Of a DNA stretch of 60,118 nucleotides, positions 1 through 60,118 are shown one piece after another (within the stretch, counting starts at the first letter, position 1; each line of letters opens with the position of its first letter). A program made the position numbers and the translations under genes. Origin of the DNA: Salibacterium aidingense DSM 18341 (GTDB lineage Bacteria > Bacillota > Bacilli > Bacillales > Marinococcaceae). The notes under the pieces were generated by a model that saw nothing but the letters and a program-made list of their open reading frames with translations, ran no database searches and was not told the DNA's origin. The stretch spans positions 1-60,118 of the forward strand of contig NZ_AUCI01000020.1 in assembly GCF_000429685.1 (NCBI RefSeq), given 5' to 3'.

Positions 1-281
1 TTTCCCGCAGGAGTCGACCTATTTTGACTCCGCTGAATGGACGTTCTTGTTATATAAACCCTAAGATGTCCGTTTTACCAATTTTTCTTTCGTTTGGCCG
101 AACCACCTTCTCTATTCAGCCGAGACCGGCCACGGAGACCCCAGATTCACTTGGTAATGCGATCTTCTTTACCAAGTGAGCTGAAGCCGTCCCCATGGAA
201 AGCCAGTGACCCGGTGCTGCCATCCCATCGTCATTGTTTTGTACGGGTTTTTGGCCAGCTCCTATCCTTCTGTCCCAGACT
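1..281. repeat. Left arm of long inverted repeat (runs off window edge)
   Basis: The reverse complement of 59160-59460 matches this stretch along its whole length. The first roughly 135 bases differ at only about eight positions by eye; a block of about 20 bases present in the right arm is missing near 145, and similarity then continues to about 281. The first base of the window already lies inside the match, so the arm probably extends leftwards. A 106-codon frame crosses it but looks noncoding. It ends before the aldo/keto reductase. Confidence 0.85.
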
Positions 282-389
282 CGCCTCTTTTTTTATATTT
301 CCAGGGCAGTCGAGAAATGACACTGTTTCTGTGTCATGCGGCTCTCGTGTTATGATGAAAAAAACGTCAGGAAGAGGAGGAATCACCGA

Positions 390-1277
390 ATGCCTTCGGC
401 TGAAGAAAGGATGAAAAAGGCCGTCGAAAACCGAACCATTACCCTGCCGGACGGGACGATACTGCCGAGTATCGGCCAGGGAACCTGGCATATGGGGGAA
501 AAACCGAGCGAGAAAAAAGCAGAGGTAAAAGCGCTCCAGCTTGGGCTGGATCTAGGTATGAAGGTGATAGACACAGCGGAAATGTATGGCAGCGGCGGCG
601 CGGAACACGTGGTAAAAGAAGCGGTGCAGGGACGCCGCGAGGAAGCATTCATTGTATCGAAAGCCCTCCCTCACAACGCCGGCGGGGACAAGCTGATAGA
701 AGCTTGTGAAAACAGTTTGAAGAGAATGAGCACAGACTACATGGATTTATATCTCCTTCACTGGAGAGGCAGCATTCCACTGCGGGAAACGATACAGGGC
801 ATGGAACAATTACAAAAAGACGGGAAAATTTTGCGATGGGGCGTTTCGAATCTTGACACCTCTGATATGCAGGAGTTGTGGGAGACAGAAGGCGGACAGC
901 GCTGCATGACCAATCAAGTTTTATATCATCTGGGATCCCGCGGAATTGAGTTTGACCTGCTGCCGTGGCAGCGAGACCATGCCATTCCGACGATGGCATA
1001 CTCCCCCTTGGCACAGGGAGGCTCCCTGCGCCGAAGCATGATGGAGCATCCAGAGCTGCAGGCCATAGCAGAAACCCACAAAGCCTCCGTCCAGCAAATC
1101 CTGCTTTCCTGGGTATTACGGACAGGAGATATTCTTGCGATTCCTAAAGCGGTGCAGGAAGAACATGTTTATGATAATGCAGCAGCAGCTGCGGTTCACT
1201 TGACAGAGGATGATGTAATAAGGCTGGATCAGGCGTTTAAACCACCGGAAAAGAAACAGCCGCTGGATATCATTTAA
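390..1277 (+). CDS. Aldo/keto reductase
   Basis: A 295-residue NAD(P)H-dependent oxidoreductase of the aldo/keto reductase superfamily, expected to reduce aldehydes or ketones in the cytoplasm. The catalytic tetrad is visible as Asp61 and Tyr66 in VIDTAEMYG, Lys91 in IVSKALPHN and His124 in YLLHWRG. The C-terminal cofactor region includes AIPKAVQEEHV. Length is usual for the family. The frame is open further upstream, but ATG 390 is preferred because GAGGAGG at 374-380 precedes it at normal spacing. It stands alone: the inverted-repeat arm is upstream and a strong terminator follows directly. Substrate cannot be read from sequence. The family call is firm. Confidence 0.93.
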   Translation: MPSAEERMKKAVENRTITLPDGTILPSIGQGTWHMGEKPSEKKAEVKALQLGLDLGMKVIDTAEMYGSGGAEHVVKEAVQGRREEAFIVSKALPHNAGGDKLIEACENSLKRMSTDYMDLYLLHWRGSIPLRETIQGMEQLQKDGKILRWGVSNLDTSDMQELWETEGGQRCMTNQVLYHLGSRGIEFDLLPWQRDHAIPTMAYSPLAQGGSLRRSMMEHPELQAIAETHKASVQQILLSWVLRTGDILAIPKAVQEEHVYDNAAAAAVHLTEDDVIRLDQAFKPPEKKQPLDII

Positions 1278-1281
1278 ATTG

Positions 1282-1317
1282 GAAAGGAGCTATACCAAAA
1301 GGTACAGCTCCTTTTCT
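1282..1317 (+). terminator. Rho-independent terminator of the aldo/keto reductase
   Basis: AAAGGAGCTATACC and GGTACAGCTCCTTT form a near-perfect 14-bp stem around an AAAA loop, followed by a short T-rich tail, starting a few bases after the stop codon. Confidence 0.85.
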
Positions 1318-1321
1318 GTGA

Positions 1322-1783
1322 CTAAAAGTATGAAACCGGGGGCAGGAGCGGAAAGCGTCCCCTGTAGCGTAGGTTCTCATGGTTCACCAAGTCCTTGTGG
1401 CTGTTAGCAGAATTTTGATACACCTCTTTTCCCGGGAAGCGGCAGCCTTTCATCAGGGCGGAATCTGAGCGAATGCTCCATGATCGGAAAAACTGGTCCA
1501 AAGGAAAATGGAGGATTTTAAAAAAATGTAAAAAACCATGGGACGACGCACAGTTGACACATTTATTTTCCATGATACAGATAGAAAGTTCATATGAAAA
1601 AACATATTGAAAACCTGTCATGGCAAGGGTTTAGAAAATTGTTTTATGAAATGATCTGTTTTTGTTGACACTAAATACAGGAGCCGGGACAGTCATTTTC
1701 GGGATGTTTTTGCAGCGGGTATAACGGAAATACAATATTAAGCCAGTTTAATCGATCAATCGTTCCAAGGAGGTAGAAAGGTA
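1322..1783. other. Intergenic region with repeat debris and a candidate promoter
   Basis: No convincing gene. Bases 1330-1365 contain GGAAAGCGTCCCCTGTAGCG, which resembles noncoding repeats I associate with halophilic bacilli. A 99-codon minus-strand frame (1322-1621) has no clear ribosome site and no recognisable protein features. The distal part probably carries the promoter of the rml operon. Confidence 0.5.
1709..1736 (+). promoter_or_regulatory. Candidate promoter of the Fuc4NAc cassette
   Basis: TTTGCA at 1709-1714 and TACAAT at 1731-1736 are separated by 16 bp, about 50 bp upstream of rmlA. A consensus TTGACA at 1665-1670 also exists but lacks a good -10 at proper spacing. Moderate to weak evidence. 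Confidence 0.35.
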
Positions 1784-2710
1784 ATGAAAGGAATTATTTT
1801 AGCCGGAGGAAGTGGATCAAGGCTTTATCCGATGACAAAAAGCATTTCCAAACAGCTGCTTCCTGTTTACGATAAACCCATGATTTTTTATCCCTTATCG
1901 GTATTAATGCTTTCGGGCATTCGTGATGTATTGATTATATCCACTCCGCAGGATACTCCAAGATATAAAGAGCTGCTGGGTGACGGCAGTCAGTTTGGGA
2001 TTTCGCTTTCCTATGAAGTACAGACCTCCCCGGATGGTCTGGCCCAGGCATTTACCATCGGGGAGTCCTTTGTCGGCAATGATCATGTTGCGCTGATTCT
2101 TGGGGATAATATCTTTTACGGGCAGGGCTTCACCCCGCTTTTGCAGAAAGCGGCCCAGAGAGAAGAAGGAGCGACCGTGTTTGGGTACCGGGTTAGTGAA
2201 CCTGAACGATTCGGAGTCGTGGAATTTGATGAAAACCAGCGCGCGAAATCGATTGAAGAGAAGCCAAAAAAACCGAAATCCGAATTTGCCGTCACCGGTC
2301 TGTACTTTTATGACAATGATGTATTGGAGCTGGCCAAACAGACCCGTCCTTCGGACCGGGGAGAATTAGAAATCACCGATATTAATAAAGCATACCTCGA
2401 TGCCGGTAAATTAAATGTGGAACTTCTCGGGCGAGGCTTCGCCTGGCTGGATACAGGAACGCCGGAGTCCCTGTTTGATGCTTCCCAATTTATTGAAACG
2501 GTCGAAAAGCGGCAGGGCTTTAAGGTAGCCTGCCTGGAAGAGATTGCTTTTTATATGAACTATTTAAGCCGGGACGAACTGCTGCAGAAAATATATGAAA
2601 TGAAAAACAGCGAATATAAAAAATATTTACTTCGTACCGTGGAAAGGTCTCATGTTCCGCAAAGCAGCAAGGCCGCAGACGAAGAGCATAGAACGGAATT
2701 GATGAAATGA
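1784..2710 (+). CDS. rmlA: Glucose-1-phosphate thymidylyltransferase
   Basis: RmlA/RfbA joins dTTP and glucose-1-phosphate to give dTDP-glucose, the first step of the sugar pathway completed by the genes that follow. The nucleotide-binding loop [11 protein letters not shown] spans residues 6-16, the metal-binding LGDNIFYG lies near residue 110, and EKPKKPKS and [13 protein letters not shown] are RmlA landmarks. At 308 residues it is slightly longer than usual through a polar C-terminal tail. AAGGAGG precedes the ATG. Its TGA overlaps the ATG of rmlB, indicating translational coupling. With no rmlC or rmlD nearby, it feeds a 4-amino-6-deoxy sugar rather than rhamnose. Confidence 0.96.
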
Positions 2711-3744
2711 TGACCAGTTCCAAAACCATATTAGTAACCGGAGGCGCAGGGTTTATCGGGCTTCATTTTGTATCCTGGTTTGCCCAGAATAATCCAGATG
2801 TGACGGTATTGAACTATGACAAACTGACGTATGCTGCGGATCCGGATGGTGTCCGGGAATTGAACCGGATCCCGAATCATTATTTTGTGGAAGGTGATAT
2901 CACCGACCGCTCCCTGCTGGAAAATGTATTTGAAAATCATGATATCCGGGGGGTTATTCATTTTGCGGCAGAATCTCATGTGGACCGCTCGATTGATGAC
3001 CCGGATGAGTTTATTCGAACCAACGTGCACGGCACGTTTACCCTGCTCGATGTAGCAAAAAATTATTGGATGGAAGGAGCGGATCAACCCCGGCCGGGCT
3101 ACGAATCCGCTCGTTTTCACCATATTTCCACGGATGAAGTGTATGGAACCCTGGGGGCGGAGGGTCTTTTTTCCGAAGACTCTCCTTATGCCCCAAGCAG
3201 TCCATACAGCGCGAGCAAAGCAAGCTCGGATATGATTGTACAAAGCTATTATCGGACCTACGGCATGAATACGGTCATTACAAACTGCTCGAACAATTAT
3301 GGCCCAAAACAGCATGAGGAGAAGCTAATCCCGACGATTATCCGTAAAGCACTGCATCTGGAACCGATCCCCATATACGGGGATGGACAGAATATCAGAG
3401 ACTGGCTGTATGTTACCGATCACTGCAAAGGAGTGGAACTGGTCTTTCATGCCGGCCAGAAAGGCGCCGCTTATAACATCGGCGGTGAAAACGAACGCAC
3501 CAATCTATATATAGCAAGAAAAATTTGTGAAATACTGGACCGTCTGGTTCCGGATAAAAAAAGGGAAGACGGGCTGGAAAGTTATAAAGAGCTTATTTCT
3601 TTTGTAGAGGACCGCCCCGGCCATGACCGCAGGTACGCTGTGGATGCCAGTAAGATAAAAAAAGAGCTGGGATGGCAGGCGGATGAAGATTTTGAATCAG
3701 GAATTTTAAAAACGGTGGAGTGGTATGTCAATGAAAACAAATAA
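2707..3744 (+). CDS. rmlB: dTDP-glucose 4,6-dehydratase
   Basis: RmlB/RfbB, an extended short-chain dehydrogenase, converts dTDP-glucose to dTDP-4-keto-6-deoxyglucose with tightly bound NAD+. Seen are the NAD loop TGGAGFIG at residues 11-18, the dehydratase signature STDEVYG, the YSASK pair of the Tyr-xxx-Lys type, NNYGP and [12 protein letters not shown] near the C terminus. Length (345) is typical. ATG 2707 overlaps the rmlA stop; a second ATG follows at 2710. The gene overlaps the downstream glycosyltransferase start by 20 bases, so this is one tightly packed operon. Confidence 0.96.
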
Positions 3745-4717
3745 TCCTCATCTTTCCGTTGTTACCCCGGTTTATGGCTGCGGGGACTGCATCATGCAGC
3801 TGTATAACCGGTTGAAGGAAACCCTTGAGAAAATCACCCGTGACTTTGAGATCATTATGGTGGAGGACTGCAGCCCAGATCAATCATGGAGTGTTATTCA
3901 GCAGCTGACAAACAGAGACGCCCGGGTCAAAGGGATAAAGCTTGCCAAAAACTTCGGGCAGCATGTGGCTATCACTGCCGGTCTCGATGAAGCACATGGA
4001 GACTGGGTAGTGGTCATGGACTGCGATCTCCAGGATCAACCGGAAGAGATTACAAAACTTTATGCTAAAACGGCGGAGGGGTATGATGTGGTGTTTGCAC
4101 GACGTCATGAGCGCCACGACACCCTCGTGAAAAAATGGGAATCGAAGTTATTCTATAAAGTATACGATTATTTTACGGAAGGGAAATCAGACCCGACGAT
4201 AGCTAATTTCAGCATTTCCTCCCGCAAGGTAATTGAAAACTTCCAGCAGATGCGGGAGCAGAATCGCAATTTTCCATTATTTATTACGTGGATGGGATTT
4301 GATACAGCTGCCGTTGATGTAGAACATCAGCAGCGGATATCCGGCACTTCTTCCTATAATTTATCGAAACTGATAAATCTTGCGATTGATGGCATTGTCT
4401 CCCAGTCCAATAAGCCGCTGCGCTTATCGATAAAGTTTGGCTTTCTCCTCTCTTTTGGAGCTCTTATTTATGGACTTTATTTAATGTATCAATATTTCTT
4501 TATGTTTGAACCTGTTCCGGGCTGGACCAGTATTATGGTTTCGATCTATTTTATAGGCGGCCTGATTTTTGCCAACCTGGGTGTTTTGGGGCTGTATATG
4601 GGGAAAGTATTTAATGAAGTCAAAGACAGGCCTTTATATATCATTCAGGAATCGATAGGATTTCAGGAACACAATGTGGAAAAATCCGTGCCGGTTCTGG
4701 CATCAAAAAATAAATAG
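3725..4717 (+). CDS. GT2 polyprenyl-phosphate glycosyltransferase
   Basis: A 330-residue family 2 glycosyltransferase of the GtrB/CsbB/DPM1-like group, which moves a sugar from a nucleotide donor to undecaprenyl phosphate at the inner membrane face. The GT-A nucleotide-binding strand is LSVVTPVYG (residues 10-18), the metal site is DCDLQDQPE, and ISGTSSYNLSKL precedes two C-terminal hydrophobic helices (about 237-265 and 275-300), the usual layout. Start ATG 3725 lies inside rmlB; an alternative ATG at 3731 has better ribosome-site spacing. Next to dTDP-Fuc4NAc genes and a YkoS-like protein, its donor is probably dTDP-Fuc4NAc. Substrate is inferred, family is firm. Confidence 0.92.
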   Translation: MSMKTNNPHLSVVTPVYGCGDCIMQLYNRLKETLEKITRDFEIIMVEDCSPDQSWSVIQQLTNRDARVKGIKLAKNFGQHVAITAGLDEAHGDWVVVMDCDLQDQPEEITKLYAKTAEGYDVVFARRHERHDTLVKKWESKLFYKVYDYFTEGKSDPTIANFSISSRKVIENFQQMREQNRNFPLFITWMGFDTAAVDVEHQQRISGTSSYNLSKLINLAIDGIVSQSNKPLRLSIKFGFLLSFGALIYGLYLMYQYFFMFEPVPGWTSIMVSIYFIGGLIFANLGVLGLYMGKVFNEVKDRPLYIIQESIGFQEHNVEKSVPVLASKNK

Positions 4718-4731
4718 GGGAGGACGTTACA

Positions 4732-5400
4732 ATGGAAGAGTTGATGAGAGAAACGCCGTGGGATAAAAGGGCGCTTGGGATAGATACGTATGAACTGCTC
4801 GTTCATTCCGAGGAAGCACTTAAAAAAAGCGATGCTGTTAAAGGGCATTTTACGATTAAGGTCAACCCGCTGGATTCCAAAGCCCTGCTTCATGAGTATG
4901 GTTTTTATTATACCGATACGCTGCTGGCTCCGGTCTGTGATAAACACCAGTTTATTTCCCATGAAGATGAAAAACTGACATTAATGTATAACATAAACCG
5001 GGACGATGTGATTGCAATTTCACAGGGAGCTTACGGCCACGGCCGGTTTCACCGCGATTTTAAACTGGAACGCAGCGGCGCAGATCAGCGCTATGATAAT
5101 TGGCTCGGGCAGTTATACGATGAAAATAAAGTGTGGGGCCTGGCGTATGAAGGAGAACTGGCCGGTTTTTTTGCTTTTTCCGAAAACCAGGTGCTGCTCC
5201 AGGCTTTCAAACCAGAGTATCAGGGAAGAGGATTGTCCAAATACTTTTGGAGTAAAGCAGTCCGCGTATTATTTGATAAAGGATATGAGGAAGTGAAGAC
5301 CTCTATTTCAGCAGCCAACTTAGCGATGGTAAACCTTGTATCTTCCCTGGGCTTTAAATTTAAAGACGCTGTCGATATTTATCATAAATTGAACGAGTAG
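4732..5400 (+). CDS. WecD-like dTDP-4-amino-4,6-dideoxygalactose N-acetyltransferase (GNAT)
   Basis: A 222-residue GNAT acetyltransferase. The acetyl-CoA motif reads QAFKPEYQGRGLSKYFW (about 160-176), followed by the NLAMVNLVSSLGFK element typical of GNAT C termini. The N-terminal half has the FGI/LGID start and the LHEYGFYYTDT stretch, which resemble WecD of enterobacterial common antigen synthesis (224 residues), an enzyme that acetylates dTDP-Fuc4N to dTDP-Fuc4NAc. A WecE-type aminotransferase two genes downstream supports that role. GGGGAGG precedes the ATG. An acetyltransferase acting on another amino sugar remains possible. Confidence 0.78.
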   Translation: MEELMRETPWDKRALGIDTYELLVHSEEALKKSDAVKGHFTIKVNPLDSKALLHEYGFYYTDTLLAPVCDKHQFISHEDEKLTLMYNINRDDVIAISQGAYGHGRFHRDFKLERSGADQRYDNWLGQLYDENKVWGLAYEGELAGFFAFSENQVLLQAFKPEYQGRGLSKYFWSKAVRVLFDKGYEEVKTSISAANLAMVNLVSSLGFKFKDAVDIYHKLNE

Positions 5401-5420
5401 AGGCAGAGAGGATTTTTTGA

Positions 5421-5786
5421 GTGGGTTATTTGTATATTTTCGGCACGATTTTTTTTACGGTGTATGGTCAGCTTATGTTAAAGTGGAGAATTTCGAAATA
5501 TGGAACTCTCCCGGCCGAGTTAATGGATAAAGTGATCTTCCTTTTGAAGCTGCTGTTGGACCCGCTTGTATTGTCGGGTTTTCTTTCTGCTTTTGTGGCT
5601 TCTATGTTTTGGATGGCAGCGATGACGAAGTTTGATATCAGCTATGCGTATCCATTTATGAGCTTATCGTTTATGCTTGTGTTTTTTCTGTCCATTTTAC
5701 TGTTTAACGAGCCGATTACAACGTACAAAATTATAGGTTTAATCCTGATTATTGCGGGTATTCTTGTGACAAGTCAATCCGCTTAA
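5421..5786 (+). CDS. Small DMT/SMR-type membrane protein, possible lipid-sugar flippase subunit
   Basis: A 121-residue protein with four hydrophobic helices (about 4-20, 40-63, 72-92, 98-117), the size and pattern of EmrE-type small transporters and of ArnE/ArnF, which flip undecaprenyl-phosphate aminoarabinose. GLILIIAGILVTSQ is the usual last helix of these proteins. Translation starts at GTG 5421 after AGAGAGGA. Its place between wecD-like and wecE, beside a polyprenyl-phosphate glycosyltransferase, suggests that it flips the lipid-linked sugar across the membrane. The function is inferred from size, topology and neighbours. Confidence 0.72.
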   Translation: MGYLYIFGTIFFTVYGQLMLKWRISKYGTLPAELMDKVIFLLKLLLDPLVLSGFLSAFVASMFWMAAMTKFDISYAYPFMSLSFMLVFFLSILLFNEPITTYKIIGLILIIAGILVTSQSA

Positions 5787-5809
5787 CATCAAAGCAATGG
5801 AGGAAAATG

Positions 5810-6940
5810 ATGATCCCTTTTAATCAGCCCCCGGTCACAGGGGACGAACCATATTACATGCAGAAGGCTATAGAAAATGGGAAGCTGTCAGGAGATGGGC
5901 CGTTTACAAAAGAGTGTCAGACATGGATGGAAAAAGTCTTTCACTGCCCAAAGGCCTATTTAACGCCATCCTGTACACATGCCCTGGAAATGGCTGCCAT
6001 GCTTGCAGGGATCCAGCCTGGAGATGAAGTCATCATGCCTTCGTATACGTTTGTATCGACGGCCAATGCCTTTGTACTTCAGGGGGCGGTTATTGTTTTT
6101 GTCGATATTCGTCCTGATACGATGAACATAGATGAAACGCAGATAGAATCCGCGATCACGGAGAAAACCAAAGCGATTGTTCCTGTTCATTATGCCGGAG
6201 TAGCCTGTGACATGGACATCATTTTATCTATAGCCGCGCGGTACAAGCTGAAGGTTATCGAGGATGCGGCGCAGGGCGTCATGAGTACATATAAAGGTCA
6301 GGCGCTCGGAACGCTAGGTGATTATGGCTGCTACAGTTTTCATGACACCAAAAATTACACAAGCGGAGAAGGCGGTGCCCTGCTTTTAAAGGATAAGGCT
6401 GCACAAGAACAGGCAGAAATCATAAGAGAAAAAGGCACCAACCGCTCGAAGTTTCTCCGCGGCCAGGTGGATAAATATACATGGGTCGATGTCGGCTCGT
6501 CCTATCTCCCCGGGGAGTTAAATGCCGCGTATTTATATGCTCAATTCCAGCATGCGGATGCTATCAATAATGCCCGTCTTAAGGCTTGGAACACCTACTA
6601 TGAAGAACTGCGCTCCTTAGAGGAGACAAAGGACATAGAGTTACCGGTGGTTCCGTCAGGATGCGAACACAATGCGCACATGTTTTATATTAAAACGCAG
6701 AACATTGAAGAAAGAACAGCTTTAGTGGAGTGGTTGAAAAAAGATGAAATTATGCCGGCCTTCCATTATGTCCCGCTTCACTCCTCTGAGGCCGGGAGAA
6801 AGTTCAGCCGATTTCACGGGAAAGACCGATTTACCACCCAGGAAAGTGAGAGACTGCTTCGCCTTCCTATGTATTATGGCTTAAATCAGGAAAACATAAA
6901 AGAGACCACCAAGCGGATAAGGAGTTTTTACAAGTGTTGA
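5810..6940 (+). CDS. wecE: dTDP-4-amino-4,6-dideoxygalactose transaminase
   Basis: A PLP-dependent sugar aminotransferase of the DegT/DnrJ/EryC1 family. It aminates dTDP-4-keto-6-deoxyglucose, with glutamate as donor, to dTDP-4-amino-4,6-dideoxygalactose. The start MIPFNQPPV, TPSCTHALEMAA, DEVIMPSYTFVSTANAF and FVDIRPDTMNIDE closely follow WecE/RffA as I remember it. PLP ligands are Asp152 in EDAAQG and the Schiff-base Lys181 in FHDTKNYT. Two ATGs stand in tandem (5807, 5810); the second has the better distance from TGGAGG (5798-5803). Its stop overlaps the start of the next gene. The call is firm. Confidence 0.94.
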   Translation: MIPFNQPPVTGDEPYYMQKAIENGKLSGDGPFTKECQTWMEKVFHCPKAYLTPSCTHALEMAAMLAGIQPGDEVIMPSYTFVSTANAFVLQGAVIVFVDIRPDTMNIDETQIESAITEKTKAIVPVHYAGVACDMDIILSIAARYKLKVIEDAAQGVMSTYKGQALGTLGDYGCYSFHDTKNYTSGEGGALLLKDKAAQEQAEIIREKGTNRSKFLRGQVDKYTWVDVGSSYLPGELNAAYLYAQFQHADAINNARLKAWNTYYEELRSLEETKDIELPVVPSGCEHNAHMFYIKTQNIEERTALVEWLKKDEIMPAFHYVPLHSSEAGRKFSRFHGKDRFTTQESERLLRLPMYYGLNQENIKETTKRIRSFYKC

Positions 6941-8646
6941 AGGAAAGGACATGGATCCTTATAAGTCTCGGTTTAATATTGGTCTACTTATCTCCGCTGA
7001 TCCTTCTCGGGGAAGGAGTACACCTCCGGATCCATGATAATCTGGATTCGAATTTAATCTGGTACAAGACATTAGTAGAAAATCATGTGCTGTTTGCTCC
7101 CAGTGACAAAGAAATTCCCTCCATCATGAATGGGCTGCCGAGGGAATCCTTAAGCGCGGAACTAAGCATGTTTGCCCTGCTGTTTACATTGTTTGATCCC
7201 TTTCCTGCCTATGCGGTTAATTTGTTTTTGATGCGGTTTATTGCCTTTTTTGGCATGTACCTTCTTCTGAAGAAACATGTCCTGCCGTCGAACAAACCCG
7301 GAGCCTTTATCAGCGTGGGAACGGCTCTGGCTTTTTCCCTCACTGCGTTCTGGCCGTTTGGAGGGTTAAGCTTTGCCGGTGTACCGCTGGTTTTATACGC
7401 CTTTTTAAACCTGCGGAATCGGGAAAATAACTGGAAAAATTGGCTTATTATCGGACTTGTCCCTTTTTATTCAAGTTTTATCGTCTCATTTATCTTTTTC
7501 CTGGCTATTATGAGTGGTCTCTGGCTGGTGGACGCCATCCGGAAAAAACAGCCGAACTGGCTGTTTTTTACTGGTATCGCGGTAATGACCGCCCTTTATC
7601 TAATAAAGCAGTACAGACTGGTGTATGGAGAATTAATGGGAAAAGGATTTACGACCCATCGTGCGGAATTTGACCGCGGTCACCGGGACTGGGAAACCGT
7701 CATTAATTTTTTTGGAAATAATCTGCTTCATTCTCACTCTCATTCGTATTCGCTGCATTATCCGTTTGCTTTTTATACAGCGGTATTCGCGCTTTTATTT
7801 ATAGGAATAATCGCTGTGGTCCGGCGCTGGAAGCTGTCATGGAAGCCGGCTCCGTTAACAGCCGGGGAAAAAGCCGTTCCATTTTTGCTTTTATCCATTG
7901 TCGTATTTTCTTTTTGGATCTCGATTTGGAATTGGGAAGGCATGCGGGTGCTGAAAGATGTGAGTGATTTAATTAATGAATTCAACTTCGGCCGGTTTCA
8001 TTTATTAAATATTGTTACCTGGTACGTGGTTTTTGCTCTAGCTTTGATGATGATCCAGCGCAGAATAAAGTTTGGGATGGTACTTGTCGTTCTTCTTTTA
8101 ATCGGACAAGTGACAGGAGAAACTACCCGCCATCATGAATTTAAATATAGAAACATTGATTATCCTTCGTATGAGGAGTTTTATTCAGAGGAACTATTCT
8201 CTGAGGTCCAGTCATATATCGGACAGGATCCGGAAGACTACCGGGTGGTAAGCATTGGCATGCACCCGGCCATTGCCCAGTATAATGGGTTTTACACGCT
8301 TGATTTCTACGTGACGATGTATCCGCTGGAATATAAGCATCAATTTGAGAACGTTATTGCAGGAGAACTTGAAAAAAACAGCACCCTCGATAACTATTAT
8401 AGTACCTGGGGCGGCCGGGTTTACACTTTTGCAGATGAACTGGGGAAAAATTACTTATTCACGAAAGACAAAGATAAAACAATAGAAGACCTGGATTTTG
8501 GAACAGAAGCTTTTAAAGAAATGGGCGGGGAATATATACTTTCCGCGGTCGAAATCGAAAATGCCGGGGAAAATGATCTGGAGCTGGAAAAAGTGTTTGA
8601 AAAAGAATCGTCGGCGTGGAGGATCCACTTATACAAAGCGGAATAA
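6934..8646 (+). CDS. DUF6044/YkoS-like polytopic membrane protein, probable GT-C-type sugar transferase
   Basis: A 570-residue protein with about ten hydrophobic helices in the first 400 residues and a soluble, probably extracytoplasmic C-terminal domain (about 405-570). The N-terminal motif EGVHLRIHDNLDSN, with an acidic pair after the first helix, fits the DUF6044 family including B. subtilis YkoS, whose gene neighbours the GT2 gene ykoT. Such proteins are thought to use lipid-linked sugars outside the cell, as YfhO does with CsbB. Start is GTG 6934 inside the wecE end; TTG 6937 is also possible. As last gene of the cassette it is the likely transferase of Fuc4NAc to a wall or membrane polymer. 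The role is inferred. Confidence 0.78.
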   Translation: MLKERTWILISLGLILVYLSPLILLGEGVHLRIHDNLDSNLIWYKTLVENHVLFAPSDKEIPSIMNGLPRESLSAELSMFALLFTLFDPFPAYAVNLFLMRFIAFFGMYLLLKKHVLPSNKPGAFISVGTALAFSLTAFWPFGGLSFAGVPLVLYAFLNLRNRENNWKNWLIIGLVPFYSSFIVSFIFFLAIMSGLWLVDAIRKKQPNWLFFTGIAVMTALYLIKQYRLVYGELMGKGFTTHRAEFDRGHRDWETVINFFGNNLLHSHSHSYSLHYPFAFYTAVFALLFIGIIAVVRRWKLSWKPAPLTAGEKAVPFLLLSIVVFSFWISIWNWEGMRVLKDVSDLINEFNFGRFHLLNIVTWYVVFALALMMIQRRIKFGMVLVVLLLIGQVTGETTRHHEFKYRNIDYPSYEEFYSEELFSEVQSYIGQDPEDYRVVSIGMHPAIAQYNGFYTLDFYVTMYPLEYKHQFENVIAGELEKNSTLDNYYSTWGGRVYTFADELGKNYLFTKDKDKTIEDLDFGTEAFKEMGGEYILSAVEIENAGENDLELEKVFEKESSAWRIHLYKAE

Positions 8647-8654
8647 ATTCTTTG

Positions 8655-8693
8655 GAAAAAAGACTGACGGAGGGATGTTCAGCTTCTTTTTTC
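8655..8693 (+). terminator. Terminator of the Fuc4NAc cassette
   Basis: GAAAAAAGACTGA pairs imperfectly with TCAGCTTCTTTTTTC around an 11-base loop, ending in a T-run just after the DUF6044 gene. The A-run/T-run symmetry could make it bidirectional. Confidence 0.7.
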
Positions 8694-8730
8694 ATTCGTA
8701 TAATAAAAGGAAGGCAAAGGAGCTGAAATC

Positions 8731-10569
8731 ATGAGGACAACGTTTGTACCATCCAGAAAGACTTTAGCAGAAGAGATGGAAGAGTTAGTGAAAACAGCCC
8801 GTGGCGATAAAGCGGCAGCGCTGGTTATTGAAAATGCAAGGCTGGTAAATGTCGTTTCCGGAGAAATCCAGCCGGGCATGTCCATTGCGGTGCAGGGGTC
8901 CCGGATCGCTTATGTTGGGAAAAATGCTTCTCATACCATTGGAGAAAAAACACAGCGGATAGATGCCAAAGATAAATATGTAACACCGGGGCTTATCGAT
9001 GGCCACTGTCATATTGAAAGCAGCCAGATTACTCCGAAACAGTTTGCCCGGGCGGTCCTGCCAAAAGGAACCACCGGCGGCTTTTTTGATGCGCATGAAA
9101 TTGCAAACGTGCTTGGTATGAAGGGACTGCGTTTGATGCTGGAGGAGCTGCGGAAGACACCGATGGCGGGTTATATGCAGGCGGCTTCCTGTGTCCCTTC
9201 CACCAGCAGAGAATTCGAAACAAGCGGGGCAGAAATCGGACCAGAAGAAGTCGCCGAAGCTTTCACCTGGGGCGATGATATGGTTGCTCTTGGGGAAGTG
9301 ATGAATTTTCCGGGGGTGGTATTCAGTGATGAAAAAATGCTGGGTGAAATAAAAGAGACCTTAAAAGCCGGCCGGGTGGCCGACGGGCATTACACGTGGC
9401 CCAGCGGAGACTGGAGAATGTCAGCCTATGCAGCAAGCGGAATTTCCGGCGATCACGAAATAACAAGTGCGGAGGAAGTCATGGACCGGGTGCGGCTCGG
9501 CATGTATGCAAAACTTCGGCGTGGTTCTGCTTGGCATGATGTTGTACCTACGATTAAAGCATATACTGAAAAGGGGATCGATACGCGACGGCTTCTTCTG
9601 GTAACCGATGACCGCAGCCCGGAATCCCTGGTAGACGAAGGACATATGGATTTTGTCGTGCGGCATGCGATGGAACAGGGAGTCCCGCCCGTCACGGCAT
9701 TTCAGATGGCAACCATTAATACAGCAGAGCGTTTTGGACTGTCCCAGGATCTGGGGTCTGTGACGCCCGGCCGCTATGCTGATATCTTAATACTGGAAGG
9801 ACCGCTTCCGGAAGTGAACATCAAAACGACGATTGCTGCAGGAATCGTCGCAGCAGAGCAGGGGGAAATGTGCGGAGACTGGGAAAGCAGTGGTTTTCCG
9901 GCGGAAGCAATGCAATCCGTCCACTTGCAGCCTGATTTTAAGCCGGACGACTTTCATATTGCTGTTCCGCAGGAGTTCCCTGATGGTACCTATACGGCAC
10001 GAGCGATAAAAGTACGGGAAAACCATGTGGATACAAAGGAAGAGCAAGTGCAGGTACCTGTAAAGAACGGGTTGCTTACCCTGCCGTCCACGGGGGACTT
10101 TTGTAAAATATCGGTGATAGAACGGCACGGGAAAAATGGCAACCAATCAACAGCCTTGTTATCAAATGCTGGTTTCTCCACCCCCGCGGCTATAGCCTCT
10201 ACCACCGCTCATGATTCTCATAACCTGATGGTGATTGGCAATGACGACGCACTAATGGCAGAAGCAGCTAACAGGGTTATCAAGATGCAGGGAGGGGTAA
10301 CCGTCCTGACCGAAAAGGAAACAGTCGAGCTGCCCCTAACCGTGGCGGGTCTTATGTCTCCGGAACCATTTGAAAAGACAGCCGAACAATCACGGGAGGT
10401 CAGCCGTGCGCTTGCTTCGGCCGGATGTACTATGAATTACGCCTTTATGACGCTGTCCTTGCTTGCGCTGGTTGTTATTCCGGAGCTGCGCCTTTCCGAC
10501 ACCGGACTGATTAAACACACCGATGAAGGGTTTTACCATGTGCCGCTCCTTATGGAAGAACAGGAATAA
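8731..10569 (+). CDS. ade: Adenine deaminase
   Basis: A 612-residue amidohydrolase of the adenine deaminase family, hydrolysing adenine to hypoxanthine and ammonia in purine salvage. Seen are DAKDKYVTPGLIDGHCHIESS, the metal-binding strand with paired His, the GTTGGFFDAHEIANV segment, DDRSPESLVDEGHMD and TINTAERFGLSQDLGSVTPGRYADI near the end of the barrel, then the family's C-terminal domain with MNYAFMTLSLLALVVIPELRLSD. B. subtilis has two relatives, AdeC and YerA, and either could be the ortholog. AAAGGAG precedes the ATG, and TATAAT at 8699-8704 is a likely -10 with a poor -35. Its hypoxanthine would feed the xanthine dehydrogenase genes 30 kb downstream. Confidence 0.9.
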   Translation: MRTTFVPSRKTLAEEMEELVKTARGDKAAALVIENARLVNVVSGEIQPGMSIAVQGSRIAYVGKNASHTIGEKTQRIDAKDKYVTPGLIDGHCHIESSQITPKQFARAVLPKGTTGGFFDAHEIANVLGMKGLRLMLEELRKTPMAGYMQAASCVPSTSREFETSGAEIGPEEVAEAFTWGDDMVALGEVMNFPGVVFSDEKMLGEIKETLKAGRVADGHYTWPSGDWRMSAYAASGISGDHEITSAEEVMDRVRLGMYAKLRRGSAWHDVVPTIKAYTEKGIDTRRLLLVTDDRSPESLVDEGHMDFVVRHAMEQGVPPVTAFQMATINTAERFGLSQDLGSVTPGRYADILILEGPLPEVNIKTTIAAGIVAAEQGEMCGDWESSGFPAEAMQSVHLQPDFKPDDFHIAVPQEFPDGTYTARAIKVRENHVDTKEEQVQVPVKNGLLTLPSTGDFCKISVIERHGKNGNQSTALLSNAGFSTPAAIASTTAHDSHNLMVIGNDDALMAEAANRVIKMQGGVTVLTEKETVELPLTVAGLMSPEPFEKTAEQSREVSRALASAGCTMNYAFMTLSLLALVVIPELRLSDTGLIKHTDEGFYHVPLLMEEQE

Positions 10570-10620
10570 TGAAAAGAAGCGGCTGCCCCCAACAGCATAG
10601 CTGATATTATTTCCTTAGAA

Positions 10621-10805
10621 GCGGAGGACATTTATTCCGTTATTTCTTCGATTTTTCCTATTTTTAAGGGGGGATAGGACATCTATTCCGTTATTTTCCC
10701 TTTTTAGCGAAAAAGAAGCGATCCATAGCCCGGATAGCGGAATAAATGTCCGAAAAAGCCCCCGAAGGCCACTCCTTCTGTTATTTAGCGGAATAAATGT
10801 CCACA
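10621..10805. repeat. Dispersed hairpin-forming repeat, copy A
   Basis: GGACATTTATTCCGTTAT (10626-10643) and a variant at 10678-10695 are matched in inverted orientation by ATAGCGGAATAAATGTCC (10734-10751) and a second copy at 10784-10802. The unit can thus fold into a long stem. A diverged copy in the same orientation lies at 59651-59800. No coding content. Confidence 0.75.
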
Positions 10806-10964
10806 GGGTGCTCCGCCTATAATCACCGGATTTATCCCTCTTAATCTATCGAACCATTTCCGAGCGTATGCGAACAAAGCACATCACTAATTTGGCGCTA
10901 CCCCCAGACCCTCTATCCAAAGCGCTTACGCTCTTCTTATCACTCAAAAATATGTCATAGTTCA

Positions 10965-10980
10965 AAAATAGTACTATTTT
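10965..10980. promoter_or_regulatory. Perfect 16-bp palindrome AAAATAGTACTATTTT
   Basis: The palindrome lies about 130 bp upstream of the pectate lyase -35 element and has no T-run, so it is more like a protein-binding site than a terminator. Regulator unknown. Confidence 0.35.
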
Positions 10981-11007
10981 ATTAAAATCAAAAACATTTT
11001 CAAAATA

Positions 11008-11024
11008 TCATATCTGATATATCA
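11008..11024. promoter_or_regulatory. Operator-like site, half-sites TCATAT-N5-ATATCA
   Basis: This 17-bp site matches, as reverse complement and at 16 of 17 positions, the site at 15666-15682 before the hydroxyacid dehydrogenase gene. Two near-identical dyads in front of two genes of one island suggest one shared regulator, probably encoded outside the window. Confidence 0.5.
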
Positions 11025-11111
11025 ATAAAGAGCGGATTATGCAGAGGGCAGACTCTGATTCAAAAGCACTAATTTATGGATATAAACAGAAAATGCAGGA
11101 ACGGAGGGAAA

Positions 11112-11140
11112 TTGACAATTCATATGAATGCGCTTACAAT
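11112..11140 (+). promoter_or_regulatory. SigmaA-type promoter of the pectate lyase
   Basis: TTGACA (11112-11117), a 17-bp spacer and TACAAT (11135-11140) form a near-consensus promoter 70 bp before the gene. A cre site overlaps the spacer and -10 box. Confidence 0.75.
11125..11138. promoter_or_regulatory. cre (CcpA) site over the pectate lyase promoter
   Basis: TGAATGCGCTTACA matches the Bacillus cre consensus TGWAARCGYTWNCW at all but one position. It covers part of the spacer and most of the -10 element, a position where CcpA-HPr(Ser-P) would block RNA polymerase. This predicts carbon catabolite repression of the lyase. Confidence 0.7.
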
Positions 11141-11209
11141 TTTTAATCAATCTTTCGAAGAGAGGAAGGGGGGACGATGTTTTACTAAATCAAAAAAGGG
11201 AGGAACAAT

Positions 11210-14200
11210 ATGCGGATAGTGAAACAGGGGACAGCCTTATCCATGTCATTGTTGTTGGTATTTTCTCCACTGTCGGCACTGGCGGAAGACGTCGATACCG
11301 GAGAATGGGAATTCAGTACATTTGGTTCCAACACCGGCGAATCATCCAATCCTGATCCAGTTGAAGAAGATGATGGATCGGTAACCATTACCGCTGAAGG
11401 GGGGAAGATAGAGAGCGGTTCGGAAGGATTGTCCTATTATTTTAAGCAGCTCCCGTCGGATGCAAATTTTGAAATTACGACGAAAGCAACAGTAGAAAGC
11501 TATAACAGCGGCGATGGACAAGTTTCCTTCGGGCTTATGCTCCGGGATGAAGCCGGAGAAAATGGAGATACCAGTACGCAGACCGCTAATTATGTGGCAG
11601 CCGGAGGTCTGGGAGATGAAATGCAGGGTTTTTATAAAAAAGGCGATAATGATTACGAAAATTTAGAACCCTTTGACAATAAGTCTCCTGCCCCAGAAGA
11701 AGAATTTGATTTGCGCATACAGAAGTCTGGTGATACGTACCTTCTGGAATCGAATGGAGACACCCAGACCCTGATGGAAGAAGAAATGTTCTCAGAAGAA
11801 ATGACGGCCGGCTTTTATGCGGCAAGGGAGGCAGTTGTTCATTTCCGTGATTTTAATGTAGAAGTAAACGACAGGGAGGTCACGGGACTCGAAATTGATA
11901 CGGAAAACATGAAAACGAACTATTTAATCGATGAGGAGCTGGACGCCGAAGGGCTTCAGGTAACAGCGGCCCTCGCGGATGGAAGCGAAGAGGTGCTGTC
12001 GGCTGAGGATTATATTATCTCCGGTTTTAACAGCGGGGAAGCGGGAACAAATACTATTCTTGTCAGCTATAACGGGATAACAGAAGAGATAGATTTGACC
12101 ATTGAAGAACTATCGTTGACCAGTATGGACATCAAATATCATCCAGCAAAGACAACATATTACCGCGGGGATAAGTTTGATCCGGAAGGGCTTACGGTGA
12201 TTGGAGAATATAATGACGGATACAGGTCCGAAGAGTTGCAGTCGGAAGAGTACCGGCTTTTGATGGACGGAGAAGAAATCGGTGAAAATGATACCTTTGA
12301 AGAAGCCGGTGAGAAAACGGTCATCGTTGAGGCAGGTGACAAACCGGAAGTTTCAACCTCTTTTGATATCGTGGTGTCCGATGCCTCACTGACAGGTCTG
12401 GATATCCGCCAGCTGCCGGAAAAAACGACCTATTTCCTCGGGGATGAGCTTGATCTTGATGGAATGGTTGTTTATGCGGAATATGATGATGGCAGTGATG
12501 TAAGGCTGATGCGCGAAGATATGGAGGCTTCCGGTTTGGATACATCAGAACCGGGGGAGCGGCAGGTCACGATTACGCATAAAGGAGAAACAGCAGCTAT
12601 TGACGTAAAAGTGAAAGAAAAAGAAGGGACAGGTCTTGGTATCACGTCCTATCCTAAGACAACATTTGAAACCGGAGAGTCTTTTTCCACCGAAGGACTG
12701 GAAGTATCCAGACTTTACGATAATGGAGACGAAGAAGTACTGGAAGAAGGCCAATATACGGTGGATGATTCAGGGTTTGATTCATCATCGCCGGGCACCA
12801 ATGAAATAACGGTCGTACCCGAAGAGGAAAACATGGAAGCGATTTCTTATGATGTAACGGTAAGGGAAGTCTCGGAACTGGAATGGCAATCCATCATTTT
12901 CGGACAATCTGCCGGAGACGATTCGAATTCGGTGGAAGTCCTGGAAGACGGATCATCGGCTGCTTTGACCGCAGAGGGACCAAGCGGCGGTAAAATTACC
13001 GGAGATCATGATGGTATTTCCTATTACTATACTATCATAGATGAAGAGGAAGATAATTTTGAGCTGTCGGCGGATATCCAGGTTAACGATTATGCCAAGG
13101 ATCCGCATGACGGCCAGGAATCGTTTGGCATCATGGCAAGGGACGCCATTGGAGAGGATGGCAGCTCCAGTGTATTCGCTTCTAACATTGCGGCTGTCGG
13201 TGGTTACAGCGGCGGTACGATGGAAGAAAACGGCACGCAGCTGTTTGCACGAACCGGCGTGGAATCTTCGGATGGCGCCGGCAGTGAAGGCATTAAGAAA
13301 ATTATGTTGAACGACGAAAAGCCCGGCCCTTCCAATACTCATCCGGAAGAGGATTATCATCTGACCTTGTCCAAGACGAACAGCGGATTCACCGCGACCT
13401 TGAATGACGGCGAAGAAGAAATCATTTATGAGCCGGATATTCTGAATGTCCAGGATGATAAAGTGTACGTCGGCTTTTACACTGCGCGGAAGGCGGATAT
13501 TGTTGTCGAAAATATTGATATGGAGGTAAGTGCAGCAGCAACGGATCCGCCAAAAGTGGAACCGCCTGTAGAACCAGTGGAACCAGAGATCGAAAATTTA
13601 TCTTTGCAGGAAACTTCGGAAACAGATCAATATAAAGTCAGGATGCAGGCGAATGTCAACGGCAGTGTTACATTGAAGCAGGGCAGAGAAACGATCGCGG
13701 AGCAGGAAGAAATGACAGCCGGCGAAATGAAAGTGATCGAAACAACGCTTCCGGAAAATACAGATACAAATTTCACTGCTGTCTTTTTACCGGATGACAC
13801 GCAGACGTTGACGTCCTATGACCAGATTGTCACCAATTTCTCTGTGACCAACCGGACCTTTGAAGGGGACATTTATGTTGCTCCAGACGCTGATGCTAGC
13901 AGTGAAGGAACAGAAGCTGATCCGGTTGCTCTTGATACAGCCGTGGATTTTGTAGGTCCTGGACAGACGATATTGGTAACGGATGGAGAATATGTGCGGG
14001 ATGAGATGCTGATGATAGAACAGTACCATGATGGTACGGAAGATGCGCGTAAGACACTGAAAGCTGTTCCCGGCGCCAATCCTGTGATCGATTTTGACAA
14101 ACAGTCCAAAGGGGTGGAACTGAGCGGTGACTACTGGCATGTCGAAGGCCTTGACTTTGCCCGTTCCGCCGGGAACACCAAAGGTTTTGTCATCGGAGGC

Positions 14201-15310
14201 AGCCACAATATAGTGGAAAACAGCAGATTTTATGAGCACGGTGATACGGGGCTGCAAATCAGCCGGACTGATCCGAACGAAGACGATAAATCAAAGTGGC
14301 CCTCAGACAATCTTGTATTGAACAGTACTTCTTTTGACAATCGGGATCCGTCTGAAAACAATGCGGATGGATTTGCAGCCAAGCTGACGTCCGGGGAAGG
14401 CAATGTGTTCCGCGGAACGATTGCGCATCATAATATTGATGACGGCTGGGATCTGTACACAAAAGTCGGTACGGGAGCGATCGGTGCTGTCACGATTGAA
14501 GACAGTATTGCCTATAACAATGGGTTTTTAACGGACGGCACCGAAGGAACCGGTGATAAAAACGGCTTTAAGCTCGGCGGCGAAGGAGTAAACGTACCAC
14601 ACGTGATCCGGGATAGTATCGCTTTTAATAATGGTGCGGCCGGGTTCACGAGCAACAGCAACCCTGCAATTATCGCGGAGGATAATATTTCCTTTAATAA
14701 CGCAGGCGGCAACCTTGATTTCTCGACGTATGCTGATATTGAAGAGGAATTCGAGCTGGAACATTTTGTCTCCTATCAGAAAGATTATGATGCAGAAGAC
14801 AGCTATCCGGAATATTTGGAAGCAGACCACAACTATCTATTTGACGGATCTGTTTCTGATAACGCTTCCGGAACGACGTTGTCGGATGACAATTTTGTCA
14901 GCCTTGAACCAGAGCTGCCATACGAGCGCGATGACCAGGGAAATATTGTATGGGGAGACTTCCTTGATTTCATGGCACCTGACGGAAAGGAAGATTCCGA
15001 AACGATCAAAGCAGACGTCAAATTTACCCCTCCCGTACTGAATGTAAATGGGGGAGGGAAAGCCACTGCCCATATTGAACTGCCGGACGACTATGATGCC
15101 CGGGATATAGTGTTTGATTCGATCCTTCTCAATGAAGAAGTTGAGCCGGTTAACCAACCGGGAAACAGCCGAAACTATAAAGTTCAGTTTAATCGGCAGG
15201 ACCTGGCAGACGTGCTGGACGCAGGAAATGAAGCAGAGATCACAATTACCGGAGAAATGGAGTCCGGTGAGCCGATGGAAGGCAGTACAGTAATCAAGGT
15301 GAAAGAATAA
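11210..15310 (+). CDS. Secreted multidomain pectate lyase, PL9 family
   Basis: A 1366-residue exported enzyme expected to cleave polygalacturonate by beta-elimination. A signal peptide ends near ALA-25. Then come a beta-rich module (about 30-225), four bacterial Ig-like repeats (about 226-555, each with TTYFLGDELDLDGMVVYAEY-type cores), a second copy of the first module (about 560-775), a linker with PPVEPVEPE, a right-handed beta-helix (about 885-1255) and a C-terminal module. Asp1053, Asp1077, Asp1078 and Asp1081 have exactly the spacing of the four calcium ligands of Erwinia Pel9A (209, 233, 234, 237), and Lys1121 in NGFKLGG fits the catalytic lysine. Strongly acidic, as in halophiles. No LPxTG or SLH anchor was seen. 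GGGAGG precedes ATG 11210. Confidence 0.9.
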   Translation: MRIVKQGTALSMSLLLVFSPLSALAEDVDTGEWEFSTFGSNTGESSNPDPVEEDDGSVTITAEGGKIESGSEGLSYYFKQLPSDANFEITTKATVESYNSGDGQVSFGLMLRDEAGENGDTSTQTANYVAAGGLGDEMQGFYKKGDNDYENLEPFDNKSPAPEEEFDLRIQKSGDTYLLESNGDTQTLMEEEMFSEEMTAGFYAAREAVVHFRDFNVEVNDREVTGLEIDTENMKTNYLIDEELDAEGLQVTAALADGSEEVLSAEDYIISGFNSGEAGTNTILVSYNGITEEIDLTIEELSLTSMDIKYHPAKTTYYRGDKFDPEGLTVIGEYNDGYRSEELQSEEYRLLMDGEEIGENDTFEEAGEKTVIVEAGDKPEVSTSFDIVVSDASLTGLDIRQLPEKTTYFLGDELDLDGMVVYAEYDDGSDVRLMREDMEASGLDTSEPGERQVTITHKGETAAIDVKVKEKEGTGLGITSYPKTTFETGESFSTEGLEVSRLYDNGDEEVLEEGQYTVDDSGFDSSSPGTNEITVVPEEENMEAISYDVTVREVSELEWQSIIFGQSAGDDSNSVEVLEDGSSAALTAEGPSGGKITGDHDGISYYYTIIDEEEDNFELSADIQVNDYAKDPHDGQESFGIMARDAIGEDGSSSVFASNIAAVGGYSGGTMEENGTQLFARTGVESSDGAGSEGIKKIMLNDEKPGPSNTHPEEDYHLTLSKTNSGFTATLNDGEEEIIYEPDILNVQDDKVYVGFYTARKADIVVENIDMEVSAAATDPPKVEPPVEPVEPEIENLSLQETSETDQYKVRMQANVNGSVTLKQGRETIAEQEEMTAGEMKVIETTLPENTDTNFTAVFLPDDTQTLTSYDQIVTNFSVTNRTFEGDIYVAPDADASSEGTEADPVALDTAVDFVGPGQTILVTDGEYVRDEMLMIEQYHDGTEDARKTLKAVPGANPVIDFDKQSKGVELSGDYWHVEGLDFARSAGNTKGFVIGGSHNIVENSRFYEHGDTGLQISRTDPNEDDKSKWPSDNLVLNSTSFDNRDPSENNADGFAAKLTSGEGNVFRGTIAHHNIDDGWDLYTKVGTGAIGAVTIEDSIAYNNGFLTDGTEGTGDKNGFKLGGEGVNVPHVIRDSIAFNNGAAGFTSNSNPAIIAEDNISFNNAGGNLDFSTYADIEEEFELEHFVSYQKDYDAEDSYPEYLEADHNYLFDGSVSDNASGTTLSDDNFVSLEPELPYERDDQGNIVWGDFLDFMAPDGKEDSETIKADVKFTPPVLNVNGGGKATAHIELPDDYDARDIVFDSILLNEEVEPVNQPGNSRNYKVQFNRQDLADVLDAGNEAEITITGEMESGEPMEGSTVIKVKE

Positions 15311-15316
15311 TAAAAA

Positions 15317-15365
15317 CGGGGCCGGACGCCAGAGTAAATCTGCAGTTCCGGCCTCTAGTTTTCTA
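15317..15365 (+). terminator. Terminator of the pectate lyase
   Basis: GGGGCCGGAC and GTTCCGGCCTC form a GC-rich stem directly after the stop codon, followed by a modest T-rich tail. Confidence 0.65.
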
Positions 15366-15636
15366 TGGAACCGTAAGTGAAATTCAAAAAGTATAGGACA
15401 AATGGGAAATTATTTTGTCTTTCACCTCCGGATGAAAGACAATAGTAGCTGAAAAACTAGGTAAGATGTCTCTAAAAAAAGAATGAAGGACAGATTGATT
15501 AATATACCGTAATAAAAAGGTGTAAAAATCGGTTTAGAAGACATTTTAAAAATGAACTATCCCAAATTTCCGAAGATAGGGCCCATAAGAGATTGGCAGG
15601 GATAGAGCGTCTCGGGTTTTCGTCTGTTAAAAACAA
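15366..15636. other. AT-rich noncoding region with an orphan hairpin
   Basis: No gene found. A perfect 10-bp stem (TTGTCTTTCA at 15415-15424, TGAAAGACAA at 15433-15442, 8-base loop) stands alone without a T-run. The remaining sequence leads into the dehydrogenase promoter. Confidence 0.5.
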
Positions 15637-15664
15637 TTGAATTATTCAACAAGTATGCTATGAT
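15637..15664 (+). promoter_or_regulatory. Promoter of the hydroxyacid dehydrogenase operon
   Basis: TTGAAT (15637-15642), a 16-bp spacer and TATGAT (15659-15664). The operator-like dyad begins two bases after the -10 box, so it covers the transcription start. Confidence 0.65.
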
Positions 15665-15665
15665 G

Positions 15666-15682
15666 TGATATATCAGATATCA
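15666..15682. promoter_or_regulatory. Operator TGATAT-N5-ATATCA at the transcription start
   Basis: A perfect dyad with 6-bp half-sites, immediately downstream of the -10 box and nearly identical to the inverted site at 11008-11024. The position is that of a repressor. The spacing resembles sites bound by GntR- or FadR-type dimers, but no such regulator is encoded in the window. Confidence 0.6.
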
Positions 15683-15701
15683 AAAAGGGGAAGGGAGAAA
15701 G

Positions 15702-16658
15702 ATGATGTTCCAAGTACTGGTTCCTCAACCTATAGCTGAAGAAGGGATAGAGCTGATGAAAAAGCATCAGTGTCAAGTGATTGAACTGCAGGATCCGGGA
15801 GAGCGCTCGCTTCGGAACGCAGTAGTGTCAGCAGATGCTGTATTAATACGAACAGCACCTTTAACAGAAAGCATTATTGAAAGCGCTGACAAATTGAAGG
15901 TCATTGCAAGGCATGGAGTGGGCGTCGATAACATTGACCTGGAAGCAGCTGAGAAAAAAGGGGTGAAGGTGTGTAATGCGCCAACAGCCAACAGCAATGC
16001 GGTAGCTGAACATGTGGTGGGGATGATATTTAATCTTTCCCGCCATATTGTCCAGGGGGATAACGCGGTGCGGGATGGGGAATTTTCTGCCAGACACAGG
16101 CTTATTGGTATGGAACTGAAAGGAAAAACACTGGGTCTGATTGGCTGCGGCAACATAGGGAGGCTGGTGGCAGATAAATGTCATTCCCTTGGAATGCTGG
16201 TGGAGGTTTACGATCCCTATGTAAAAGAGCTTCCACCCGAGGTGAAGCAGACAAATGATATGTCATCGCTGCTGCAAAAGGCGGACTATATATCTTTACA
16301 TCTGCCTCTGACTTCCGCCACGCAGTACTTTATTAACGAAGAAAAATTAAACCTTATGAAGCCCTCCGCCTATTTGATCAATGCGGCAAGAGGAGGCATT
16401 GTGAATGAAAATGCGTTATATCAGGCTCTGAAAACAAAGAGTATTGCCGGAGCGGCGCTCGACTGTTTTGAAGAAGAACCGGTACAGCCCGAAAATCCGC
16501 TGTGGGAACTTGATAACACGTTATATACGCCTCATATGGCGGCACATACCAGGGAAGCCATGGTTTCCATGGCAGTAGAGGCGGCGCAAGAGATTATAAG
16601 AGTTAAAGAAGGCAATACCCCGTTAAACCTTGTAAATAATGAACATTTACATCAATAG
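15702..16658 (+). CDS. D-2-hydroxyacid dehydrogenase (NAD-dependent, SerA-like)
   Basis: A 318-residue D-isomer-specific 2-hydroxyacid dehydrogenase, interconverting a 2-hydroxy acid and a 2-oxo acid. The dinucleotide loop is GLIGCGNIGRLVADK (about 145-159). The catalytic Arg, Glu and His are in NAARGGIVNE, CFEEEPV and TPHMAAHTREA. HGVGVDNIDLEAAEKKGVKVCNAP is the usual N-terminal signature. No ACT domain follows, so it is not a regulated SerA. AAGGGAGAAAG precedes the tandem ATG. The next gene begins 13 bases after its stop. Context with an Ldh-family oxidoreductase and a tartrate dehydratase-like enzyme points to catabolism of a hydroxy dicarboxylate or sugar acid. Confidence 0.9.
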   Translation: MMFQVLVPQPIAEEGIELMKKHQCQVIELQDPGERSLRNAVVSADAVLIRTAPLTESIIESADKLKVIARHGVGVDNIDLEAAEKKGVKVCNAPTANSNAVAEHVVGMIFNLSRHIVQGDNAVRDGEFSARHRLIGMELKGKTLGLIGCGNIGRLVADKCHSLGMLVEVYDPYVKELPPEVKQTNDMSSLLQKADYISLHLPLTSATQYFINEEKLNLMKPSAYLINAARGGIVNENALYQALKTKSIAGAALDCFEEEPVQPENPLWELDNTLYTPHMAAHTREAMVSMAVEAAQEIIRVKEGNTPLNLVNNEHLHQ

Positions 16659-16671
16659 GGAGGAGAATTAC

Positions 16672-17742
16672 ATGAATCATCACCAGCAAACAATCATAAG
16701 CGCCCCATCTCTAAAACAATTCTGCGAAGAAGTGTTTGCTCAACGAATTCCCAGGGAGGAGGCGGTCCGGGTTGCTGATAATCTTGTCGAAGCGGATTTA
16801 TTAGGTTTTTCTTCCCATGGCGTCTGCAAAGTTTCTGATTATCTGCAGCGGCTGGATAAAGGGTTGATCGAGAACCGAACTGAATTGAAAAAAGTAACGG
16901 AATCTTCTACCGCCAGTGTGTTGGATGCCTCAAACGGCTGGGGCCAGTATGCCTCGGTGGAAGCGATGCAGGAAGCGGTGGAAAAGGCAAAGCAATACGG
17001 GACTGGAGTGGTAGGGGTGAGGAACTCCAACCATTTTGGTATTACCTCTTATTATACGATGATGGCAGCCAGAAAGGGCTGTATCGGGTTTGCCTCCACT
17101 AATGCGTCTGGATTGATGGTGCCATTTGGTTCCAGGGAGCCTTCGCTTGGGACCAATCCCATTTCCATAGCAGTTCCGGCGGGGGAAGGCAGAGATCCTA
17201 TTGTTCTAGATATGTCTACCGGGAATACTGCCAGAGGAAAAATTACACTCGCAAAGAAGACGGGGGATGCGATACCGGAGGACTGGGCTGTCACCAAAGA
17301 CGGGAAACGAACCTCTGACCCAGCGGAGGCGCTGGAAGGTTATTTACTGCCTATGGGACCAAAAGGGTCGGGGCTGGCTATCATGGTCGATATATTATCG
17401 GGTGTATTGACCGGAGCTCTTTTTGGAAGCGGTGTTCCCAGAATGTATGAAGATCCCGAACCTCAATATCTTGGCCACTTATTCGGAGCCATTGACGTAA
17501 AAGCTTTTATGGAGGAGTCTGCTTTTTATGAAAAAATCATGGAACGGGTGGCTCAGACAGTAGAGAGTGAGCCAATGGAAGGGTTTGACAGAGTTTACCT
17601 GCCAGGGGAGAGGGAACAGGAAAAACGGCGGGCTCAGCTGGAGGAAGGAATATGTCTGCCTCATGAAATATTTGCGGAGCTGAAACATATGGGAGAAGTG
17701 CATCAGGTAGATATTTCCCAATTTGTGAAATCAGACTGGTAA
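16672..17742 (+). CDS. Ldh-family (malate/L-lactate/sulfolactate dehydrogenase-like) oxidoreductase
   Basis: A 356-residue NAD(P)-dependent oxidoreductase of the Ldh2/YlbC/YiaK fold, a family that acts on malate, L-sulfolactate, ureidoglycolate and 2,3-diketogulonate. Landmarks are the catalytic His region SSHGVCKV, VVGVRNSNHFGITSYYTMMA, GTNPISIAVPAGE, VLDMSTGNTARGKI and YLLPMGPKGSGLAIMVDILSGVL. The frame opens at 16639, but ATG 16672 is preferred because GGGAGGAGAATTAC precedes it. It follows the D-hydroxyacid dehydrogenase in one operon. Two dehydrogenases of unrelated fold next to each other suggest opposite stereochemistry on one carbon, an inference only. Confidence 0.88.
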   Translation: MNHHQQTIISAPSLKQFCEEVFAQRIPREEAVRVADNLVEADLLGFSSHGVCKVSDYLQRLDKGLIENRTELKKVTESSTASVLDASNGWGQYASVEAMQEAVEKAKQYGTGVVGVRNSNHFGITSYYTMMAARKGCIGFASTNASGLMVPFGSREPSLGTNPISIAVPAGEGRDPIVLDMSTGNTARGKITLAKKTGDAIPEDWAVTKDGKRTSDPAEALEGYLLPMGPKGSGLAIMVDILSGVLTGALFGSGVPRMYEDPEPQYLGHLFGAIDVKAFMEESAFYEKIMERVAQTVESEPMEGFDRVYLPGEREQEKRRAQLEEGICLPHEIFAELKHMGEVHQVDISQFVKSDW

Positions 17743-17749
17743 TCTATTT

Positions 17750-17779
17750 GCCGCCCTGTTATCTTGAAGGAAAGGCGGC
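17750..17779 (+). terminator. Intercistronic hairpin (possible weak terminator)
   Basis: GCCGCC and GGCGGC form a short GC stem around an 18-base loop after the Ldh-family gene. There is no clear T-run, so it may be a processing or stability element before the next gene. Confidence 0.35.
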
Positions 17780-17873
17780 ATGACTTTATAACCCGGGAAA
17801 GATTCTGCCTGATAAGGTCGTTGCATCGCATATAAATCATGTAACACAGCCATTTAAAAAGGAGTCAGTACTA

Positions 17874-19040
17874 ATGAGAATTATTGACGTAAAAGAAAAG
17901 GCCGTTCCAATCAAATCGGATATTCGTAATGCGTTTATTGACTTCAGTAAGATGACAGCATCGGTGGTTGCTGTTGTAACCGATGTGGTGAGAGATGGAA
18001 AAAGGGTGGTAGGTTACGGCTTTAATTCTAATGGGAGGTATGCCCCCAGCGGGATGCTTCATGAACGATTTATTCCAAGGCTGCTGGAAGCAGAACCGGA
18101 GATGATCGTGGATGAAACCGGAGAAAATCTGGATCCCTATAAAATTTGGGATATTCTTATGACTGGCGAGAAACCAGGAGGCCACGGCGAGCGTTCGGTT
18201 GCAGTGGGAACGATCGATATGGCCGTTTGGGATGCGGTGGCCAAAATAGAAGAAAAACCGCTATACCGGCTGCTTGCAGACCGCTACCGCAATGGAAAGG
18301 CGGACGACAATGTGTTTGTTTATGCTGCCGGCGGTTATTATAAACCGGATAAAGGTTATGAGGCGCTGCAGGAAGAAATGAAGCAGTACCTGGCTGCAGG
18401 CTACTCGGTTGTCAAAATGAAAATTGGGGGAGCCCCGCTCGAAGAGGATCTGCGCCGGATTGAAGCAGTGCTTGAAGTTGTTCCGGATGGACAGTCGCTG
18501 GCGGTAGATGCGAATGGAAGATTTGGTTTGAAGACCGCGCTGGAGTATGCAAAGGCACTGGAGCCTTATCAGCTTTTCTGGTATGAAGAGGCCGGGGATC
18601 CCCTTGATTTTGAACTACAGAAAGAACTCGGAAAACATTATAAGCCTCCGATGGCCACAGGGGAAAATCTGTTTTCGATGCAGGATGCGAGAAACCTGAT
18701 CCGCTATGGCGGGATGCGTCCGGAAAAAGATTACCTGCAGTTTGACTGTGCTTTAAGTTACGGGCTTGTGGAATACAGAAGAATCCTTGCGATGCTGGAA
18801 GAACATGGATGGTCCTCGCGGAACTGTATTCCGCACGGCGGCCATCAGATGTCTTTAAACATTGCAGCCGGTCTTGGACTTGGCGGCAATGAATCCTATC
18901 CCGGCGTGTTCGAACCCTTTGGCGGATTTGCGGATAATTATCCAGTGGAAAACGGGTATGTGGCACTTCCGGATGTTCCCGGTATTGGATTTGAAGCGAA
19001 ATCGAATTTGTATAACCTGTTAAAGTCTATCGCTGACTAA
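17874..19040 (+). CDS. D-tartrate dehydratase-like enolase-superfamily enzyme
   Basis: A 388-residue member of the mandelate racemase/muconate lactonising enzyme family. Lys181-Met-Lys183 is the KxK base, Asp212, Glu238 and Glu264 are the magnesium ligands, and His321 in IPHGGHQMS is the second acid/base. Long segments (IRNAFIDFSKMT, GYGFNSNGRY, GEKPGGHGERSVAVGTIDMAVWDAVAK, LQFDCALSYGLVEY) recall the characterised D(-)-tartrate dehydratase of Bradyrhizobium, which yields oxaloacetate. Length also agrees. AAAAAGGAG precedes the ATG. Substrate assignment is from memory of the family and needs an alignment; another sugar diacid is the main alternative. Confidence 0.85.
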   Translation: MRIIDVKEKAVPIKSDIRNAFIDFSKMTASVVAVVTDVVRDGKRVVGYGFNSNGRYAPSGMLHERFIPRLLEAEPEMIVDETGENLDPYKIWDILMTGEKPGGHGERSVAVGTIDMAVWDAVAKIEEKPLYRLLADRYRNGKADDNVFVYAAGGYYKPDKGYEALQEEMKQYLAAGYSVVKMKIGGAPLEEDLRRIEAVLEVVPDGQSLAVDANGRFGLKTALEYAKALEPYQLFWYEEAGDPLDFELQKELGKHYKPPMATGENLFSMQDARNLIRYGGMRPEKDYLQFDCALSYGLVEYRRILAMLEEHGWSSRNCIPHGGHQMSLNIAAGLGLGGNESYPGVFEPFGGFADNYPVENGYVALPDVPGIGFEAKSNLYNLLKSIAD

Positions 19041-19058
19041 ACAAACCGAAAAGAAGCT

Positions 19059-19092
19059 GGATGAGCCAAACAGCGGGGCTCATCCTTTTTTC
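19059..19092 (+). terminator. Terminator after the tartrate dehydratase-like gene
   Basis: GGATGAGCC and GGCTCATCC pair perfectly around a 9-base loop and are followed by TTTTTT. It separates the acid-metabolising genes from the ABC importer operon. Confidence 0.88.
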
Positions 19093-19125
19093 TGACGAAC
19101 AGAAACGTAGAAGTATTTCACAATA

Positions 19126-19160
19126 GTCTGATTTTTAAACATAAATGTCTGAATTTTTTA
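19126..19160 (+). promoter_or_regulatory. Direct-repeat activator site before the sugar importer
   Basis: GTCTGATTTTTA (19126) and GTCTGAATTTTTTA (19147) are direct repeats whose starts are 21 bp apart, two helical turns, ending just before the weak -35 element. This is the usual geometry of an AraC-type activator. The YesN-type response regulator encoded downstream is the obvious candidate. Confidence 0.55.
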
Positions 19161-19189
19161 TTATGAAAACAGCTAAGTTCCCTTATGAT
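19161..19189 (+). promoter_or_regulatory. Activator-dependent promoter of the importer operon
   Basis: TATGAT at 19184-19189 is a good -10. The element 17 bp upstream, TTATGA, is a poor -35, as expected when an activator bound at the adjacent repeats recruits polymerase. Confidence 0.5.
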
Positions 19190-19201
19190 TAAAACATAAA
19201 C

Positions 19202-19215
19202 AGAAAGCGCTTTCA
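19202..19215. promoter_or_regulatory. cre (CcpA) site downstream of the importer promoter
   Basis: AGAAAGCGCTTTCA contains the palindromic core GAAAGCGCTTTC and fits the cre consensus except at the second position. It lies just after the expected transcription start, a road-block position for CcpA. Confidence 0.75.
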
Positions 19216-19241
19216 AAATTAAAAAGGGGAGAGTGAAACAT

Positions 19242-20603
19242 TTGAAAAAAGTATGGTTGTTGTTGTGTGCAGCTCTTATGATTCTTTTTATTGCTGCTTG
19301 TGCAGGCAGTGGAACCGGCGGGGGTGAAGAAGCCGGCAGTGCGGATGATGCAGGAGGAGAGACAGACAGCGGGGGAGATGATGGAGAAAGCTCCGATAGT
19401 GACGGAGATCAAATTGAACTCCGCATGTCCTGGTGGGGGTCCCAAACCAGGCACGACATGACCGAAGAAATTATTCAAATGTACGAAGAAGAGAATCCGA
19501 ATGTTACGATTAACACGGAATTTTCCGGATTTGACGGTTACTTTGAAAGAATGGCAGCACAGGCTTCAGGCGGAAACCTGCCGGATATCATGCAGCAAAA
19601 CTTCGGGGAGTACGTAAACCAATACGCTGGAGAAGATTTGCTGGCTGATTTAGGACCATTTATTGAAGACGGCACGATTGATTTAGAAGGGGTGGAAGAC
19701 ACCGTCATTGAGAGTGGCCAGGTTGATGGCAAACAGGTAGGAATTCCGACCGGGACCAACGCTCTGATGGTTACCTACAATCCAACGTTGTTTGAAGGCA
19801 CCGGAGTAGACACTCCTTCCAATGACTGGACCTGGGATGAGTACATGGATATTACCGGCTCCATTGCTGAAGAAACGGGTCAATACGGTGTCAGCTACAC
19901 AGAACCGGATAACTTTTTTGAATATTACCTTCGCGAAAAGGGAGAAGCGCTGTTTAACGAGGATGGTTCAGGGCTCGGATATGAAGATGATCAGTTATTG
20001 ACGGACTATTTCTCCATGATGAAACAGCAGGTGGATAATGAAGTGAGTCCGGATTACAGTGTTGTAGATCAGATCCAGGGCCTCGAAGACGAACTTATCA
20101 CCCGCGGTGAGACAGCGGTTCATATTAAGAGCTGGTCTAACCAGTTCCAGACCCTATCGGACACATCGGATGATCCACTGGAAATTGTAATGCTGCCGGG
20201 GGAAAACAACGATCAGGGAATGTTCCAGAAGCCTTCCATGCTGTGGTCGATCGGGGAAAACTCAGAGCATAAGGAGCAGGCTGCAGACTTCATTAATTTC
20301 TATACAAATACAAAAGAAGTATTTGAAGTGATCGGCGGTGACCGCGGGGTACCGATTAAACCGGAAGTCCGTGAAGCGCTGGAGGAAGATGGGTTGAGTG
20401 AAACAGAACAGAAGATATTTGACTACCTTGAAGTCGTAGCAGATAACAGCACCGCGCCGGATACCAACTTCCCGCCGGAAGCCTCAGAAGTATTGCAGGC
20501 TCTGATGGACGCTGATGAAATGGTAATGTACGGAGAAATGACTCCGGAAGAAGGAGCGGAACACTTCAGACAGGAAGCAGAAACCATATTGTCGCAGCAA
20601 TAG
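19242..20603 (+). CDS. Sugar ABC transporter substrate-binding lipoprotein
   Basis: A family 1 extracellular solute-binding protein of about 453 residues. The signal peptide KKVWLLLCAALMILF ends in a lipobox IAAC, so the protein is lipid-anchored on the outer membrane face. A very acidic Gly/Ser/Asp linker (about 25-55) follows. EEENPNVTINTEFSGFDGYFERMAAQASGGNLPDIMQ is the typical start of the mature fold. TTG 19242 is preferred to GTG 19233 because AAGGGGAG lies only one or two bases from the GTG but about ten from the TTG. Two permeases follow. Neighbours suggest a pectin-derived oligosaccharide or sugar acid as ligand. No ATPase gene is nearby, so a shared MsmX-type ATPase is likely. Confidence 0.9.
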   Translation: MKKVWLLLCAALMILFIAACAGSGTGGGEEAGSADDAGGETDSGGDDGESSDSDGDQIELRMSWWGSQTRHDMTEEIIQMYEEENPNVTINTEFSGFDGYFERMAAQASGGNLPDIMQQNFGEYVNQYAGEDLLADLGPFIEDGTIDLEGVEDTVIESGQVDGKQVGIPTGTNALMVTYNPTLFEGTGVDTPSNDWTWDEYMDITGSIAEETGQYGVSYTEPDNFFEYYLREKGEALFNEDGSGLGYEDDQLLTDYFSMMKQQVDNEVSPDYSVVDQIQGLEDELITRGETAVHIKSWSNQFQTLSDTSDDPLEIVMLPGENNDQGMFQKPSMLWSIGENSEHKEQAADFINFYTNTKEVFEVIGGDRGVPIKPEVREALEEDGLSETEQKIFDYLEVVADNSTAPDTNFPPEASEVLQALMDADEMVMYGEMTPEEGAEHFRQEAETILSQQ

Positions 20604-20616
20604 GGTGAAGAAAAGA

Positions 20617-20656
20617 GGTCCTGTACTCTAAAAGATGTTCAGGACCCTTTTCATTT
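20617..20656 (+). terminator. Attenuating hairpin between binding protein and permeases
   Basis: GGTCCTG and CAGGACC pair around a 16-base loop and are followed by CTTTTCATTT. Such partial terminators commonly keep permease levels below those of the binding protein. Confidence 0.65.
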
Positions 20657-20678
20657 AAGAGTGAAAGGAGTGGAACAG

Positions 20679-21629
20679 ATGCAGGAAGCACAGACAGAAG
20701 AGAGACAATTAAACACTCCACCGGATCCATCTTCTATGAAAAAGAGAAAGAAGCCGGTGAAAGATATAGACAACAAAATGGGGTATTTGTTTCTCAGCCC
20801 ATTTATATTTGGGACGATAGCGTTTATGTTGTTCCCGATGGCGTATTCTCTGTATTTATCATTTACGGATTACAACCTGGTTGGTACGCCGCAGTGGGCT
20901 GGATTGGCGAACTACAAGGAAATGTTTACAAATGATCCGCAATTCTGGGATGCCATACGTGTCACATTCTTTTACGCAGGTACGGCTGTTCCTGTCCGGC
21001 TTGTGTTTGCCTTATTAATTGCTTTGGCCTTAAATAAAGTGGTCGAAATGGTGGGAATTTACCGGACTCTTCTTTATCTTCCTTCGATTGTGGGCGGAAG
21101 TATCGGTGTATCGATCATGTGGAGACAATTGTTTGGTAACGACGGAGCAATTAACTCCTTTTTAGAAAGTATTGGTTTGCAGGGTCACTCATGGCTTGGG
21201 GATCCTGATACTGCGATCTGGACTTTGGTTATATTATACGGTTGGCAGTTTGGATCTTCCATGATTATTTTTCTCGCCGGCCTTCGAAATATCCCCAGTA
21301 TTTATTATGAAGCCGCCGAAGTAGACGGAGCGAAACCGCTGCAGAAGTTTTTCAAAATAACCATACCAATGCTTACACCTGTTATTTTATTTAATGTCAT
21401 TATGCAGGTGATTCATGGGTTTATGGCGTTTACACCAGCCTTTATTGTTACCGAAGGCGGTCCGATCAACAGCACCCTGCTTTACGTCCTTTATATGTAC
21501 CGGCAGGCTTTCCAGTTTTTCGATATGGGATACGCCTCGGCGCTGGCCTGGGTGATGCTTCTGATCATTGGTATTTTTACAGCGATTATTTTTAAAAGCT
21601 CCGATTACTGGGTGCATTATGATAATTAA
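20679..21629 (+). CDS. Sugar ABC transporter permease (MalF type)
   Basis: A 316-residue permease with six hydrophobic helices after a charged N-terminal tail of about 30 residues. The ATPase-contact loop reads YEAAEVDGAKPLQKFFKITIPMLTP, matching the EAA motif with the invariant glycine. GYLFLSPFIFG and LSFTDYNLVGTPQWAGLANYKEMF are typical MalF/LacF-like openings. ATG 20679 is chosen because AAAGGAG (20664-20670) sits 8 bases ahead; the frame itself opens at GTG 20661. It is separated from the binding-protein gene by an attenuating hairpin and is followed by the partner permease after 18 bases. Confidence 0.93.
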   Translation: MQEAQTEERQLNTPPDPSSMKKRKKPVKDIDNKMGYLFLSPFIFGTIAFMLFPMAYSLYLSFTDYNLVGTPQWAGLANYKEMFTNDPQFWDAIRVTFFYAGTAVPVRLVFALLIALALNKVVEMVGIYRTLLYLPSIVGGSIGVSIMWRQLFGNDGAINSFLESIGLQGHSWLGDPDTAIWTLVILYGWQFGSSMIIFLAGLRNIPSIYYEAAEVDGAKPLQKFFKITIPMLTPVILFNVIMQVIHGFMAFTPAFIVTEGGPINSTLLYVLYMYRQAFQFFDMGYASALAWVMLLIIGIFTAIIFKSSDYWVHYDN

Positions 21630-21647
21630 TAAAAGGGGGTATGGAGC

Positions 21648-22496
21648 ATGACATTTAAAACAAAGAAACGGCTGAAAAAAATCACGCAGCATACCTTGCT
21701 TGGACTGTTCACGCTCGTTATGCTGTATCCTCTAATATGGATGCTGGCCAGTTCACTAAAAGAAAGTTCGAATGTGTTTGTGGATGCACACAGCCTGATC
21801 CCATCAGCTTGGGAATTTTCGAACTATGTTGATGGATGGAAAGGTTTTGCCGGGATTTCGTTTACCACATTCTACAAGAACACTTTTATCATAGTGGGGA
21901 TAACTACAATCGGCAGTATTATATTTTCGGCAGTGGCCGCCTACGGATTTGCAAGAATTAATTTTACAGGGCGGAAAATGTGGTTTGCCCTGATGCTTAT
22001 GACGATGATGCTGCCGTTTGAAATGGTAATGATTCCACAGTATATCATGTTTAACTGGTTTGAGTTGATAGATACGTATCTGCCGCTGATCCTGCCTACC
22101 TTTTTCGGGTATCCGTTCTTTATCTTTCTGATGATTCAGTTTATCCGGACGATCCCGAAAGAATTGGACCAGGCGGCGCGAATTGACGGATGTAATACGA
22201 TCTCCATTTTCTTTCGAATAATCGTTCCATTAATTGTGCCAGCGATGATGACATCGACGATTTTCTCTTTCTACTGGCGCTGGGATGACTTCATGGCCCC
22301 CTTGATTTACCTGCAGAGTCCGGAGAAGTATCCGGTGTCGCTGGCTCTGAAGCTCTTCTCTGATCCGGAAGCTGTGACAAATTGGGGAGCATTGTTTGCG
22401 ATGACTACCTTAAGTCTGCTGCCGATCATGATCATTTTCTTTATCTTTCAGCGGTATATTGTAGATGGGATCAGCACAAGCGGTCTGAAAGGATAA
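21648..22496 (+). CDS. Sugar ABC transporter permease (MalG type)
   Basis: A 282-residue permease with six hydrophobic helices. The EAA loop DQAARIDGCNTISIFFRIIVPLIVPAMM is present near residue 180, and LYPLIWMLASSLKESSNVF is the usual MalG-type N terminus. AAAGGGGG precedes the ATG. It pairs with the permease just upstream to form the membrane channel of the importer. Confidence 0.93.
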   Translation: MTFKTKKRLKKITQHTLLGLFTLVMLYPLIWMLASSLKESSNVFVDAHSLIPSAWEFSNYVDGWKGFAGISFTTFYKNTFIIVGITTIGSIIFSAVAAYGFARINFTGRKMWFALMLMTMMLPFEMVMIPQYIMFNWFELIDTYLPLILPTFFGYPFFIFLMIQFIRTIPKELDQAARIDGCNTISIFFRIIVPLIVPAMMTSTIFSFYWRWDDFMAPLIYLQSPEKYPVSLALKLFSDPEAVTNWGALFAMTTLSLLPIMIIFFIFQRYIVDGISTSGLKG

Positions 22497-22538
22497 CATG
22501 GAGAGATTAATATAAAGATATAAAATGAGGTGTGCGGT

Positions 22539-23831
22539 GTGAAAAGATATGTCGTCTGTGGGATGAGCAAACGGGCACTGGGAATGTTTATCAAACCTAT
22601 GCTGGAAACGTTCTCCTCTTCCTGTCAATTAGTCGGGATGCTGGATGTCGATGCACGGAGGTTTGAAATCTGTAAGGAGCAGTATCCGGAAACAAACGGG
22701 GTTCCTGAATTTGGGCCGGGAGAGTTCGAAAACATGGTGAAAGAAACCCGTCCGGATGCTGTAATCGTTACGAGCCGGGATGATACCCATGTTACGTATA
22801 TTGTGCAGGGACTGCAGCATGATCTGGAAGTTATTACGGAGAAGCCGATGGCAACTACAGCTTCGGACTGCCGGCGGATTATGGTTGCGGAGAAGGAAAG
22901 CAGCGGTCATGTAAATGTCACCTTCAATTATCGTTATAACCCGTATCATATGAAAATAAAGGAAATGATCGCTTCCGGGAAAATCGGCCGGGTCACTTCG
23001 GTGGATTTGAATTGGTATATCGACACCTATCACGGATCTACGTATTTTCAGCGCTGGAACCGCTATCGTGAGCATTCCGGGGGGCTTTCCATTCATAAAA
23101 GCTCCCACCATTTTGATTTAGTCAATTGGTGGCTGGATCAGCAGCCTGAGGAAATTTTTGCTTACGGAGCCTTGAACTATTACGGTAGCGAAAGTGTTCA
23201 TAATCCAAGAAAAGAAGATGGGAGACACTGTTCTACCTGTGATGTACAGCTGGACTGTCCTTACTATATGCGCTGGAATACAAGAAGCAATTCAGCCTCT
23301 GTCCAGGACGACCACATTGATTCCGATATGAAAAGGCGGAAAGGATATACCAATTACCGGCCGGATAAATGTGTATTTGATTCTAATATCGCGATTGAAG
23401 ACACCTATACGGCTGTAGTGAAATATGATCGTGGATCACTTCTCAATTATTCTGTAAACTTTTCACTTCCTTATGAAGGGTACCGTCTTGCGGTAAATGG
23501 GACCGAAGGAAGAATCGAGACGATGGAATATCATGCCCCGTCCCGTGTGCCGTTTCCGACACCGAAACAGACGATTGATTATTTTCCCTTGTTTGGCTCG
23601 AAAGAAACGATTCATGTCGTGGAACGGGAAGGCGGCCACGGCGGCGGAGATCCTGTGCTGCAAGAGGACATCTTTTTGGGGGAAGACCCGAAGCGGGCAT
23701 ATACGATTCTCTCAGGCAGTAAAGACGGTGCTCTGGCAGTAGCCGCGGGAGAAGCGGTGTGGAGGTCGGTGGAGCAGAAGGAGCCGGTTCGGATCGAAGA
23801 ACTATTGGCAGCAAAGAAAACACTGAAGTAA
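22539..23831 (+). CDS. Gfo/Idh/MocA family oxidoreductase with a cysteine cluster
   Basis: A 430-residue NAD(P)-dependent oxidoreductase. The Rossmann start RYVVCGMSKRALGMF and the catalytic EKP motif (VITEKPMATT, about 93-102) are present, followed by GGLSIHKSSHHFDLVNWW. An unusual segment carries Cys231, Cys234 and Cys240 (HCSTCDVQLDC) and Cys278, possibly a structural metal site. GTG 22539 is preferred over GTG 22530 because TGAGGTG lies 7 bases ahead. It follows the importer permeases by about 40 bases and probably acts on the imported sugar or a derived inositol-like or uronic compound. The reaction is not known. Confidence 0.88.
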   Translation: MKRYVVCGMSKRALGMFIKPMLETFSSSCQLVGMLDVDARRFEICKEQYPETNGVPEFGPGEFENMVKETRPDAVIVTSRDDTHVTYIVQGLQHDLEVITEKPMATTASDCRRIMVAEKESSGHVNVTFNYRYNPYHMKIKEMIASGKIGRVTSVDLNWYIDTYHGSTYFQRWNRYREHSGGLSIHKSSHHFDLVNWWLDQQPEEIFAYGALNYYGSESVHNPRKEDGRHCSTCDVQLDCPYYMRWNTRSNSASVQDDHIDSDMKRRKGYTNYRPDKCVFDSNIAIEDTYTAVVKYDRGSLLNYSVNFSLPYEGYRLAVNGTEGRIETMEYHAPSRVPFPTPKQTIDYFPLFGSKETIHVVEREGGHGGGDPVLQEDIFLGEDPKRAYTILSGSKDGALAVAAGEAVWRSVEQKEPVRIEELLAAKKTLK

Positions 23832-23844
23832 AGGAGGACTTGGA

Positions 23845-24498
23845 ATGGGAAAAGGTGGTCTGCTGTTTACGTTTATTATCTCTTTTTGCAGATGGGTCTG
23901 TTATTTTTTCTATCTTAATGTAATGTGGGCAGCCTGTACTATACTGGGAGGTGTTGTGTTTGGTATCGCTCCCAGTACTGTCGCATTGTTTGCTGTAGCC
24001 AGACGAACGTGTCTCGGTGAAGAAGAGGTACCCGTCTTTCGTACGTTCTGGAAGGTCTTTCGAAAAGAATTTTTTAAGGCAAACCTTCTTGGCCTTTCCT
24101 TAATCGGGTTCGGCCTGCTTTGGTATTTTAATTTGAACTTCTTTCGTGCCTTTGACGGAGCTGTTTTTACTGGTCTTAATGTAGTAATGACCGTGATAGG
24201 CATTGTGTTTATTTTTATGCTGCTGTATATTTTTCCAACGTACGTCCATTATCAAATGAAATTCCTGCAGTATATTAAATATTCCATTGCACTCAGTTTT
24301 ATTAATGTTGCCAATGTGATTTTGATGATTGTTTCGCTGCTTGCGGCTTACTATTTCTTTATTTCCTTTCCGGGATTTATCCCGATCTGCGGGGTGAGCT
24401 TACTTGCGCAGATTAACATGTGGCTTGTTTATCAGTCCTTGAAGAAAATGCAGATTGAAGCTCCCAGCCGCCAGGATTATGAAAACGTCCCCGCATAG
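23845..24498 (+). CDS. YesL-type DUF624 membrane protein
   Basis: A 217-residue protein with five hydrophobic helices. The start of the conserved region, FYLNVMWAACTILGGVVFGIAPSTVALFAVARR, is characteristic of DUF624 proteins such as B. subtilis YesL, which sit beside carbohydrate ABC importers and YesM/YesN two-component systems, as here. AAAGGAGG precedes the ATG. The molecular function of the family is unknown; an accessory role in importer function or sensing is assumed from neighbourhood. Confidence 0.88.
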   Translation: MGKGGLLFTFIISFCRWVCYFFYLNVMWAACTILGGVVFGIAPSTVALFAVARRTCLGEEEVPVFRTFWKVFRKEFFKANLLGLSLIGFGLLWYFNLNFFRAFDGAVFTGLNVVMTVIGIVFIFMLLYIFPTYVHYQMKFLQYIKYSIALSFINVANVILMIVSLLAAYYFFISFPGFIPICGVSLLAQINMWLVYQSLKKMQIEAPSRQDYENVPA

Positions 24499-24518
24499 GT
24501 ATTATAAAAAATAGAATA

Positions 24519-25337
24519 ATGGTGATAACTGTGAGGTTGAGTGTCAGTATATCGGAGGAAGCACCGGAACAGGCTCCCTTTGTTTATAAGGGGGATATTA
24601 TTACTCATATAAAAAAAGCATCAGAGATTGGGTATGAAGCCGTGGAACTGCATATCCGCCATCCGGAAAATATCGACGCGGATGCTGTTCGGCATGCGTG
24701 TGACACGTATAAGGTAGAGGTGTCTTCTATCGGAACCGGTCTGGGATATGGAATGGACCGTTTATCCCTTAGTGATTCCAATCCAGCTGTCAGGCGGCAG
24801 GCAGTAGAACGGTTGAAAGGTCATATTTCGCTCGCTTCTAAATGGAACTGCCTGGTTATTATTGGTTTAATGAAAGGGCAGATCAAAGACTGCGGCAGCA
24901 GGGAAGAGTATGAGAAGAATGTAATGGAAGCGCTGCAGGAGTGTGTCGATTATGCGGAAAGCCGGCAGGTCCTGATAGTACTTGAAGCCATAAATCGATA
25001 CGAAAGTGATGTCCTGAATACGCTCCAGGAGACAACAGCGTTTATTCGTGAATTTGATACCGACTATTTAAAGCTTCATATCGATACCTTCCATATGAAT
25101 ATGGAAGAAAACAGCATCCCGGCATCGATGCTGGAGGTCCGGGATTACATTGGGCACGTGCATGCAGCGGATAACAACCGGCTGTATCCGGGCAATGGTT
25201 TTTTTGATTTTAAAACATTTCTGGATACGTTAAAAGTAATAGATTATCAAGGAGATATAGCATTGGAGTGTACGGGACTTCCACGTCCCGATGAAGCGGC
25301 GTTGAAAGCCCGCTCCTATCTTTATTCCATCCTTTAG
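24519..25337 (+). CDS. Sugar phosphate isomerase/epimerase (TIM-barrel, AP-endonuclease 2 fold)
   Basis: A 272-residue protein of the xylose-isomerase-like TIM-barrel family. Metal-ligand candidates are Glu in LIVLEAINRYES, Asp and His in LKLHIDTFHMNMEE, His in YIGHVHAADNNR and Glu in IALECTGLP, the pattern of tagatose-3-epimerase and inosose-isomerase-like enzymes. No strong ribosome site precedes ATG 24519; GTG 24531 is an alternative. Together with the Gfo/Idh enzymes it resembles oxidoreductive isomerisation modules in which a keto intermediate is rearranged. Substrate unknown. Confidence 0.87.
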   Translation: MVITVRLSVSISEEAPEQAPFVYKGDIITHIKKASEIGYEAVELHIRHPENIDADAVRHACDTYKVEVSSIGTGLGYGMDRLSLSDSNPAVRRQAVERLKGHISLASKWNCLVIIGLMKGQIKDCGSREEYEKNVMEALQECVDYAESRQVLIVLEAINRYESDVLNTLQETTAFIREFDTDYLKLHIDTFHMNMEENSIPASMLEVRDYIGHVHAADNNRLYPGNGFFDFKTFLDTLKVIDYQGDIALECTGLPRPDEAALKARSYLYSIL

Positions 25338-25353
25338 GAAGAGGGTTTTCTGT

Positions 25354-26325
25354 ATGAAACAGTTTAATATGTATTTGGAGAAGTTGTTGCCTTACCTTAT
25401 CCCTCTTATTGTCCTGCTTGGCGTCACCGTGTTATCAGGGGCGCAGGTGCTGGCAGGGTGGGTGAAATGGATATTTGCTTTTGTCAGTTTTTCCAGCTGT
25501 CTTCGTCTGAACCTGCTGCAGGTGAAACAGGCGATTTTATTTCCATTCCCTGTGATTACCGGCATGCTCCTGCTGCAGGTTATTGTCCCGGTGATTGCTT
25601 ACACGAGTGGATTAATCTTTTTTACTGATGATATCTTGCTCATTGCCGGTCTTGTTCTTGCATTTACTATTCCGACCGGTGTGATCACGATTATGTGGAG
25701 TGATATTAACAAAGCCAATACGGGCCTGACCGTGACCATCGTCATCCTTAATACGATGGTATCTCCGTTGCTTGTGCCGGTGACCCTGAATATTCTTGTC
25801 GGCACGCAGGTCTCCATGGATGTTCCCGGTATTATGCTCGGGCTTTTTTGGATGGTGGTGCTGCCGTCACTGGCTGCTGTCCTATTTAACCGGATCAGCG
25901 AAACAAAGGCCCAAAGAACAGGGAGTTTCCTTGCACCGTTTTCAAAAATAGGGGTTCTGATTGTCATCCTAATTAATAGTGCTGTCGTGGCTCCGTACTT
26001 TCAAACGATATCGATGCGTTTGATTTTTTTGTTTTTTCTGGTGTTTGGAATTGCCTGTGCTGCATATATATTAGGTTTTACAGCAGCCAAAGTGTTCAAA
26101 TGGGAAGATGCGACGGCGGTCAGCTTAATGTATACTGCCGGTATGCGTAACACAGGGGTCGGTGCCACGATTGCGGTTACCTATTTCCCCCCTGCAGCTG
26201 CCCTTCCTGTCGTATTGGCAATTGTTTTTCAACAATTTCTTGCCTCGTTTGCCGGGCGGCTGGTTCAAATGTATGCTAAAAAACAGGAAAAAAAGGAAGG
26301 AGCTCCACTAAGACAAGTGAAGTAA
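25354..26325 (+). CDS. BASS (bile acid:sodium symporter) family transporter
   Basis: A 323-residue membrane protein with about nine to ten hydrophobic helices. LAFTIPTGVITIMWSDINKANTGLTVTIVILNTMVSPLLVP and MYTAGMRNTGVGATIAVTYFPPAAALPVVLAIVFQQ are the two conserved unwound-helix regions of the BASS fold. Known members carry organic anions such as bile acids, pantothenate or pyruvate with sodium, which fits a halophile living on sugar acids. GGAAGAGGG precedes the ATG. It lies in the same operon as the isomerase, with a 16-base gap. Transport direction and substrate are unknown. Confidence 0.82.
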   Translation: MKQFNMYLEKLLPYLIPLIVLLGVTVLSGAQVLAGWVKWIFAFVSFSSCLRLNLLQVKQAILFPFPVITGMLLLQVIVPVIAYTSGLIFFTDDILLIAGLVLAFTIPTGVITIMWSDINKANTGLTVTIVILNTMVSPLLVPVTLNILVGTQVSMDVPGIMLGLFWMVVLPSLAAVLFNRISETKAQRTGSFLAPFSKIGVLIVILINSAVVAPYFQTISMRLIFLFFLVFGIACAAYILGFTAAKVFKWEDATAVSLMYTAGMRNTGVGATIAVTYFPPAAALPVVLAIVFQQFLASFAGRLVQMYAKKQEKKEGAPLRQVK

Positions 26326-26356
26326 TGGACATTTTCCGGGGAAGAAGGGAAGGATA

Positions 26357-27676
26357 GTGAATCAAAAGTCTTCTGGCATTACGTATAAAACGCTTGCGGC
26401 GTTTTTTATTCCTTTAGGCATTTCCTCCAGTCTGACCTCGATCACTCACATTATCATTAACGGAACGTTAAGCCGGGGGGATAATGCTGCCTTTATTGTG
26501 GCCTGCTATGCGGTGGCCTTTTCTATGTTTGGGATCGTGGAAAAACCGATGATTGTGTTCAGACAGACGAGTTCTGCTCTCGTACGTGGGAGAAGTACAT
26601 TTAAACCGCTGTTTCTTGTATTTGTATATGTCACCATTATCATGATGTCGGTAAGCATGGTGATCAGTTTTACCCCGGCGGGACGATGGATGTTTGTTCA
26701 CTTATTCAATGCAGATGAAAACATGGTGCGTACCATTTCTTTGACATTTTTTGTAATCACCTTTGTGATTATTTTTTCAGGCATCCGCGGGATTTATCAG
26801 GGAATTATTATTCAGCACCTGCAGACAAAATGGCTTACCATTGGTGTTATTGTCCGGGTGGCCGGCATGTTCCTGGTTTCGTACTGGTTTATTGCCACCG
26901 ACCATATAACCAGTATGGCTGGTGCGGCCATTTTTTTAACGGGGATGTTTATAGAATGTGTCATCAGTGTTTGGAAAGGTCATGCGATTCTAAAAAACAC
27001 CGAAGACTCGTCTGAAGTATTATATAAAAAAGATATTATGCCTTTTTACATACCCCTGGTCGTATATTTTTTATTTCAAACCATGCTTCAGCCTTTAATT
27101 TATATTTTTCTTTCGCAAAGCAGAGATATGGAAATTAGTATAGCTTCCTTTGCGCTTGCCTTTACTATCTCGCAATTAATGTTAAGTTTTTTTATGTATA
27201 CGCATCAAATTGTGCTACAATTTCATCAAAGGGATCGTTCAAAAGTATGGAAATTTACTATGTTTTTAAGCATGGCTCCGACCCTGCTGCTTCTTTTCAT
27301 ATCCTTTACTCCTGCAGGATTATGGTTTATGAAGGTTATTATGGGAGCGGAACCGGGCCTGGCGGAACCAACACTGGTGGTGCTGCAGTTTTTTATTCTT
27401 AAAGTTCTGGTCTTCCCCTGGGTTGATTTTTTTAATGGATTTATTATGCTGGAACGCAGGACACCCAGGATGATGGTCAGTCAGACGGTAAACCTGGTCG
27501 TTGTCACTCTGGTATTGGCTTTACTTGTAAACGCTTTCCCAGGGTGGAATGGAGCAAGCGGTGCGATTGCGGCATCCATAGGGGAAACGGCAGGACTAGT
27601 AACTGTTATTTTATTAGTATACCGGGGGAAAAATAAACTCAGATTTTCTAAAAAAAGAAGCCAGGAGATGCAGTGA
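26357..27676 (+). CDS. MATE/MOP superfamily membrane protein
   Basis: A 439-residue protein with about twelve hydrophobic helices in two similar halves, resembling the MATE branch of the multidrug/oligosaccharidyl-lipid/polysaccharide superfamily. The start YKTLAAFFIPLGISSSLTSITHIIINGTLSRGD resembles a group of uncharacterised Bacillus MATE-like proteins. Start is GTG 26357 after AAGGGAAGG. A sodium- or proton-driven exporter in a catabolic operon is unexpected; it could export a toxic intermediate or act on a lipid-linked precursor. Family assignment is moderately certain. Confidence 0.75.
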   Translation: MNQKSSGITYKTLAAFFIPLGISSSLTSITHIIINGTLSRGDNAAFIVACYAVAFSMFGIVEKPMIVFRQTSSALVRGRSTFKPLFLVFVYVTIIMMSVSMVISFTPAGRWMFVHLFNADENMVRTISLTFFVITFVIIFSGIRGIYQGIIIQHLQTKWLTIGVIVRVAGMFLVSYWFIATDHITSMAGAAIFLTGMFIECVISVWKGHAILKNTEDSSEVLYKKDIMPFYIPLVVYFLFQTMLQPLIYIFLSQSRDMEISIASFALAFTISQLMLSFFMYTHQIVLQFHQRDRSKVWKFTMFLSMAPTLLLLFISFTPAGLWFMKVIMGAEPGLAEPTLVVLQFFILKVLVFPWVDFFNGFIMLERRTPRMMVSQTVNLVVVTLVLALLVNAFPGWNGASGAIAASIGETAGLVTVILLVYRGKNKLRFSKKRSQEMQ

Positions 27677-27691
27677 CAGGAGGAGTGCCTG

Positions 27692-29479
27692 TTGACAGAA
27701 AGAAGGGAAAAAAAGAGTATCCTAAACCGATTTATGTCCTATATGAAGATGCTTCATCCAACCAATATTTTTAACCGGTTTACCAAAATCCGCAATAAGC
27801 TGTTCTCCTTAACATTTTTGCTGATGGCCATGTTCGGGGTCATGGGGCTTCTTATTTTTTATTTGTTGTCTGAGATCTATGAAGAGAAAATCTATGATGA
27901 AGCAGCCAGCAACCTTCATCTAGCATCCAACGTACTTGATAACGAATTAAAGAATATGGAGGATTATTCTTTTCAAATCATTACAGATCCGAGTATCCAG
28001 GTATATGTGGAGCAGCTCACCAATGTGGAGAACAGCTATACGTCCTACCGGGCACGCATGAATCTGGTGAACAGATTGAACTTATACTTGAATCAGGAAT
28101 CCTATATTTCTTCCATGCTGGTAGTAGATGGGCAGGGAAATTTCATAAACGCAGGCTTCTCGCCCGATATAGAAATAAATATGGATCAATTAATAAGCAG
28201 AATTGAAGAGGTTGGGGGAGGGAATATTTGGAAAGGATATCCGGAGGAAGAAGTTCTTATTGCGGCGAGAGAGATTCGAAAACAGGAGAACCTGGCTCTG
28301 GATCATCTGGGTTACTTTGTAGTCATGATTGACCTGGAAGATATGATAAACCGGACTTTGAATATTACAACCGATAAAAATTTTGTCCTGACCAAAGAAG
28401 GCGAGGTTATATATTCTGATACGTTTGAGTCCAACACAATTAACACATTTTTAGATATCCCGCAGGATAATGAGTACACCATCACAGAAGTTGATCATGA
28501 AGAATTTTTTGTGACCCATCAGCCTTCTCGTTATTACAATCTCACGTATTACAACACTCTTCCCTTTGAAGATGTCGACAGTCAAAAAAGCCTGATTTAT
28601 CAGTTGATGACAGGTTATTTACTGCTTGTTATTGTCATAACAATTTTTATAAGCCGTCAGTCGGCCAAAGCCATTTCCAGACCGATTGAGGCGTTGACGC
28701 AGCGTATGAAGAAAGTGCAGCAGGGAAATTTCGACCAGGTGGAATACAAAAAAACTGCTTATTTAAAAGATGAAATTGGCGATCTGCAGCGGAACTTTCA
28801 TATTATGCTGGATAAGATTAATGAACTGATTAAAGAAAATTATACAAAACAGCTTGTCATTAAAGAAACGGAATACAAGGCACTGCAATCCCAGATTAAT
28901 CCCCATTTTTTATATAATACGTTAGATTCCATCCACTGGATGGCCAAAATGAACCAGCAGGAAAAAATCTCAACGATGGCTGAAGCTCTTGGAAGCATGA
29001 TGAGAAATATCATAAGCAAGAAAAAACCATTAATAAAAATTGCAGAAGAGCTGGAAATAGTAGAAAACTATATAACCATTCAAAAGTTCCGGTACGGCGA
29101 AAGACTAACGTTTGAATTGCAGCGGGAGACGGGTGTGGAAGAACTAAGTATTCCTAAACTTACAATCCAGCCGATTGTGGAAAATGCGATTCAGCATGGT
29201 CTGGAAGAAATGATGGATCCCTGTACGATTACCGTCCACATCGCTGCTCAGGAAGAAAAAGTTGAGATCGTTATCCGTGATAACGGACCTGGGATTGATG
29301 AAGAAACGATTCACCAGATTCATGAAGGCAACGTGAAGCCAAAAGGGTCAGGCATTGGATTGTATAACATTAATGAAAGGATTCATCTGATGTTTGGAGA
29401 AGATGGCGGGGTAAGCATCAAAAGCGGCAAGGAAGGAGGAACGGTGGTCACGATTACACTGCCATATATGAAGGGATGA
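27692..29479 (+). CDS. YesM-type sensor histidine kinase
   Basis: A 595-residue membrane sensor kinase. The first helix lies at about 37-60, an extracytoplasmic sensing domain of about 240 residues follows, and a second helix (about 305-325) leads into a HAMP linker. The His_kinase domain has ALQSQINPHFLYNTLDSIHWMAK with phospho-acceptor His405. The ATP-binding domain has PIVENAIQHGLEE, IRDNGPGIDEE and GSGIGLYNINER. Translation starts at TTG 27692, 8 bases after AGGAGG. The partner regulator overlaps its end. As with B. subtilis YesM, it probably senses an extracellular carbohydrate or a substrate-loaded binding protein and controls the importer operon. Confidence 0.94.
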   Translation: MTERREKKSILNRFMSYMKMLHPTNIFNRFTKIRNKLFSLTFLLMAMFGVMGLLIFYLLSEIYEEKIYDEAASNLHLASNVLDNELKNMEDYSFQIITDPSIQVYVEQLTNVENSYTSYRARMNLVNRLNLYLNQESYISSMLVVDGQGNFINAGFSPDIEINMDQLISRIEEVGGGNIWKGYPEEEVLIAAREIRKQENLALDHLGYFVVMIDLEDMINRTLNITTDKNFVLTKEGEVIYSDTFESNTINTFLDIPQDNEYTITEVDHEEFFVTHQPSRYYNLTYYNTLPFEDVDSQKSLIYQLMTGYLLLVIVITIFISRQSAKAISRPIEALTQRMKKVQQGNFDQVEYKKTAYLKDEIGDLQRNFHIMLDKINELIKENYTKQLVIKETEYKALQSQINPHFLYNTLDSIHWMAKMNQQEKISTMAEALGSMMRNIISKKKPLIKIAEELEIVENYITIQKFRYGERLTFELQRETGVEELSIPKLTIQPIVENAIQHGLEEMMDPCTITVHIAAQEEKVEIVIRDNGPGIDEETIHQIHEGNVKPKGSGIGLYNINERIHLMFGEDGGVSIKSGKEGGTVVTITLPYMKG

Positions 29480-29484
29480 GTTGG

Positions 29485-31038
29485 ATGTATGAAATAATGG
29501 TTGTGGATGACGAGGTGAACATCCTGGAGGGTATTGTTACGATGGTTGACTGGGAAAGCTGCGGGACACGTCTTTCCAGCAAGGCTTACAATGGCCGGAT
29601 GGCCTATGAGATGATCCAGAAGAACCCTCCGGATATTGTACTGACGGATATTAAAATGCCTGGTTTAAATGGTATTGAATTGATCGAAAAAGTCCATGAA
29701 CAATTTCCTTCCACACGTTTTATTGTTCTTTCGGGCTATGATGAATTTGAATTTGCAAAAACAGCCATGAAATGTGGAGTCAAACACTATCTTTTGAAAC
29801 CAAGCAATGAGACAAAAATTGAAGAGGCGATCAGAGAAGTCGTTCAGGATCTGGAAAAATCAAAGGAGAAAGAAGAGTTTATTGAAAATATTCGAACGAA
29901 TCTGCATAAGGTCATTCCTAAAGCAAAAGAACAGTTTTTAAGAGAGTTTATCATCAATAAAAAATACGATATTAAGGAATGGACTTATTATCAGGAATTG
30001 TTCGGACTGGATACCCGATGGGAGACGTTCCGCCTGGTTGGCTGTGTCATTGATGAAGCGTTTGAGTATGAGCATTTATTCACCTTAAAGGAAATACTGA
30101 ATAACCAGATTGCAGAATGTCAGGAGATTTTGCTTTCCACTATTATATCCGAGCGGGTAGTACTGCTGGTGGAAGGAAGTGAAACGAAAACGTTAATTGA
30201 TCACATTAAAGCCGTGAAAAACGAATGGAAGTCCCTGGACCATGGAAGTTTTACGACAGCTATAAGCGGAACGGGCAATATCACTCAGCTGCATCTGCTG
30301 TATCAGGAAGTATTGGAAGGCCTTTCGCACCGTTTTTATCTGGGGCGGGGAGGTATTGTTACTTCTGAGGATATTAAAGAGGGAGAACAGGGAGTAAAAG
30401 GTCTGTCTATCGATCATGAATCTCTCCTGCTCGCCATACGCAGCGGGAATAAAGAAGAAACCGCTGAATATCTTCAATATTTTTTTAATACTTTACAGAA
30501 AGCGAAATTTGATGTACAGGTCGTGCGTTCCCACTGTCTGGAATTATTTATGTCATTAATGCGTCAGACAGATAAAGAAACGATGGAACAATTATTTGAC
30601 TATGTCCCCCGCTTTCATACGTTTTCTTCCCTCCCGGAAATTGAAACATTTATGGAAAAAATTGCTCTGGAGATTGCGGAGACTAATTATACCACTAAAA
30701 GAAATACCCAAAACCAGCTTGTAAACCAAGTGATGGACTATGCGAAACAGCATCTGGATGATGAGTCCCTGTCCCTTTCCAGCATTGCTTCTGATGTATT
30801 TTATATGAACTCCGATTACCTGGGAAAGTTATTTAAAAAAGAGACAGGAGAGAAATTTTCCACCTATTTAATGAGAGAACGGATGGAGCAGGCGGTTCAT
30901 TTTATTGATAAGTCGGACGAAGTGAAGATGTTTGAAGTAGCAGAAAAAGTTGGGTTCGGAAATAATCCCCGTTATTTCAGCCAGGTGTTTAAAAAGCATA
31001 CCGGCTACACTCCTACAGAATATAAAAAGAATTCGTGA
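29485..31038 (+). CDS. YesN-type response regulator with AraC DNA-binding domain
   Basis: A two-domain regulator of 517 residues from the chosen start. The receiver domain has Asp8-Asp9, phospho-acceptor Asp55 in IVLTDIKMPG and Lys105 in HYLLKPSN. A long middle region (about 130-400) follows, then a C-terminal AraC double helix-turn-helix (about 415-515) with LSSIASDVFYMNSDYLGKLFKKETG and VAEKVGFGNNPRYFSQVFKKHTGYTPTEY. ATG 29485 is preferred to ATG 29476 because AAGGG directly touches the earlier codon. Its likely target is the direct repeat at 19126-19160. Confidence 0.93.
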   Translation: MYEIMVVDDEVNILEGIVTMVDWESCGTRLSSKAYNGRMAYEMIQKNPPDIVLTDIKMPGLNGIELIEKVHEQFPSTRFIVLSGYDEFEFAKTAMKCGVKHYLLKPSNETKIEEAIREVVQDLEKSKEKEEFIENIRTNLHKVIPKAKEQFLREFIINKKYDIKEWTYYQELFGLDTRWETFRLVGCVIDEAFEYEHLFTLKEILNNQIAECQEILLSTIISERVVLLVEGSETKTLIDHIKAVKNEWKSLDHGSFTTAISGTGNITQLHLLYQEVLEGLSHRFYLGRGGIVTSEDIKEGEQGVKGLSIDHESLLLAIRSGNKEETAEYLQYFFNTLQKAKFDVQVVRSHCLELFMSLMRQTDKETMEQLFDYVPRFHTFSSLPEIETFMEKIALEIAETNYTTKRNTQNQLVNQVMDYAKQHLDDESLSLSSIASDVFYMNSDYLGKLFKKETGEKFSTYLMRERMEQAVHFIDKSDEVKMFEVAEKVGFGNNPRYFSQVFKKHTGYTPTEYKKNS

Positions 31039-31077
31039 AAATGAGTTCCGAAAATGAGAATTGTTCTCCTCATTAAT

Positions 31078-31106
31078 AAGACAGAAGTGCAGCCATTCCT
31101 TATAAT
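31078..31106 (+). promoter_or_regulatory. Candidate promoter of the two-gene Gfo/Idh operon
   Basis: AAGACA (31078-31083), 17-bp spacer, TATAAT (31101-31106), 45 bp before the gene. A small dyad, AATGAG and CTCATT at 31053-31074, lies just upstream. Confidence 0.5.
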
Positions 31107-31150
31107 TTTTATAACATTACCTTCGCAGTAAATGGAAGGAGAGCTTGCGG

Positions 31151-32224
31151 ATGACACCAGCAACTAAACTAGATTACGAACCTGAACCGAAACCGGGCCG
31201 TGCTGTGAATCCCGGCGAGTTTTTGATTGCGGCCGTCGGACTCGATCACGGACATATTAATGGGATGTGTGAGAAATTAACAGAAGCCGGGGCAAAAGTG
31301 AAATGGGTGTATGATTCTGATCCGGAAAAAGTAAGAACGTTTCAGGAAAAATTTCCACAGGCTGAGGCAGCAGCTGCAAAAAGCGATATTCTTGAAGATG
31401 ACGAGGTGCAGCTCGTCGCTGCCGCCCCCGTAACCTCCGCCCGTGGTGATCTCGGTTTGGAAGTTCAGGAAGCCGGGAAGCACTTTTTTACAGCAAAGGC
31501 CCCTTTTACCACCCTGGACCAATTGAAAAAAGCAAAAGCAAAAACAAAAGAAACCGGGTTAAAATGGGCAGTGAATTACAGTGAAAGAGTTGCAGTGGAA
31601 AGTGCCGTTTTTGCCGGCCAGCTCATTGAAAAAGGCGCCATCGGCCGGGTCGTTCAGGTGATAGGCACAGGGCCGCACCGATTAAACGCCCCGGCCCGTC
31701 CGCCATGGTTTTTTGAGAAAGAAAAGTATGGCGGCATTTTATGCGATATTGGCAGTCATCAAATTGAACAATTTCTTACGTTTAGCGGGGCTTCTGATGC
31801 ACGGGTGGAAGCCAGTAAAGTGGCCAACTATGCCAACAAAAAGTATCCCGAATTGGAAGACTTCGGAGATGCTTCCCTGGTTGCGGATAACGGAGCAGTC
31901 AACTATTTTCGTGTGGATTGGCTGACCCCGGACGGTCTGCGATCCTGGGGAGACGGGCGGACCATTATTCTTGGGACAGAAGGTTATATTGAACTGCGCA
32001 AAAATTTAAATGTGGCAAAAGAAGAAGAAGGAGATCATTTATTTTTGGTAAACCAGCAGGGGGAAAGACACTACTCGCTGCGGGGCAGGGTTGGGTTCCC
32101 TTTTTACCGGAATCTCATTCTTGATTGTTTACATCATACGGAAAATGCAATGACCCAGGATCACGCCTTTAAGGCAGCGGAATTATGTCTTACCGCTCAA
32201 CAGAGGGCGGTCCGTGTGGAATAG
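31151..32224 (+). CDS. Gfo/Idh/MocA family oxidoreductase
   Basis: A 357-residue NAD(P)-dependent dehydrogenase. The Rossmann region contains LIAAVGLDHGHINGMCEKL, and the catalytic lysine lies in HFFTAKAPFTTLDQL, where the usual EKP reads AKAP. GGILCDIGSHQIEQFL carries the conserved His region and GTEGYIEL is a family landmark. ATG 31151 is chosen over TTG 31145 because AAGGAGA stands 8-9 bases ahead of it. It forms a pair with the next Gfo/Idh gene 18 bases downstream. Function on a sugar, inositol or sugar-acid derivative is likely but not specified. Confidence 0.87.
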   Translation: MTPATKLDYEPEPKPGRAVNPGEFLIAAVGLDHGHINGMCEKLTEAGAKVKWVYDSDPEKVRTFQEKFPQAEAAAAKSDILEDDEVQLVAAAPVTSARGDLGLEVQEAGKHFFTAKAPFTTLDQLKKAKAKTKETGLKWAVNYSERVAVESAVFAGQLIEKGAIGRVVQVIGTGPHRLNAPARPPWFFEKEKYGGILCDIGSHQIEQFLTFSGASDARVEASKVANYANKKYPELEDFGDASLVADNGAVNYFRVDWLTPDGLRSWGDGRTIILGTEGYIELRKNLNVAKEEEGDHLFLVNQQGERHYSLRGRVGFPFYRNLILDCLHHTENAMTQDHAFKAAELCLTAQQRAVRVE

Positions 32225-32242
32225 GGAATAGAGGAGGAGCTT

Positions 32243-33436
32243 ATGGGAAAATCCGTATCTATCGTTCTTGTTGGAATCGGAGGTTACGGCAATCATTACT
32301 TAAAGGAACTATGGAACCATGCCATGTTTGACAGCATTCAGGGTGTCGTGGACATCGCCCCGGAAAACAGCAATTATTATGAGGAAATCAAAGCAAACAA
32401 TATTCCTGTGTATTCCTCATTGGAGTCCTTTTATCAGGATTGCCAGGCGGACTTGGCTGTGATCTCCACACCGATTCATTTTCATACCGGGCAGACGATT
32501 TGTGCCCTGGAAAATGGAAGTAATGTCTTATGTGAAAAGCCAATGACACCAAGCGTGGAAGATGCTGAACAAATGATCAGACTGAAAAAAGAAAAAAATA
32601 AATTTGTAGCAATAGGGTTTGACTGGTCCTTTAGTGATGTTATTCAGAAGTTGAAAAAAGATATTGCCGCAGGGATCTTTGGGAAACCGCTGCGCATGAA
32701 AACGCTGGTATTATGGCCTCGTTCGGAAAATTATTATGAAAGGGCTTCCTGGGCTGGGAAAAAGTATTCCAGAGAGGGAACCCCGATATTTGACAGCGTT
32801 GCTAACAACGCTACGTCTCACTTTCTCCACAATATGTTTTATATTCTTGGGGAGCGTCCTGAAAGAAGTGCAGCATTAAAGACACTGACAGCCGAATTAT
32901 ATCGTGCCAATAACATAGAAACATTTGATACGTGTGTATTGAAAGGAGAAATGGACGGGGGCACGCAGGTTTATTACTATGCCACCCATGCCGTCACCGA
33001 AGAACTTGGCCCGGTGTACGAGTATGTGTTTGAAAAAGCGGTGCTTTCATATGTGAAAAACGAGGAAATTCTGGCAGAGTTTCAAGACGGTACTCAAGTC
33101 TCCTACGGGGATCCTGAAAAAGAACGGGCGCATAAACTTTATCATTGTATAGACGCTGTTCAGCAGCAGAAAACCGAAACGGTTTGTGGACCAGAAGCTG
33201 CGCTTACTCACGTCCAGACGATCCGCGCTCTGCATGAATCTGTGCCGGAAGCGGCTCTTTTTCCTGAAGAACGGCTTCAATATGAACCGGATTCCCGAAT
33301 GCGTTCCGTGAAAGATTTAAATATCTTACTAAAGCAATGCTATGATGACTGGGAAACTCCCAGCGAAAAAGAGGATATAACCTGGGCTAAACAGGGACGG
33401 ACTATATCGCTTCCCTCCCCTAAAAGCCTGTCCTAA
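32243..33436 (+). CDS. Gfo/Idh/MocA family oxidoreductase
   Basis: A 397-residue NAD(P)-dependent dehydrogenase with a typical N terminus, SIVLVGIGGYGNHYLKEL, the EKP motif in NVLCEKPMTPSVEDAEQM (about 92-109), and a longer C-terminal half than its neighbour. The segment SVANNATSHFLHNMFYILGE holds the likely catalytic His region. AGGAGGAGCTT precedes the ATG. It is the third Gfo/Idh protein of the island and ends it, being followed by a strong terminator. Confidence 0.88.
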   Translation: MGKSVSIVLVGIGGYGNHYLKELWNHAMFDSIQGVVDIAPENSNYYEEIKANNIPVYSSLESFYQDCQADLAVISTPIHFHTGQTICALENGSNVLCEKPMTPSVEDAEQMIRLKKEKNKFVAIGFDWSFSDVIQKLKKDIAAGIFGKPLRMKTLVLWPRSENYYERASWAGKKYSREGTPIFDSVANNATSHFLHNMFYILGERPERSAALKTLTAELYRANNIETFDTCVLKGEMDGGTQVYYYATHAVTEELGPVYEYVFEKAVLSYVKNEEILAEFQDGTQVSYGDPEKERAHKLYHCIDAVQQQKTETVCGPEAALTHVQTIRALHESVPEAALFPEERLQYEPDSRMRSVKDLNILLKQCYDDWETPSEKEDITWAKQGRTISLPSPKSLS

Positions 33437-33452
33437 ATTCATCCATCTTTCT

Positions 33453-33480
33453 TCCCCCTATGAAGGGGGATTTTTTATTG
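33453..33480 (+). terminator. Terminator ending the catabolic island
   Basis: TCCCCCT and AAGGGGGA pair around a short loop and are followed by TTTTTTATT. Confidence 0.85.
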
Positions 33481-33510
33481 TGATTCAAAATCTGAGAAAA
33501 TTTTCATGGC

Positions 33511-33539
33511 AGGACAGCGGCGTGGGATCATGATATGAT
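33511..33539 (+). promoter_or_regulatory. Candidate promoter of mqnB-mqnD
   Basis: AGGACA (33511-33516), 17-bp spacer, TATGAT (33534-33539), about 38 bp before mqnB. Confidence 0.45.
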
Positions 33540-33576
33540 AAGTAAAGGTGTAATTGCAGCAAAGGAGTTTCACAAC

Positions 33577-34224
33577 ATGGCAGGAAATAAAATATTAATT
33601 GTGACAGCAGTGGACCAGGAAAGGGACGCTGTACATAAAGGATTGGGAGACAATCCTCGTTTTGATGTAATCGCCGGCGGTGTAGGTTTGGCAGATGCTG
33701 CCGTAAGTACGGCACTGGCGCTGCATGATGACGAGTATAAAGCGGTGGTCAGCTCCGGCATTGCCGGTGGTTTTGATCTTTCTGCAGCCGCTGGTTCCAT
33801 TGTTATTGCAAGTGTCATGGTGTCGGCGGACGCTGGTTCCGAAACCAAAGATGCTTTTTTTTCCTTAGAGGATTTAAATTTGGGACGATGCCGTTACACA
33901 TGTGACGCTTTTTACGTAGAACAATTGTTGAAAAAAGCAGAAACAGTGGGGCGGGCTGTTGATACGGGCCCTGTACTGACGACGATGACAGCAACGGGCT
34001 CGGAAGCGACGGCTCAAAAACTGCTGCAGCGTTTTCCGGGAGCAAAAGCAGAGGCTATGGAAGGGTATGGGGTAGCAGCAGCAGCCCGAAGAAAAAACAT
34101 CCCAGCGTTTGAACTGCGGTCGATTTCCAACACGGTCGGTCCCCGCGACCGCGAAAACTGGAATATCAGGGAGGCGCTGACAGCTTTGGAACAGGTAAGT
34201 CCGATATTGCAGGAGGTTTTTTAA
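33577..34224 (+). CDS. mqnB: Futalosine hydrolase
   Basis: A 215-residue nucleoside-phosphorylase-fold protein. MqnB removes adenine from futalosine in the alternative menaquinone pathway. Seen are ILIVTAVDQERDAVHKGL at the N terminus, VVSSGIAGGFDLSAAAGSIVIAS, TGPVLTTMTATGSEATAQ and AEAMEGYGVAAAARR, the MTA/SAH-nucleosidase-type Met-Glu pair. The last part, FELRSISNTVGPRDRENWNI, matches futalosine hydrolases as I know them. ATG 33577 follows AAAGGAG at 9 bases, so it is preferred to ATG 33535. The mqnD start follows the stop by one base. Confidence 0.9.
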   Translation: MAGNKILIVTAVDQERDAVHKGLGDNPRFDVIAGGVGLADAAVSTALALHDDEYKAVVSSGIAGGFDLSAAAGSIVIASVMVSADAGSETKDAFFSLEDLNLGRCRYTCDAFYVEQLLKKAETVGRAVDTGPVLTTMTATGSEATAQKLLQRFPGAKAEAMEGYGVAAAARRKNIPAFELRSISNTVGPRDRENWNIREALTALEQVSPILQEVF

Positions 34225-34225
34225 A

Positions 34226-35053
34226 TTGAATATAGCTTTTTCTTCATGTCCGAATGATACCTTTACGTTTCACGCTTTGGTCCATGGGAAGCTTCCCGAT
34301 GCACCGGAGGTTCATGTGACTTATGCCGATATCGATCAAACCAATTATTGGGCAGCCCATCGAGAAGGCCCGGAAGTGATGAAAATATCGTATGCTGCGC
34401 TGCCGTGGGTGCTGGACCATTACCGGCTGCTTTCCTGCGGAGGCGCATTGGGAAGAGGATGCGGACCATTGGTGTTAACAGCAGAAAAAGAACACGGCCC
34501 TTCTTTTCTCTCAGGACGGACGATTGCCGTGCCGAGTGATCGTTCTACGGCTTATCTGCTGTTCCGGCTGTGGACCGCACAGAAACTGACGGAAAACGTA
34601 GGAGAAATTAAGATCATGTCCTTTGAGGACATCATGCCGGCTGTGCAAACAGGAGAAGTAGATGCCGGTCTTGTGATTCATGAAGCACGCTTTACGTATC
34701 CTGACTACGGCTTACATATGCTTCAGGATCTGGGAGAGTGGTGGGAAGAGGATACAGGTCTGCCAATTCCGTTGGGAGCGATTATCGCGAAACGTTCCTT
34801 GGATCATAAAAAAGTAGAAAAATGGATACGGGAGTCCGTGGACTATGCATGGGAATATCCCGAAGACTCCAGGGAGTATGTGATGGAGCATTCCCAGGAA
34901 ATGTCTCCGAATGTAGCCCGCCAGCATATTGATTTATATGTCAATGAATTCACAAGAGACCTGGGGGAAGACGGATTTGCCGCCATCCGTTCCTTTTTGG
35001 GACGGGCGGCAGAAGAAGGGCTGGTTCCAGCGTTTCGAATGGAAGATGTATAA
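34226..35053 (+). CDS. mqnD: 1,4-dihydroxy-6-naphthoate synthase
   Basis: A 275-residue MqnD protein of the periplasmic-binding-protein fold, acting late in futalosine-dependent menaquinone synthesis. SSCPNDTFTFHALVHGKL is the diagnostic N terminus. DIDQTNYWA, EVMKISYAALPWVLDHYRLLSCGGALGRGCGPL and DAGLVIHEARFTYPDYGL follow. TTG 34226 is the start, with AGGAGG ahead. Only mqnB and mqnD are here, so mqnA and mqnC must lie elsewhere. Confidence 0.93.
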   Translation: MNIAFSSCPNDTFTFHALVHGKLPDAPEVHVTYADIDQTNYWAAHREGPEVMKISYAALPWVLDHYRLLSCGGALGRGCGPLVLTAEKEHGPSFLSGRTIAVPSDRSTAYLLFRLWTAQKLTENVGEIKIMSFEDIMPAVQTGEVDAGLVIHEARFTYPDYGLHMLQDLGEWWEEDTGLPIPLGAIIAKRSLDHKKVEKWIRESVDYAWEYPEDSREYVMEHSQEMSPNVARQHIDLYVNEFTRDLGEDGFAAIRSFLGRAAEEGLVPAFRMEDV

Positions 35054-35095
35054 AAAGAATGAAGCAGGAGTCTGGGAACAAACATTATCAAGGAC

Positions 35096-35140
35096 AAAAA
35101 ATCCGAACGATTTTTTCCATAAATCGTTCGGATTTTTGTG
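35096..35140 (+). terminator. Terminator of mqnB-mqnD
   Basis: AAATCCGAACGATTT and AAATCGTTCGGATTT form a perfect 15-bp stem around a 6-base loop, with further T residues after it. The A-run on the left makes it potentially bidirectional. Confidence 0.9.
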
Positions 35141-35150
35141 TATTGTTCTA

Positions 35151-35228
35151 TCGCTGCGTCAAAATAGGTCGCTTTCCGCGGGCACGGCTCGAGCCTCCTC
35201 AGAAGAAAGCCACTTCCTGCGGGATATC
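35151..35228. repeat. REP-like dispersed repeat fragment
   Basis: GTCAAAATAGGTCG (from 35158) followed by TTCCGCGGG, a CACGGCTCGAG segment and TTCCTGCGGG resembles the outer end of the long inverted repeat (59434-59480; inverted at 1-37). Noncoding. Confidence 0.55.
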
Positions 35229-35439
35229 AAATTTTTTTATCTCCGCTTTTCTTCATTAAACCTGAATTTCTGTGTAAACAATTCTTACATATCCAAGGCA
35301 GGATGGTTTTTGGGTTGGATTGCCTAAATCAATCTCCATAACTACTGTCACTTAGCCAAAAAACATTCAAATGAGCTTTCAGACAGAATAAAAAGCCCTG
35401 GAGTTAGAGGAGGAATAGTTAGTTTTTTCGACCAAATGA

Positions 35440-35468
35440 ATGTCTGGTTTTTAGACAGGATATACAAT
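35440..35468 (+). promoter_or_regulatory. Candidate promoter and dyad before the NMT1-type ABC operon
   Basis: TACAAT (35463-35468) is a good -10, but the -35 region is poor. Between them lies a dyad, TGTCT-N7-AGACA (35441-35457), well placed for a regulator. The interval 35229-35439 holds no gene. Confidence 0.4.
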
Positions 35469-35588
35469 GACGTTGAAAGCAGGAGACCTTAAGATGTGGT
35501 TATCAAGAAAATACCGAAAGCCAAGGTGTTGGAATGGATGGCCGGGTGTAGAACAAAGGGAGATTTTGATTTAAAGGAGGGACATCTC

Positions 35589-36380
35589 TTGCAGACAAAT
35601 AAGAAAGAAATGGTGGCTTTTCGCCAGATGAGCAAGGTTTTCAGTAATGGTACCGTTGCTTTGGATCAGTTTGACTTGACCATTGGAGAAGGTGAGTTCC
35701 TGACATTTCTCGGACCTTCCGGCTGTGGAAAATCAACAGCCCTGCGGATGACGGCAGGACTGGCTGAAGCAAGCTCCGGTGAGGTAAAGGTATTTAACAA
35801 AGATCCTAAAGAAACCATCCGCAACACCAATGACATAGCATTTGTTTTTCAAGAGCCGAATCTGCTGCCATGGCGGAAAGTGATAGACAATGTGGTGCTG
35901 CCCCTTGAACTGAGAGGGACCTCCAAAAAGGAAGCAAAGGCAGAGGCCTGCCGTGTCCTGGAAATGGTGGGGTTGAAGGATTATGCGACATCCTATCCGC
36001 GTGAATTATCTGGAGGTATGAAAATGAGAGTGTCCATTGCCCGGGCTCTTGCTGCGAAACCAAAGCTGCTTTTAATGGACGAACCTTTCGCGGCATTAGA
36101 TGAAATGACAAGGCAAAGTCTGCAATTAGAATTGTTGGAAATTTGGGAAAAAGAAAAAACAACGATCTTATTTGTTACCCATAACGTGTTTGAGGCAGTT
36201 TACCTTTCTACAAGAATTGCTGTGATGTCAGCCGGACCGGGACGATTAAGCTCTGTCATTGATGTTAACCTGCCTTACCCAAGACATGCTATCAGCCGAA
36301 CGGATCAAGAGTTTTCGGCTTATGTCAAAAAAGCGTCGGATCAATTGGAAAACAGTCTGGATAAAAGGGGGATCGGATAA
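35589..36380 (+). CDS. ABC transporter ATPase (SsuB/TauB/ThiZ type)
   Basis: A 263-residue ATPase of the nitrate/sulfonate/HMP importer class. Walker A GPSGCGKST, Q-loop FQEPNLLP, signature LSGGMKMR, Walker B LLLMDEPFAALDE and switch His in FVTHNVFEA are all present. The frame opens at GTG 35496, but TTG 35589 is preferred because AAAGGAGG lies 8 bases ahead and the protein then starts close to the fold. It touches the permease gene. Downstream purine genes suggest a purine or related heterocycle as substrate. Confidence 0.92.
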   Translation: MQTNKKEMVAFRQMSKVFSNGTVALDQFDLTIGEGEFLTFLGPSGCGKSTALRMTAGLAEASSGEVKVFNKDPKETIRNTNDIAFVFQEPNLLPWRKVIDNVVLPLELRGTSKKEAKAEACRVLEMVGLKDYATSYPRELSGGMKMRVSIARALAAKPKLLLMDEPFAALDEMTRQSLQLELLEIWEKEKTTILFVTHNVFEAVYLSTRIAVMSAGPGRLSSVIDVNLPYPRHAISRTDQEFSAYVKKASDQLENSLDKRGIG

Positions 36381-37243
36381 TGAGTATGTCGTCTGCAGAA
36401 GCAGCCAAAAAAGAAATGATCACCTCGTCCAAAAAAGGAACCAAGGGGAAGTATTTCGGAGTGAAGTTTATGAATTACTTTCTCGGTCCAATCATCGCGT
36501 TTATTATTTTCGCGGCACTGTGGCAGACGGTTCCGCTGCTGATTGGGATGCCGCATTATATTTTTCCGAAGCCTACGGATGTAATCAATGCGGCAGTAAG
36601 TGACTGGTCCCTGCTTCGGCAAGCAGTACAAATCACGGTGTTGGAATCGGTCATCGGCTTTCTTTTAAGCGCGGTCATCGGTATTATCGTTTCGATTATC
36701 TTAGCCAGTTCTAAAATTATCGAGCGGAGCATCTATCCGTATGCGATCATATTACAAACCCTGCCGGTGGTTGCTGTTGCGCCAATTGTCGTCATCTGGT
36801 TCGGGGCCGGGTTTAATGCGATTGTTGTTGTTGCCTTTTTAATCGGTTTTTTTCCGGTCATTTCGAATACATTAATGGGATTGAATTCTGTAGATAAAGA
36901 AATGGATGATCTGTTTTCTCTGTACAATGCTTCGAAATGGCAGAAAATGTGGAAGCTTCGTATCCCTTCCGCCATGCCCTTCATTATGGCTGGTTTGAAA
37001 ATTTCCTGCACGTTATCGATTGTTGGAGCGATTGTCGGGGAATACGTGGCCGGTGTCGGCGGTGGAGAAGGTGGTCTGGGATATGCTATTACGGTATCTG
37101 CGATTCAGGTCAATACCTCATTTATCTTTGCCTGTGCTATCGCCGGTGCCGTGCTGGGAGTCAGTTTTTATCTGCTGGTTAACCTCGTATCCAATAAAAT
37201 TCTGGGGTCGTGGCACGAATCTGCAATGAAAAAAGAACAATAG
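36380..37243 (+). CDS. ABC transporter permease (SsuC/TauC/ThiX type)
   Basis: A 287-residue permease with about six hydrophobic helices after a charged N-terminal tail. The conserved loop MDDLFSLYNASKWQKMWKLRIPSAMPFIMAGLKIS, carrying the ATPase contact, and IVGEYVAGVGGGEGGLGYAI are typical of the BPD_transp_1 proteins in nitrate, sulfonate and HMP importers. The ATG overlaps the last base of the ATPase stop codon, showing coupling. Confidence 0.92.
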   Translation: MSMSSAEAAKKEMITSSKKGTKGKYFGVKFMNYFLGPIIAFIIFAALWQTVPLLIGMPHYIFPKPTDVINAAVSDWSLLRQAVQITVLESVIGFLLSAVIGIIVSIILASSKIIERSIYPYAIILQTLPVVAVAPIVVIWFGAGFNAIVVVAFLIGFFPVISNTLMGLNSVDKEMDDLFSLYNASKWQKMWKLRIPSAMPFIMAGLKISCTLSIVGAIVGEYVAGVGGGEGGLGYAITVSAIQVNTSFIFACAIAGAVLGVSFYLLVNLVSNKILGSWHESAMKKEQ

Positions 37244-37270
37244 GTATCGAAGAAAAAGAGGGGGGTTATT

Positions 37271-38308
37271 ATGGGGATCGGATTTCATGTACCTAAAATA
37301 ATAAGAATACATGGCAGTATTGCTTTCTTGTTCATGCTTGCTGCCTGTGGAGGGGGAACGGAGGAAATCTCCGGTTCAGAAGATGTAACATCAGAAGAGG
37401 GCTCAACAGCTGAATCGGAAGAGCTGGAGCCAGTAACCCTGGTGTTGAACTGGTTTCCTAAAAGTCAGATGGGAGGATTTTTTGCCGCTCAGTCAGAAGG
37501 GTATTTTGAAGAAAACGGGCTGGATATAGAAGTTCAGCCGGGAGGGCCGGAGGTATCCACCTTACAAATGGTAGCAGCCGGAGACGCTGAGTTTGGTCTG
37601 GCGCACGCTGATCAGTTATTAATGGCAAGAAATCAGGGGATGGAACTGGTTGCACTGGCGGCCTCCCTTCAAAACAGTCCCCAGGCTTTCATGTATCACT
37701 CCGATGCGGGACTGGACGGTTTTGAGGATATGAACGGCAGGAAAGCGTATGTTGAAGCAGGTATCCCGTATTGGGAATACTTAAAGAGCCAATATGATTT
37801 AAGTGACGTCGAACAGTTAACCTATACGGGGGAATATACGCAGTTTATGAATGAACCAGAATCGATCAGCCAGTCTTTTGTTACTTCCGAACCTTATTTT
37901 ATGGAACGGGAAGGGGTAGACGTGGACACAACCCTGATTTCCGAGGCAGGATATGATCCGTATAATGTCGTACTCTTTGTGACGAGAGATTATTTAGAAC
38001 AAAATAAAGAAACGGTGGAACAATTCATGAACGCCTACCGTCCGGGCTGGGACTATTATGAAGAAAATTATGAGGAAGTAAATGAAGTGATTCATGAAGC
38101 AAATGAAAATATTGCCCTGGAAGAATTAAAGTTTGAAAGTGAAGCCCAGCATGACTTTGTTTATGGCGGGGATGCCGAAGAAAACGGAGTTGGACATATG
38201 ACAGAAGAACGCTGGGGCGAGTTAATCGATCAATTATACGAACTGGAACTGCTCGATGAACAGGTCGACCCGGAGGAAGTATATACAACAGAATATTTGT
38301 CTGAATAA
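37271..38308 (+). CDS. NMT1/THI5-like ABC substrate-binding lipoprotein
   Basis: A 345-residue binding protein. The hydrophobic stretch IAFLFMLAAC contains a lipobox, and an acidic linker (about 25-52) precedes the fold. VLNWFPKSQMGGFFAAQSEGYFEENGLDIEVQPGGP is the NMT1/THI5-like signature shared with HMP, riboflavin and other heterocycle-binding proteins. GAGGGGGG precedes the ATG. With a deaminase and xanthine dehydrogenase genes following, a purine, oxopurine or pterin ligand is reasonable; a thiamine precursor cannot be excluded. Confidence 0.88.
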   Translation: MGIGFHVPKIIRIHGSIAFLFMLAACGGGTEEISGSEDVTSEEGSTAESEELEPVTLVLNWFPKSQMGGFFAAQSEGYFEENGLDIEVQPGGPEVSTLQMVAAGDAEFGLAHADQLLMARNQGMELVALAASLQNSPQAFMYHSDAGLDGFEDMNGRKAYVEAGIPYWEYLKSQYDLSDVEQLTYTGEYTQFMNEPESISQSFVTSEPYFMEREGVDVDTTLISEAGYDPYNVVLFVTRDYLEQNKETVEQFMNAYRPGWDYYEENYEEVNEVIHEANENIALEELKFESEAQHDFVYGGDAEENGVGHMTEERWGELIDQLYELELLDEQVDPEEVYTTEYLSE

Positions 38309-38384
38309 ATACAGGCATTGGAAGTCAGTGACGGAAAGCATTCCGTGCTGGCTTTTCCCTTTGGGGGCGCAGGAGGGACAAAAT

Positions 38385-38729
38385 ATGGCAGACGAAACGC
38401 ACAGCAAGTCACAACGTCAGCAGATCGCCCGTTTATATAATAAAGTAAACCAGGAGATGTACGGGATAGGCGTAAGGAAGCAGAAAGTTGAAATGATGGA
38501 GGATAAAATTGTCATTTTTGGCCAACATCAGCGAGTGCCGGCCCTATCTGTGATCGATCAGAAGAACCCGCCTCTCTCTTTATCCGTAGATACCACCCTA
38601 ATCGAGGAATTTAAGAGCAGGCTGAAAAAGCAGCTGGAAAGCGAACTGGAACTTCAGGTGAAAACAATCCTGAAAGATTTTGACCCTGAAACCGAAGAAG
38701 CTGCCGCAGTCATTTATCTTCTTAAGTAA
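38385..38729 (+). CDS. DUF2294 family protein
   Basis: A 114-residue cytoplasmic protein. The body, IARLYNKVNQEMYGIGVRKQKVEMMEDKIVIFGQHQRVPAL, then LIEEFKSRLKKQLESELE and ETEEAAAVIYLLK, fits the DUF2294 family of Gram-positive bacteria, whose function is unknown. ATG 38385 follows AGGAGGG by 7 bases; the frame extends upstream without a good start. It follows the binding-protein gene by 76 bases and is probably read from the same transcript, ending at the hairpin at 38797. Confidence 0.8.
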   Translation: MADETHSKSQRQQIARLYNKVNQEMYGIGVRKQKVEMMEDKIVIFGQHQRVPALSVIDQKNPPLSLSVDTTLIEEFKSRLKKQLESELELQVKTILKDFDPETEEAAAVIYLLK

Positions 38730-38758
38730 AAAATAGCGGAGATAATGTAACAAACCTT

Positions 38759-38787
38759 ATGACAACACCACAAAATTCTTATATTCT
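38759..38787 (+). promoter_or_regulatory. Candidate promoter of the deaminase-puc operon
   Basis: ATGACA (38759-38764), 17-bp spacer, TATTCT (38782-38787). Transcription would start near 38795, leaving a leader of about 165 bases with two hairpins. Confidence 0.4.
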
Positions 38788-38796
38788 AACGATAAC

Positions 38797-38837
38797 AAAA
38801 GGAAACGGCACTGCTGATGCGGGCGGTTTTCCTTTTA
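38797..38837 (+). terminator. Hairpin after DUF2294 gene / start of the leader
   Basis: AAAAGGAAAC pairs with GTTTTCCTTTT around GGCACTGCTGATGCGGGCG, which itself can form a short GCA/TGC inner stem. It is either the terminator of the upstream operon or the first stem of a structured leader. Confidence 0.55.
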
Positions 38838-38875
38838 AAAAGGTCGGTGGCTTTATCTCTGCTGGGCGGAGAAAC

Positions 38876-38937
38876 AAAGAAACCGGGGAAGGCTTGTAGT
38901 CACAGGGCTATATGCATTTCTCCGGTTTTTTTTAACC
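38876..38937 (+). terminator. Terminator/attenuator before the deaminase gene
   Basis: AACCGGGGAA (38881-38890) and TTTCTCCGGTT pair with one mismatch, followed by eight T residues, only 25 bases before the coding region. A terminator here, downstream of a candidate promoter, points to conditional read-through. No known riboswitch consensus was recognised in the leader. Confidence 0.6.
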
Positions 38938-38960
38938 AAAAGTAGGAGGGGGAGACCTGG

Positions 38961-40313
38961 ATGGAGACTATATTAATAAAAAACGCTGAGATTGTCACGA
39001 TGAATGAAAAGATGGACATCGTTTATGGCGATATAGTAATAGAACAGAACAAAATAGCAAAAATCGGAAACGATTTAACGAATGTTGTGCCCCCGGGGAC
39101 GAAGGTCATTGATGCTGAGGGAAAGACGGTCCTTCCGGGATTTATCCAGACTCATATTCATTTGTGCCAGACGCTCTTCCGCGGGCAGGCGGATGATATG
39201 GAGCTGCTGGATTGGCTGAAAAAGAAAATGTGGCCGCTGGAGGCTGCTCATGACTGGGACTCTCTTTATCGCTCGGCCAAACTTGGCATCGGAGAGCTGA
39301 TCGAGGGAGGAACAACGACCATCATGGACATGGAAACGGTGCATCATACAGATGCTGCCTTTGAAGCAATGGCTGAAACAGGAATCCGGGCGTTATCCGG
39401 AAAGGTCATGATGGACCTGGGAGAAGATCTCCCGTCCCCCTTGTTAGAAAATACGAACACATCGATAGAAGAAAGCGTTCGTCTGTTAGAAAAATGGCAC
39501 GGTTTTGATCATAACCGGATTCAGTACGCGTTCTGTCCAAGGTTTGTTGTTTCCTGTACCGAGGAGCTCTTAACGAGAGTCCGTGATCTTTCCGCCGAAT
39601 ACAATGTCCTTGTTCATACCCATGCTTCAGAAAATGAGGGGGAAGTGAGTATCGTAGAGGCAAGGCACGGAATGAAAAACGTGGAGTATCTGGATCACAT
39701 CGGACTCGCGAATGAACGCCTCGTGCTGGCTCACTGCATCTGGTTAAATGATAACGAAAAGCGGATTATCCGGGATAAGAAAGTGAAGATGACTCACTGC
39801 CCAGGCTCCAATCTGAAACTGGCCTCCGGGATTGCCGATGTACACGGCCTCACCAAGGATGGGGCTTCGGTCAGCCTTGGAGCAGACGGTGCTCCCTGCA
39901 ACAATACGATGGATATGTTTCAGGAAATTAAACTGGCGGCCCTGCTCCCAAAACCATACTACGGTCCGGCTTCCATGCCGGCGGAGGAGGTCTTGAAAAT
40001 GGCGACGATAAGAGGAGCGGAAGCCCTTGGACTGGAACACGAGATAGGAAGTCTGGAAGAAGGGAAAAAGGCGGATTTATTTCTTCTTGACTTAAACACC
40101 TTTCACAGCTATCCTTCGGAAACGGTGGATCCGGTTTCGCGTATTGTCTATTCCGCTTCGGCCCGGGATGTAGAAACAACCATCATTGATGGAAAGATTG
40201 TCATGGAAAACAGAGAGATGAAGACAATGGACAAAAATAGTGTGCTGCAAGCCTCCAATACTGCTGTCCAGCGGCTCGTGAGCCATCTTGCACATACGGT
40301 ACAGGAGAGATGA
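38961..40313 (+). CDS. ATZ/TRZ-type amidohydrolase, probable purine-ring deaminase
   Basis: A 450-residue metal-dependent hydrolase of the SsnA/TrzN/MtaD-type amidohydrolases. Metal ligands are in PGFIQTHIHLCQTLFRG (two His), VHTHASEN (His), LAHCIWL (His) and SLGADGAPCNN (Asp). MTHCPGSNLKLASGIADV is a family landmark. Members deaminate guanine, 8-oxoguanine, adenosine derivatives or triazines. Directly upstream of xanthine dehydrogenase genes, production of xanthine or another oxopurine is most likely. GTAGGAGGGGG precedes the ATG. Exact substrate cannot be fixed from sequence. Confidence 0.87.
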   Translation: METILIKNAEIVTMNEKMDIVYGDIVIEQNKIAKIGNDLTNVVPPGTKVIDAEGKTVLPGFIQTHIHLCQTLFRGQADDMELLDWLKKKMWPLEAAHDWDSLYRSAKLGIGELIEGGTTTIMDMETVHHTDAAFEAMAETGIRALSGKVMMDLGEDLPSPLLENTNTSIEESVRLLEKWHGFDHNRIQYAFCPRFVVSCTEELLTRVRDLSAEYNVLVHTHASENEGEVSIVEARHGMKNVEYLDHIGLANERLVLAHCIWLNDNEKRIIRDKKVKMTHCPGSNLKLASGIADVHGLTKDGASVSLGADGAPCNNTMDMFQEIKLAALLPKPYYGPASMPAEEVLKMATIRGAEALGLEHEIGSLEEGKKADLFLLDLNTFHSYPSETVDPVSRIVYSASARDVETTIIDGKIVMENREMKTMDKNSVLQASNTAVQRLVSHLAHTVQER

Positions 40314-40317
40314 CAAG

Positions 40318-41331
40318 ATGGAAGATATTCATTCTATTCTGAAACATGTTTTGAACAAACCGGAACAGGCTGTATTAGCCACTATTATCCATGTGGAAGG
40401 GTCTGCCTATCGTAAAGAAGGCACTTCCATGCTTGTTCAGGCAGATGGTTTCCAAATCGGCCTCTTAAGCGGAGGGTGTCTGGAGGATGATATTCATGCC
40501 CGCTTTGAGGACATATGGAGACATGGCCCTCGTTTAATGACCTATGATATGAAAGGGGAGGAGGAATTATCGTGGGGAGAGGGATCAGGCTGCAATGGTG
40601 TCATCCAAGTATTGTTGGAACCCATAAATGAGGTAATGTTTACCCATATGCGTCGTCTGAAAGACTTCCTGGAACAAGGGCAAACGGTGTATATGGCAAA
40701 AAAACTGACGTCTCTCCCGGAGCAGTTGGAAACACTCTACCAGACAGCAAATGATAGTTTTGGGACTTGGTCCGGCTTTGGGCCGGAGTCATGGATAGCG
40801 GAAAAAAGCGGTGTGAAGGAGATAGAAGAAAGCGGGGACCATGTATACTTCCATCGTTTTGAGCCAAAACCCCGCCTTTTCGTATTTGGAGCAAATACGG
40901 ACGCCCGTCCTCTGGTTCACCTGGCTGCCCGTTCAGGCTTTTCCGTTACCGTAAGTGATTGGAGACCCGCATTATGCAGCGAAGCATTTTTTCCAGAGGC
41001 TGACACGCTCGTTGTCGGTTTTCCGGAGGAGCTTAAAAACAGTCTCTCTATCGGTCCAAATGATTACGCGGTGCTTTTGACTCACCATTTTCAAAGAGAC
41101 AAAGAGTTACTGCCTTTTCTAATGGAGAAAAAGCTTAAATATTTAGGAGTACTTGGGTCACGTTCGAGAACCGCGAGGCTGCTTGATGGCGGCAGGATAC
41201 CGGAAGAAATAAACACACCCGCAGGCCTGTCTATCGCTGCGGAAGGTCCGGATGAAATAGCCGTCAGTATTGTATCGGAATTGATTATGCGTTCAAAAGA
41301 ACGGACCTCCCAGCCTGTGGTGATGACATGA
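40318..41331 (+). CDS. pucA: XdhC/CoxI-type molybdenum cofactor maturation factor (PucA-like)
   Basis: A 337-residue XdhC family protein that binds and protects sulfurated molybdenum cofactor for insertion into xanthine dehydrogenase. The N-terminal XdhC motif VLATIIHVEGSAYRKEGTSMLV is followed by GLLSGGCLEDDI and the C-terminal Rossmann domain (LFVFGANTDARPLVHLAARSGFSVTVSDWRP, LGVLGSRSRTARL). ATG 40318 is chosen because AGGAGAG lies 8 bases upstream. Its end overlaps the next start as ATGA. Gene order from here on is the same as B. subtilis pucABCDE. Confidence 0.9.
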   Translation: MEDIHSILKHVLNKPEQAVLATIIHVEGSAYRKEGTSMLVQADGFQIGLLSGGCLEDDIHARFEDIWRHGPRLMTYDMKGEEELSWGEGSGCNGVIQVLLEPINEVMFTHMRRLKDFLEQGQTVYMAKKLTSLPEQLETLYQTANDSFGTWSGFGPESWIAEKSGVKEIEESGDHVYFHRFEPKPRLFVFGANTDARPLVHLAARSGFSVTVSDWRPALCSEAFFPEADTLVVGFPEELKNSLSIGPNDYAVLLTHHFQRDKELLPFLMEKKLKYLGVLGSRSRTARLLDGGRIPEEINTPAGLSIAAEGPDEIAVSIVSELIMRSKERTSQPVVMT

Positions 41332-41972
41332 GTAATAAAAAAATGACCGGTATTTTTTTGGCAGCTGGAAAAAGCAGCAGAATGGGAGAATCAAAATTAG
41401 ACCTGCCCCTCGGCCAAACAACGATTGGAAGCATGGGGCTTAGAACAGCGGTGGAGTCCAATCTTGAACATATTTTAGTAGTGACAAAGCCGGAGGATTC
41501 CTTGAACTGGGTAGACCGTGATCTGCGGGCCCGTGAAACACAGTGGATGCAGGTCCAAAGCCCGCAGGCCCCACAAGGCCAGGCCCATTCGATAGGGAGC
41601 GGAGTGAAAGCTGCCAATGCCCGGCATGCAGAGGCGGTTATGATATTGCTTGGCGATCAGCCCTATCTTTCGAAAACAACAATAAATGATCTCATGGAAC
41701 AGCATGAAACATATGAAAAGTGGTACACAGCGTCGAAGTATCGGGAAAGGATACAGCCCCCTGTTATTTTTTCCCGGAGCTTGTTTCCTTTGTTATTAAA
41801 GCTGACCGGAGATAAGGGGGCACGCCCCTTGTTTCACACACTTCCGAGAGAACAGGGAGTAACGATTAACTATGAAGATGGGAGAGATTTTTATGATGTG
41901 GATACAAAGGAAGATTACCGATGGCTGCTAGAGAATATGCAGTTTCAGGAAGAACCAAGGATTCACCGGTAA
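41328..41972 (+). CDS. pucB: MocA/MobA-like nucleotidyltransferase (PucB-like)
   Basis: A 214-residue NTP transferase. The nucleotide loop IFLAAGKSSRMGESKLDLPLG is at the N terminus and LLGDQPYLSKTTINDL carries the metal-binding Asp. Related MocA proteins add cytidine to molybdopterin, and PucB is needed for xanthine dehydrogenase activity in B. subtilis. VIFSRSLFPLLLKLTGDKGARPL is a conserved family block. It overlaps pucA and pucC, so the five genes are translationally coupled. Confidence 0.9.
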   Translation: MSNKKMTGIFLAAGKSSRMGESKLDLPLGQTTIGSMGLRTAVESNLEHILVVTKPEDSLNWVDRDLRARETQWMQVQSPQAPQGQAHSIGSGVKAANARHAEAVMILLGDQPYLSKTTINDLMEQHETYEKWYTASKYRERIQPPVIFSRSLFPLLLKLTGDKGARPLFHTLPREQGVTINYEDGRDFYDVDTKEDYRWLLENMQFQEEPRIHR

Positions 41973-42823
41973 TATGGTTCCCTCGTGAGGTAGAAGAAGC
42001 CTGGGAGCAGAAAAGAAACAGGGGAGAAAATGCCTCCTTTATTGCCGGAGGAACGGTCATTCAAATGCAGCGGGAGCAGGGAGTTCCCTGTCCTTCCCAT
42101 CTAATCAGCCTGGAAAATATAAACGAAATGAATGGAATTGTCAGGAGGGGCAGTTATTTGCGGATAGGAGCGTTGAACTCACTAGCGGACGTCCGGAAAA
42201 GTCACGAAGTACAACAATACTTCCCATGTCTGGCAGAGGCGGTACGGAATATAGCCGCCCCCGCTGTGCGGAATAGGGGGACGATCGGTGGTAATCTTAT
42301 GTATGAAAAAGGAGATACTGTTCCTGCCTTTCTGGTACTGGATGCCTCTGTATCCTATTTTTACGCAGGCAGTCCTCATACTCTTCCAGTGCTTGACTTT
42401 CTCGAAAACAAGGTTGACGGTTTAGTGACTGCTTTTTGGATTCCGTATCCAACAAACGAAAACCGACGTTCCTTCTCTTTTTATAATAAAGTAGGCCGCA
42501 GGGAATCCTTTTCTCTCTCCGTGGTGAATGCTGCCGGGAGAATGGAGCTGGGAGAGGATGGGAGAGTACAAAAGGCGGCTTTGGCCGCAGGAGGAGGCAA
42601 TATTCCGGCGCAGTGTCTTGAGGAAGTGAAAAACCGGCTGTGCGGTAGTCATCTTTCCTTAGAAACGCTGCAGGAGTTATACTCTCTGATGCTCGACACG
42701 TTCACCCCGCCATCCGATGACTTTTTTTCTGCGGCCTATAAACAGAAAACCGCAGCCAATCTGATTCTCTCCCAGTTATATAGCAATGCAGAAAGAAATG
42801 GAGGAAAGGAGAAAGACGGATGA
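41921..42823 (+). CDS. pucC: Xanthine dehydrogenase FAD-binding subunit (PucC-like)
   Basis: A 300-residue FAD_binding_5/CO-dehydrogenase flavoprotein. FIAGGTVIQMQREQG is a shortened version of the first FAD loop, RNIAAPAVRNRGTIGGNLMYEKGDTVP is the second conserved loop, and SFSFYNKVGRRESFSLSVVNAA follows. It passes electrons from the iron-sulfur clusters to NAD+. The start ATG lies 52 bases inside pucB but is supported by AAAGGAAG 8 bases ahead. Confidence 0.9.
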   Translation: MAAREYAVSGRTKDSPVIWFPREVEEAWEQKRNRGENASFIAGGTVIQMQREQGVPCPSHLISLENINEMNGIVRRGSYLRIGALNSLADVRKSHEVQQYFPCLAEAVRNIAAPAVRNRGTIGGNLMYEKGDTVPAFLVLDASVSYFYAGSPHTLPVLDFLENKVDGLVTAFWIPYPTNENRRSFSFYNKVGRRESFSLSVVNAAGRMELGEDGRVQKAALAAGGGNIPAQCLEEVKNRLCGSHLSLETLQELYSLMLDTFTPPSDDFFSAAYKQKTAANLILSQLYSNAERNGGKEKDG

Positions 42824-45078
42824 CGGACCCAAAACCGAGAGCAGCGGCCAATAATAAACAAATACGGCCCGACGGGATTCCAAAAGTAACAGGACGTTTA
42901 AGATATTTAACGGACGGCTCCATGGATGGCATGCTGTATGGAAAAATAAAAAGAAGTGAGTTTCCTCATGCTCTTATAACCAGTATATCCGTGGAAAAAG
43001 CTGCAGCCATGCCGGGCGTCAGAGCGGTTATTACCCATGAAGATGTCCCTGCAGTAAATGGGTTTGGGATCGTTATGCCGGATCAACCGGTGTTGTGTGA
43101 AGACAGGGTGCGTTATGTCGGGGATGCCGTTGCAGCTGTTGCTGCGGAGACGCCGGCAGAAGCGGAGGCTGCCCTGGAAGCCATTGAAATAAAATATGAA
43201 GAACTCCCGGTTCTCGATTCACCGGAAAAAAGCTTATCATCCGAGGCCCCGCTGCTTCATCCGGAAGGAAATGTTCTGCATCGCAACGGGTATCAAAAAG
43301 GAGAATGTGAGAAGGGATTTAATCAGTGTTTCTGCATCGTAGAGGAAACCTATGAGGTTCCCCGGCAGATGCACACGTATATGGAAACGGAAGGGGGGAT
43401 CATTGCTCCGGAAGAAGATGGAGGTATTTCGGTGTATATGGGGACTCAGCATGGATTTAAAGATCGTTTTCAATTATCCCGGATTCTAGGAATCGAAGAA
43501 GAACGGATACGAGTTGTCTCCAGTCCAATGGGGGGGTCCTTTGGCGGAAAGGATGAATTGAATGTACAGCCTTACGCCGCTCTGCTTGCCCTAAAAAGCG
43601 GAGCTCCGGTGAAAATCCATCAGACGAGAAGCGAATCGATGCGCTCTGGTATTAAAAGACACCCGATGAAAATCACAATGAGGACAGGTACAGATCAGGA
43701 AGGGCATATATTGGCTCATAAAGTGGAAATTACTGCTGATACAGGAGCCTACTCTACCCTTGGCCCGGCTATTCTAGATTTTGCAGTGGAACATGCCGCC
43801 GGTCCCTACATCATCCCGCATGTAGAAGTGAACGGAGTTTCTGTGTTCACAAACAATGGAGTATCCGGAGAATTCCGGGGTTTTGGAGGCAACCAGGTGA
43901 CGTTTGCACTGGAAGGACAAATCGATCGTCTGGCCGAAAAAGTAAAGGTGTCCCCTATCGAGTTTCGAAAGATGAACCTGCGCGCTGAACACGACCCGGG
44001 ACCGTTGGGGCAGACCATTGTACCAACAATGGGAGCCGAACATGTGTTAAATGCGATGGAAAAAAAGCCTCCCCGTCTCTGGCGAAAGAAAGAATGGAAG
44101 CAGTACGGCACTGGAATTGCTATAACAATGCACGGCGGCGGACTCGGATACGGCCGGCTTGATCCAGCGGGAGGAAGACTTTCTTTGACCTCGGAGGGGA
44201 CCATTGAGGCCGCCTTTGGTTTTGAAGAATTTGGACAGGGGATAACGGGGGTGATTGAGGCGGTAGTGACAGAAGCGTTCGGCTGTTCCAGGGAAGATGT
44301 TACTATTCGTATCGGGGACACGGCAAAAGTTCCCGCCACCGGCTCTACGACAGCTTCCCGGGGCACAAGCATGGTTTGGCACGCGGTGCAGCGCATGAAA
44401 GGAGAGTTCCAGGAAAAGCTGTTGGACAAAGCCTCAGCTGTGGCAGGATGTCTAAAAGAAAAACTTTCTCTTGGCCGCGGCGGGTTTTATTGCGAAGAGG
44501 AACAGGTATTGACGTTTAGGCATCTGGCCAATGTTCTGGAGACAGACATTGTGACAACAACAACATTTGATTTTCCGACGACGCCGGATAACATGGATGG
44601 CAGTCACTATTTATACACATTTGCTGCCGTAAGGGCTGAGGTGGAGGTGGATATAAGGACAGGGCAGGTATCAGTTGCCGGCCTGAATCAAGCGGTTAGT
44701 GCAGGCCCAGTTATTCATGAACTTGGTTATAAAGGGCAGATTGAAGGCGGCGGGGTCATGTCTATTGGATATACATTAATGGAGGAAGCATCCATGCGGC
44801 AGGGACGTTATCTTACAGAAAACCTTGATACGTATATGATTCCAGGCATCTCAGATGTCCCCTTTGACCTTGACGTCCATCCGATCGAATCGTTAAGCGA
44901 TAATGACCCACATGGCCCGAGAGGAGTTGGGGAAATAGGGACGGTAGCTGTTGCTCCGGCCATCGTAAAAGCGATCCATGAAGCATGTGGCGTGTGGACG
45001 AATCACCTGCCGGTATCTCCGAATAAGATGCTGGAACATTTAACAGAAAGAGAGGTGCAGCCATGGATACCGAAATAG
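42820..45078 (+). CDS. pucD: Xanthine dehydrogenase molybdopterin-binding subunit (PucD-like)
   Basis: A 752-residue large subunit holding the molybdenum site. The a/b hammerhead domain (about 20-130) is followed by molybdenum-binding blocks MGGSFGGKDELNVQPYAALLAL, FRGFGGNQVTFALE, FEEFGQGI, GSTTASRGTSM and the active-site Glu region DNDPHGPRGVGEIGTVAVAPAIVKAI. All landmarks of purine hydroxylases are intact. With PucC and PucE it would oxidise hypoxanthine to xanthine and urate. The start overlaps pucC as ATGA. Substrate by analogy with B. subtilis; a related heterocycle hydroxylase is possible. Confidence 0.92.
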   Translation: MTDPKPRAAANNKQIRPDGIPKVTGRLRYLTDGSMDGMLYGKIKRSEFPHALITSISVEKAAAMPGVRAVITHEDVPAVNGFGIVMPDQPVLCEDRVRYVGDAVAAVAAETPAEAEAALEAIEIKYEELPVLDSPEKSLSSEAPLLHPEGNVLHRNGYQKGECEKGFNQCFCIVEETYEVPRQMHTYMETEGGIIAPEEDGGISVYMGTQHGFKDRFQLSRILGIEEERIRVVSSPMGGSFGGKDELNVQPYAALLALKSGAPVKIHQTRSESMRSGIKRHPMKITMRTGTDQEGHILAHKVEITADTGAYSTLGPAILDFAVEHAAGPYIIPHVEVNGVSVFTNNGVSGEFRGFGGNQVTFALEGQIDRLAEKVKVSPIEFRKMNLRAEHDPGPLGQTIVPTMGAEHVLNAMEKKPPRLWRKKEWKQYGTGIAITMHGGGLGYGRLDPAGGRLSLTSEGTIEAAFGFEEFGQGITGVIEAVVTEAFGCSREDVTIRIGDTAKVPATGSTTASRGTSMVWHAVQRMKGEFQEKLLDKASAVAGCLKEKLSLGRGGFYCEEEQVLTFRHLANVLETDIVTTTTFDFPTTPDNMDGSHYLYTFAAVRAEVEVDIRTGQVSVAGLNQAVSAGPVIHELGYKGQIEGGGVMSIGYTLMEEASMRQGRYLTENLDTYMIPGISDVPFDLDVHPIESLSDNDPHGPRGVGEIGTVAVAPAIVKAIHEACGVWTNHLPVSPNKMLEHLTEREVQPWIPK

Positions 45079-45563
45079 AAAACCAGCCGGTACGTCCCCT
45101 TACAATTCTTTCTTTTACCATAAACGGCCGGACGGTGCAGGTAACCACGGATCCCTCTGCCAGACTGGCAGACATTATCCGGGAAGCTCTTGATTTGACC
45201 GGCACAAAAATATCATGCGGGATAGGGCGGTGCGGTGCCTGTTCGGTCTGGTTGAACGGAAAACTGGTAAATTCCTGTCTTATTATGGCCTATCAGGCGG
45301 AAGGAAGCACGATAACAACAATAGAAGGAATCGGAGAAGAAGACAATCTTGATCCAGTGCAGCAGGCGTTTCTGGAAGAAGGTGGATTTCAGTGCGGCTA
45401 TTGCACCCCCGGCATGATCATGGCTGTGAAATCTTTACTGAAAGACACTCCCCATCCCAGCGATGAAGAAATAGCGGAAGGTCTTTCTGGTAATCTATGC
45501 CGCTGTACGGGATACAGCGGGATTGTAAGAGCCGTCCGGCGTGCAGCTGAAAAAGAACAATAA
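45063..45563 (+). CDS. pucE: Xanthine dehydrogenase 2Fe-2S subunit (PucE-like)
   Basis: A 166-residue protein with two [2Fe-2S] clusters. The plant-ferredoxin-type cluster uses [21 protein letters not shown], and the C-terminal cluster uses CGYCTPG and CRCTGY. It carries electrons from the molybdenum centre to FAD. GAGGTG precedes the ATG, which lies inside the end of pucD. It is the last gene of the operon. Confidence 0.94.
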
Positions 45564-45597
45564 AAATTCCGCCCATGCTTCTAGGGCGGAATTTTTA
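45562..45597 (+). terminator. Bidirectional terminator between pucE and the PTS genes
   Basis: AAAAATTCCGCCC and GGGCGGAATTTTT form a perfect 13-bp stem with A-run and T-run on either side, so it can serve pucE on + and the convergent PTS operon on -. Confidence 0.9.
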
Positions 45598-45677
45598 CAA
45601 AGCCGGATGGGATGGCGGAAGTACACAAAGTAAGGCGCATAGTACCCTTCAAAGTTCAATGGAGAACATACCATTAC

Positions 45678-47033
45678 TTATACGTTTAGTTCCTGTTTTT
45701 TATAGGATTTCCAGCCAATGGCGAAACAGATAGCTAACAACAGCAGGACAATAAGGGAAAACAGAAGGTTGGAGGAAACCACGTTACTGATATTCCCAAG
45801 CACAATTCCAATCACCCCGAAATCAGCATCCCCGAAAGTTGTACTTTCAAATCCGAGTGTTCCCAGGACCGGGAGCAGAAGTGCCGGCAGAAAGCTTATC
45901 ATGATTCCGTTGGCTGCAGCTCCGACAATAGCCCCAACCCGGCCTCCTGTAGCGTTTCCAAACACACCCGCCGCAGCGCCGGTAAAGAAATGAGGAACAA
46001 GGCCCGGCACGATAACGGCTAAACTGAAAACAGGGAGCAAAAACATACTAATTAATCCAGCAATAAAACTAACGATAAAACCTAATATGACAGCATTATT
46101 AGCAAATGGGAACACAGTCGGGCAGTCCAGGGCCGGTTTTGCATTGGGAACCACTTTATCGGCAATCCCTTTGAACGCTGGTACAATTTCTCCAAGAATC
46201 ATCCGAACCCCGGCTAGAATAATATAAACACCGGCAGCAAAGGCAAGACCCTGCATAAAGGAGAATACCAGAAAGTTCTGTCCTCCGCTTAATTCCCTTT
46301 CAATAAAGGCGTTACCGGCAAATCCTCCTACGACCACAAATAGAATAACCATTGTTAAAGATACAGCCACGGATGTGTCGCGAAGGAATCCCAGGGATTT
46401 AGGGACATTGATTTCTTCTGTGGAGCGGGACTTGTCTCCGACCCGCTTCCCGATAAATCCGGCAGCAAAGTAACCAATGGAACCAAAATGGCCGATGGCA
46501 ATGTCATCAGACTGGGTTATTTCTTTGGTATAGGGCTGAAGCAGAGCCGGGAAAAGCACCATCAGCGAACCAAGAAGGACGGCGCCAAGGATAACCATCG
46601 GTACACCAGACATTCCTCCTGTTGTTAAAATGACTGCAATTAAACACGCCATAAACATAATATGATGACCAGTTAAAAAGATAAATTTAAATGGAGTGAT
46701 CCTAGCCAAAATAATATTAGCGATCATGCCAAACAGCATAATCATAGCCGTTTCGGTACCAAAACTATCCTGGGCTACGGCTACAATCGCCTCGTTATTC
46801 GGGATGACCCCGTCTACATTGAAGGCATGATTGAACATGCTGCTGAACTGACCCAGGGAATCTTCTATCACTGCGGCTCCTGCCCCCAGAATGACAAATC
46901 CCAACACGGTTTTCAGTGTACCGGATATCACATCAGAAAACATTTTCCTTTGGATGAGAAGTCCAATAAGAGCGAATAAACCAACTAAAATTTCAGGTGT
47001 ACCCAGAATATCGTTCATTAATAGATCTACCAC
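45678..47033 (-). CDS. Ascorbate-type PTS permease, EIIC subunit (UlaA/SgaT-like)
   Basis: A 451-residue membrane protein with about eleven hydrophobic helices, matching the EIIC-SgaT (UlaA) family that takes up and phosphorylates L-ascorbate or related acids. Landmarks are GFVILGAGAAVIEDSLGQFSSMFNHAF, FIFLTGHHIMFMACLIAVIL, IGYFAAGFIGKRVGDKS and PNAKPALDCPTVFPFANNAVILGFIVSF. GTG 47033 starts the protein after GGGGGAG. It lies 29 bases downstream of the EIIB gene. In a sugar-acid-rich neighbourhood another acid substrate is possible. Confidence 0.9.
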   Translation of the reverse strand: MVDLLMNDILGTPEILVGLFALIGLLIQRKMFSDVISGTLKTVLGFVILGAGAAVIEDSLGQFSSMFNHAFNVDGVIPNNEAIVAVAQDSFGTETAMIMLFGMIANIILARITPFKFIFLTGHHIMFMACLIAVILTTGGMSGVPMVILGAVLLGSLMVLFPALLQPYTKEITQSDDIAIGHFGSIGYFAAGFIGKRVGDKSRSTEEINVPKSLGFLRDTSVAVSLTMVILFVVVGGFAGNAFIERELSGGQNFLVFSFMQGLAFAAGVYIILAGVRMILGEIVPAFKGIADKVVPNAKPALDCPTVFPFANNAVILGFIVSFIAGLISMFLLPVFSLAVIVPGLVPHFFTGAAAGVFGNATGGRVGAIVGAAANGIMISFLPALLLPVLGTLGFESTTFGDADFGVIGIVLGNISNVVSSNLLFSLIVLLLLAICFAIGWKSYKKQELNV

Positions 47034-47062
47034 ATGATCTCCCCCTTTTTTCTGAAAAGATG

Positions 47063-47329
47063 TTACAGTTTTTCTTCTAAGACACGACGTAATTCTTCCT
47101 TATCCAGTAGATTGTTAAGCAGGGCAATGTTTCGGCTGCCATCATCCAGATTTCCAAGAATATCCTCTGAACCGATAAAAAGGTCTGCTGTTTCGGTTTT
47201 TGCTGTTGTTAAATCGGTATGAGAAACATCTGCTTCTACATTCCTTTCCTGCAGAATGTTCTTGACATTCATCTCGACAATCATGGAGCTTCCTAACCCA
47301 TTTCCACAAACGACTACTATCTTTTTCAT
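47063..47329 (-). CDS. Ascorbate-type PTS EIIB subunit (UlaB/SgaB-like)
   Basis: An 88-residue EIIB protein. The N-terminal strand and phosphocysteine loop KKIVVVCGNGLGSSM has the active Cys8, and DLFIGSEDILGNL is also typical of SgaB. ATG 47329 is chosen because GGAGGAAGATAAA precedes it in the minus direction; the frame extends upstream into the regulator gene. It accepts phosphate from an EIIA and passes it to the sugar bound by the EIIC encoded next. Confidence 0.9.
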   Translation of the reverse strand: MKKIVVVCGNGLGSSMIVEMNVKNILQERNVEADVSHTDLTTAKTETADLFIGSEDILGNLDDGSRNIALLNNLLDKEELRRVLEEKL

Positions 47330-47330
47330 T

Positions 47331-49442
47331 TTATCTTCCTCCTCGAATGGAATATTGTTGAACCAGTGCCAAGATCTCATCAACTGCTTCCGCCTTTAGA
47401 AGATGCTCAGTATTGCCTGAATCGGAAAGCATTTCCGTCAGCTGGGATAAAGCCTGTAAATGTGTTTCATTATCGATCGCAGCTAATACAATAACAAGGA
47501 ACGCTTTGTGTTTCTCCTGTTCGGAAAAGAATACCGGCTCTTTCAGGTGAAGCAGGCTCATTCCTAATCGATCCACCCCTTCCTCTGGTCTGGCATGAGG
47601 AAGGGCTATGTTGGGTGCAATCACAACATAAGGACCGTTCTCCTTTACGTTCTGTATCATCGCCTCTACATAGTTTTCCTGAATGTTTTCATTGTTCAAC
47701 AGGGGAGCAGAAGCCATACGGACGGCCTCTTCCCAGTCTGCTGCGGAAGATTCAAAACGGATTGTTCTGTTGGTTAATAATTCATCTAACATAGGTTTAT
47801 AGGTCTCCTTCTTGAACGAATGGTTATTGGATAGGAAGCGATACAATTTATCCTGTAAGGCGTGTTTATCATGAATGGCTGCATATTGTGCGATCACGTT
47901 TATCAGTTCTTCTGTTTCATAATGGACCGGGGCTTCGGGTTGTTGAAGATACTCCTGCGTTTGGGAAATGACTGTTTCCCTTTCTTTCTCATTTAGAATG
48001 GTAGGAAGGTAAACAATGGGGGCCTGTTTCTGCTTAATAAACGAAGTGGAAAATACTATATCAGCCTCGATATGCTTCTCGTTGTATTCGCGAATCGAGA
48101 GAGTATGCGTAATCATTATTTCAGGTATAATCGTTTCGATTTGAGCTCTAACCATCCCGGAGGCGGCTATCCCATTTTCGCAGACGACGATTCCTTTAAA
48201 TTTTTTGACCGAGGTCTGGTTTTCCCTTCGCAGCCACCCTCCGAAATGCATCGCAATATAGGCAATTTCCTCTTCGGGAATCGCTTTACCAATAAAGGAT
48301 TCTAAATGAGAAAGAGAATGTTTTGTTAAATAATAAATGTCGGGATAATGGGCCTGCACGTCATTAAAATATTGATTATTCAAGGTCAGATCATACTTCA
48401 GGCGGTAGTAGGTCGGTTTTAAATGGAGGAACAGGTTGTCTTCCAGCTGTTTTCGTTCTTCAAAAACGATGCAGGCGGCCAGCTGGAAATCATCTACTAT
48501 TTTTCGTATCACCATTTTGAGCTGTTCCATTTCTTTTCTATTCGAACCGCTCAGCTGCTCATAATGAACCCTGGCCCCGAGGATCTGGATCGTTAGTAAG
48601 TAGAGTTCCTCGTCAGGAAGAGAGCTGAAGCCCTCATGAAGCAGGTTGTTATTTAGTTTTTGGAGAGATTGAAACGCCTCGGTGTTTTTCAGGATTTTAA
48701 TTTCTTCCTCTTCAATAGAGAGAGAAAGTTCTTGAGACTTCCTTTTTACGGCGATCATTATTTGCAATGTCAGCAGTCGGAATACTTCTTCCGTGAAGGA
48801 AACGTCCAATGCTGTTTCAATGGCTGTTATTTCTTTTTTCAATAAGGCAGTCAGGCCTGCATCCTGATGATTGGCGGAAGGATATAGAATATCGTTTAAT
48901 TTCTTATTAACATGTTCATTATTTGTGAAGTGCAGAAGACTGCTGATGGTATCGTTCATGACCTGCCGTTTTATTTTCTCGTTCCCATGAATTTCATAGC
49001 CACGCTTTGTGTGGGTAAGAGACAGACCTCTATCATCCATGCATTTGCTGATCCTGTTCAGATCCCTGAACATCGTTCCCCGGCTCACTTGAACATTTTC
49101 TTTTAAATGTTGAACCGTTGACGGTTTTGTTTGGGTCAACAACGTAAGTGTAGTAAGGTGTCTGCGTTCATTTGGAGAAAAGCGGTAATCCCATTCGTTC
49201 TGTAACGTTAATTTTTCAGGCAGTTCTTCGATGGTTTTTTCTGTAAGAAAGAATCCTTTTCCATAGGATTTTTGAATAGGTTCAAGTTTTTCCTGTTTAA
49301 GCCATCCATTTATTTGATCTAAGTCGTAATAAAGAGTCCGCTGGGAGACGCCGAATTGATCTTTAAGTTTTTCCATTTTGATTTCATTGTTTTGTTGGTA
49401 CAAGTAATGTAGAAGAGAAACTCGTCTCTTATCCAATACCAT
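47331..49442 (-). CDS. PRD-containing transcriptional regulator with EIIB-like and EIIA domains
   Basis: A 703-residue regulator of the LicR/MtlR/ManR class. It has an N-terminal HTH (about 5-60, DQFGVSQRTLYYDLDQIN), a second HTH (about 95-150), two PRDs (about 190-280 and 300-400), an EIIB-like domain with Cys in IVVCENGIAASGMVRA, and a C-terminal EIIA domain (about 555-700) with the phosphorylatable His of IALPHARPEEGVDRLG. PRD2 keeps its His in LHLKPTYYRLKY and IAMHFGGWLRR, while PRD1 appears to lack one. It probably activates its own operon when the PTS substrate is present. No separate EIIA gene exists here, so its EIIA domain may also serve transport. Confidence 0.92.
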   Translation of the reverse strand: MVLDKRRVSLLHYLYQQNNEIKMEKLKDQFGVSQRTLYYDLDQINGWLKQEKLEPIQKSYGKGFFLTEKTIEELPEKLTLQNEWDYRFSPNERRHLTTLTLLTQTKPSTVQHLKENVQVSRGTMFRDLNRISKCMDDRGLSLTHTKRGYEIHGNEKIKRQVMNDTISSLLHFTNNEHVNKKLNDILYPSANHQDAGLTALLKKEITAIETALDVSFTEEVFRLLTLQIMIAVKRKSQELSLSIEEEEIKILKNTEAFQSLQKLNNNLLHEGFSSLPDEELYLLTIQILGARVHYEQLSGSNRKEMEQLKMVIRKIVDDFQLAACIVFEERKQLEDNLFLHLKPTYYRLKYDLTLNNQYFNDVQAHYPDIYYLTKHSLSHLESFIGKAIPEEEIAYIAMHFGGWLRRENQTSVKKFKGIVVCENGIAASGMVRAQIETIIPEIMITHTLSIREYNEKHIEADIVFSTSFIKQKQAPIVYLPTILNEKERETVISQTQEYLQQPEAPVHYETEELINVIAQYAAIHDKHALQDKLYRFLSNNHSFKKETYKPMLDELLTNRTIRFESSAADWEEAVRMASAPLLNNENIQENYVEAMIQNVKENGPYVVIAPNIALPHARPEEGVDRLGMSLLHLKEPVFFSEQEKHKAFLVIVLAAIDNETHLQALSQLTEMLSDSGNTEHLLKAEAVDEILALVQQYSIRGGR

Positions 49443-49461
49443 GAAATTCTTCCCTCCTTTT

Positions 49462-49482
49462 TTGCAATATTGAATTGTGCAA
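49462..49482. promoter_or_regulatory. Inverted repeat in the regulator leader
   Basis: TTGCA and TGCAA frame an AT-rich 11-bp centre 20 bp before the regulator start codon on the minus strand. Possible autoregulatory site. Confidence 0.35.
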
Positions 49483-49520
49483 TGTGAAACTAAGATTGTT
49501 TGTGATGTGAAGGTATTCCT

Positions 49521-49549
49521 ATAATAAGACTTTTATACCTATTTTGTAA
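49521..49549 (-). promoter_or_regulatory. Promoter of the PTS/regulator operon
   Basis: Read on the minus strand, TTACAA (49549-49544), a 17-bp spacer and TATTAT (49526-49521) form a good vegetative-type promoter about 80 bp before the regulator. Confidence 0.6.
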
Positions 49550-49605
49550 GGGGTTGCAGTGTTCAATGTTTGAAAAAGATGAATTTGCAATTTGGAACAT
49601 CAATA

Positions 49606-49647
49606 ATATAAAAAAAGCGGCAGGAATTGTATACATGCCTGCCGCTT
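49606..49647 (-). terminator. Terminator of the DUF915 hydrolase gene
   Basis: AAAGCGGCAGG and CCTGCCGCTTT form an 11-bp stem; on the minus strand it is followed by TTTTTTTATATT. Confidence 0.88.
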
Positions 49648-49650
49648 TGT

Positions 49651-50502
49651 TCAGCTATTTTCCTTTGTACCCCATAAAAACTCTGCGATTTTCCGATCAA
49701 CCCCGGAATGTTCGTGCAGTCCGGAATGAGTAGCCTTCAAATCGGTGAATATTTTTTCATGGTAGATGGAGGGAGGAACAAGTTCCTGAATTCCGAGGGC
49801 GCTCCGTACGCTCACGACTCCATCGGTTTTCCGGTAGAAAGGGCTGCCGGCAATAGCAAGGACGCCCAGGTTATGTGGAAAAGCTCGTTTGTGTTCAAAC
49901 ATAGTCTGTACGGAAGCGGCACCGGGTTTTAAATCTTGAAGAGCGGCGCCATGATTGACTTCAAAATAAGAGTCCCTTTTTATTCCATAGAAAGGACTTC
50001 CGATCACAACTAGTTTCTCCACATCGGGATAGGAGGGACTCCGTTCTTTCCATAAATACTTGGCCGTGGTGAGACCTCCCATTGAATGCCCGACGAGATT
50101 CACCTGTTTAACATCGTAGGTTTTACCTAAGGTATGCATGACGTGCTGCAGCCACATGGTTTGCTGCTTGAGGGATGCTCTATTGTCTTCAAAGATAATT
50201 TGAATAAACGGGTTCTTTTTTTTCCCGAGGTTTCCTTCTGTGTGAAGGGCACCGGAAGAGGAGACATGAAACACTAATCCTTTGGAACCCCAGTTATTTT
50301 GAGCAAACCGTTCCAGCAATGTATTAAATGAGCCCGGTCCGCCTTTGAATCCATGAACAAATAAGGTTGGGGTGAATGGTTTCGTATCCATAGAGTCTGT
50401 CGATTTTTCAGGCAGCAGAAAAAAGGAAACCGCGACGGCGGTTAAGAGCACGATGAGGATGAATATAAGCTTTGTCCTGGCTTGAGAAAATATCTTTGCC
50501 AT
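49651..50502 (-). CDS. DUF915 alpha/beta hydrolase, membrane-anchored
   Basis: A 283-residue alpha/beta hydrolase of the DUF915 lipase-like family. An N-terminal hydrophobic helix (about 12-30, LIFILIVLLTAVAVSFFLL) suggests an uncleaved anchor or signal peptide, so the enzyme is outside the cell. FVHGFKGGPGSFNTLL is the oxyanion region, GHSMGGLTTAKYL holds the nucleophile Ser, and DGVVSVRSAL and HSGLHEH supply the acid and His. The ATG follows GGAGGAAGACC on the minus strand. It is monocistronic. Substrate unknown. Confidence 0.86.
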   Translation of the reverse strand: MAKIFSQARTKLIFILIVLLTAVAVSFFLLPEKSTDSMDTKPFTPTLFVHGFKGGPGSFNTLLERFAQNNWGSKGLVFHVSSSGALHTEGNLGKKKNPFIQIIFEDNRASLKQQTMWLQHVMHTLGKTYDVKQVNLVGHSMGGLTTAKYLWKERSPSYPDVEKLVVIGSPFYGIKRDSYFEVNHGAALQDLKPGAASVQTMFEHKRAFPHNLGVLAIAGSPFYRKTDGVVSVRSALGIQELVPPSIYHEKIFTDLKATHSGLHEHSGVDRKIAEFLWGTKENS

Positions 50503-50576
50503 GGTCTTCCTCCGTTCTGTATTTCTATGTACATTTTACTATAGTAATAGAGGGGAAGACATTAGTTATTTATTTC

Positions 50577-50654
50577 ATGGATGACACAAAACGACAGAAA
50601 GTGCTGATTGCTTTATCAGAAGTGGAAGAATATATTAATATGGTATATAAATAG
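50577..50654 (+). CDS. Possible 25-residue small protein
   Basis: The frame encodes MDDTKRQKVLIALSEVEEY plus six residues. It has a coherent amphipathic composition and precedes the small CxxC protein by 23 bases. AGGGGAAG lies 20 bases upstream, too far for a good start. It could be a small protein, a remnant, or chance. Confidence 0.3.
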   Translation: MDDTKRQKVLIALSEVEEYINMVYK

Positions 50655-50677
50655 TGTTGTGGAAAGGAGGACGTTTC

Positions 50678-50827
50678 ATGCTGTTTCGTAAAAACTGCGG
50701 TATCTGCAAGAAGAAAATCCGCGGCTATAAGCCTCGTAAATATATCGCTCCTTCCACTGGGAAAACGGTCCCTGTCTGCAAAATGTGTATGGAGTATGCA
50801 GAAAGAAGAGCCTGGCCCAAAGCATAA
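50678..50827 (+). CDS. Small zinc-ribbon-like CxxC protein
   Basis: A 49-residue, strongly basic protein starting MLFRKNCGICKKKIRG with a second pair in VCKMCMEYAERRAW. The two CxxC pairs (Cys7/Cys10 and Cys34/Cys37) are spaced as in a zinc ribbon. AAAGGAGG stands 7 bases before ATG 50678, one of the best ribosome sites in the region, which strongly supports translation. I do not recognise the family. It ends 50 bases before the convergent moaB end. Confidence 0.7.
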   Translation: MLFRKNCGICKKKIRGYKPRKYIAPSTGKTVPVCKMCMEYAERRAWPKA

Positions 50828-50838
50828 GAGCCGTCTCT

Positions 50839-50858
50839 GCCCCTTTGATGATCGGGGC
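50839..50858. terminator. GC hairpin between small protein and moaB
   Basis: GCCCC and GGGGC frame a 10-base loop between the two convergent genes. There is no strong T-run, so termination is uncertain. Confidence 0.4.
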
Positions 50859-50877
50859 GGGGGGGGTGTATTTTAGG

Positions 50878-51390
50878 TTACAGGTCTTTTTGAATTTCTC
50901 TTATGACATGAGAGAGCTCAGGCAGGATCAACTGGTTCATAGCCAGGCGGACAGCACCGGAGGATCCGGGCATGGAAAATACCGCTTTGTTTTCATAAAC
51001 GCCGGCAATGGCCCGGCTTAAAATAGCAGCAGCCCCTATGTCTTCAGTGTAACTCAAATGCCGGAATAATTCTCCGAACCCAGGTATTTCTTTATCCAGC
51101 AGGTCTTTTACTGCTTCGTAAGTAGTGTCCCGTTTGGCGATGCCAGTTCCGCCATTCATCAACACTGCTTCGATTTCCGTTTCCTGTGCAGCCTGGCGCA
51201 GCAGGGATTGTATCCGTTCGTAGTCATCTTCTATGATTTTATATTCCGCCACTTTATGCCCCTGTTCCTCTAACCGTTCCCTTATCAGCTTTCCGCTTTT
51301 GTCATCGGACAGACTTCTGGTATCAGAAACAGTGATGATCATACAGCCCACCGACTGCGGCCCATTAGCTTTATGTTCATGTATCGTCAT
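50878..51390 (-). CDS. moaB: Molybdenum cofactor biosynthesis protein MoaB
   Basis: A 170-residue MoaB/MogA-type protein that adenylylates molybdopterin. MIITVSDTRSLSDDKSGKLI, the nucleotide-binding VLMNGGTGIAKRDTTYEAV and AVFSMPGSSGAVRLAMNQLILPELSHVI are all conserved blocks. The ATG follows AAAAGGAGCGGG on the minus strand, and an extended -10 (TGTTATAAT, minus strand, near 51420-51428) lies about 30 bp upstream. It would support the molybdenum enzyme encoded by the puc-like genes 5 kb away. Confidence 0.94.
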   Translation of the reverse strand: MTIHEHKANGPQSVGCMIITVSDTRSLSDDKSGKLIRERLEEQGHKVAEYKIIEDDYERIQSLLRQAAQETEIEAVLMNGGTGIAKRDTTYEAVKDLLDKEIPGFGELFRHLSYTEDIGAAAILSRAIAGVYENKAVFSMPGSSGAVRLAMNQLILPELSHVIREIQKDL

Positions 51391-51419
51391 TGTAACCCGC
51401 TCCTTTTAGTTTGTCCGTA

Positions 51420-51428
51420 ATTATAACA
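51420..51428 (-). promoter_or_regulatory. Extended -10 promoter element of moaB
   Basis: On the minus strand TGTTATAAT (TG-N-TATAAT) stands about 30 bp before the moaB start. No good -35 was found. Confidence 0.45.
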
Positions 51429-51476
51429 TGAAAAAATCAGATGTATTTCTTGAAGGGAGAAAAAGAGGAGAAGGCA

Positions 51477-51507
51477 CCCTGAAAGATTCTGGTTTTCAGG
51501 GTTTTTT
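51477..51507 (+). terminator. Orphan + strand terminator upstream of the beta-glucoside operon
   Basis: CCCTGAAA and TTTTCAGGG pair around an 8-base loop, followed by TTTTTT. No + strand gene precedes it; moaB upstream is on the opposite strand. Confidence 0.75.
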
Positions 51508-51514
51508 CAGCAAA

Positions 51515-51534
51515 AAAAGAAACCGGTTTCTTTT
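51515..51534. promoter_or_regulatory. LacI-type operator O1
   Basis: A perfect 20-bp palindrome centred on GAAACCGGTTTC, located about 50-70 bp upstream of the transcription start. It shares 11 of 12 core bases with O2 at 51656-51667. The LacI regulator encoded in the same operon is the probable ligand. Confidence 0.7.
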
Positions 51535-51550
51535 AAAATTTAAATAGGTC

Positions 51551-51579
51551 TTGAATAATTGTGAAATTACAACTATAAT
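51551..51579 (+). promoter_or_regulatory. Promoter of the beta-glucoside ABC operon
   Basis: TTGAAT (51551-51556), 17-bp spacer and a consensus TATAAT (51574-51579). Confidence 0.8.
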
Positions 51580-51586
51580 ACGGAAA

Positions 51587-51600
51587 TGAATCCGCTTTCA
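51587..51600. promoter_or_regulatory. cre-like site at the transcription start
   Basis: TGAATCCGCTTTCA departs from the cre consensus at positions 5 and 6 only and lies at about +2 to +15. It would allow CcpA repression, or serve as an extra LacI-family site. Confidence 0.5.
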
Positions 51601-51655
51601 AAACATGATTTGGGGTTTTGTGGAGTGGTTAAGGATTATTTTTTTAGAAATAAAG

Positions 51656-51667
51656 GAAACCGATTTC
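51656..51667. promoter_or_regulatory. LacI-type operator O2
   Basis: GAAACCGATTTC differs from the core of O1 by one base. Its centre is 137 bp from that of O1, close to thirteen helical turns, compatible with repression by DNA looping. Confidence 0.6.
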
Positions 51668-51737
51668 TTTATGAAGGGAGGTATGCCTGTACTGTTTTGA
51701 AGGATATTCATGCTAATTAACAAAGGGGGAAGGAAAG

Positions 51738-53021
51738 ATGAAAAAATGGATATTTTGTTTCATAGCTGTTCTAGGGGTTTGGGGATTGAGTGCTTGTGGG
51801 GGCGGAGAAAGTTCGTCAGTAGAGAACAAGGCAGATTCTGACCAGGTGTCCCTTGATTTTTGGGTATTTGGAGCAACGAATTATGAAGAGCTGGCCGCAG
51901 AGTATGAAGAAGAAAACCCTGGGGTTTCCATTAACGTGAAAGTCTCTGAGAACGCCGATCATCACGATGCTCTCTTTACTGCTTTATCTGCAGGAAGCGG
52001 TGCCCCGGATCTGGCTATGCTGGAAGTGGATCAAATCGATCGTTTTAAACAGGCTGAAGATCGTTTTGCAAATTTATATGATCAGGGAGCCGATGCGATC
52101 CAGGATCAATATTTGGATTGGAAATGGAAAATAGGGGAGAACGCTGAAGGGGATTTCTTGTTCGGACTCCCGACGGATATAGGTCCAAAAGGCATGTATT
52201 ATAACACGGAAGTTTTTGAAGAAGCCGGTCTGCCAACAGAGCCAGAAGAAGTTGCCGGACTGATCAGTTCAAAAGAAGATTTTTTGGACGTTGGCCGGGA
52301 AATTAAGGAGAGCACTGGTAAGCCAATAGTGGACAGTATGGAAATGGCTTATCGGGCAAAAATGGATGGCTTAGAAAAAAGTTATTTTGATGAGCAGGGG
52401 AATCTTCTGCTTGAAAACGAAGAAAACCAAGTAAAAGAAGCTTACGATCTTGCTGTAGAAATGAACGAATTAGGCATCGTCGGCAATTATACAATGTGGA
52501 GTCCGGAATGGACCAATGCTGTGAATGACAGCGATTTCGCCGTGGAGATGGGGGCTGCCTGGTTAAAGGGATGGATGAGTGATAATGCCCCGGATTCTGC
52601 TGGGAAATGGAGAGTTGTCACCCTTCCAGAGGAATTTGCCGGAAACTGGGGAGGTTCCTATCTTGGAATGCCGGCAGAAACAGAAAATAAAGAGGAAGCC
52701 TATGCTTTCGCAGAATGGTTGATTTCTCCAGATAATCAGCTGGCGTCTTTCTTGAGTGACGCAGGGTTATTCCCTTCTACCCCGGAAACATATGAAAAAG
52801 AAGAATTTAAAGAAACAACGGATGAATACTTCGGCGGACAAAGCACAGCCCAGGTTTTTGCAGAAGCGGCGGAAGATATTCCAGCCGTTTATAAGGGGCC
52901 GGATTATGTCAGTGTGAATGATGAAATTTTAACAGCCCTGCAGAACGTTCAGGACGGGGCGGATCCTGAAGAGGAGTGGGAGGCAGCTGTTACCCGGATC
53001 AAAGGATTGCTTGAAAGGTAA
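51738..53021 (+). CDS. Sugar ABC transporter substrate-binding lipoprotein (beta-glucoside type)
   Basis: A 427-residue family 1 solute-binding protein. The signal peptide WIFCFIAVLGVWGLSAC ends in a lipobox with Cys20, followed by a short Gly/Ser linker. EEENPGVSINVKVSENADHHDALFTALSAGSGAPDLAMLEVDQI is the conserved first-domain region. GGGGGAAGG precedes the ATG. Permeases, a LacI regulator and a GH1 glucosidase follow, so cellobiose or another beta-glucoside is the likely ligand. No ATPase gene is present, implying a shared MsmX-type ATPase. Confidence 0.9.
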   Translation: MKKWIFCFIAVLGVWGLSACGGGESSSVENKADSDQVSLDFWVFGATNYEELAAEYEEENPGVSINVKVSENADHHDALFTALSAGSGAPDLAMLEVDQIDRFKQAEDRFANLYDQGADAIQDQYLDWKWKIGENAEGDFLFGLPTDIGPKGMYYNTEVFEEAGLPTEPEEVAGLISSKEDFLDVGREIKESTGKPIVDSMEMAYRAKMDGLEKSYFDEQGNLLLENEENQVKEAYDLAVEMNELGIVGNYTMWSPEWTNAVNDSDFAVEMGAAWLKGWMSDNAPDSAGKWRVVTLPEEFAGNWGGSYLGMPAETENKEEAYAFAEWLISPDNQLASFLSDAGLFPSTPETYEKEEFKETTDEYFGGQSTAQVFAEAAEDIPAVYKGPDYVSVNDEILTALQNVQDGADPEEEWEAAVTRIKGLLER

Positions 53022-53115
53022 CCGGAAAAGCGCCTGCCGAAGCGGCCGCTTCTTTGAAAGATAATAGTCTGCCAAATAACGGCACCCATTTATAAGGAAG
53101 CAGGGGAGGAGTGAC

Positions 53116-54057
53116 ATGCGTACTTCTGACAAAGAAAGGAAGGGAATATCGAGCGGACTATCGGAAAAGACCAAAGATCGAATCAGTGCTTATCTCTACA
53201 TTTCTCCCTTTTTTATTATATTTGCCGTCATTGGCCTTTATCCTGCCCTGTTCAGCTTGTATCTGGCTTTTCAGAGCTGGGATGGTTTCAGCCCGATGAC
53301 CTTTGCCGGTCTCCAAAATTTTCAAATTGTCTTAACAGACCCTTTGTTTTGGAAATCGGTTTATAACACGATTATTATTGGGATTATGGGGACAGCCCCA
53401 CAGATTATTGTAGGAATTATTTTAGCTTTTCTGCTTAATCTGGCCATGCTGCGCTGGAAGCATTTTTTCCGGGTGACCATCTTTATGCCGTATATAACCT
53501 CTCTGGTAGCAGTGGCCCTGATTTTCAGTGTCTTTTTCAGCAGTAATGAGACAGCGCTCGCGAATTATGTTCTTGGTTTATTCGGGATGGATCCCATTAA
53601 TTGGAAAACCTCGGAATGGGGAACGAAGATTGCGATTTCGCTCATGGTTTTCTGGAGATGGGTTGGATATAACACGATTATTTATTTAGCGGGGCTGCAG
53701 AGTATCCCAAATGAATTGTATGAAGCAGCAACAATTGACGGCGCGTCAAAACCGCAGCAGCTTCGCTTTATTACCGTACCGCTGTTAAAGCCTTTTATTA
53801 TACTGACTGTGTTTTTTTCAACGGTAGGGGCCCTTCAGCTTTTTGCAGAACCAACCGTGTTTCTGGGATCCAGTGCTTTCTCCAGGGATGAAGCCATGAC
53901 TGTGGTGATGTATCTGTACAGGGATGCTTTTAATCTGCAGTCGTTTGGGACCGCTTCAGCAACAGCTATTATTCTGTTGATTTTGATCGTTGTTATGGCT
54001 GCTGTCAATACGTATCTGTCTTCCGGAATGGGCCGGAAAAGGGGGAAAAAAGCGTGA
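53116..54057 (+). CDS. Sugar ABC transporter permease (MalF type)
   Basis: A 313-residue permease with six hydrophobic helices. YISPFFIIFAVIGLYPALFSLYLAFQSWDGFSP opens the membrane part, and YEAATIDGASKPQQLRFITVPLLKP is the EAA loop that binds the ATPase. GGGGAGGAGTGAC precedes ATG 53116. It overlaps the next permease start by four bases. Confidence 0.93.
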   Translation: MRTSDKERKGISSGLSEKTKDRISAYLYISPFFIIFAVIGLYPALFSLYLAFQSWDGFSPMTFAGLQNFQIVLTDPLFWKSVYNTIIIGIMGTAPQIIVGIILAFLLNLAMLRWKHFFRVTIFMPYITSLVAVALIFSVFFSSNETALANYVLGLFGMDPINWKTSEWGTKIAISLMVFWRWVGYNTIIYLAGLQSIPNELYEAATIDGASKPQQLRFITVPLLKPFIILTVFFSTVGALQLFAEPTVFLGSSAFSRDEAMTVVMYLYRDAFNLQSFGTASATAIILLILIVVMAAVNTYLSSGMGRKRGKKA

Positions 54058-54893
54058 ATAACGTGGAGGAGAAAAAGTTTTCCATCGGAAAAGCAGGAGT
54101 TTATGCCCTCTTAATTCTGGCGTCTCTGTTCGCCTTATTCCCATTTTACTGGATGTTTGTAATGGCGACCAGGCCCAGTGCTGCGTATAATTCCATTCCG
54201 CCGGTCCTTCTGCCCGGTGACCAGTTAGTAGAAAATTTTCAAAATGTCATAGATAAAATTCCCTTTTTTCAGTCTATGCTAAATACACTCATTGTTTGTC
54301 TGGCTGCCACTATTGTGGTGTTATTCATTAGTTCACTGGCCGGATTTGCATTTTCAAAGTTCCGCTTTCCGGGCCGCAATGGTTTTTTTATCGCTATATT
54401 GTTAACGATGGTTATCCCGCCGCAGTTGGGATTAATACCACAGTATTTTTTGATTGCAGAATTCGGCCTGCTTGATACCCTATTTGCTGCGATGATTTTA
54501 TTCTTCCTGAATCCATTAGGGATTTTCCTTATGAGACAGTATATTAATCAATCGGTGCCGGATGAATTAATAGAAGCTGCAAAATTAGACGGCTGTTCGA
54601 ATTTTAAAATCTACCGGTCCGTGGTTCTTCCTATTATTCTGCCAGCCTTTGCTACATTGGGCATCATTGTTTTTACCATGGTCTGGGGAGAGTTCCTATG
54701 GCAGTTTACCGTTCTGCGCAGCCCGAATTCGTATACGATACAGGTGGCTCTAGCTTCGCTCAACTCTACCACTAATATCGATTTTGGCATGGTTATGTCC
54801 GGTGTTTTTTGGTCCACGGTACCACTGATTGTTGTATTTCTCTTATTCAACCGTTTGTTTATATCAAGTATTGCAGAGGGAGCGGTAAAATAA
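54054..54893 (+). CDS. Sugar ABC transporter permease (MalG type)
   Basis: A 279-residue permease with six hydrophobic helices. LFALFPFYWMFVMATRPS begins the first periplasmic loop and IEAAKLDGCSNFKIYRSVVLPIILPAFATL is the EAA loop. The start is GTG 54054, coupled to the preceding stop. It completes the membrane part of the beta-glucoside importer. Confidence 0.92.
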   Translation: MNNVEEKKFSIGKAGVYALLILASLFALFPFYWMFVMATRPSAAYNSIPPVLLPGDQLVENFQNVIDKIPFFQSMLNTLIVCLAATIVVLFISSLAGFAFSKFRFPGRNGFFIAILLTMVIPPQLGLIPQYFLIAEFGLLDTLFAAMILFFLNPLGIFLMRQYINQSVPDELIEAAKLDGCSNFKIYRSVVLPIILPAFATLGIIVFTMVWGEFLWQFTVLRSPNSYTIQVALASLNSTTNIDFGMVMSGVFWSTVPLIVVFLLFNRLFISSIAEGAVK

Positions 54894-54962
54894 ATAAGAT
54901 AAAAACAGTTATAATGTAAGGAATTAAACGAAATTAAATTCAGTAAATGGATGGGATGACAG

Positions 54963-55976
54963 ATGAATTTAACAATCAAGGATATCGCTAAAATGGCTGA
55001 TGTATCTCCTGGAACCGTTTCAAAAATTATCAATAACTACGACAATGTTGGAGAAAAGACGAGGCGGAAAGTACTGGATGTGATTCAGGAAACAGGGTAT
55101 CAGCCCACCTTTTCTGCCAAATCATTAGCTACTAAAAAATCAAATTTAATTGGATTGATTTATGCTGGGAAAATAAATGTCGATTTTACCCATCCATTTT
55201 TTAATGAAGTCGTTTCTTCCTTTAAAAAAGCAGTTGGGACCATGGGATATGACATTGTAATGTTTTCAAATGAAAATTTTAAACAGGATAATGGAAGCTA
55301 TATTGCCAGGTGCCGTCACTTTCAATTGGATGGCTGTCTGATTATAGCCGGGGATGATATAGAGGAAGCCGTTTATGATCTGGTACAAAGTGACATCCCT
55401 TGTGTAGGTGTGGATTTTGAGTTGGAAGGGCCGCGGTCCAGCTATGTGATTACGGATAACAAGAAACTGTCTGCCAGAGTAGTCGAACATTTATATGTGA
55501 ATTCCCATCGAAATATTGCTTATATCGGCGGCCCGCCTGATACTGCCGTAGCAAAAATTAGAGAACGGGGATTCCGGCAGGCCATGGAGCAATTTAGTCT
55601 TTCTGTCCGCAATGAATGGATGGAATATGGTGATTATTTTGAGGAAAGCGGATATGCGGCGATGCATCAAATTCTATCTGCCTCGGAAAAACCTGAAGCT
55701 GTATTTGCCGCCTCTGATTTAATGGCTTTTGGAGCGATGAAAGCCATGAGAGACCATGGTCTGCAGGCCCCGGATGATATATGCATGATAGGCTGTGATG
55801 ATATAGAAGCATGCCGCTACAGCACACCGCAGCTTACTACGATCAGGCAGGATAAAGAAAGACTGGGAAAGCTGGCCGCTCATATGCTTCATGACTTAAT
55901 TCACGGCAAACAGGAAATGCCACCTGTCTTTATCGATCCAGAGCTTGTGATCAGGGAATCCTGTCAGCCAAAATAA
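54963..55976 (+). CDS. LacI family transcriptional regulator
   Basis: A 337-residue repressor. The N-terminal HTH and hinge, TIKDIAKMADVSPGTVSKIINNYDNVGEKTRRKVLDVI and YQPTFSAKSLATKKS, is followed by a periplasmic-binding-protein-like sensor domain with GVDFELEGPRSSYVITDN, AYIGGPPDTAVAKIRERGF and IGCDDIEACRYSTPQLTTIRQDKERLG. It is encoded inside the operon it most likely controls through O1 and O2. TATAAT at 54910-54915 might give it a weak separate promoter. The inducer is probably a beta-glucoside or its phosphate-free product. Confidence 0.93.
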   Translation: MNLTIKDIAKMADVSPGTVSKIINNYDNVGEKTRRKVLDVIQETGYQPTFSAKSLATKKSNLIGLIYAGKINVDFTHPFFNEVVSSFKKAVGTMGYDIVMFSNENFKQDNGSYIARCRHFQLDGCLIIAGDDIEEAVYDLVQSDIPCVGVDFELEGPRSSYVITDNKKLSARVVEHLYVNSHRNIAYIGGPPDTAVAKIRERGFRQAMEQFSLSVRNEWMEYGDYFEESGYAAMHQILSASEKPEAVFAASDLMAFGAMKAMRDHGLQAPDDICMIGCDDIEACRYSTPQLTTIRQDKERLGKLAAHMLHDLIHGKQEMPPVFIDPELVIRESCQPK

Positions 55977-55997
55977 AATAAGCAAAGGGGTAGGAAA

Positions 55998-57342
55998 ATG
56001 ACGATTATCGAACTTCCAAAACATATAAAATTAGGTGCCGCTACGGCTGCCTATCAAATTGAAGGGGCTGCGTTTGAAGGAGGGAGAAAAGCTTCCATTT
56101 GGGATACTTTTTCCCATACCCCGGGGAATGTCCGCGGCGGCGATAATGGAGATGTGGCTTGTGACAGTTACCACCGTGTGGAAGAAGATATCGCCCTTCT
56201 CCGAGAATTAGGAGTAGATATTTATCGTTTCTCTGTTTCCTGGCCCAGAATCCTTCCGAACGGCACAGGGGACATTAATCGGGAAGGGCTTGATTATTAT
56301 CATAGACTTGTGGATGGACTGCTGGATGCAGGAATTAAACCTGTGTGCACACTCTATCACTGGGATCTGCCTCAATCCTTACAGGATCGAGGAGGATGGG
56401 GCAATCGTGAGACCATTGATTGTTTCTTAGAGTATTCGGAAGTGATGTTTAAAGAATTTAGGGGGAAAATCGATAAATGGCTGACTATCAATGAACCATG
56501 GTGCATCTCCTTTTTGTCCAATTATATAGGAGTTCATGCCCCTGGAAATCAGGACCTGCCATTAGCTTTAAACATCAGCCATCATTTACTGGTAGCACAC
56601 GGGAAGGCTGTGCAGAAGTTCCGGGAGCTTGGGGTGGAAGGAGAGATTGGATTTTGCTCCCAATACCACCTGGAAAGAACCATTCAGCACGACAAGTGCA
56701 GATAGAGAAGCTTGCAGGAGAGAAGTGGGCTGGTTCATAGAATGGTTTTTGGACCCTGTATTTAAAGGAAGTTATCCCTCGTTTATGGTGAATTGGTTTT
56801 CGCAGAAGGGAGCAGAATTAACCATAGAAGAAGGGGATATGGAACTAATCCAGCAGCCTGTTGATTTTATTGGCATTAATTATTATGAGGGAAGCGTTGC
56901 CAGATATCAAAAAGGGAATGGTCTGCTGGACTCTGAAGATATAAATATGGGATATCATCATACGGATATTGGCTGGCCTGTTTACCCCGACGGTTTTTAT
57001 AACGTCCTGTGCCACATAACTCAGCGCTATGGAGACGTTCCAATCTATATTACAGAAAACGGAGCCTGTTACAATAATGAAGTGCAGAATGGCAGGGTCA
57101 TGGATACAGAACGTATTGATTATTTGAAAAGGCATATGACAGTGGTGCAACGCAGTTTAGAGTCCGGTGTTAATATTAAAGGATATATCGTGTGGTCTCT
57201 TTTGGATAATTTTGAATGGGCCGAAGGTTACACCATGCGCTTTGGGCTGGTCCACGTCAATTACCGTACATTGGAGCGGACGAAAAAGGAAAGTTATTAT
57301 TGGTATCAGAAAACGGTCCAAAACCGCTGGTTTGAATTATAG
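55998..57342 (+). pseudogene. GH1 beta-glucosidase broken by a one-base frameshift
   Basis: The two parts together read as a complete family 1 glycoside hydrolase of about 447 residues. The first frame runs from ATG 55998 to a stop at 56703-56705; the second continues to 57342. The switch lies at a TTTT tract (56652-56655): removing one T turns IGFCSQY into IGFAPNTTWKEPFS and restores the downstream frame. The corrected protein has acid/base Glu166 in TINEPW and nucleophile Glu353 in ITENGA, exactly at the usual GH1 places, and WSLLDNFEWAEGY near the end. All else is intact, so the shift is recent or a sequencing error. AAAGGGG precedes the ATG. Confidence 0.9.
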
Positions 57343-57365
57343 CTGAACATAGTATAGTTATGCCC

Positions 57366-57396
57366 AAAATGATAGGCTCTGCAGCCTGTTATTTTG
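57366..57396 (+). terminator. Hairpin after the beta-glucosidase
   Basis: AAAATGATAGGCT and AGCCTGTTATTTT pair almost perfectly with a CTGC loop. The T residues lie within the stem rather than after it, so termination is possible but not certain. Confidence 0.5.
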
Positions 57397-57465
57397 AGCG
57401 TCATCCTTCCATGGAGAGGGTAGAAAAATGTTATAGAACAGGTTTATTGAACCGGACCTTTATCA

Positions 57466-57500
57466 AAAAAGAAAAAGGAACGGAACCTTTCTTCTTTTTA
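57466..57500. terminator. A/T-flanked hairpin between convergent genes
   Basis: AAAAAGAAAAAGG and CCTTTCTTCTTTTT pair around AACGGAA. A-runs on one side and T-runs on the other suggest a bidirectional terminator for the beta-glucosidase and the small minus-strand gene. Confidence 0.6.
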
Positions 57501-57710
57501 TGTACCGGCTAAGATGGAGATATCTTTTTCGCTCACTTCATGTCCTGTGCTGGTCTCCAGGCTGTCTCCCCATTTTCCACCAACAGCAGCTGTTTTTGCG
57601 TTGCTGTGTCCACGAGATCCCAGTACTGCACGGTCTGACCTGACCGGCAGAATTTCCTGCTCCACCTTCCTTGCGCGGAACATTTCCTTGATTCTTGTAA
57701 AAACACCCAT
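57498..57710 (-). CDS. Small hypothetical protein
   Basis: A 70-residue basic-then-acidic protein starting MGVFTRIKEMFRARKVEQE and ending VSEKDISILAGT. I do not recognise it. ATG 57710 is favoured because AAAGAGG stands 8 bases upstream on the minus strand; the frame extends to 57755. A + strand frame overlaps (57514-57771) but has no good ribosome site and an unlikely composition. It ends next to a bidirectional terminator. Real, but only moderately supported. Confidence 0.5.
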   Translation of the reverse strand: MGVFTRIKEMFRARKVEQEILPVRSDRAVLGSRGHSNAKTAAVGGKWGDSLETSTGHEVSEKDISILAGT

Positions 57711-57867
57711 GCCCGAACCTCTTTTAATTTCCATCAGTATAGCATACGCCTCCATTTGGAGAAATGAATAGATAACACATCAAGAGAATGGTAGAATGTA
57801 CAGCAGGATTAGTCCTTACATCGGGAAAATGGGGGATGAGGCGTGGAATATACTACGAAAGGAAAAC

Positions 57868-58140
57868 ATGAGATTGCTGATTTATGGGAATGTACCTTTT
57901 CTTTCCTCAATGATGAGGAAACTTGCCATGTTGTCGGAATCTCATATAAGCATCCATACTTATCCGGAAAAGGGCTTCTGCGGCATGGACTGCTACACGT
58001 GCGGGGCTTCCATTGATTCCAATGCCGCCGTTACTTATCTGGTGCGGCGCCTTTCTCCTTCCACCCTTCATCGGAAACTTTTGCAGCGGAGAAGCGGAGA
58101 AATTCTCGAAACAGAAGGTGTATCGGAATGTACATATTAA
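57868..58140 (+). CDS. Hypothetical cysteine-containing protein coupled to the potassium channel
   Basis: A 90-residue protein from ATG 57868 (preceded by AAAGGA), or up to 114 residues if ATG 57796 is used. The start MRLLIYGNVPFLSSMMRKLA looks like a first Rossmann-type strand, and GFCGMDCYTCGASID carries three closely spaced cysteines. I do not recognise the family. Its last 13 bases overlap the start of the potassium channel gene, so the two are translationally coupled, and a role in channel control is conceivable. Coding status is moderately certain. Confidence 0.5.
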   Translation: MRLLIYGNVPFLSSMMRKLAMLSESHISIHTYPEKGFCGMDCYTCGASIDSNAAVTYLVRRLSPSTLHRKLLQRRSGEILETEGVSECTY

Positions 58141-59153
58141 AACAGATCTACGAAAAAGTCATTAACATTGGAAATTGGTCGCTGGCCCTCTTCACCCTGC
58201 TCTTTATCGCTGTTTCCATGATAGGCATCCTCAGTATTGAACCAGAAACATTCAGTCCGATGAGTGCCCTCTGGTGGGTGATGACCACCTCTACGACGGT
58301 TGGGTATGGGGATATTTCGCCAGTTACAGCAGCCGGACAGTGGTTTACAATGCTGTTTATCTATCCGATAGGTATTGGAATTATCGGGGTAGTTATTTCC
58401 AAAATCCTGGATTCCGTGCTTCATTATAAACAGGCGAAGGAGGAAGGACGATTGGCTTTTAAAGACTCGAATCATGCCGTATTTATCGGCTGGGCGGACG
58501 GGAAAACGGAAAGTGCCATCGAAGAAATGTTAACAAACGAAAACAAACAGGTCGTGCTGATCGACCGTAACCTTGACAAGACGCCTTACCGGCATGAACG
58601 TGTCCATTTTATCCGCGGCAGTGCAACAGACGAACAGACGCTGGTGAAGGCAAATATTCTGGAGGCCCGAACAGTCGGTATTTTTGCCCCGAAAGATATT
58701 GACGATCTGGATCTTGCGGATGGCAGGACCTACTTGATTGCCTCTACCATTGAGGCGTACGGCGAAAAACATGGAACGTCCATTTATACGATTGCCGAGA
58801 TTATGTTAGATAAACATGAAACGCTGTTTACCAGGGCCGGTGTTAATGAATGCATCCCTTCGTATCAATCCGTGTCAAACCTGATTGCCAAATCGGCGGA
58901 ATATCACGGGTCCAGCACGTTTTTTATGCAGCTGCTCAGTAAACAATACGGGGATGATCTTCATCTTATTCCCAGCCAAAAAAACTGGAAGACCTACCGT
59001 GACGCTCGTGACGCTCTAGAAAAAGAGGGAGCGATTCTGATCGCGGATGAAACGTCGTTTATCACGGAAGGCTGGGACAAGCCCATTCCTGAAGGAACGA
59101 AACTGGCCGTCATCTGTAACCGCGATGCCTACAACCAGATTATCAACATGTAA
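58128..59153 (+). CDS. Two-helix potassium channel with RCK/TrkA-N domain (YugO-like)
   Basis: A 341-residue ion channel. The first helix (about 15-37) is followed by the pore loop with filter TTVGYGD and a second helix (about 80-102). A TrkA-N (RCK) domain starts at HAVFIGWADGKTESAIEEML with ligand residue Asp in VVLIDRNLDK and FIRGSATDEQTL, then a C-terminal regulatory half. The layout matches B. subtilis YugO, which releases potassium. The start ATG lies inside the preceding small ORF. The gene ends right beside the right inverted-repeat arm. Confidence 0.93.
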   Translation: MYILKQIYEKVINIGNWSLALFTLLFIAVSMIGILSIEPETFSPMSALWWVMTTSTTVGYGDISPVTAAGQWFTMLFIYPIGIGIIGVVISKILDSVLHYKQAKEEGRLAFKDSNHAVFIGWADGKTESAIEEMLTNENKQVVLIDRNLDKTPYRHERVHFIRGSATDEQTLVKANILEARTVGIFAPKDIDDLDLADGRTYLIASTIEAYGEKHGTSIYTIAEIMLDKHETLFTRAGVNECIPSYQSVSNLIAKSAEYHGSSTFFMQLLSKQYGDDLHLIPSQKNWKTYRDARDALEKEGAILIADETSFITEGWDKPIPEGTKLAVICNRDAYNQIINM

Positions 59154-59159
59154 AAATGA

Positions 59160-59460
59160 GACCGGGACAGAAGGATAGGAGCCGGCCGAAACCCGAACAA
59201 AACAATGACGATGGGATCGCTGCACTCGGTCACTGCGCATTCCATGGGGACGGCTTCAGCTCACGTGGTAAAGAAGATCGCATTACCAAGGGAATCTTCC
59301 GTTCGTCTTCGTCCCATAGGAGGCTCCGCGGCCGGCCTCGGCTGAATAGAGAGGGAGGTTGGGCCAAACGAAAGAAAAAATGGTAAAACGGCCATCTTAG
59401 GGTTTATATAACAAGAACGTCCATTCAGCGGAGTCAAAATAGGTCGACTCCTGCGGGAAA
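59160..59460. repeat. Right arm of long inverted repeat
   Basis: This is the reverse-complement partner of 1-281. Its outer end (59451-59460, CTGCGGGAAA) corresponds to base 1 of the window, and its inner end lies seven bases after the potassium channel stop. It is about 20 bases longer than the left arm because of an extra block near 59300-59325. A 76-codon frame inside (59156-59386) lacks gene-like features. Confidence 0.85.
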
Positions 59461-59650
59461 AGCACGAGTCTCGAAGGTACGCTTTATAGCCTGGAAGTCA
59501 TTAAACCAGAGTAATCTTAACCGGTGGCACGGCAAAACAGCAAGATTCGTGCCGGCAGCGCGCCGTAAAGTCTTCCGTCTGAAGCGGATGCGTAACTAAA
59601 GGTTGGTGCTGACGAGGTCCCGGTTATTGTTCTCTGATTTCGGAGTACGG
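59461..59650. other. Noncoding region between repeats
   Basis: No gene seen. Bases 59461-59480 continue the REP-like ending (GCACGAGTCTCG), and the remainder has no recognised structure. Confidence 0.45.
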
Positions 59651-59800
59651 CGGGCGGACTTATATTCCGCTATTGCTTTGATTTTTCCCATTTTGAAGAC
59701 GGAATGGGACATTTGTTCCGTTATTCCCCCTTTTCAGCGTAAAAGAAGCGCTCTGGAGCCCGGATAGCGGAACAAATGTCCGGAAAATCCCCGCAAGCCC
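59651..59800. repeat. Dispersed hairpin-forming repeat, copy B
   Basis: This copy matches 10621-10770 in the same orientation, including GATTTTTCC, AAAAGAAGCG and AGCCCGGATAGCGGAA. GGACATTTGTTCCGTTAT (59707-59724) and ATAGCGGAACAAATGTCC (59764-59781) are inverted arms. Some differences between the copies (ATTCCG/TTCCG with GGAATAAA/GGAACAAA) are compensatory, so pairing is kept. Confidence 0.75.
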
Positions 59801-59852
59801 GCAAATTTTGATGACGTAAAATATTTTGTGTAAGACTTGAAAGCATAAAAAA

Positions 59853-59908
59853 AGGTAGGGTACCCTTTGAAATAACACGAAAATTCATCAAAAGGAGGAA
59901 CCCTACCT
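59853..59908 (+). promoter_or_regulatory. Stem that brackets the transposase ribosome site
   Basis: AGGTAGGGT (59853-59861) is perfectly complementary to ACCCTACCT (59900-59908), which ends one base before the transposase ATG. The ribosome site AAAGGAGG (59891-59898) lies in the loop close to the stem. Transcripts entering from outside would fold and limit translation, as known in other insertion sequences. Confidence 0.55.
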
Positions 59909-60118
59909 ATGAGTCATAGTATAGGACAGAATTGGATCGAAAATCAACTGGATGATATGATACGCCCTTTCGTTAAAGAAAAAATGGAAATGATCATGAG
60001 AGAGGAAATGGAACAATATTTTGAGGTGGAGCATCCGGAACAAACGTATCAAAAAAATGGGTATTATAACCGCAACCTGGATACGAAATACGGGCGAATC
60101 TCGGATCTGCAGGTTCCA
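59909..60118 (+). CDS. IS256-family (mutator type) transposase, 5' part
   Basis: Seventy codons are visible from ATG 59909 to the window edge with no stop. The protein begins MSHSIGQNWIENQLDDMIR and continues with FVKEKMEMIMREEMEQYFEVEHPE, NGYYNRNLDTKYGRI and DLQVP, the recognisable N-terminal region of IS256-type DDE transposases. The catalytic residues lie beyond the edge. AAAGGAGG precedes the start. Confidence 0.88.
   Translation, partial: MSHSIGQNWIENQLDDMIRPFVKEKMEMIMREEMEQYFEVEHPEQTYQKNGYYNRNLDTKYGRISDLQVP

Follow-up and report, generated by a model that had tools for sequence, protein, structure and literature searches.

A seven-gene cassette of Salibacterium aidingense as a candidate transmembrane glycosylation system for Fuc4NAc

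The transmembrane glycosylation systems CsbB-GtcA-YfhO, GtlA-GtcA-GtlB and GtrA-GtrB-Gtr(type) combine a polyprenyl-phosphate GT2 glycosyltransferase, a small flippase and a multi-helix outer transferase. The same three kinds of protein are predicted in a gene cassette of Salibacterium aidingense DSM 18341, a relative of Bacillus, but this cassette brings its own donor-synthesis genes and its putative flippase is of the ArnF type instead of GtrA. Its predicted sugar is a dTDP amino sugar, whereas the multi-component systems tabulated in the available part of PMC8035078 carry Gal, Glc or GlcNAc. Wzx-type flippases are also counted among such systems there, and a flippase of the GtrA kind is thus not a strict criterion.

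Three other described systems resemble the locus in part. In the Arn pathway for Ara4N on lipid A (ArnB, ArnC, ArnE/ArnF, ArnT), as in the cassette, a dedicated C4 aminotransferase and an N-acyl step precede a related GT2, and the genes for these, for a flippase of the SMR type and for a (predicted) outer transferase form one operon, the Arn order being that of E. coli. However, the cassette would handle a dTDP-hexose and not a UDP-pentose, it has one flippase gene instead of two, counterparts of ArnA and ArnD are absent from its seven genes, and DUF6044 replaces ArnT in the cassettes of Bacilli. The enterobacterial common antigen branch (RffH, RffG, WecD, WecE) has the same four donor steps and a WecE 64% identical to that of the cassette. 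It differs in that the GNAT of the cassette is related to WecD only distantly, in that undecaprenyl phosphate, instead of lipid II(ECA), is the expected carrier of the cassette sugar, and in that no WecF-type match was seen near 24 Bacilli cassettes. Finally, B. subtilis YkoS-YkoT and Listeria GtlB have the DUF6044/GT2 pairing and the conserved DUF6044 residues in common with the cassette, whose DUF6044 and GT2 nevertheless each fall in a separate clade; the 50 YkoS-type genes examined showed no neighbouring WecE. GtlB, compared here through literature only, is needed for LTA galactose according to the accessible parts of PMC5836110 and PMC7389260.

The window, the whole stretch of DNA analysed, comprises 60,118 nucleotides of NZ_AUCI01000020.1, and the cassette lies at 1784-8646 in the gene order of Table 1. 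All seven ORFs share one strand and neighbours either overlap, as rmlA and rmlB do by 4 bases, or leave a gap of at most 20 bases. The seven-gene overlapping operon described in an earlier note on this DNA was thus borne out in coordinates, strand and close packing. A promoter and terminator scan of the operon gave a signal no better than in shuffled sequence.

Table 1. Genes of the cassette, with coordinates in the window and the matches on which each assignment relies
Gene and (predicted) product	Position	Strand	Evidence
rmlA, glucose-1-phosphate thymidylyltransferase	1784..2710	+	TIGR01207 484 bits, cut-off 361
rmlB, dTDP-glucose 4,6-dehydratase	2707..3744	+	TIGR01181 456 bits, cut-off 365
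GT2, GtrB/ArnC kind, predicted undecaprenyl-phosphate-sugar maker	3725..4717	+	PF00535, PDB matches
GNAT, predicted N-acyltransferase of dTDP-Fuc4N	4732..5400	+	PF00583; distant WecD relative; conserved block
ArnE/ArnF-type SMR/EamA protein, predicted undecaprenyl-phosphate-Fuc4NAc flippase	5421..5786	+	PF00892; NF002816
WecE, predicted dTDP-4-keto-6-deoxyglucose C4 transaminase giving dTDP-Fuc4N	5807..6940	+	TIGR02379 646 bits, cut-off 435
DUF6044 membrane protein, cassette clade, predicted GT-C transferase	6934..8646	+	PF19510 689 bits, cut-off 27

Conservation of the cassette, as judged from sequence comparison, is firm. In an even sample of the order (397 genomes of Bacillales) the whole gene order recurs at 13 of 25 WecE genes, the window included, which argues against a chance arrangement. 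The cassette GNAT occurs in 18 of these genomes, each time within a GT2-GNAT-ArnF-WecE block, and DUF6044 adjoins the block in 13; the co-occurrence of wecE, GNAT, GT2 and DUF6044 genes that the earlier note proposed to look for was therefore found. Four of the other five genomes carry a lone cassette-clade DUF6044 elsewhere, and no cassette-clade copy was detected in the cassette genome G088. We also analysed the best 80 of 172 GNAT loci from a genome scan, a choice that favours GNAT-like loci; six of them lacked a GNAT ORF according to the ORF caller and were recovered with tblastn. GT2 is the gene immediately before GNAT in 76/80, and WecE lies within 7 kb in 75/80. The predicted outer transferases, in contrast, change: DUF6044 is present in 21/24 Bacilli loci and 0/56 non-Bacilli loci, PMT_2-type proteins in none of the former and 22 of the latter, counts that are descriptive since the flippase and GT-C profiles were built from the same 80 loci. 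The profile detected no PMT_2-type protein in the remaining 34 non-Bacilli loci, where other multi-helix proteins were examined in a few. Related kits with exchanged parts occur in many other bacterial groups.

We consider it likely, from sequence, that the cassette is complete in itself as a transmembrane glycosylation system, with 4-acetamido-4,6-dideoxy-D-galactose (Fuc4NAc) as its sugar. RmlA and RmlB would supply dTDP-4-keto-6-deoxyglucose, which WecE would aminate at C4 to dTDP-Fuc4N and the GNAT would acylate, most likely with acetyl-CoA, to dTDP-Fuc4NAc. GT2 would then load Fuc4NAc onto undecaprenyl phosphate at the inner face. A dimer of the ArnF-type protein would flip undecaprenyl-phosphate-Fuc4NAc, and DUF6044, as a GT-C type enzyme, would move the sugar onto an outside glycopolymer or other acceptor. 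For the GNAT substrate, the donor and carrier of GT2, the flipping and the final transfer, we infer these roles from protein families, slot substitution and co-occurrence. The proposal of the earlier note that a single cassette makes the donor, loads it onto a lipid, flips it and transfers the sugar is supported by the families and the conserved context.

The assignments of RmlA, RmlB and WecE are firm at the level of sequence, each protein scoring above a curated NCBIfam cut-off. RmlA is the single protein of the genome above that of TIGR01207 (runner-up 51 bits). WecE aligns with E. coli WecE over 375 columns and keeps the SFHxTKNYT motif including its lysine, and TIGR02379 leaves a wide gap among the 397 genomes, with 25 WecE genes at 593 bits or more and the next protein at 260 bits. 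The NCBIfam title of this model, dTDP-4-amino-4,6-dideoxy-D-glucose transaminase, would suit an aminotransferase yielding the gluco epimer, and the sugar would then be Qui4NAc instead of Fuc4NAc. We give this very little credence, considering the 64% identity to the E. coli enzyme, reported in the consulted portion of PMC7439462 to make dTDP-Fuc4N, and the scores of WecE against solved families (549 bits for the best, 154 bits for the next). Fuc4N thus stays the preferred product.

The acylation step is less straightforward. The window GNAT, a PF00583 member, matched no WecD model at E ≤ 10 with HMMER, whose filters hide many weak matches, and so scored above the cut-off of neither TIGR02382 nor NF008212, the equivalog test for WecD. 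Among the 18 GNAT members, NF008212 was matched by 8 (best E 5e-9) and TIGR02382 by 3 (best E 5e-4), and the member of locus L073 reached 19.1 bits against a WecD-model cut-off of 219. A profile of the family nevertheless aligned with E. coli WecD (194 columns, 17% identity, E 3.4e-4), and Foldseek placed WecD 2fs5 at rank 2 with the top TM-score, 0.75 both ways, among the 50 matches listed. WecD was not among the matches at E ≤ 0.01 when PDB sequences were searched with the profile. The label 'WecD-like' given by the earlier note holds as distant homology, through profile and Foldseek, and does not hold as membership of the WecD models; at most, the GNAT is a distant WecD relative that works like WecD. 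It could also take an acyl-CoA other than acetyl-CoA, and the donor would then be another N-acyl Fuc4N or a further modified sugar in an otherwise similar cassette. Acetyl-CoA use can indeed hardly be carried over from WecD at such a distance, and SAM methyltransferases lie in or near many non-Bacilli cassettes (clusters d4, d13 and d16 with 31, 11 and 8 members, one member of each scanned), the sugar probably being modified there. The cassettes of Bacilli, however, have no methyltransferase between GNAT and WecE, and with the TM-score of WecD standing against it as well, we regard such a donor as unlikely here. N-acetylation remains our preferred reading. Where the cassette GNAT is missing from a genome with WecE, another N-acyltransferase-type protein was found in the fetched stretch in 6/6 cases: five match TIGR03570 (NeuD/PglB/VioB), one of them more than 8 kb off, and one is a WecD-type GNAT, every score being below the model cut-off.

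For GT2, the best PDB profile match was 5ekp (E 2.4e-63), sll0501, which we take to be GtrB; ArnC 9bhc also matched (E 1.5e-42), and identity to E. coli ArnC is 29%. By these matches the protein is of the polyprenyl-phosphate sugar synthase kind with membrane helices at the C-terminus, and its relatives have 1-3 hydrophobic segments by a crude hydropathy count. In a tree that took in GT2 ORFs of 281-379 residues and more than 200 bits from the 80 loci, the cassette GT2s of Bacilli and other phyla formed one clade (71 rows, SH-aLRT 97) apart from 27 YkoT-type proteins, setting aside row L149, a second GT2 of that locus. A constant GT2 clade accompanied by changing GT-C proteins agrees with a core specific for the donor and ends specific for the acceptor. 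Such a GT2 argues against intracellular incorporation of Fuc4NAc into a polymer, after the manner of enterobacterial common antigen, with DUF6044 and the ArnF-type protein serving otherwise. WecE does occur within the order in polysaccharide clusters of Wzx-type appearance (L063, L064, L067), so viewed because they share multi-helix proteins, putatively Wzx, and L067 has a sugar phosphotransferase. Around the 24 Bacilli cassettes, though, none of the genes listed (up to 14 per locus) had E. coli WecB, WecC, WecF, WzxE or WzyE as its best reference match, and DUF6044 is adjacent in 13/18; we find incorporation inside the cell improbable, and transfer outside it the better account.

The small membrane protein belongs with the EamA/SMR proteins, and among named relatives the Ara4N-lipid flippase subunit ArnF matches it best (NF002816, 52 bits, E 7.6e-14). 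It lies under the equivalog cut-offs of both ArnF (99 bits) and ArnE (32 bits against 92). The earlier note had called it a four-helix DMT protein: the family stands, and 'four-helix' rests on that family, the relatives showing mostly three hydrophobic segments by crude hydropathy count. Gln17 and Tyr77 are invariant in 9 aligned rows, which include E. coli ArnE and ArnF. Lipid flippases of the ArnE/ArnF SMR type lack the central glutamate and keep the tyrosine switch (PMC9574504); by our reading of the alignment columns, Gln17 and Tyr77 may correspond to these positions. The putative flippase of the cassette is not of the GtrA kind. Outside Bacilli, however, GtrA can take the flippase role: a GtrA-type protein (cluster d12, one member scanned, matching PF04138) follows GNAT in 12/80 loci, a slot taken by the ArnF-type protein in others, and this shared slot suggests a like function. 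It agrees with the earlier idea that a DMT protein stands in for GtcA. The raw GtrA count of 15 includes three loci with weak matches (27-29 bits) off the slot, and 12 was used. Neither flippase type was detected within 7 kb in 15/80 loci, all non-Bacilli (17 without two weak GtrA hits).

The cassette DUF6044 is the sole DUF6044 gene of the genome. R32, D35, D38, S39 and N40 are conserved in two clades (82 rows), at 97% or more in either, and hydropathy can be read as placing R32, D35 and D38 in an outer loop. A GT-C fold is only suggested by the structural model (pLDDT 71): the top five Foldseek matches were GT-C proteins at E 0.03-0.1, none reached E ≤ 0.001, and PDB sequences searched with the DUF6044 profile gave nothing at E ≤ 1. 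A quick tree separated 31 cassette-side rows from 51 others (SH-aLRT 100), namely 30 best-scoring and 20 lower-scoring listed proteins and one from G088, and a second tree separated 27 from 31 rows (support 100/100). The trees placed 10 of the 13 adjacent copies and all 4 lone ones; they omit G246, G219 and G364, whose pieces are incomplete or broken, and named B. subtilis YkoS, 'YkoS-type' being a label given by family and GT2 pairing. B. subtilis genomes did match in the control of the DUF6044 search. The flanks of the 30 top-scoring loci (about 1.5 kb per side where the contig allows) and of the 20 lower-scoring ones (about 3 kb per side) showed no WecE. A GT2 neighbour accompanied 27/30 and 14/20 of these, respectively; as 6/20 lower-scoring loci lack one, a DUF6044 gene standing alone is no peculiarity of cassette genomes. 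The separate clades of DUF6044 and GT2 and the 50 loci without WecE speak against the suggestion that the cassette reveals the sugar of YkoS-type proteins. So does Listeria GtlB, 49% identical to YkoS and needed for galactose on LTA (PMC5836110, PMC7389260, both as partially available).

Whether the locus belongs to an unrecognised, phylum-spanning module is, in our judgement, evenly balanced. Such a module would consist of WecE, a new GNAT family and one GT2 clade, would load Fuc4NAc onto undecaprenyl phosphate and move between bacteria; both its flippases (ArnF type or GtrA) and its acceptor transferases (the dedicated DUF6044 clade, PMT_2, GtrII and others) would be exchangeable. Fuc4NAc-type sugars would then be common beyond Gammaproteobacteria, in conflict with a genome survey which, in the part of PMC7725333 seen, finds Fuc4NAc in that class only; our guess is that the survey missed these loci because of the great distance between the GNAT and WecD. 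In seven non-Bacilli loci a membrane protein has ArnT as its best reference match (25-32%). Cluster d4 was ruled out as an ArnD-like deacetylase, the scanned member being a SAM methyltransferase.

A single operon here names the probable sugar, carrier, flippase and transferase of one glycosylation system; in the systems tabulated in PMC8035078, as far as available, the flippase gene is often apart or unknown. With the cassette, the idea that an SMR-type protein can flip an undecaprenyl-phosphate-sugar becomes testable in a setting other than lipid A modification, and the DUF6044 family gains a second context beside galactosylation. The fixed GT2-GNAT-WecE core with changing partners amounts to a natural experiment separating donor from acceptor specificity.

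As for the acceptor, a Tuberibacillus LtaS-type query gave no match in the genome, in a search run without a positive control. A crude count, by which the Tuberibacillus protein has 5 membrane helices, assigned none to any of the six sulfatase-domain proteins. With no LtaS-like protein found in the genome, LtaS-type LTA is unlikely to be the acceptor. Two PF04464 proteins, presumably of the teichoic acid polymerase type, are present in the genome and make wall teichoic acid a possible one.

The seven-gene operon described in the earlier note was correctly read. Its genes lie on the same strand and overlap or are spaced by at most 20 bases; an aldo/keto reductase gene precedes them and an adenine deaminase gene follows. 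The genome holding the window comprises 4.42 Mb in 55 contigs, the window being contig C19. A like-sized gene occupies the adenine deaminase place in three other Salibacterium loci (L086-L088; protein cluster d43, matched by size and position), and the operon site thus looks stable within the genus.

Features of the window and their coordinates
Position	Feature	Remarks
1784-8646	Seven-gene operon	Order: rmlA, rmlB, GT2, GNAT, small EamA/SMR protein, wecE, DUF6044
8731-10569	Adenine deaminase gene	Directly downstream of the operon
11210-15310	1366-residue protein	Four Big_3 immunoglobulin-like stretches, no further Pfam match at E <= 1e-6; start read as signal-like
19233-31038	Solute-binding protein, GFO/IDH/MocA-type oxidoreductase, His-kinase and AraC-type response regulator pair, in one run	Resembles a locus for uptake and utilisation of a sugar
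42820-45078	Large, molybdopterin-binding subunit of the xanthine dehydrogenase kind	

According to a review (PMC7439462), dTDP-Fuc4NAc is made by RmlA, RmlB, WecE and WecD. RmlA, RmlB and WecE of the window pass their curated cut-offs, and no second RmlA of the genome does so. Alignment of the window WecE with that of E. coli shows 64% identity across 375 columns, the SFHxTKNYT motif being conserved including the lysine; among solved structures the window protein scores 549 bits with WecE and 154 with the next family. The GNAT is a distant relative of WecD: its profile matched E. coli WecD with E 3.4e-4 (194 columns, 17% identity), and in a Foldseek search with the GNAT model (pLDDT 90) WecD (2fs5) ranked second, with a TM-score of 0.75 both ways, the highest among the 50 hits listed. 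When the 18-member profile was run against PDB sequences, WecD was not among the hits at E <= 0.01. Identification as WecD by the two curated models was rejected, the window protein matching neither and the 18 members scanned giving weak matches in 8 and 3, respectively.

Among solved structures, the window GT2 is closest to GtrB and ArnC, which make undecaprenyl-phosphate sugars. The nearest relative of the small EamA/SMR protein is ArnF, and glutamine 17 and tyrosine 77 are invariant in the aligned cassette SMR proteins. Lipid-flipping SMRs are described, in an SMR review (PMC9574504), as often devoid of the central glutamate while keeping the tyrosine switch; the two invariant residues would fit such a function, judging from the alignment, and are not a test of it. 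The most economical scheme for the operon would involve synthesis of dTDP-Fuc4NAc, loading of the sugar onto the carrier to give undecaprenyl-phosphate-Fuc4NAc, flipping of this lipid and transfer of Fuc4NAc to an acceptor.

We examined conservation of the cassette in 397 sampled genomes of the order. WecE exceeded the cut-off in 24 of them (25 genes, all with at least 593 bits, the next protein scoring 260). When the window and the 24 other WecE loci were read, 13 of the 25 displayed the full seven-gene order (window, L062, L069, L070, L071, L074, L075 and L080-L085). Five carried GT2-GNAT-ArnF-WecE with no adjoining DUF6044 (L065, L066, L072, L073 and L079), rmlA and rmlB being also absent at the L072 cassette, and L068 consisted of rmlA-WecE-DUF6044 in a genome with the GNAT cassette elsewhere (L073). 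The other six showed different acyltransferase-type proteins within the fetched stretch, all below the models' cut-offs: a TIGR03570-type protein in L063, L067 (more than 8 kb from WecE), L076, L077 and L078, and a WecD-type GNAT in L064. The GNAT profile search retrieved 18 of 397 genomes, all among the WecE genomes. A DUF6044 gene was present in all 18, versus 143 of 397 overall; these are given as counts without probability, since kinship of the genomes would mislead a simple figure. In L076 and L078, WecE accompanies a NeuD/VioB-type acetyltransferase and the remaining neighbours are common to both; the two loci may represent an island for glycosylation of flagella or of the surface, flagella being a guess from gene sizes.

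A GNAT-profile scan of genome contigs yielded 172 confirmed relatives, the best 80 of which (24 Bacilli and 56 others) were used for the following counts. The others include Gallionella and other Betaproteobacteria, Methylobacter, Zetaproteobacteria, Cyanobacteria, Desulfobacteraceae, Omnitrophica, Gemmatimonadota, Planctomycetota and Lucifera. GT2 lay directly upstream of the GNAT in 24/24 Bacilli and 52/56 others, and WecE within 7 kb in 24/24 and 51/56. An ArnF-type protein was found within 7 kb in 24/24 and 27/56, and a GtrA-type protein after the GNAT in 0/24 and 12/56 (cluster d12, named from one scanned member matching PF04138); 15 of the 56 had neither flippase type, or 17 without two weak GtrA hits. 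DUF6044 occurred in 21/24 and 0/56, a PMT_2-type GT-C in 0/24 and 22/56, a GtrII-type protein in one locus (L113) and unnamed multi-helix proteins in several. At the thresholds used, the cassette had rmlA beside it in 23 and rmlB in 21 of the 24 Bacilli, and each of these genes in one of the 56 others. The cassette GT2s form a single clade across phyla, separate from YkoT-type GT2s. An unchanging core with variable ends would be expected of a donor-specific module with acceptor-specific transferases, and we infer that the cassette is one. It would be a variant of multi-component transmembrane glycosylation, of unusual breadth and modularity. The proposal of the earlier note that the operon makes, loads, flips and transfers Fuc4NAc is well supported by conserved context, though chemically unproven.

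SAM methyltransferases (clusters d4, d13 and d16; one member each scanned) lie in or near non-Bacilli cassettes such as L105 and L107, so that methylation of the sugar may occur in these. The three Bacilli loci devoid of DUF6044 (L121, L137 and L144; Pullulanibacillus and Tuberibacillus) encode close by, on the opposite strand, a protein some 630 residues long that shows five hydrophobic segments; that of L137, the one scanned, carries a sulfatase domain, as in LtaS.

Non-cassette DUF6044 usually adjoins a GT2 of 28–36% identity to the window GT2. Flanks of 27 of the 30 best-scoring such loci contained a GT2 match, and three of the 30 an RmlA-family match (28–30%) instead of or besides it; among 20 further, lower-scoring DUF6044 loci, 14 had a GT2 neighbour (ArnC being the best reference match of one) and six had none. 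In DUF6044 trees of 52, 58 and 82 sequences, including 10 of the 13 cassette-adjacent copies of the order (five via their named records), a branch with full support set the cassette copies apart from the others. Four genomes with a cassette without DUF6044 (G015, G060, G176 and G293) carry elsewhere an isolated copy (no GT2 within some 1.5 kb) that groups in the cassette clade. In the fifth, G088, the sole DUF6044 is of the YkoS type and comes with its own GT2; there, DUF6044 may be replaced by the product of the gene just upstream of rmlA, 557 residues long, with nine hydrophobic segments and matching no Pfam family. Broken or incomplete copies were seen in G219:C19, G364:C10 and G246:C13. 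R32, D35, D38, S39, N40, W43 and Y44 are common to both clades. With a DUF6044 model of middling quality (pLDDT 71), the top five Foldseek hits were oligosaccharyltransferase chains, which we take to be STT3, and the arabinosyltransferase AftA (E 0.03–0.1, none at E <= 0.001); this model-based likeness is suggestive of a GT-C, not proof.

YkoT-YkoS is listed with flippase, sugar and acceptor unknown in PMC8035078, and sugar and substrate likewise in PMC11898649. PMC5836110 and PMC7389260 give 49% identity between GtlB and YkoS and a GtlB requirement for galactose on LTA, respectively. Extension of the Fuc4NAc reading to the sugar of YkoS-type proteins was not supported, cassette DUF6044 and GT2 forming clades separate from the YkoS and YkoT types. 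According to PMC7725333, Fuc4NAc is confined to Gammaproteobacteria; as a genomic prediction, the WecE-GNAT blocks would argue against this limit. No published description of the cassette was recognised in the literature searched, a set with few subscription journals, so that absence is not proven.

As for the acceptor, YfhO was not found in the genome, which encodes GtrA-domain proteins at two further sites and two proteins of teichoic-acid-polymerase type. None of its six sulfatase-domain proteins has membrane helices by a crude count, so nothing points to LtaS. For S. aidingense, a wall glycopolymer, be it wall teichoic acid or another, is thus a better guess as acceptor than LTA.
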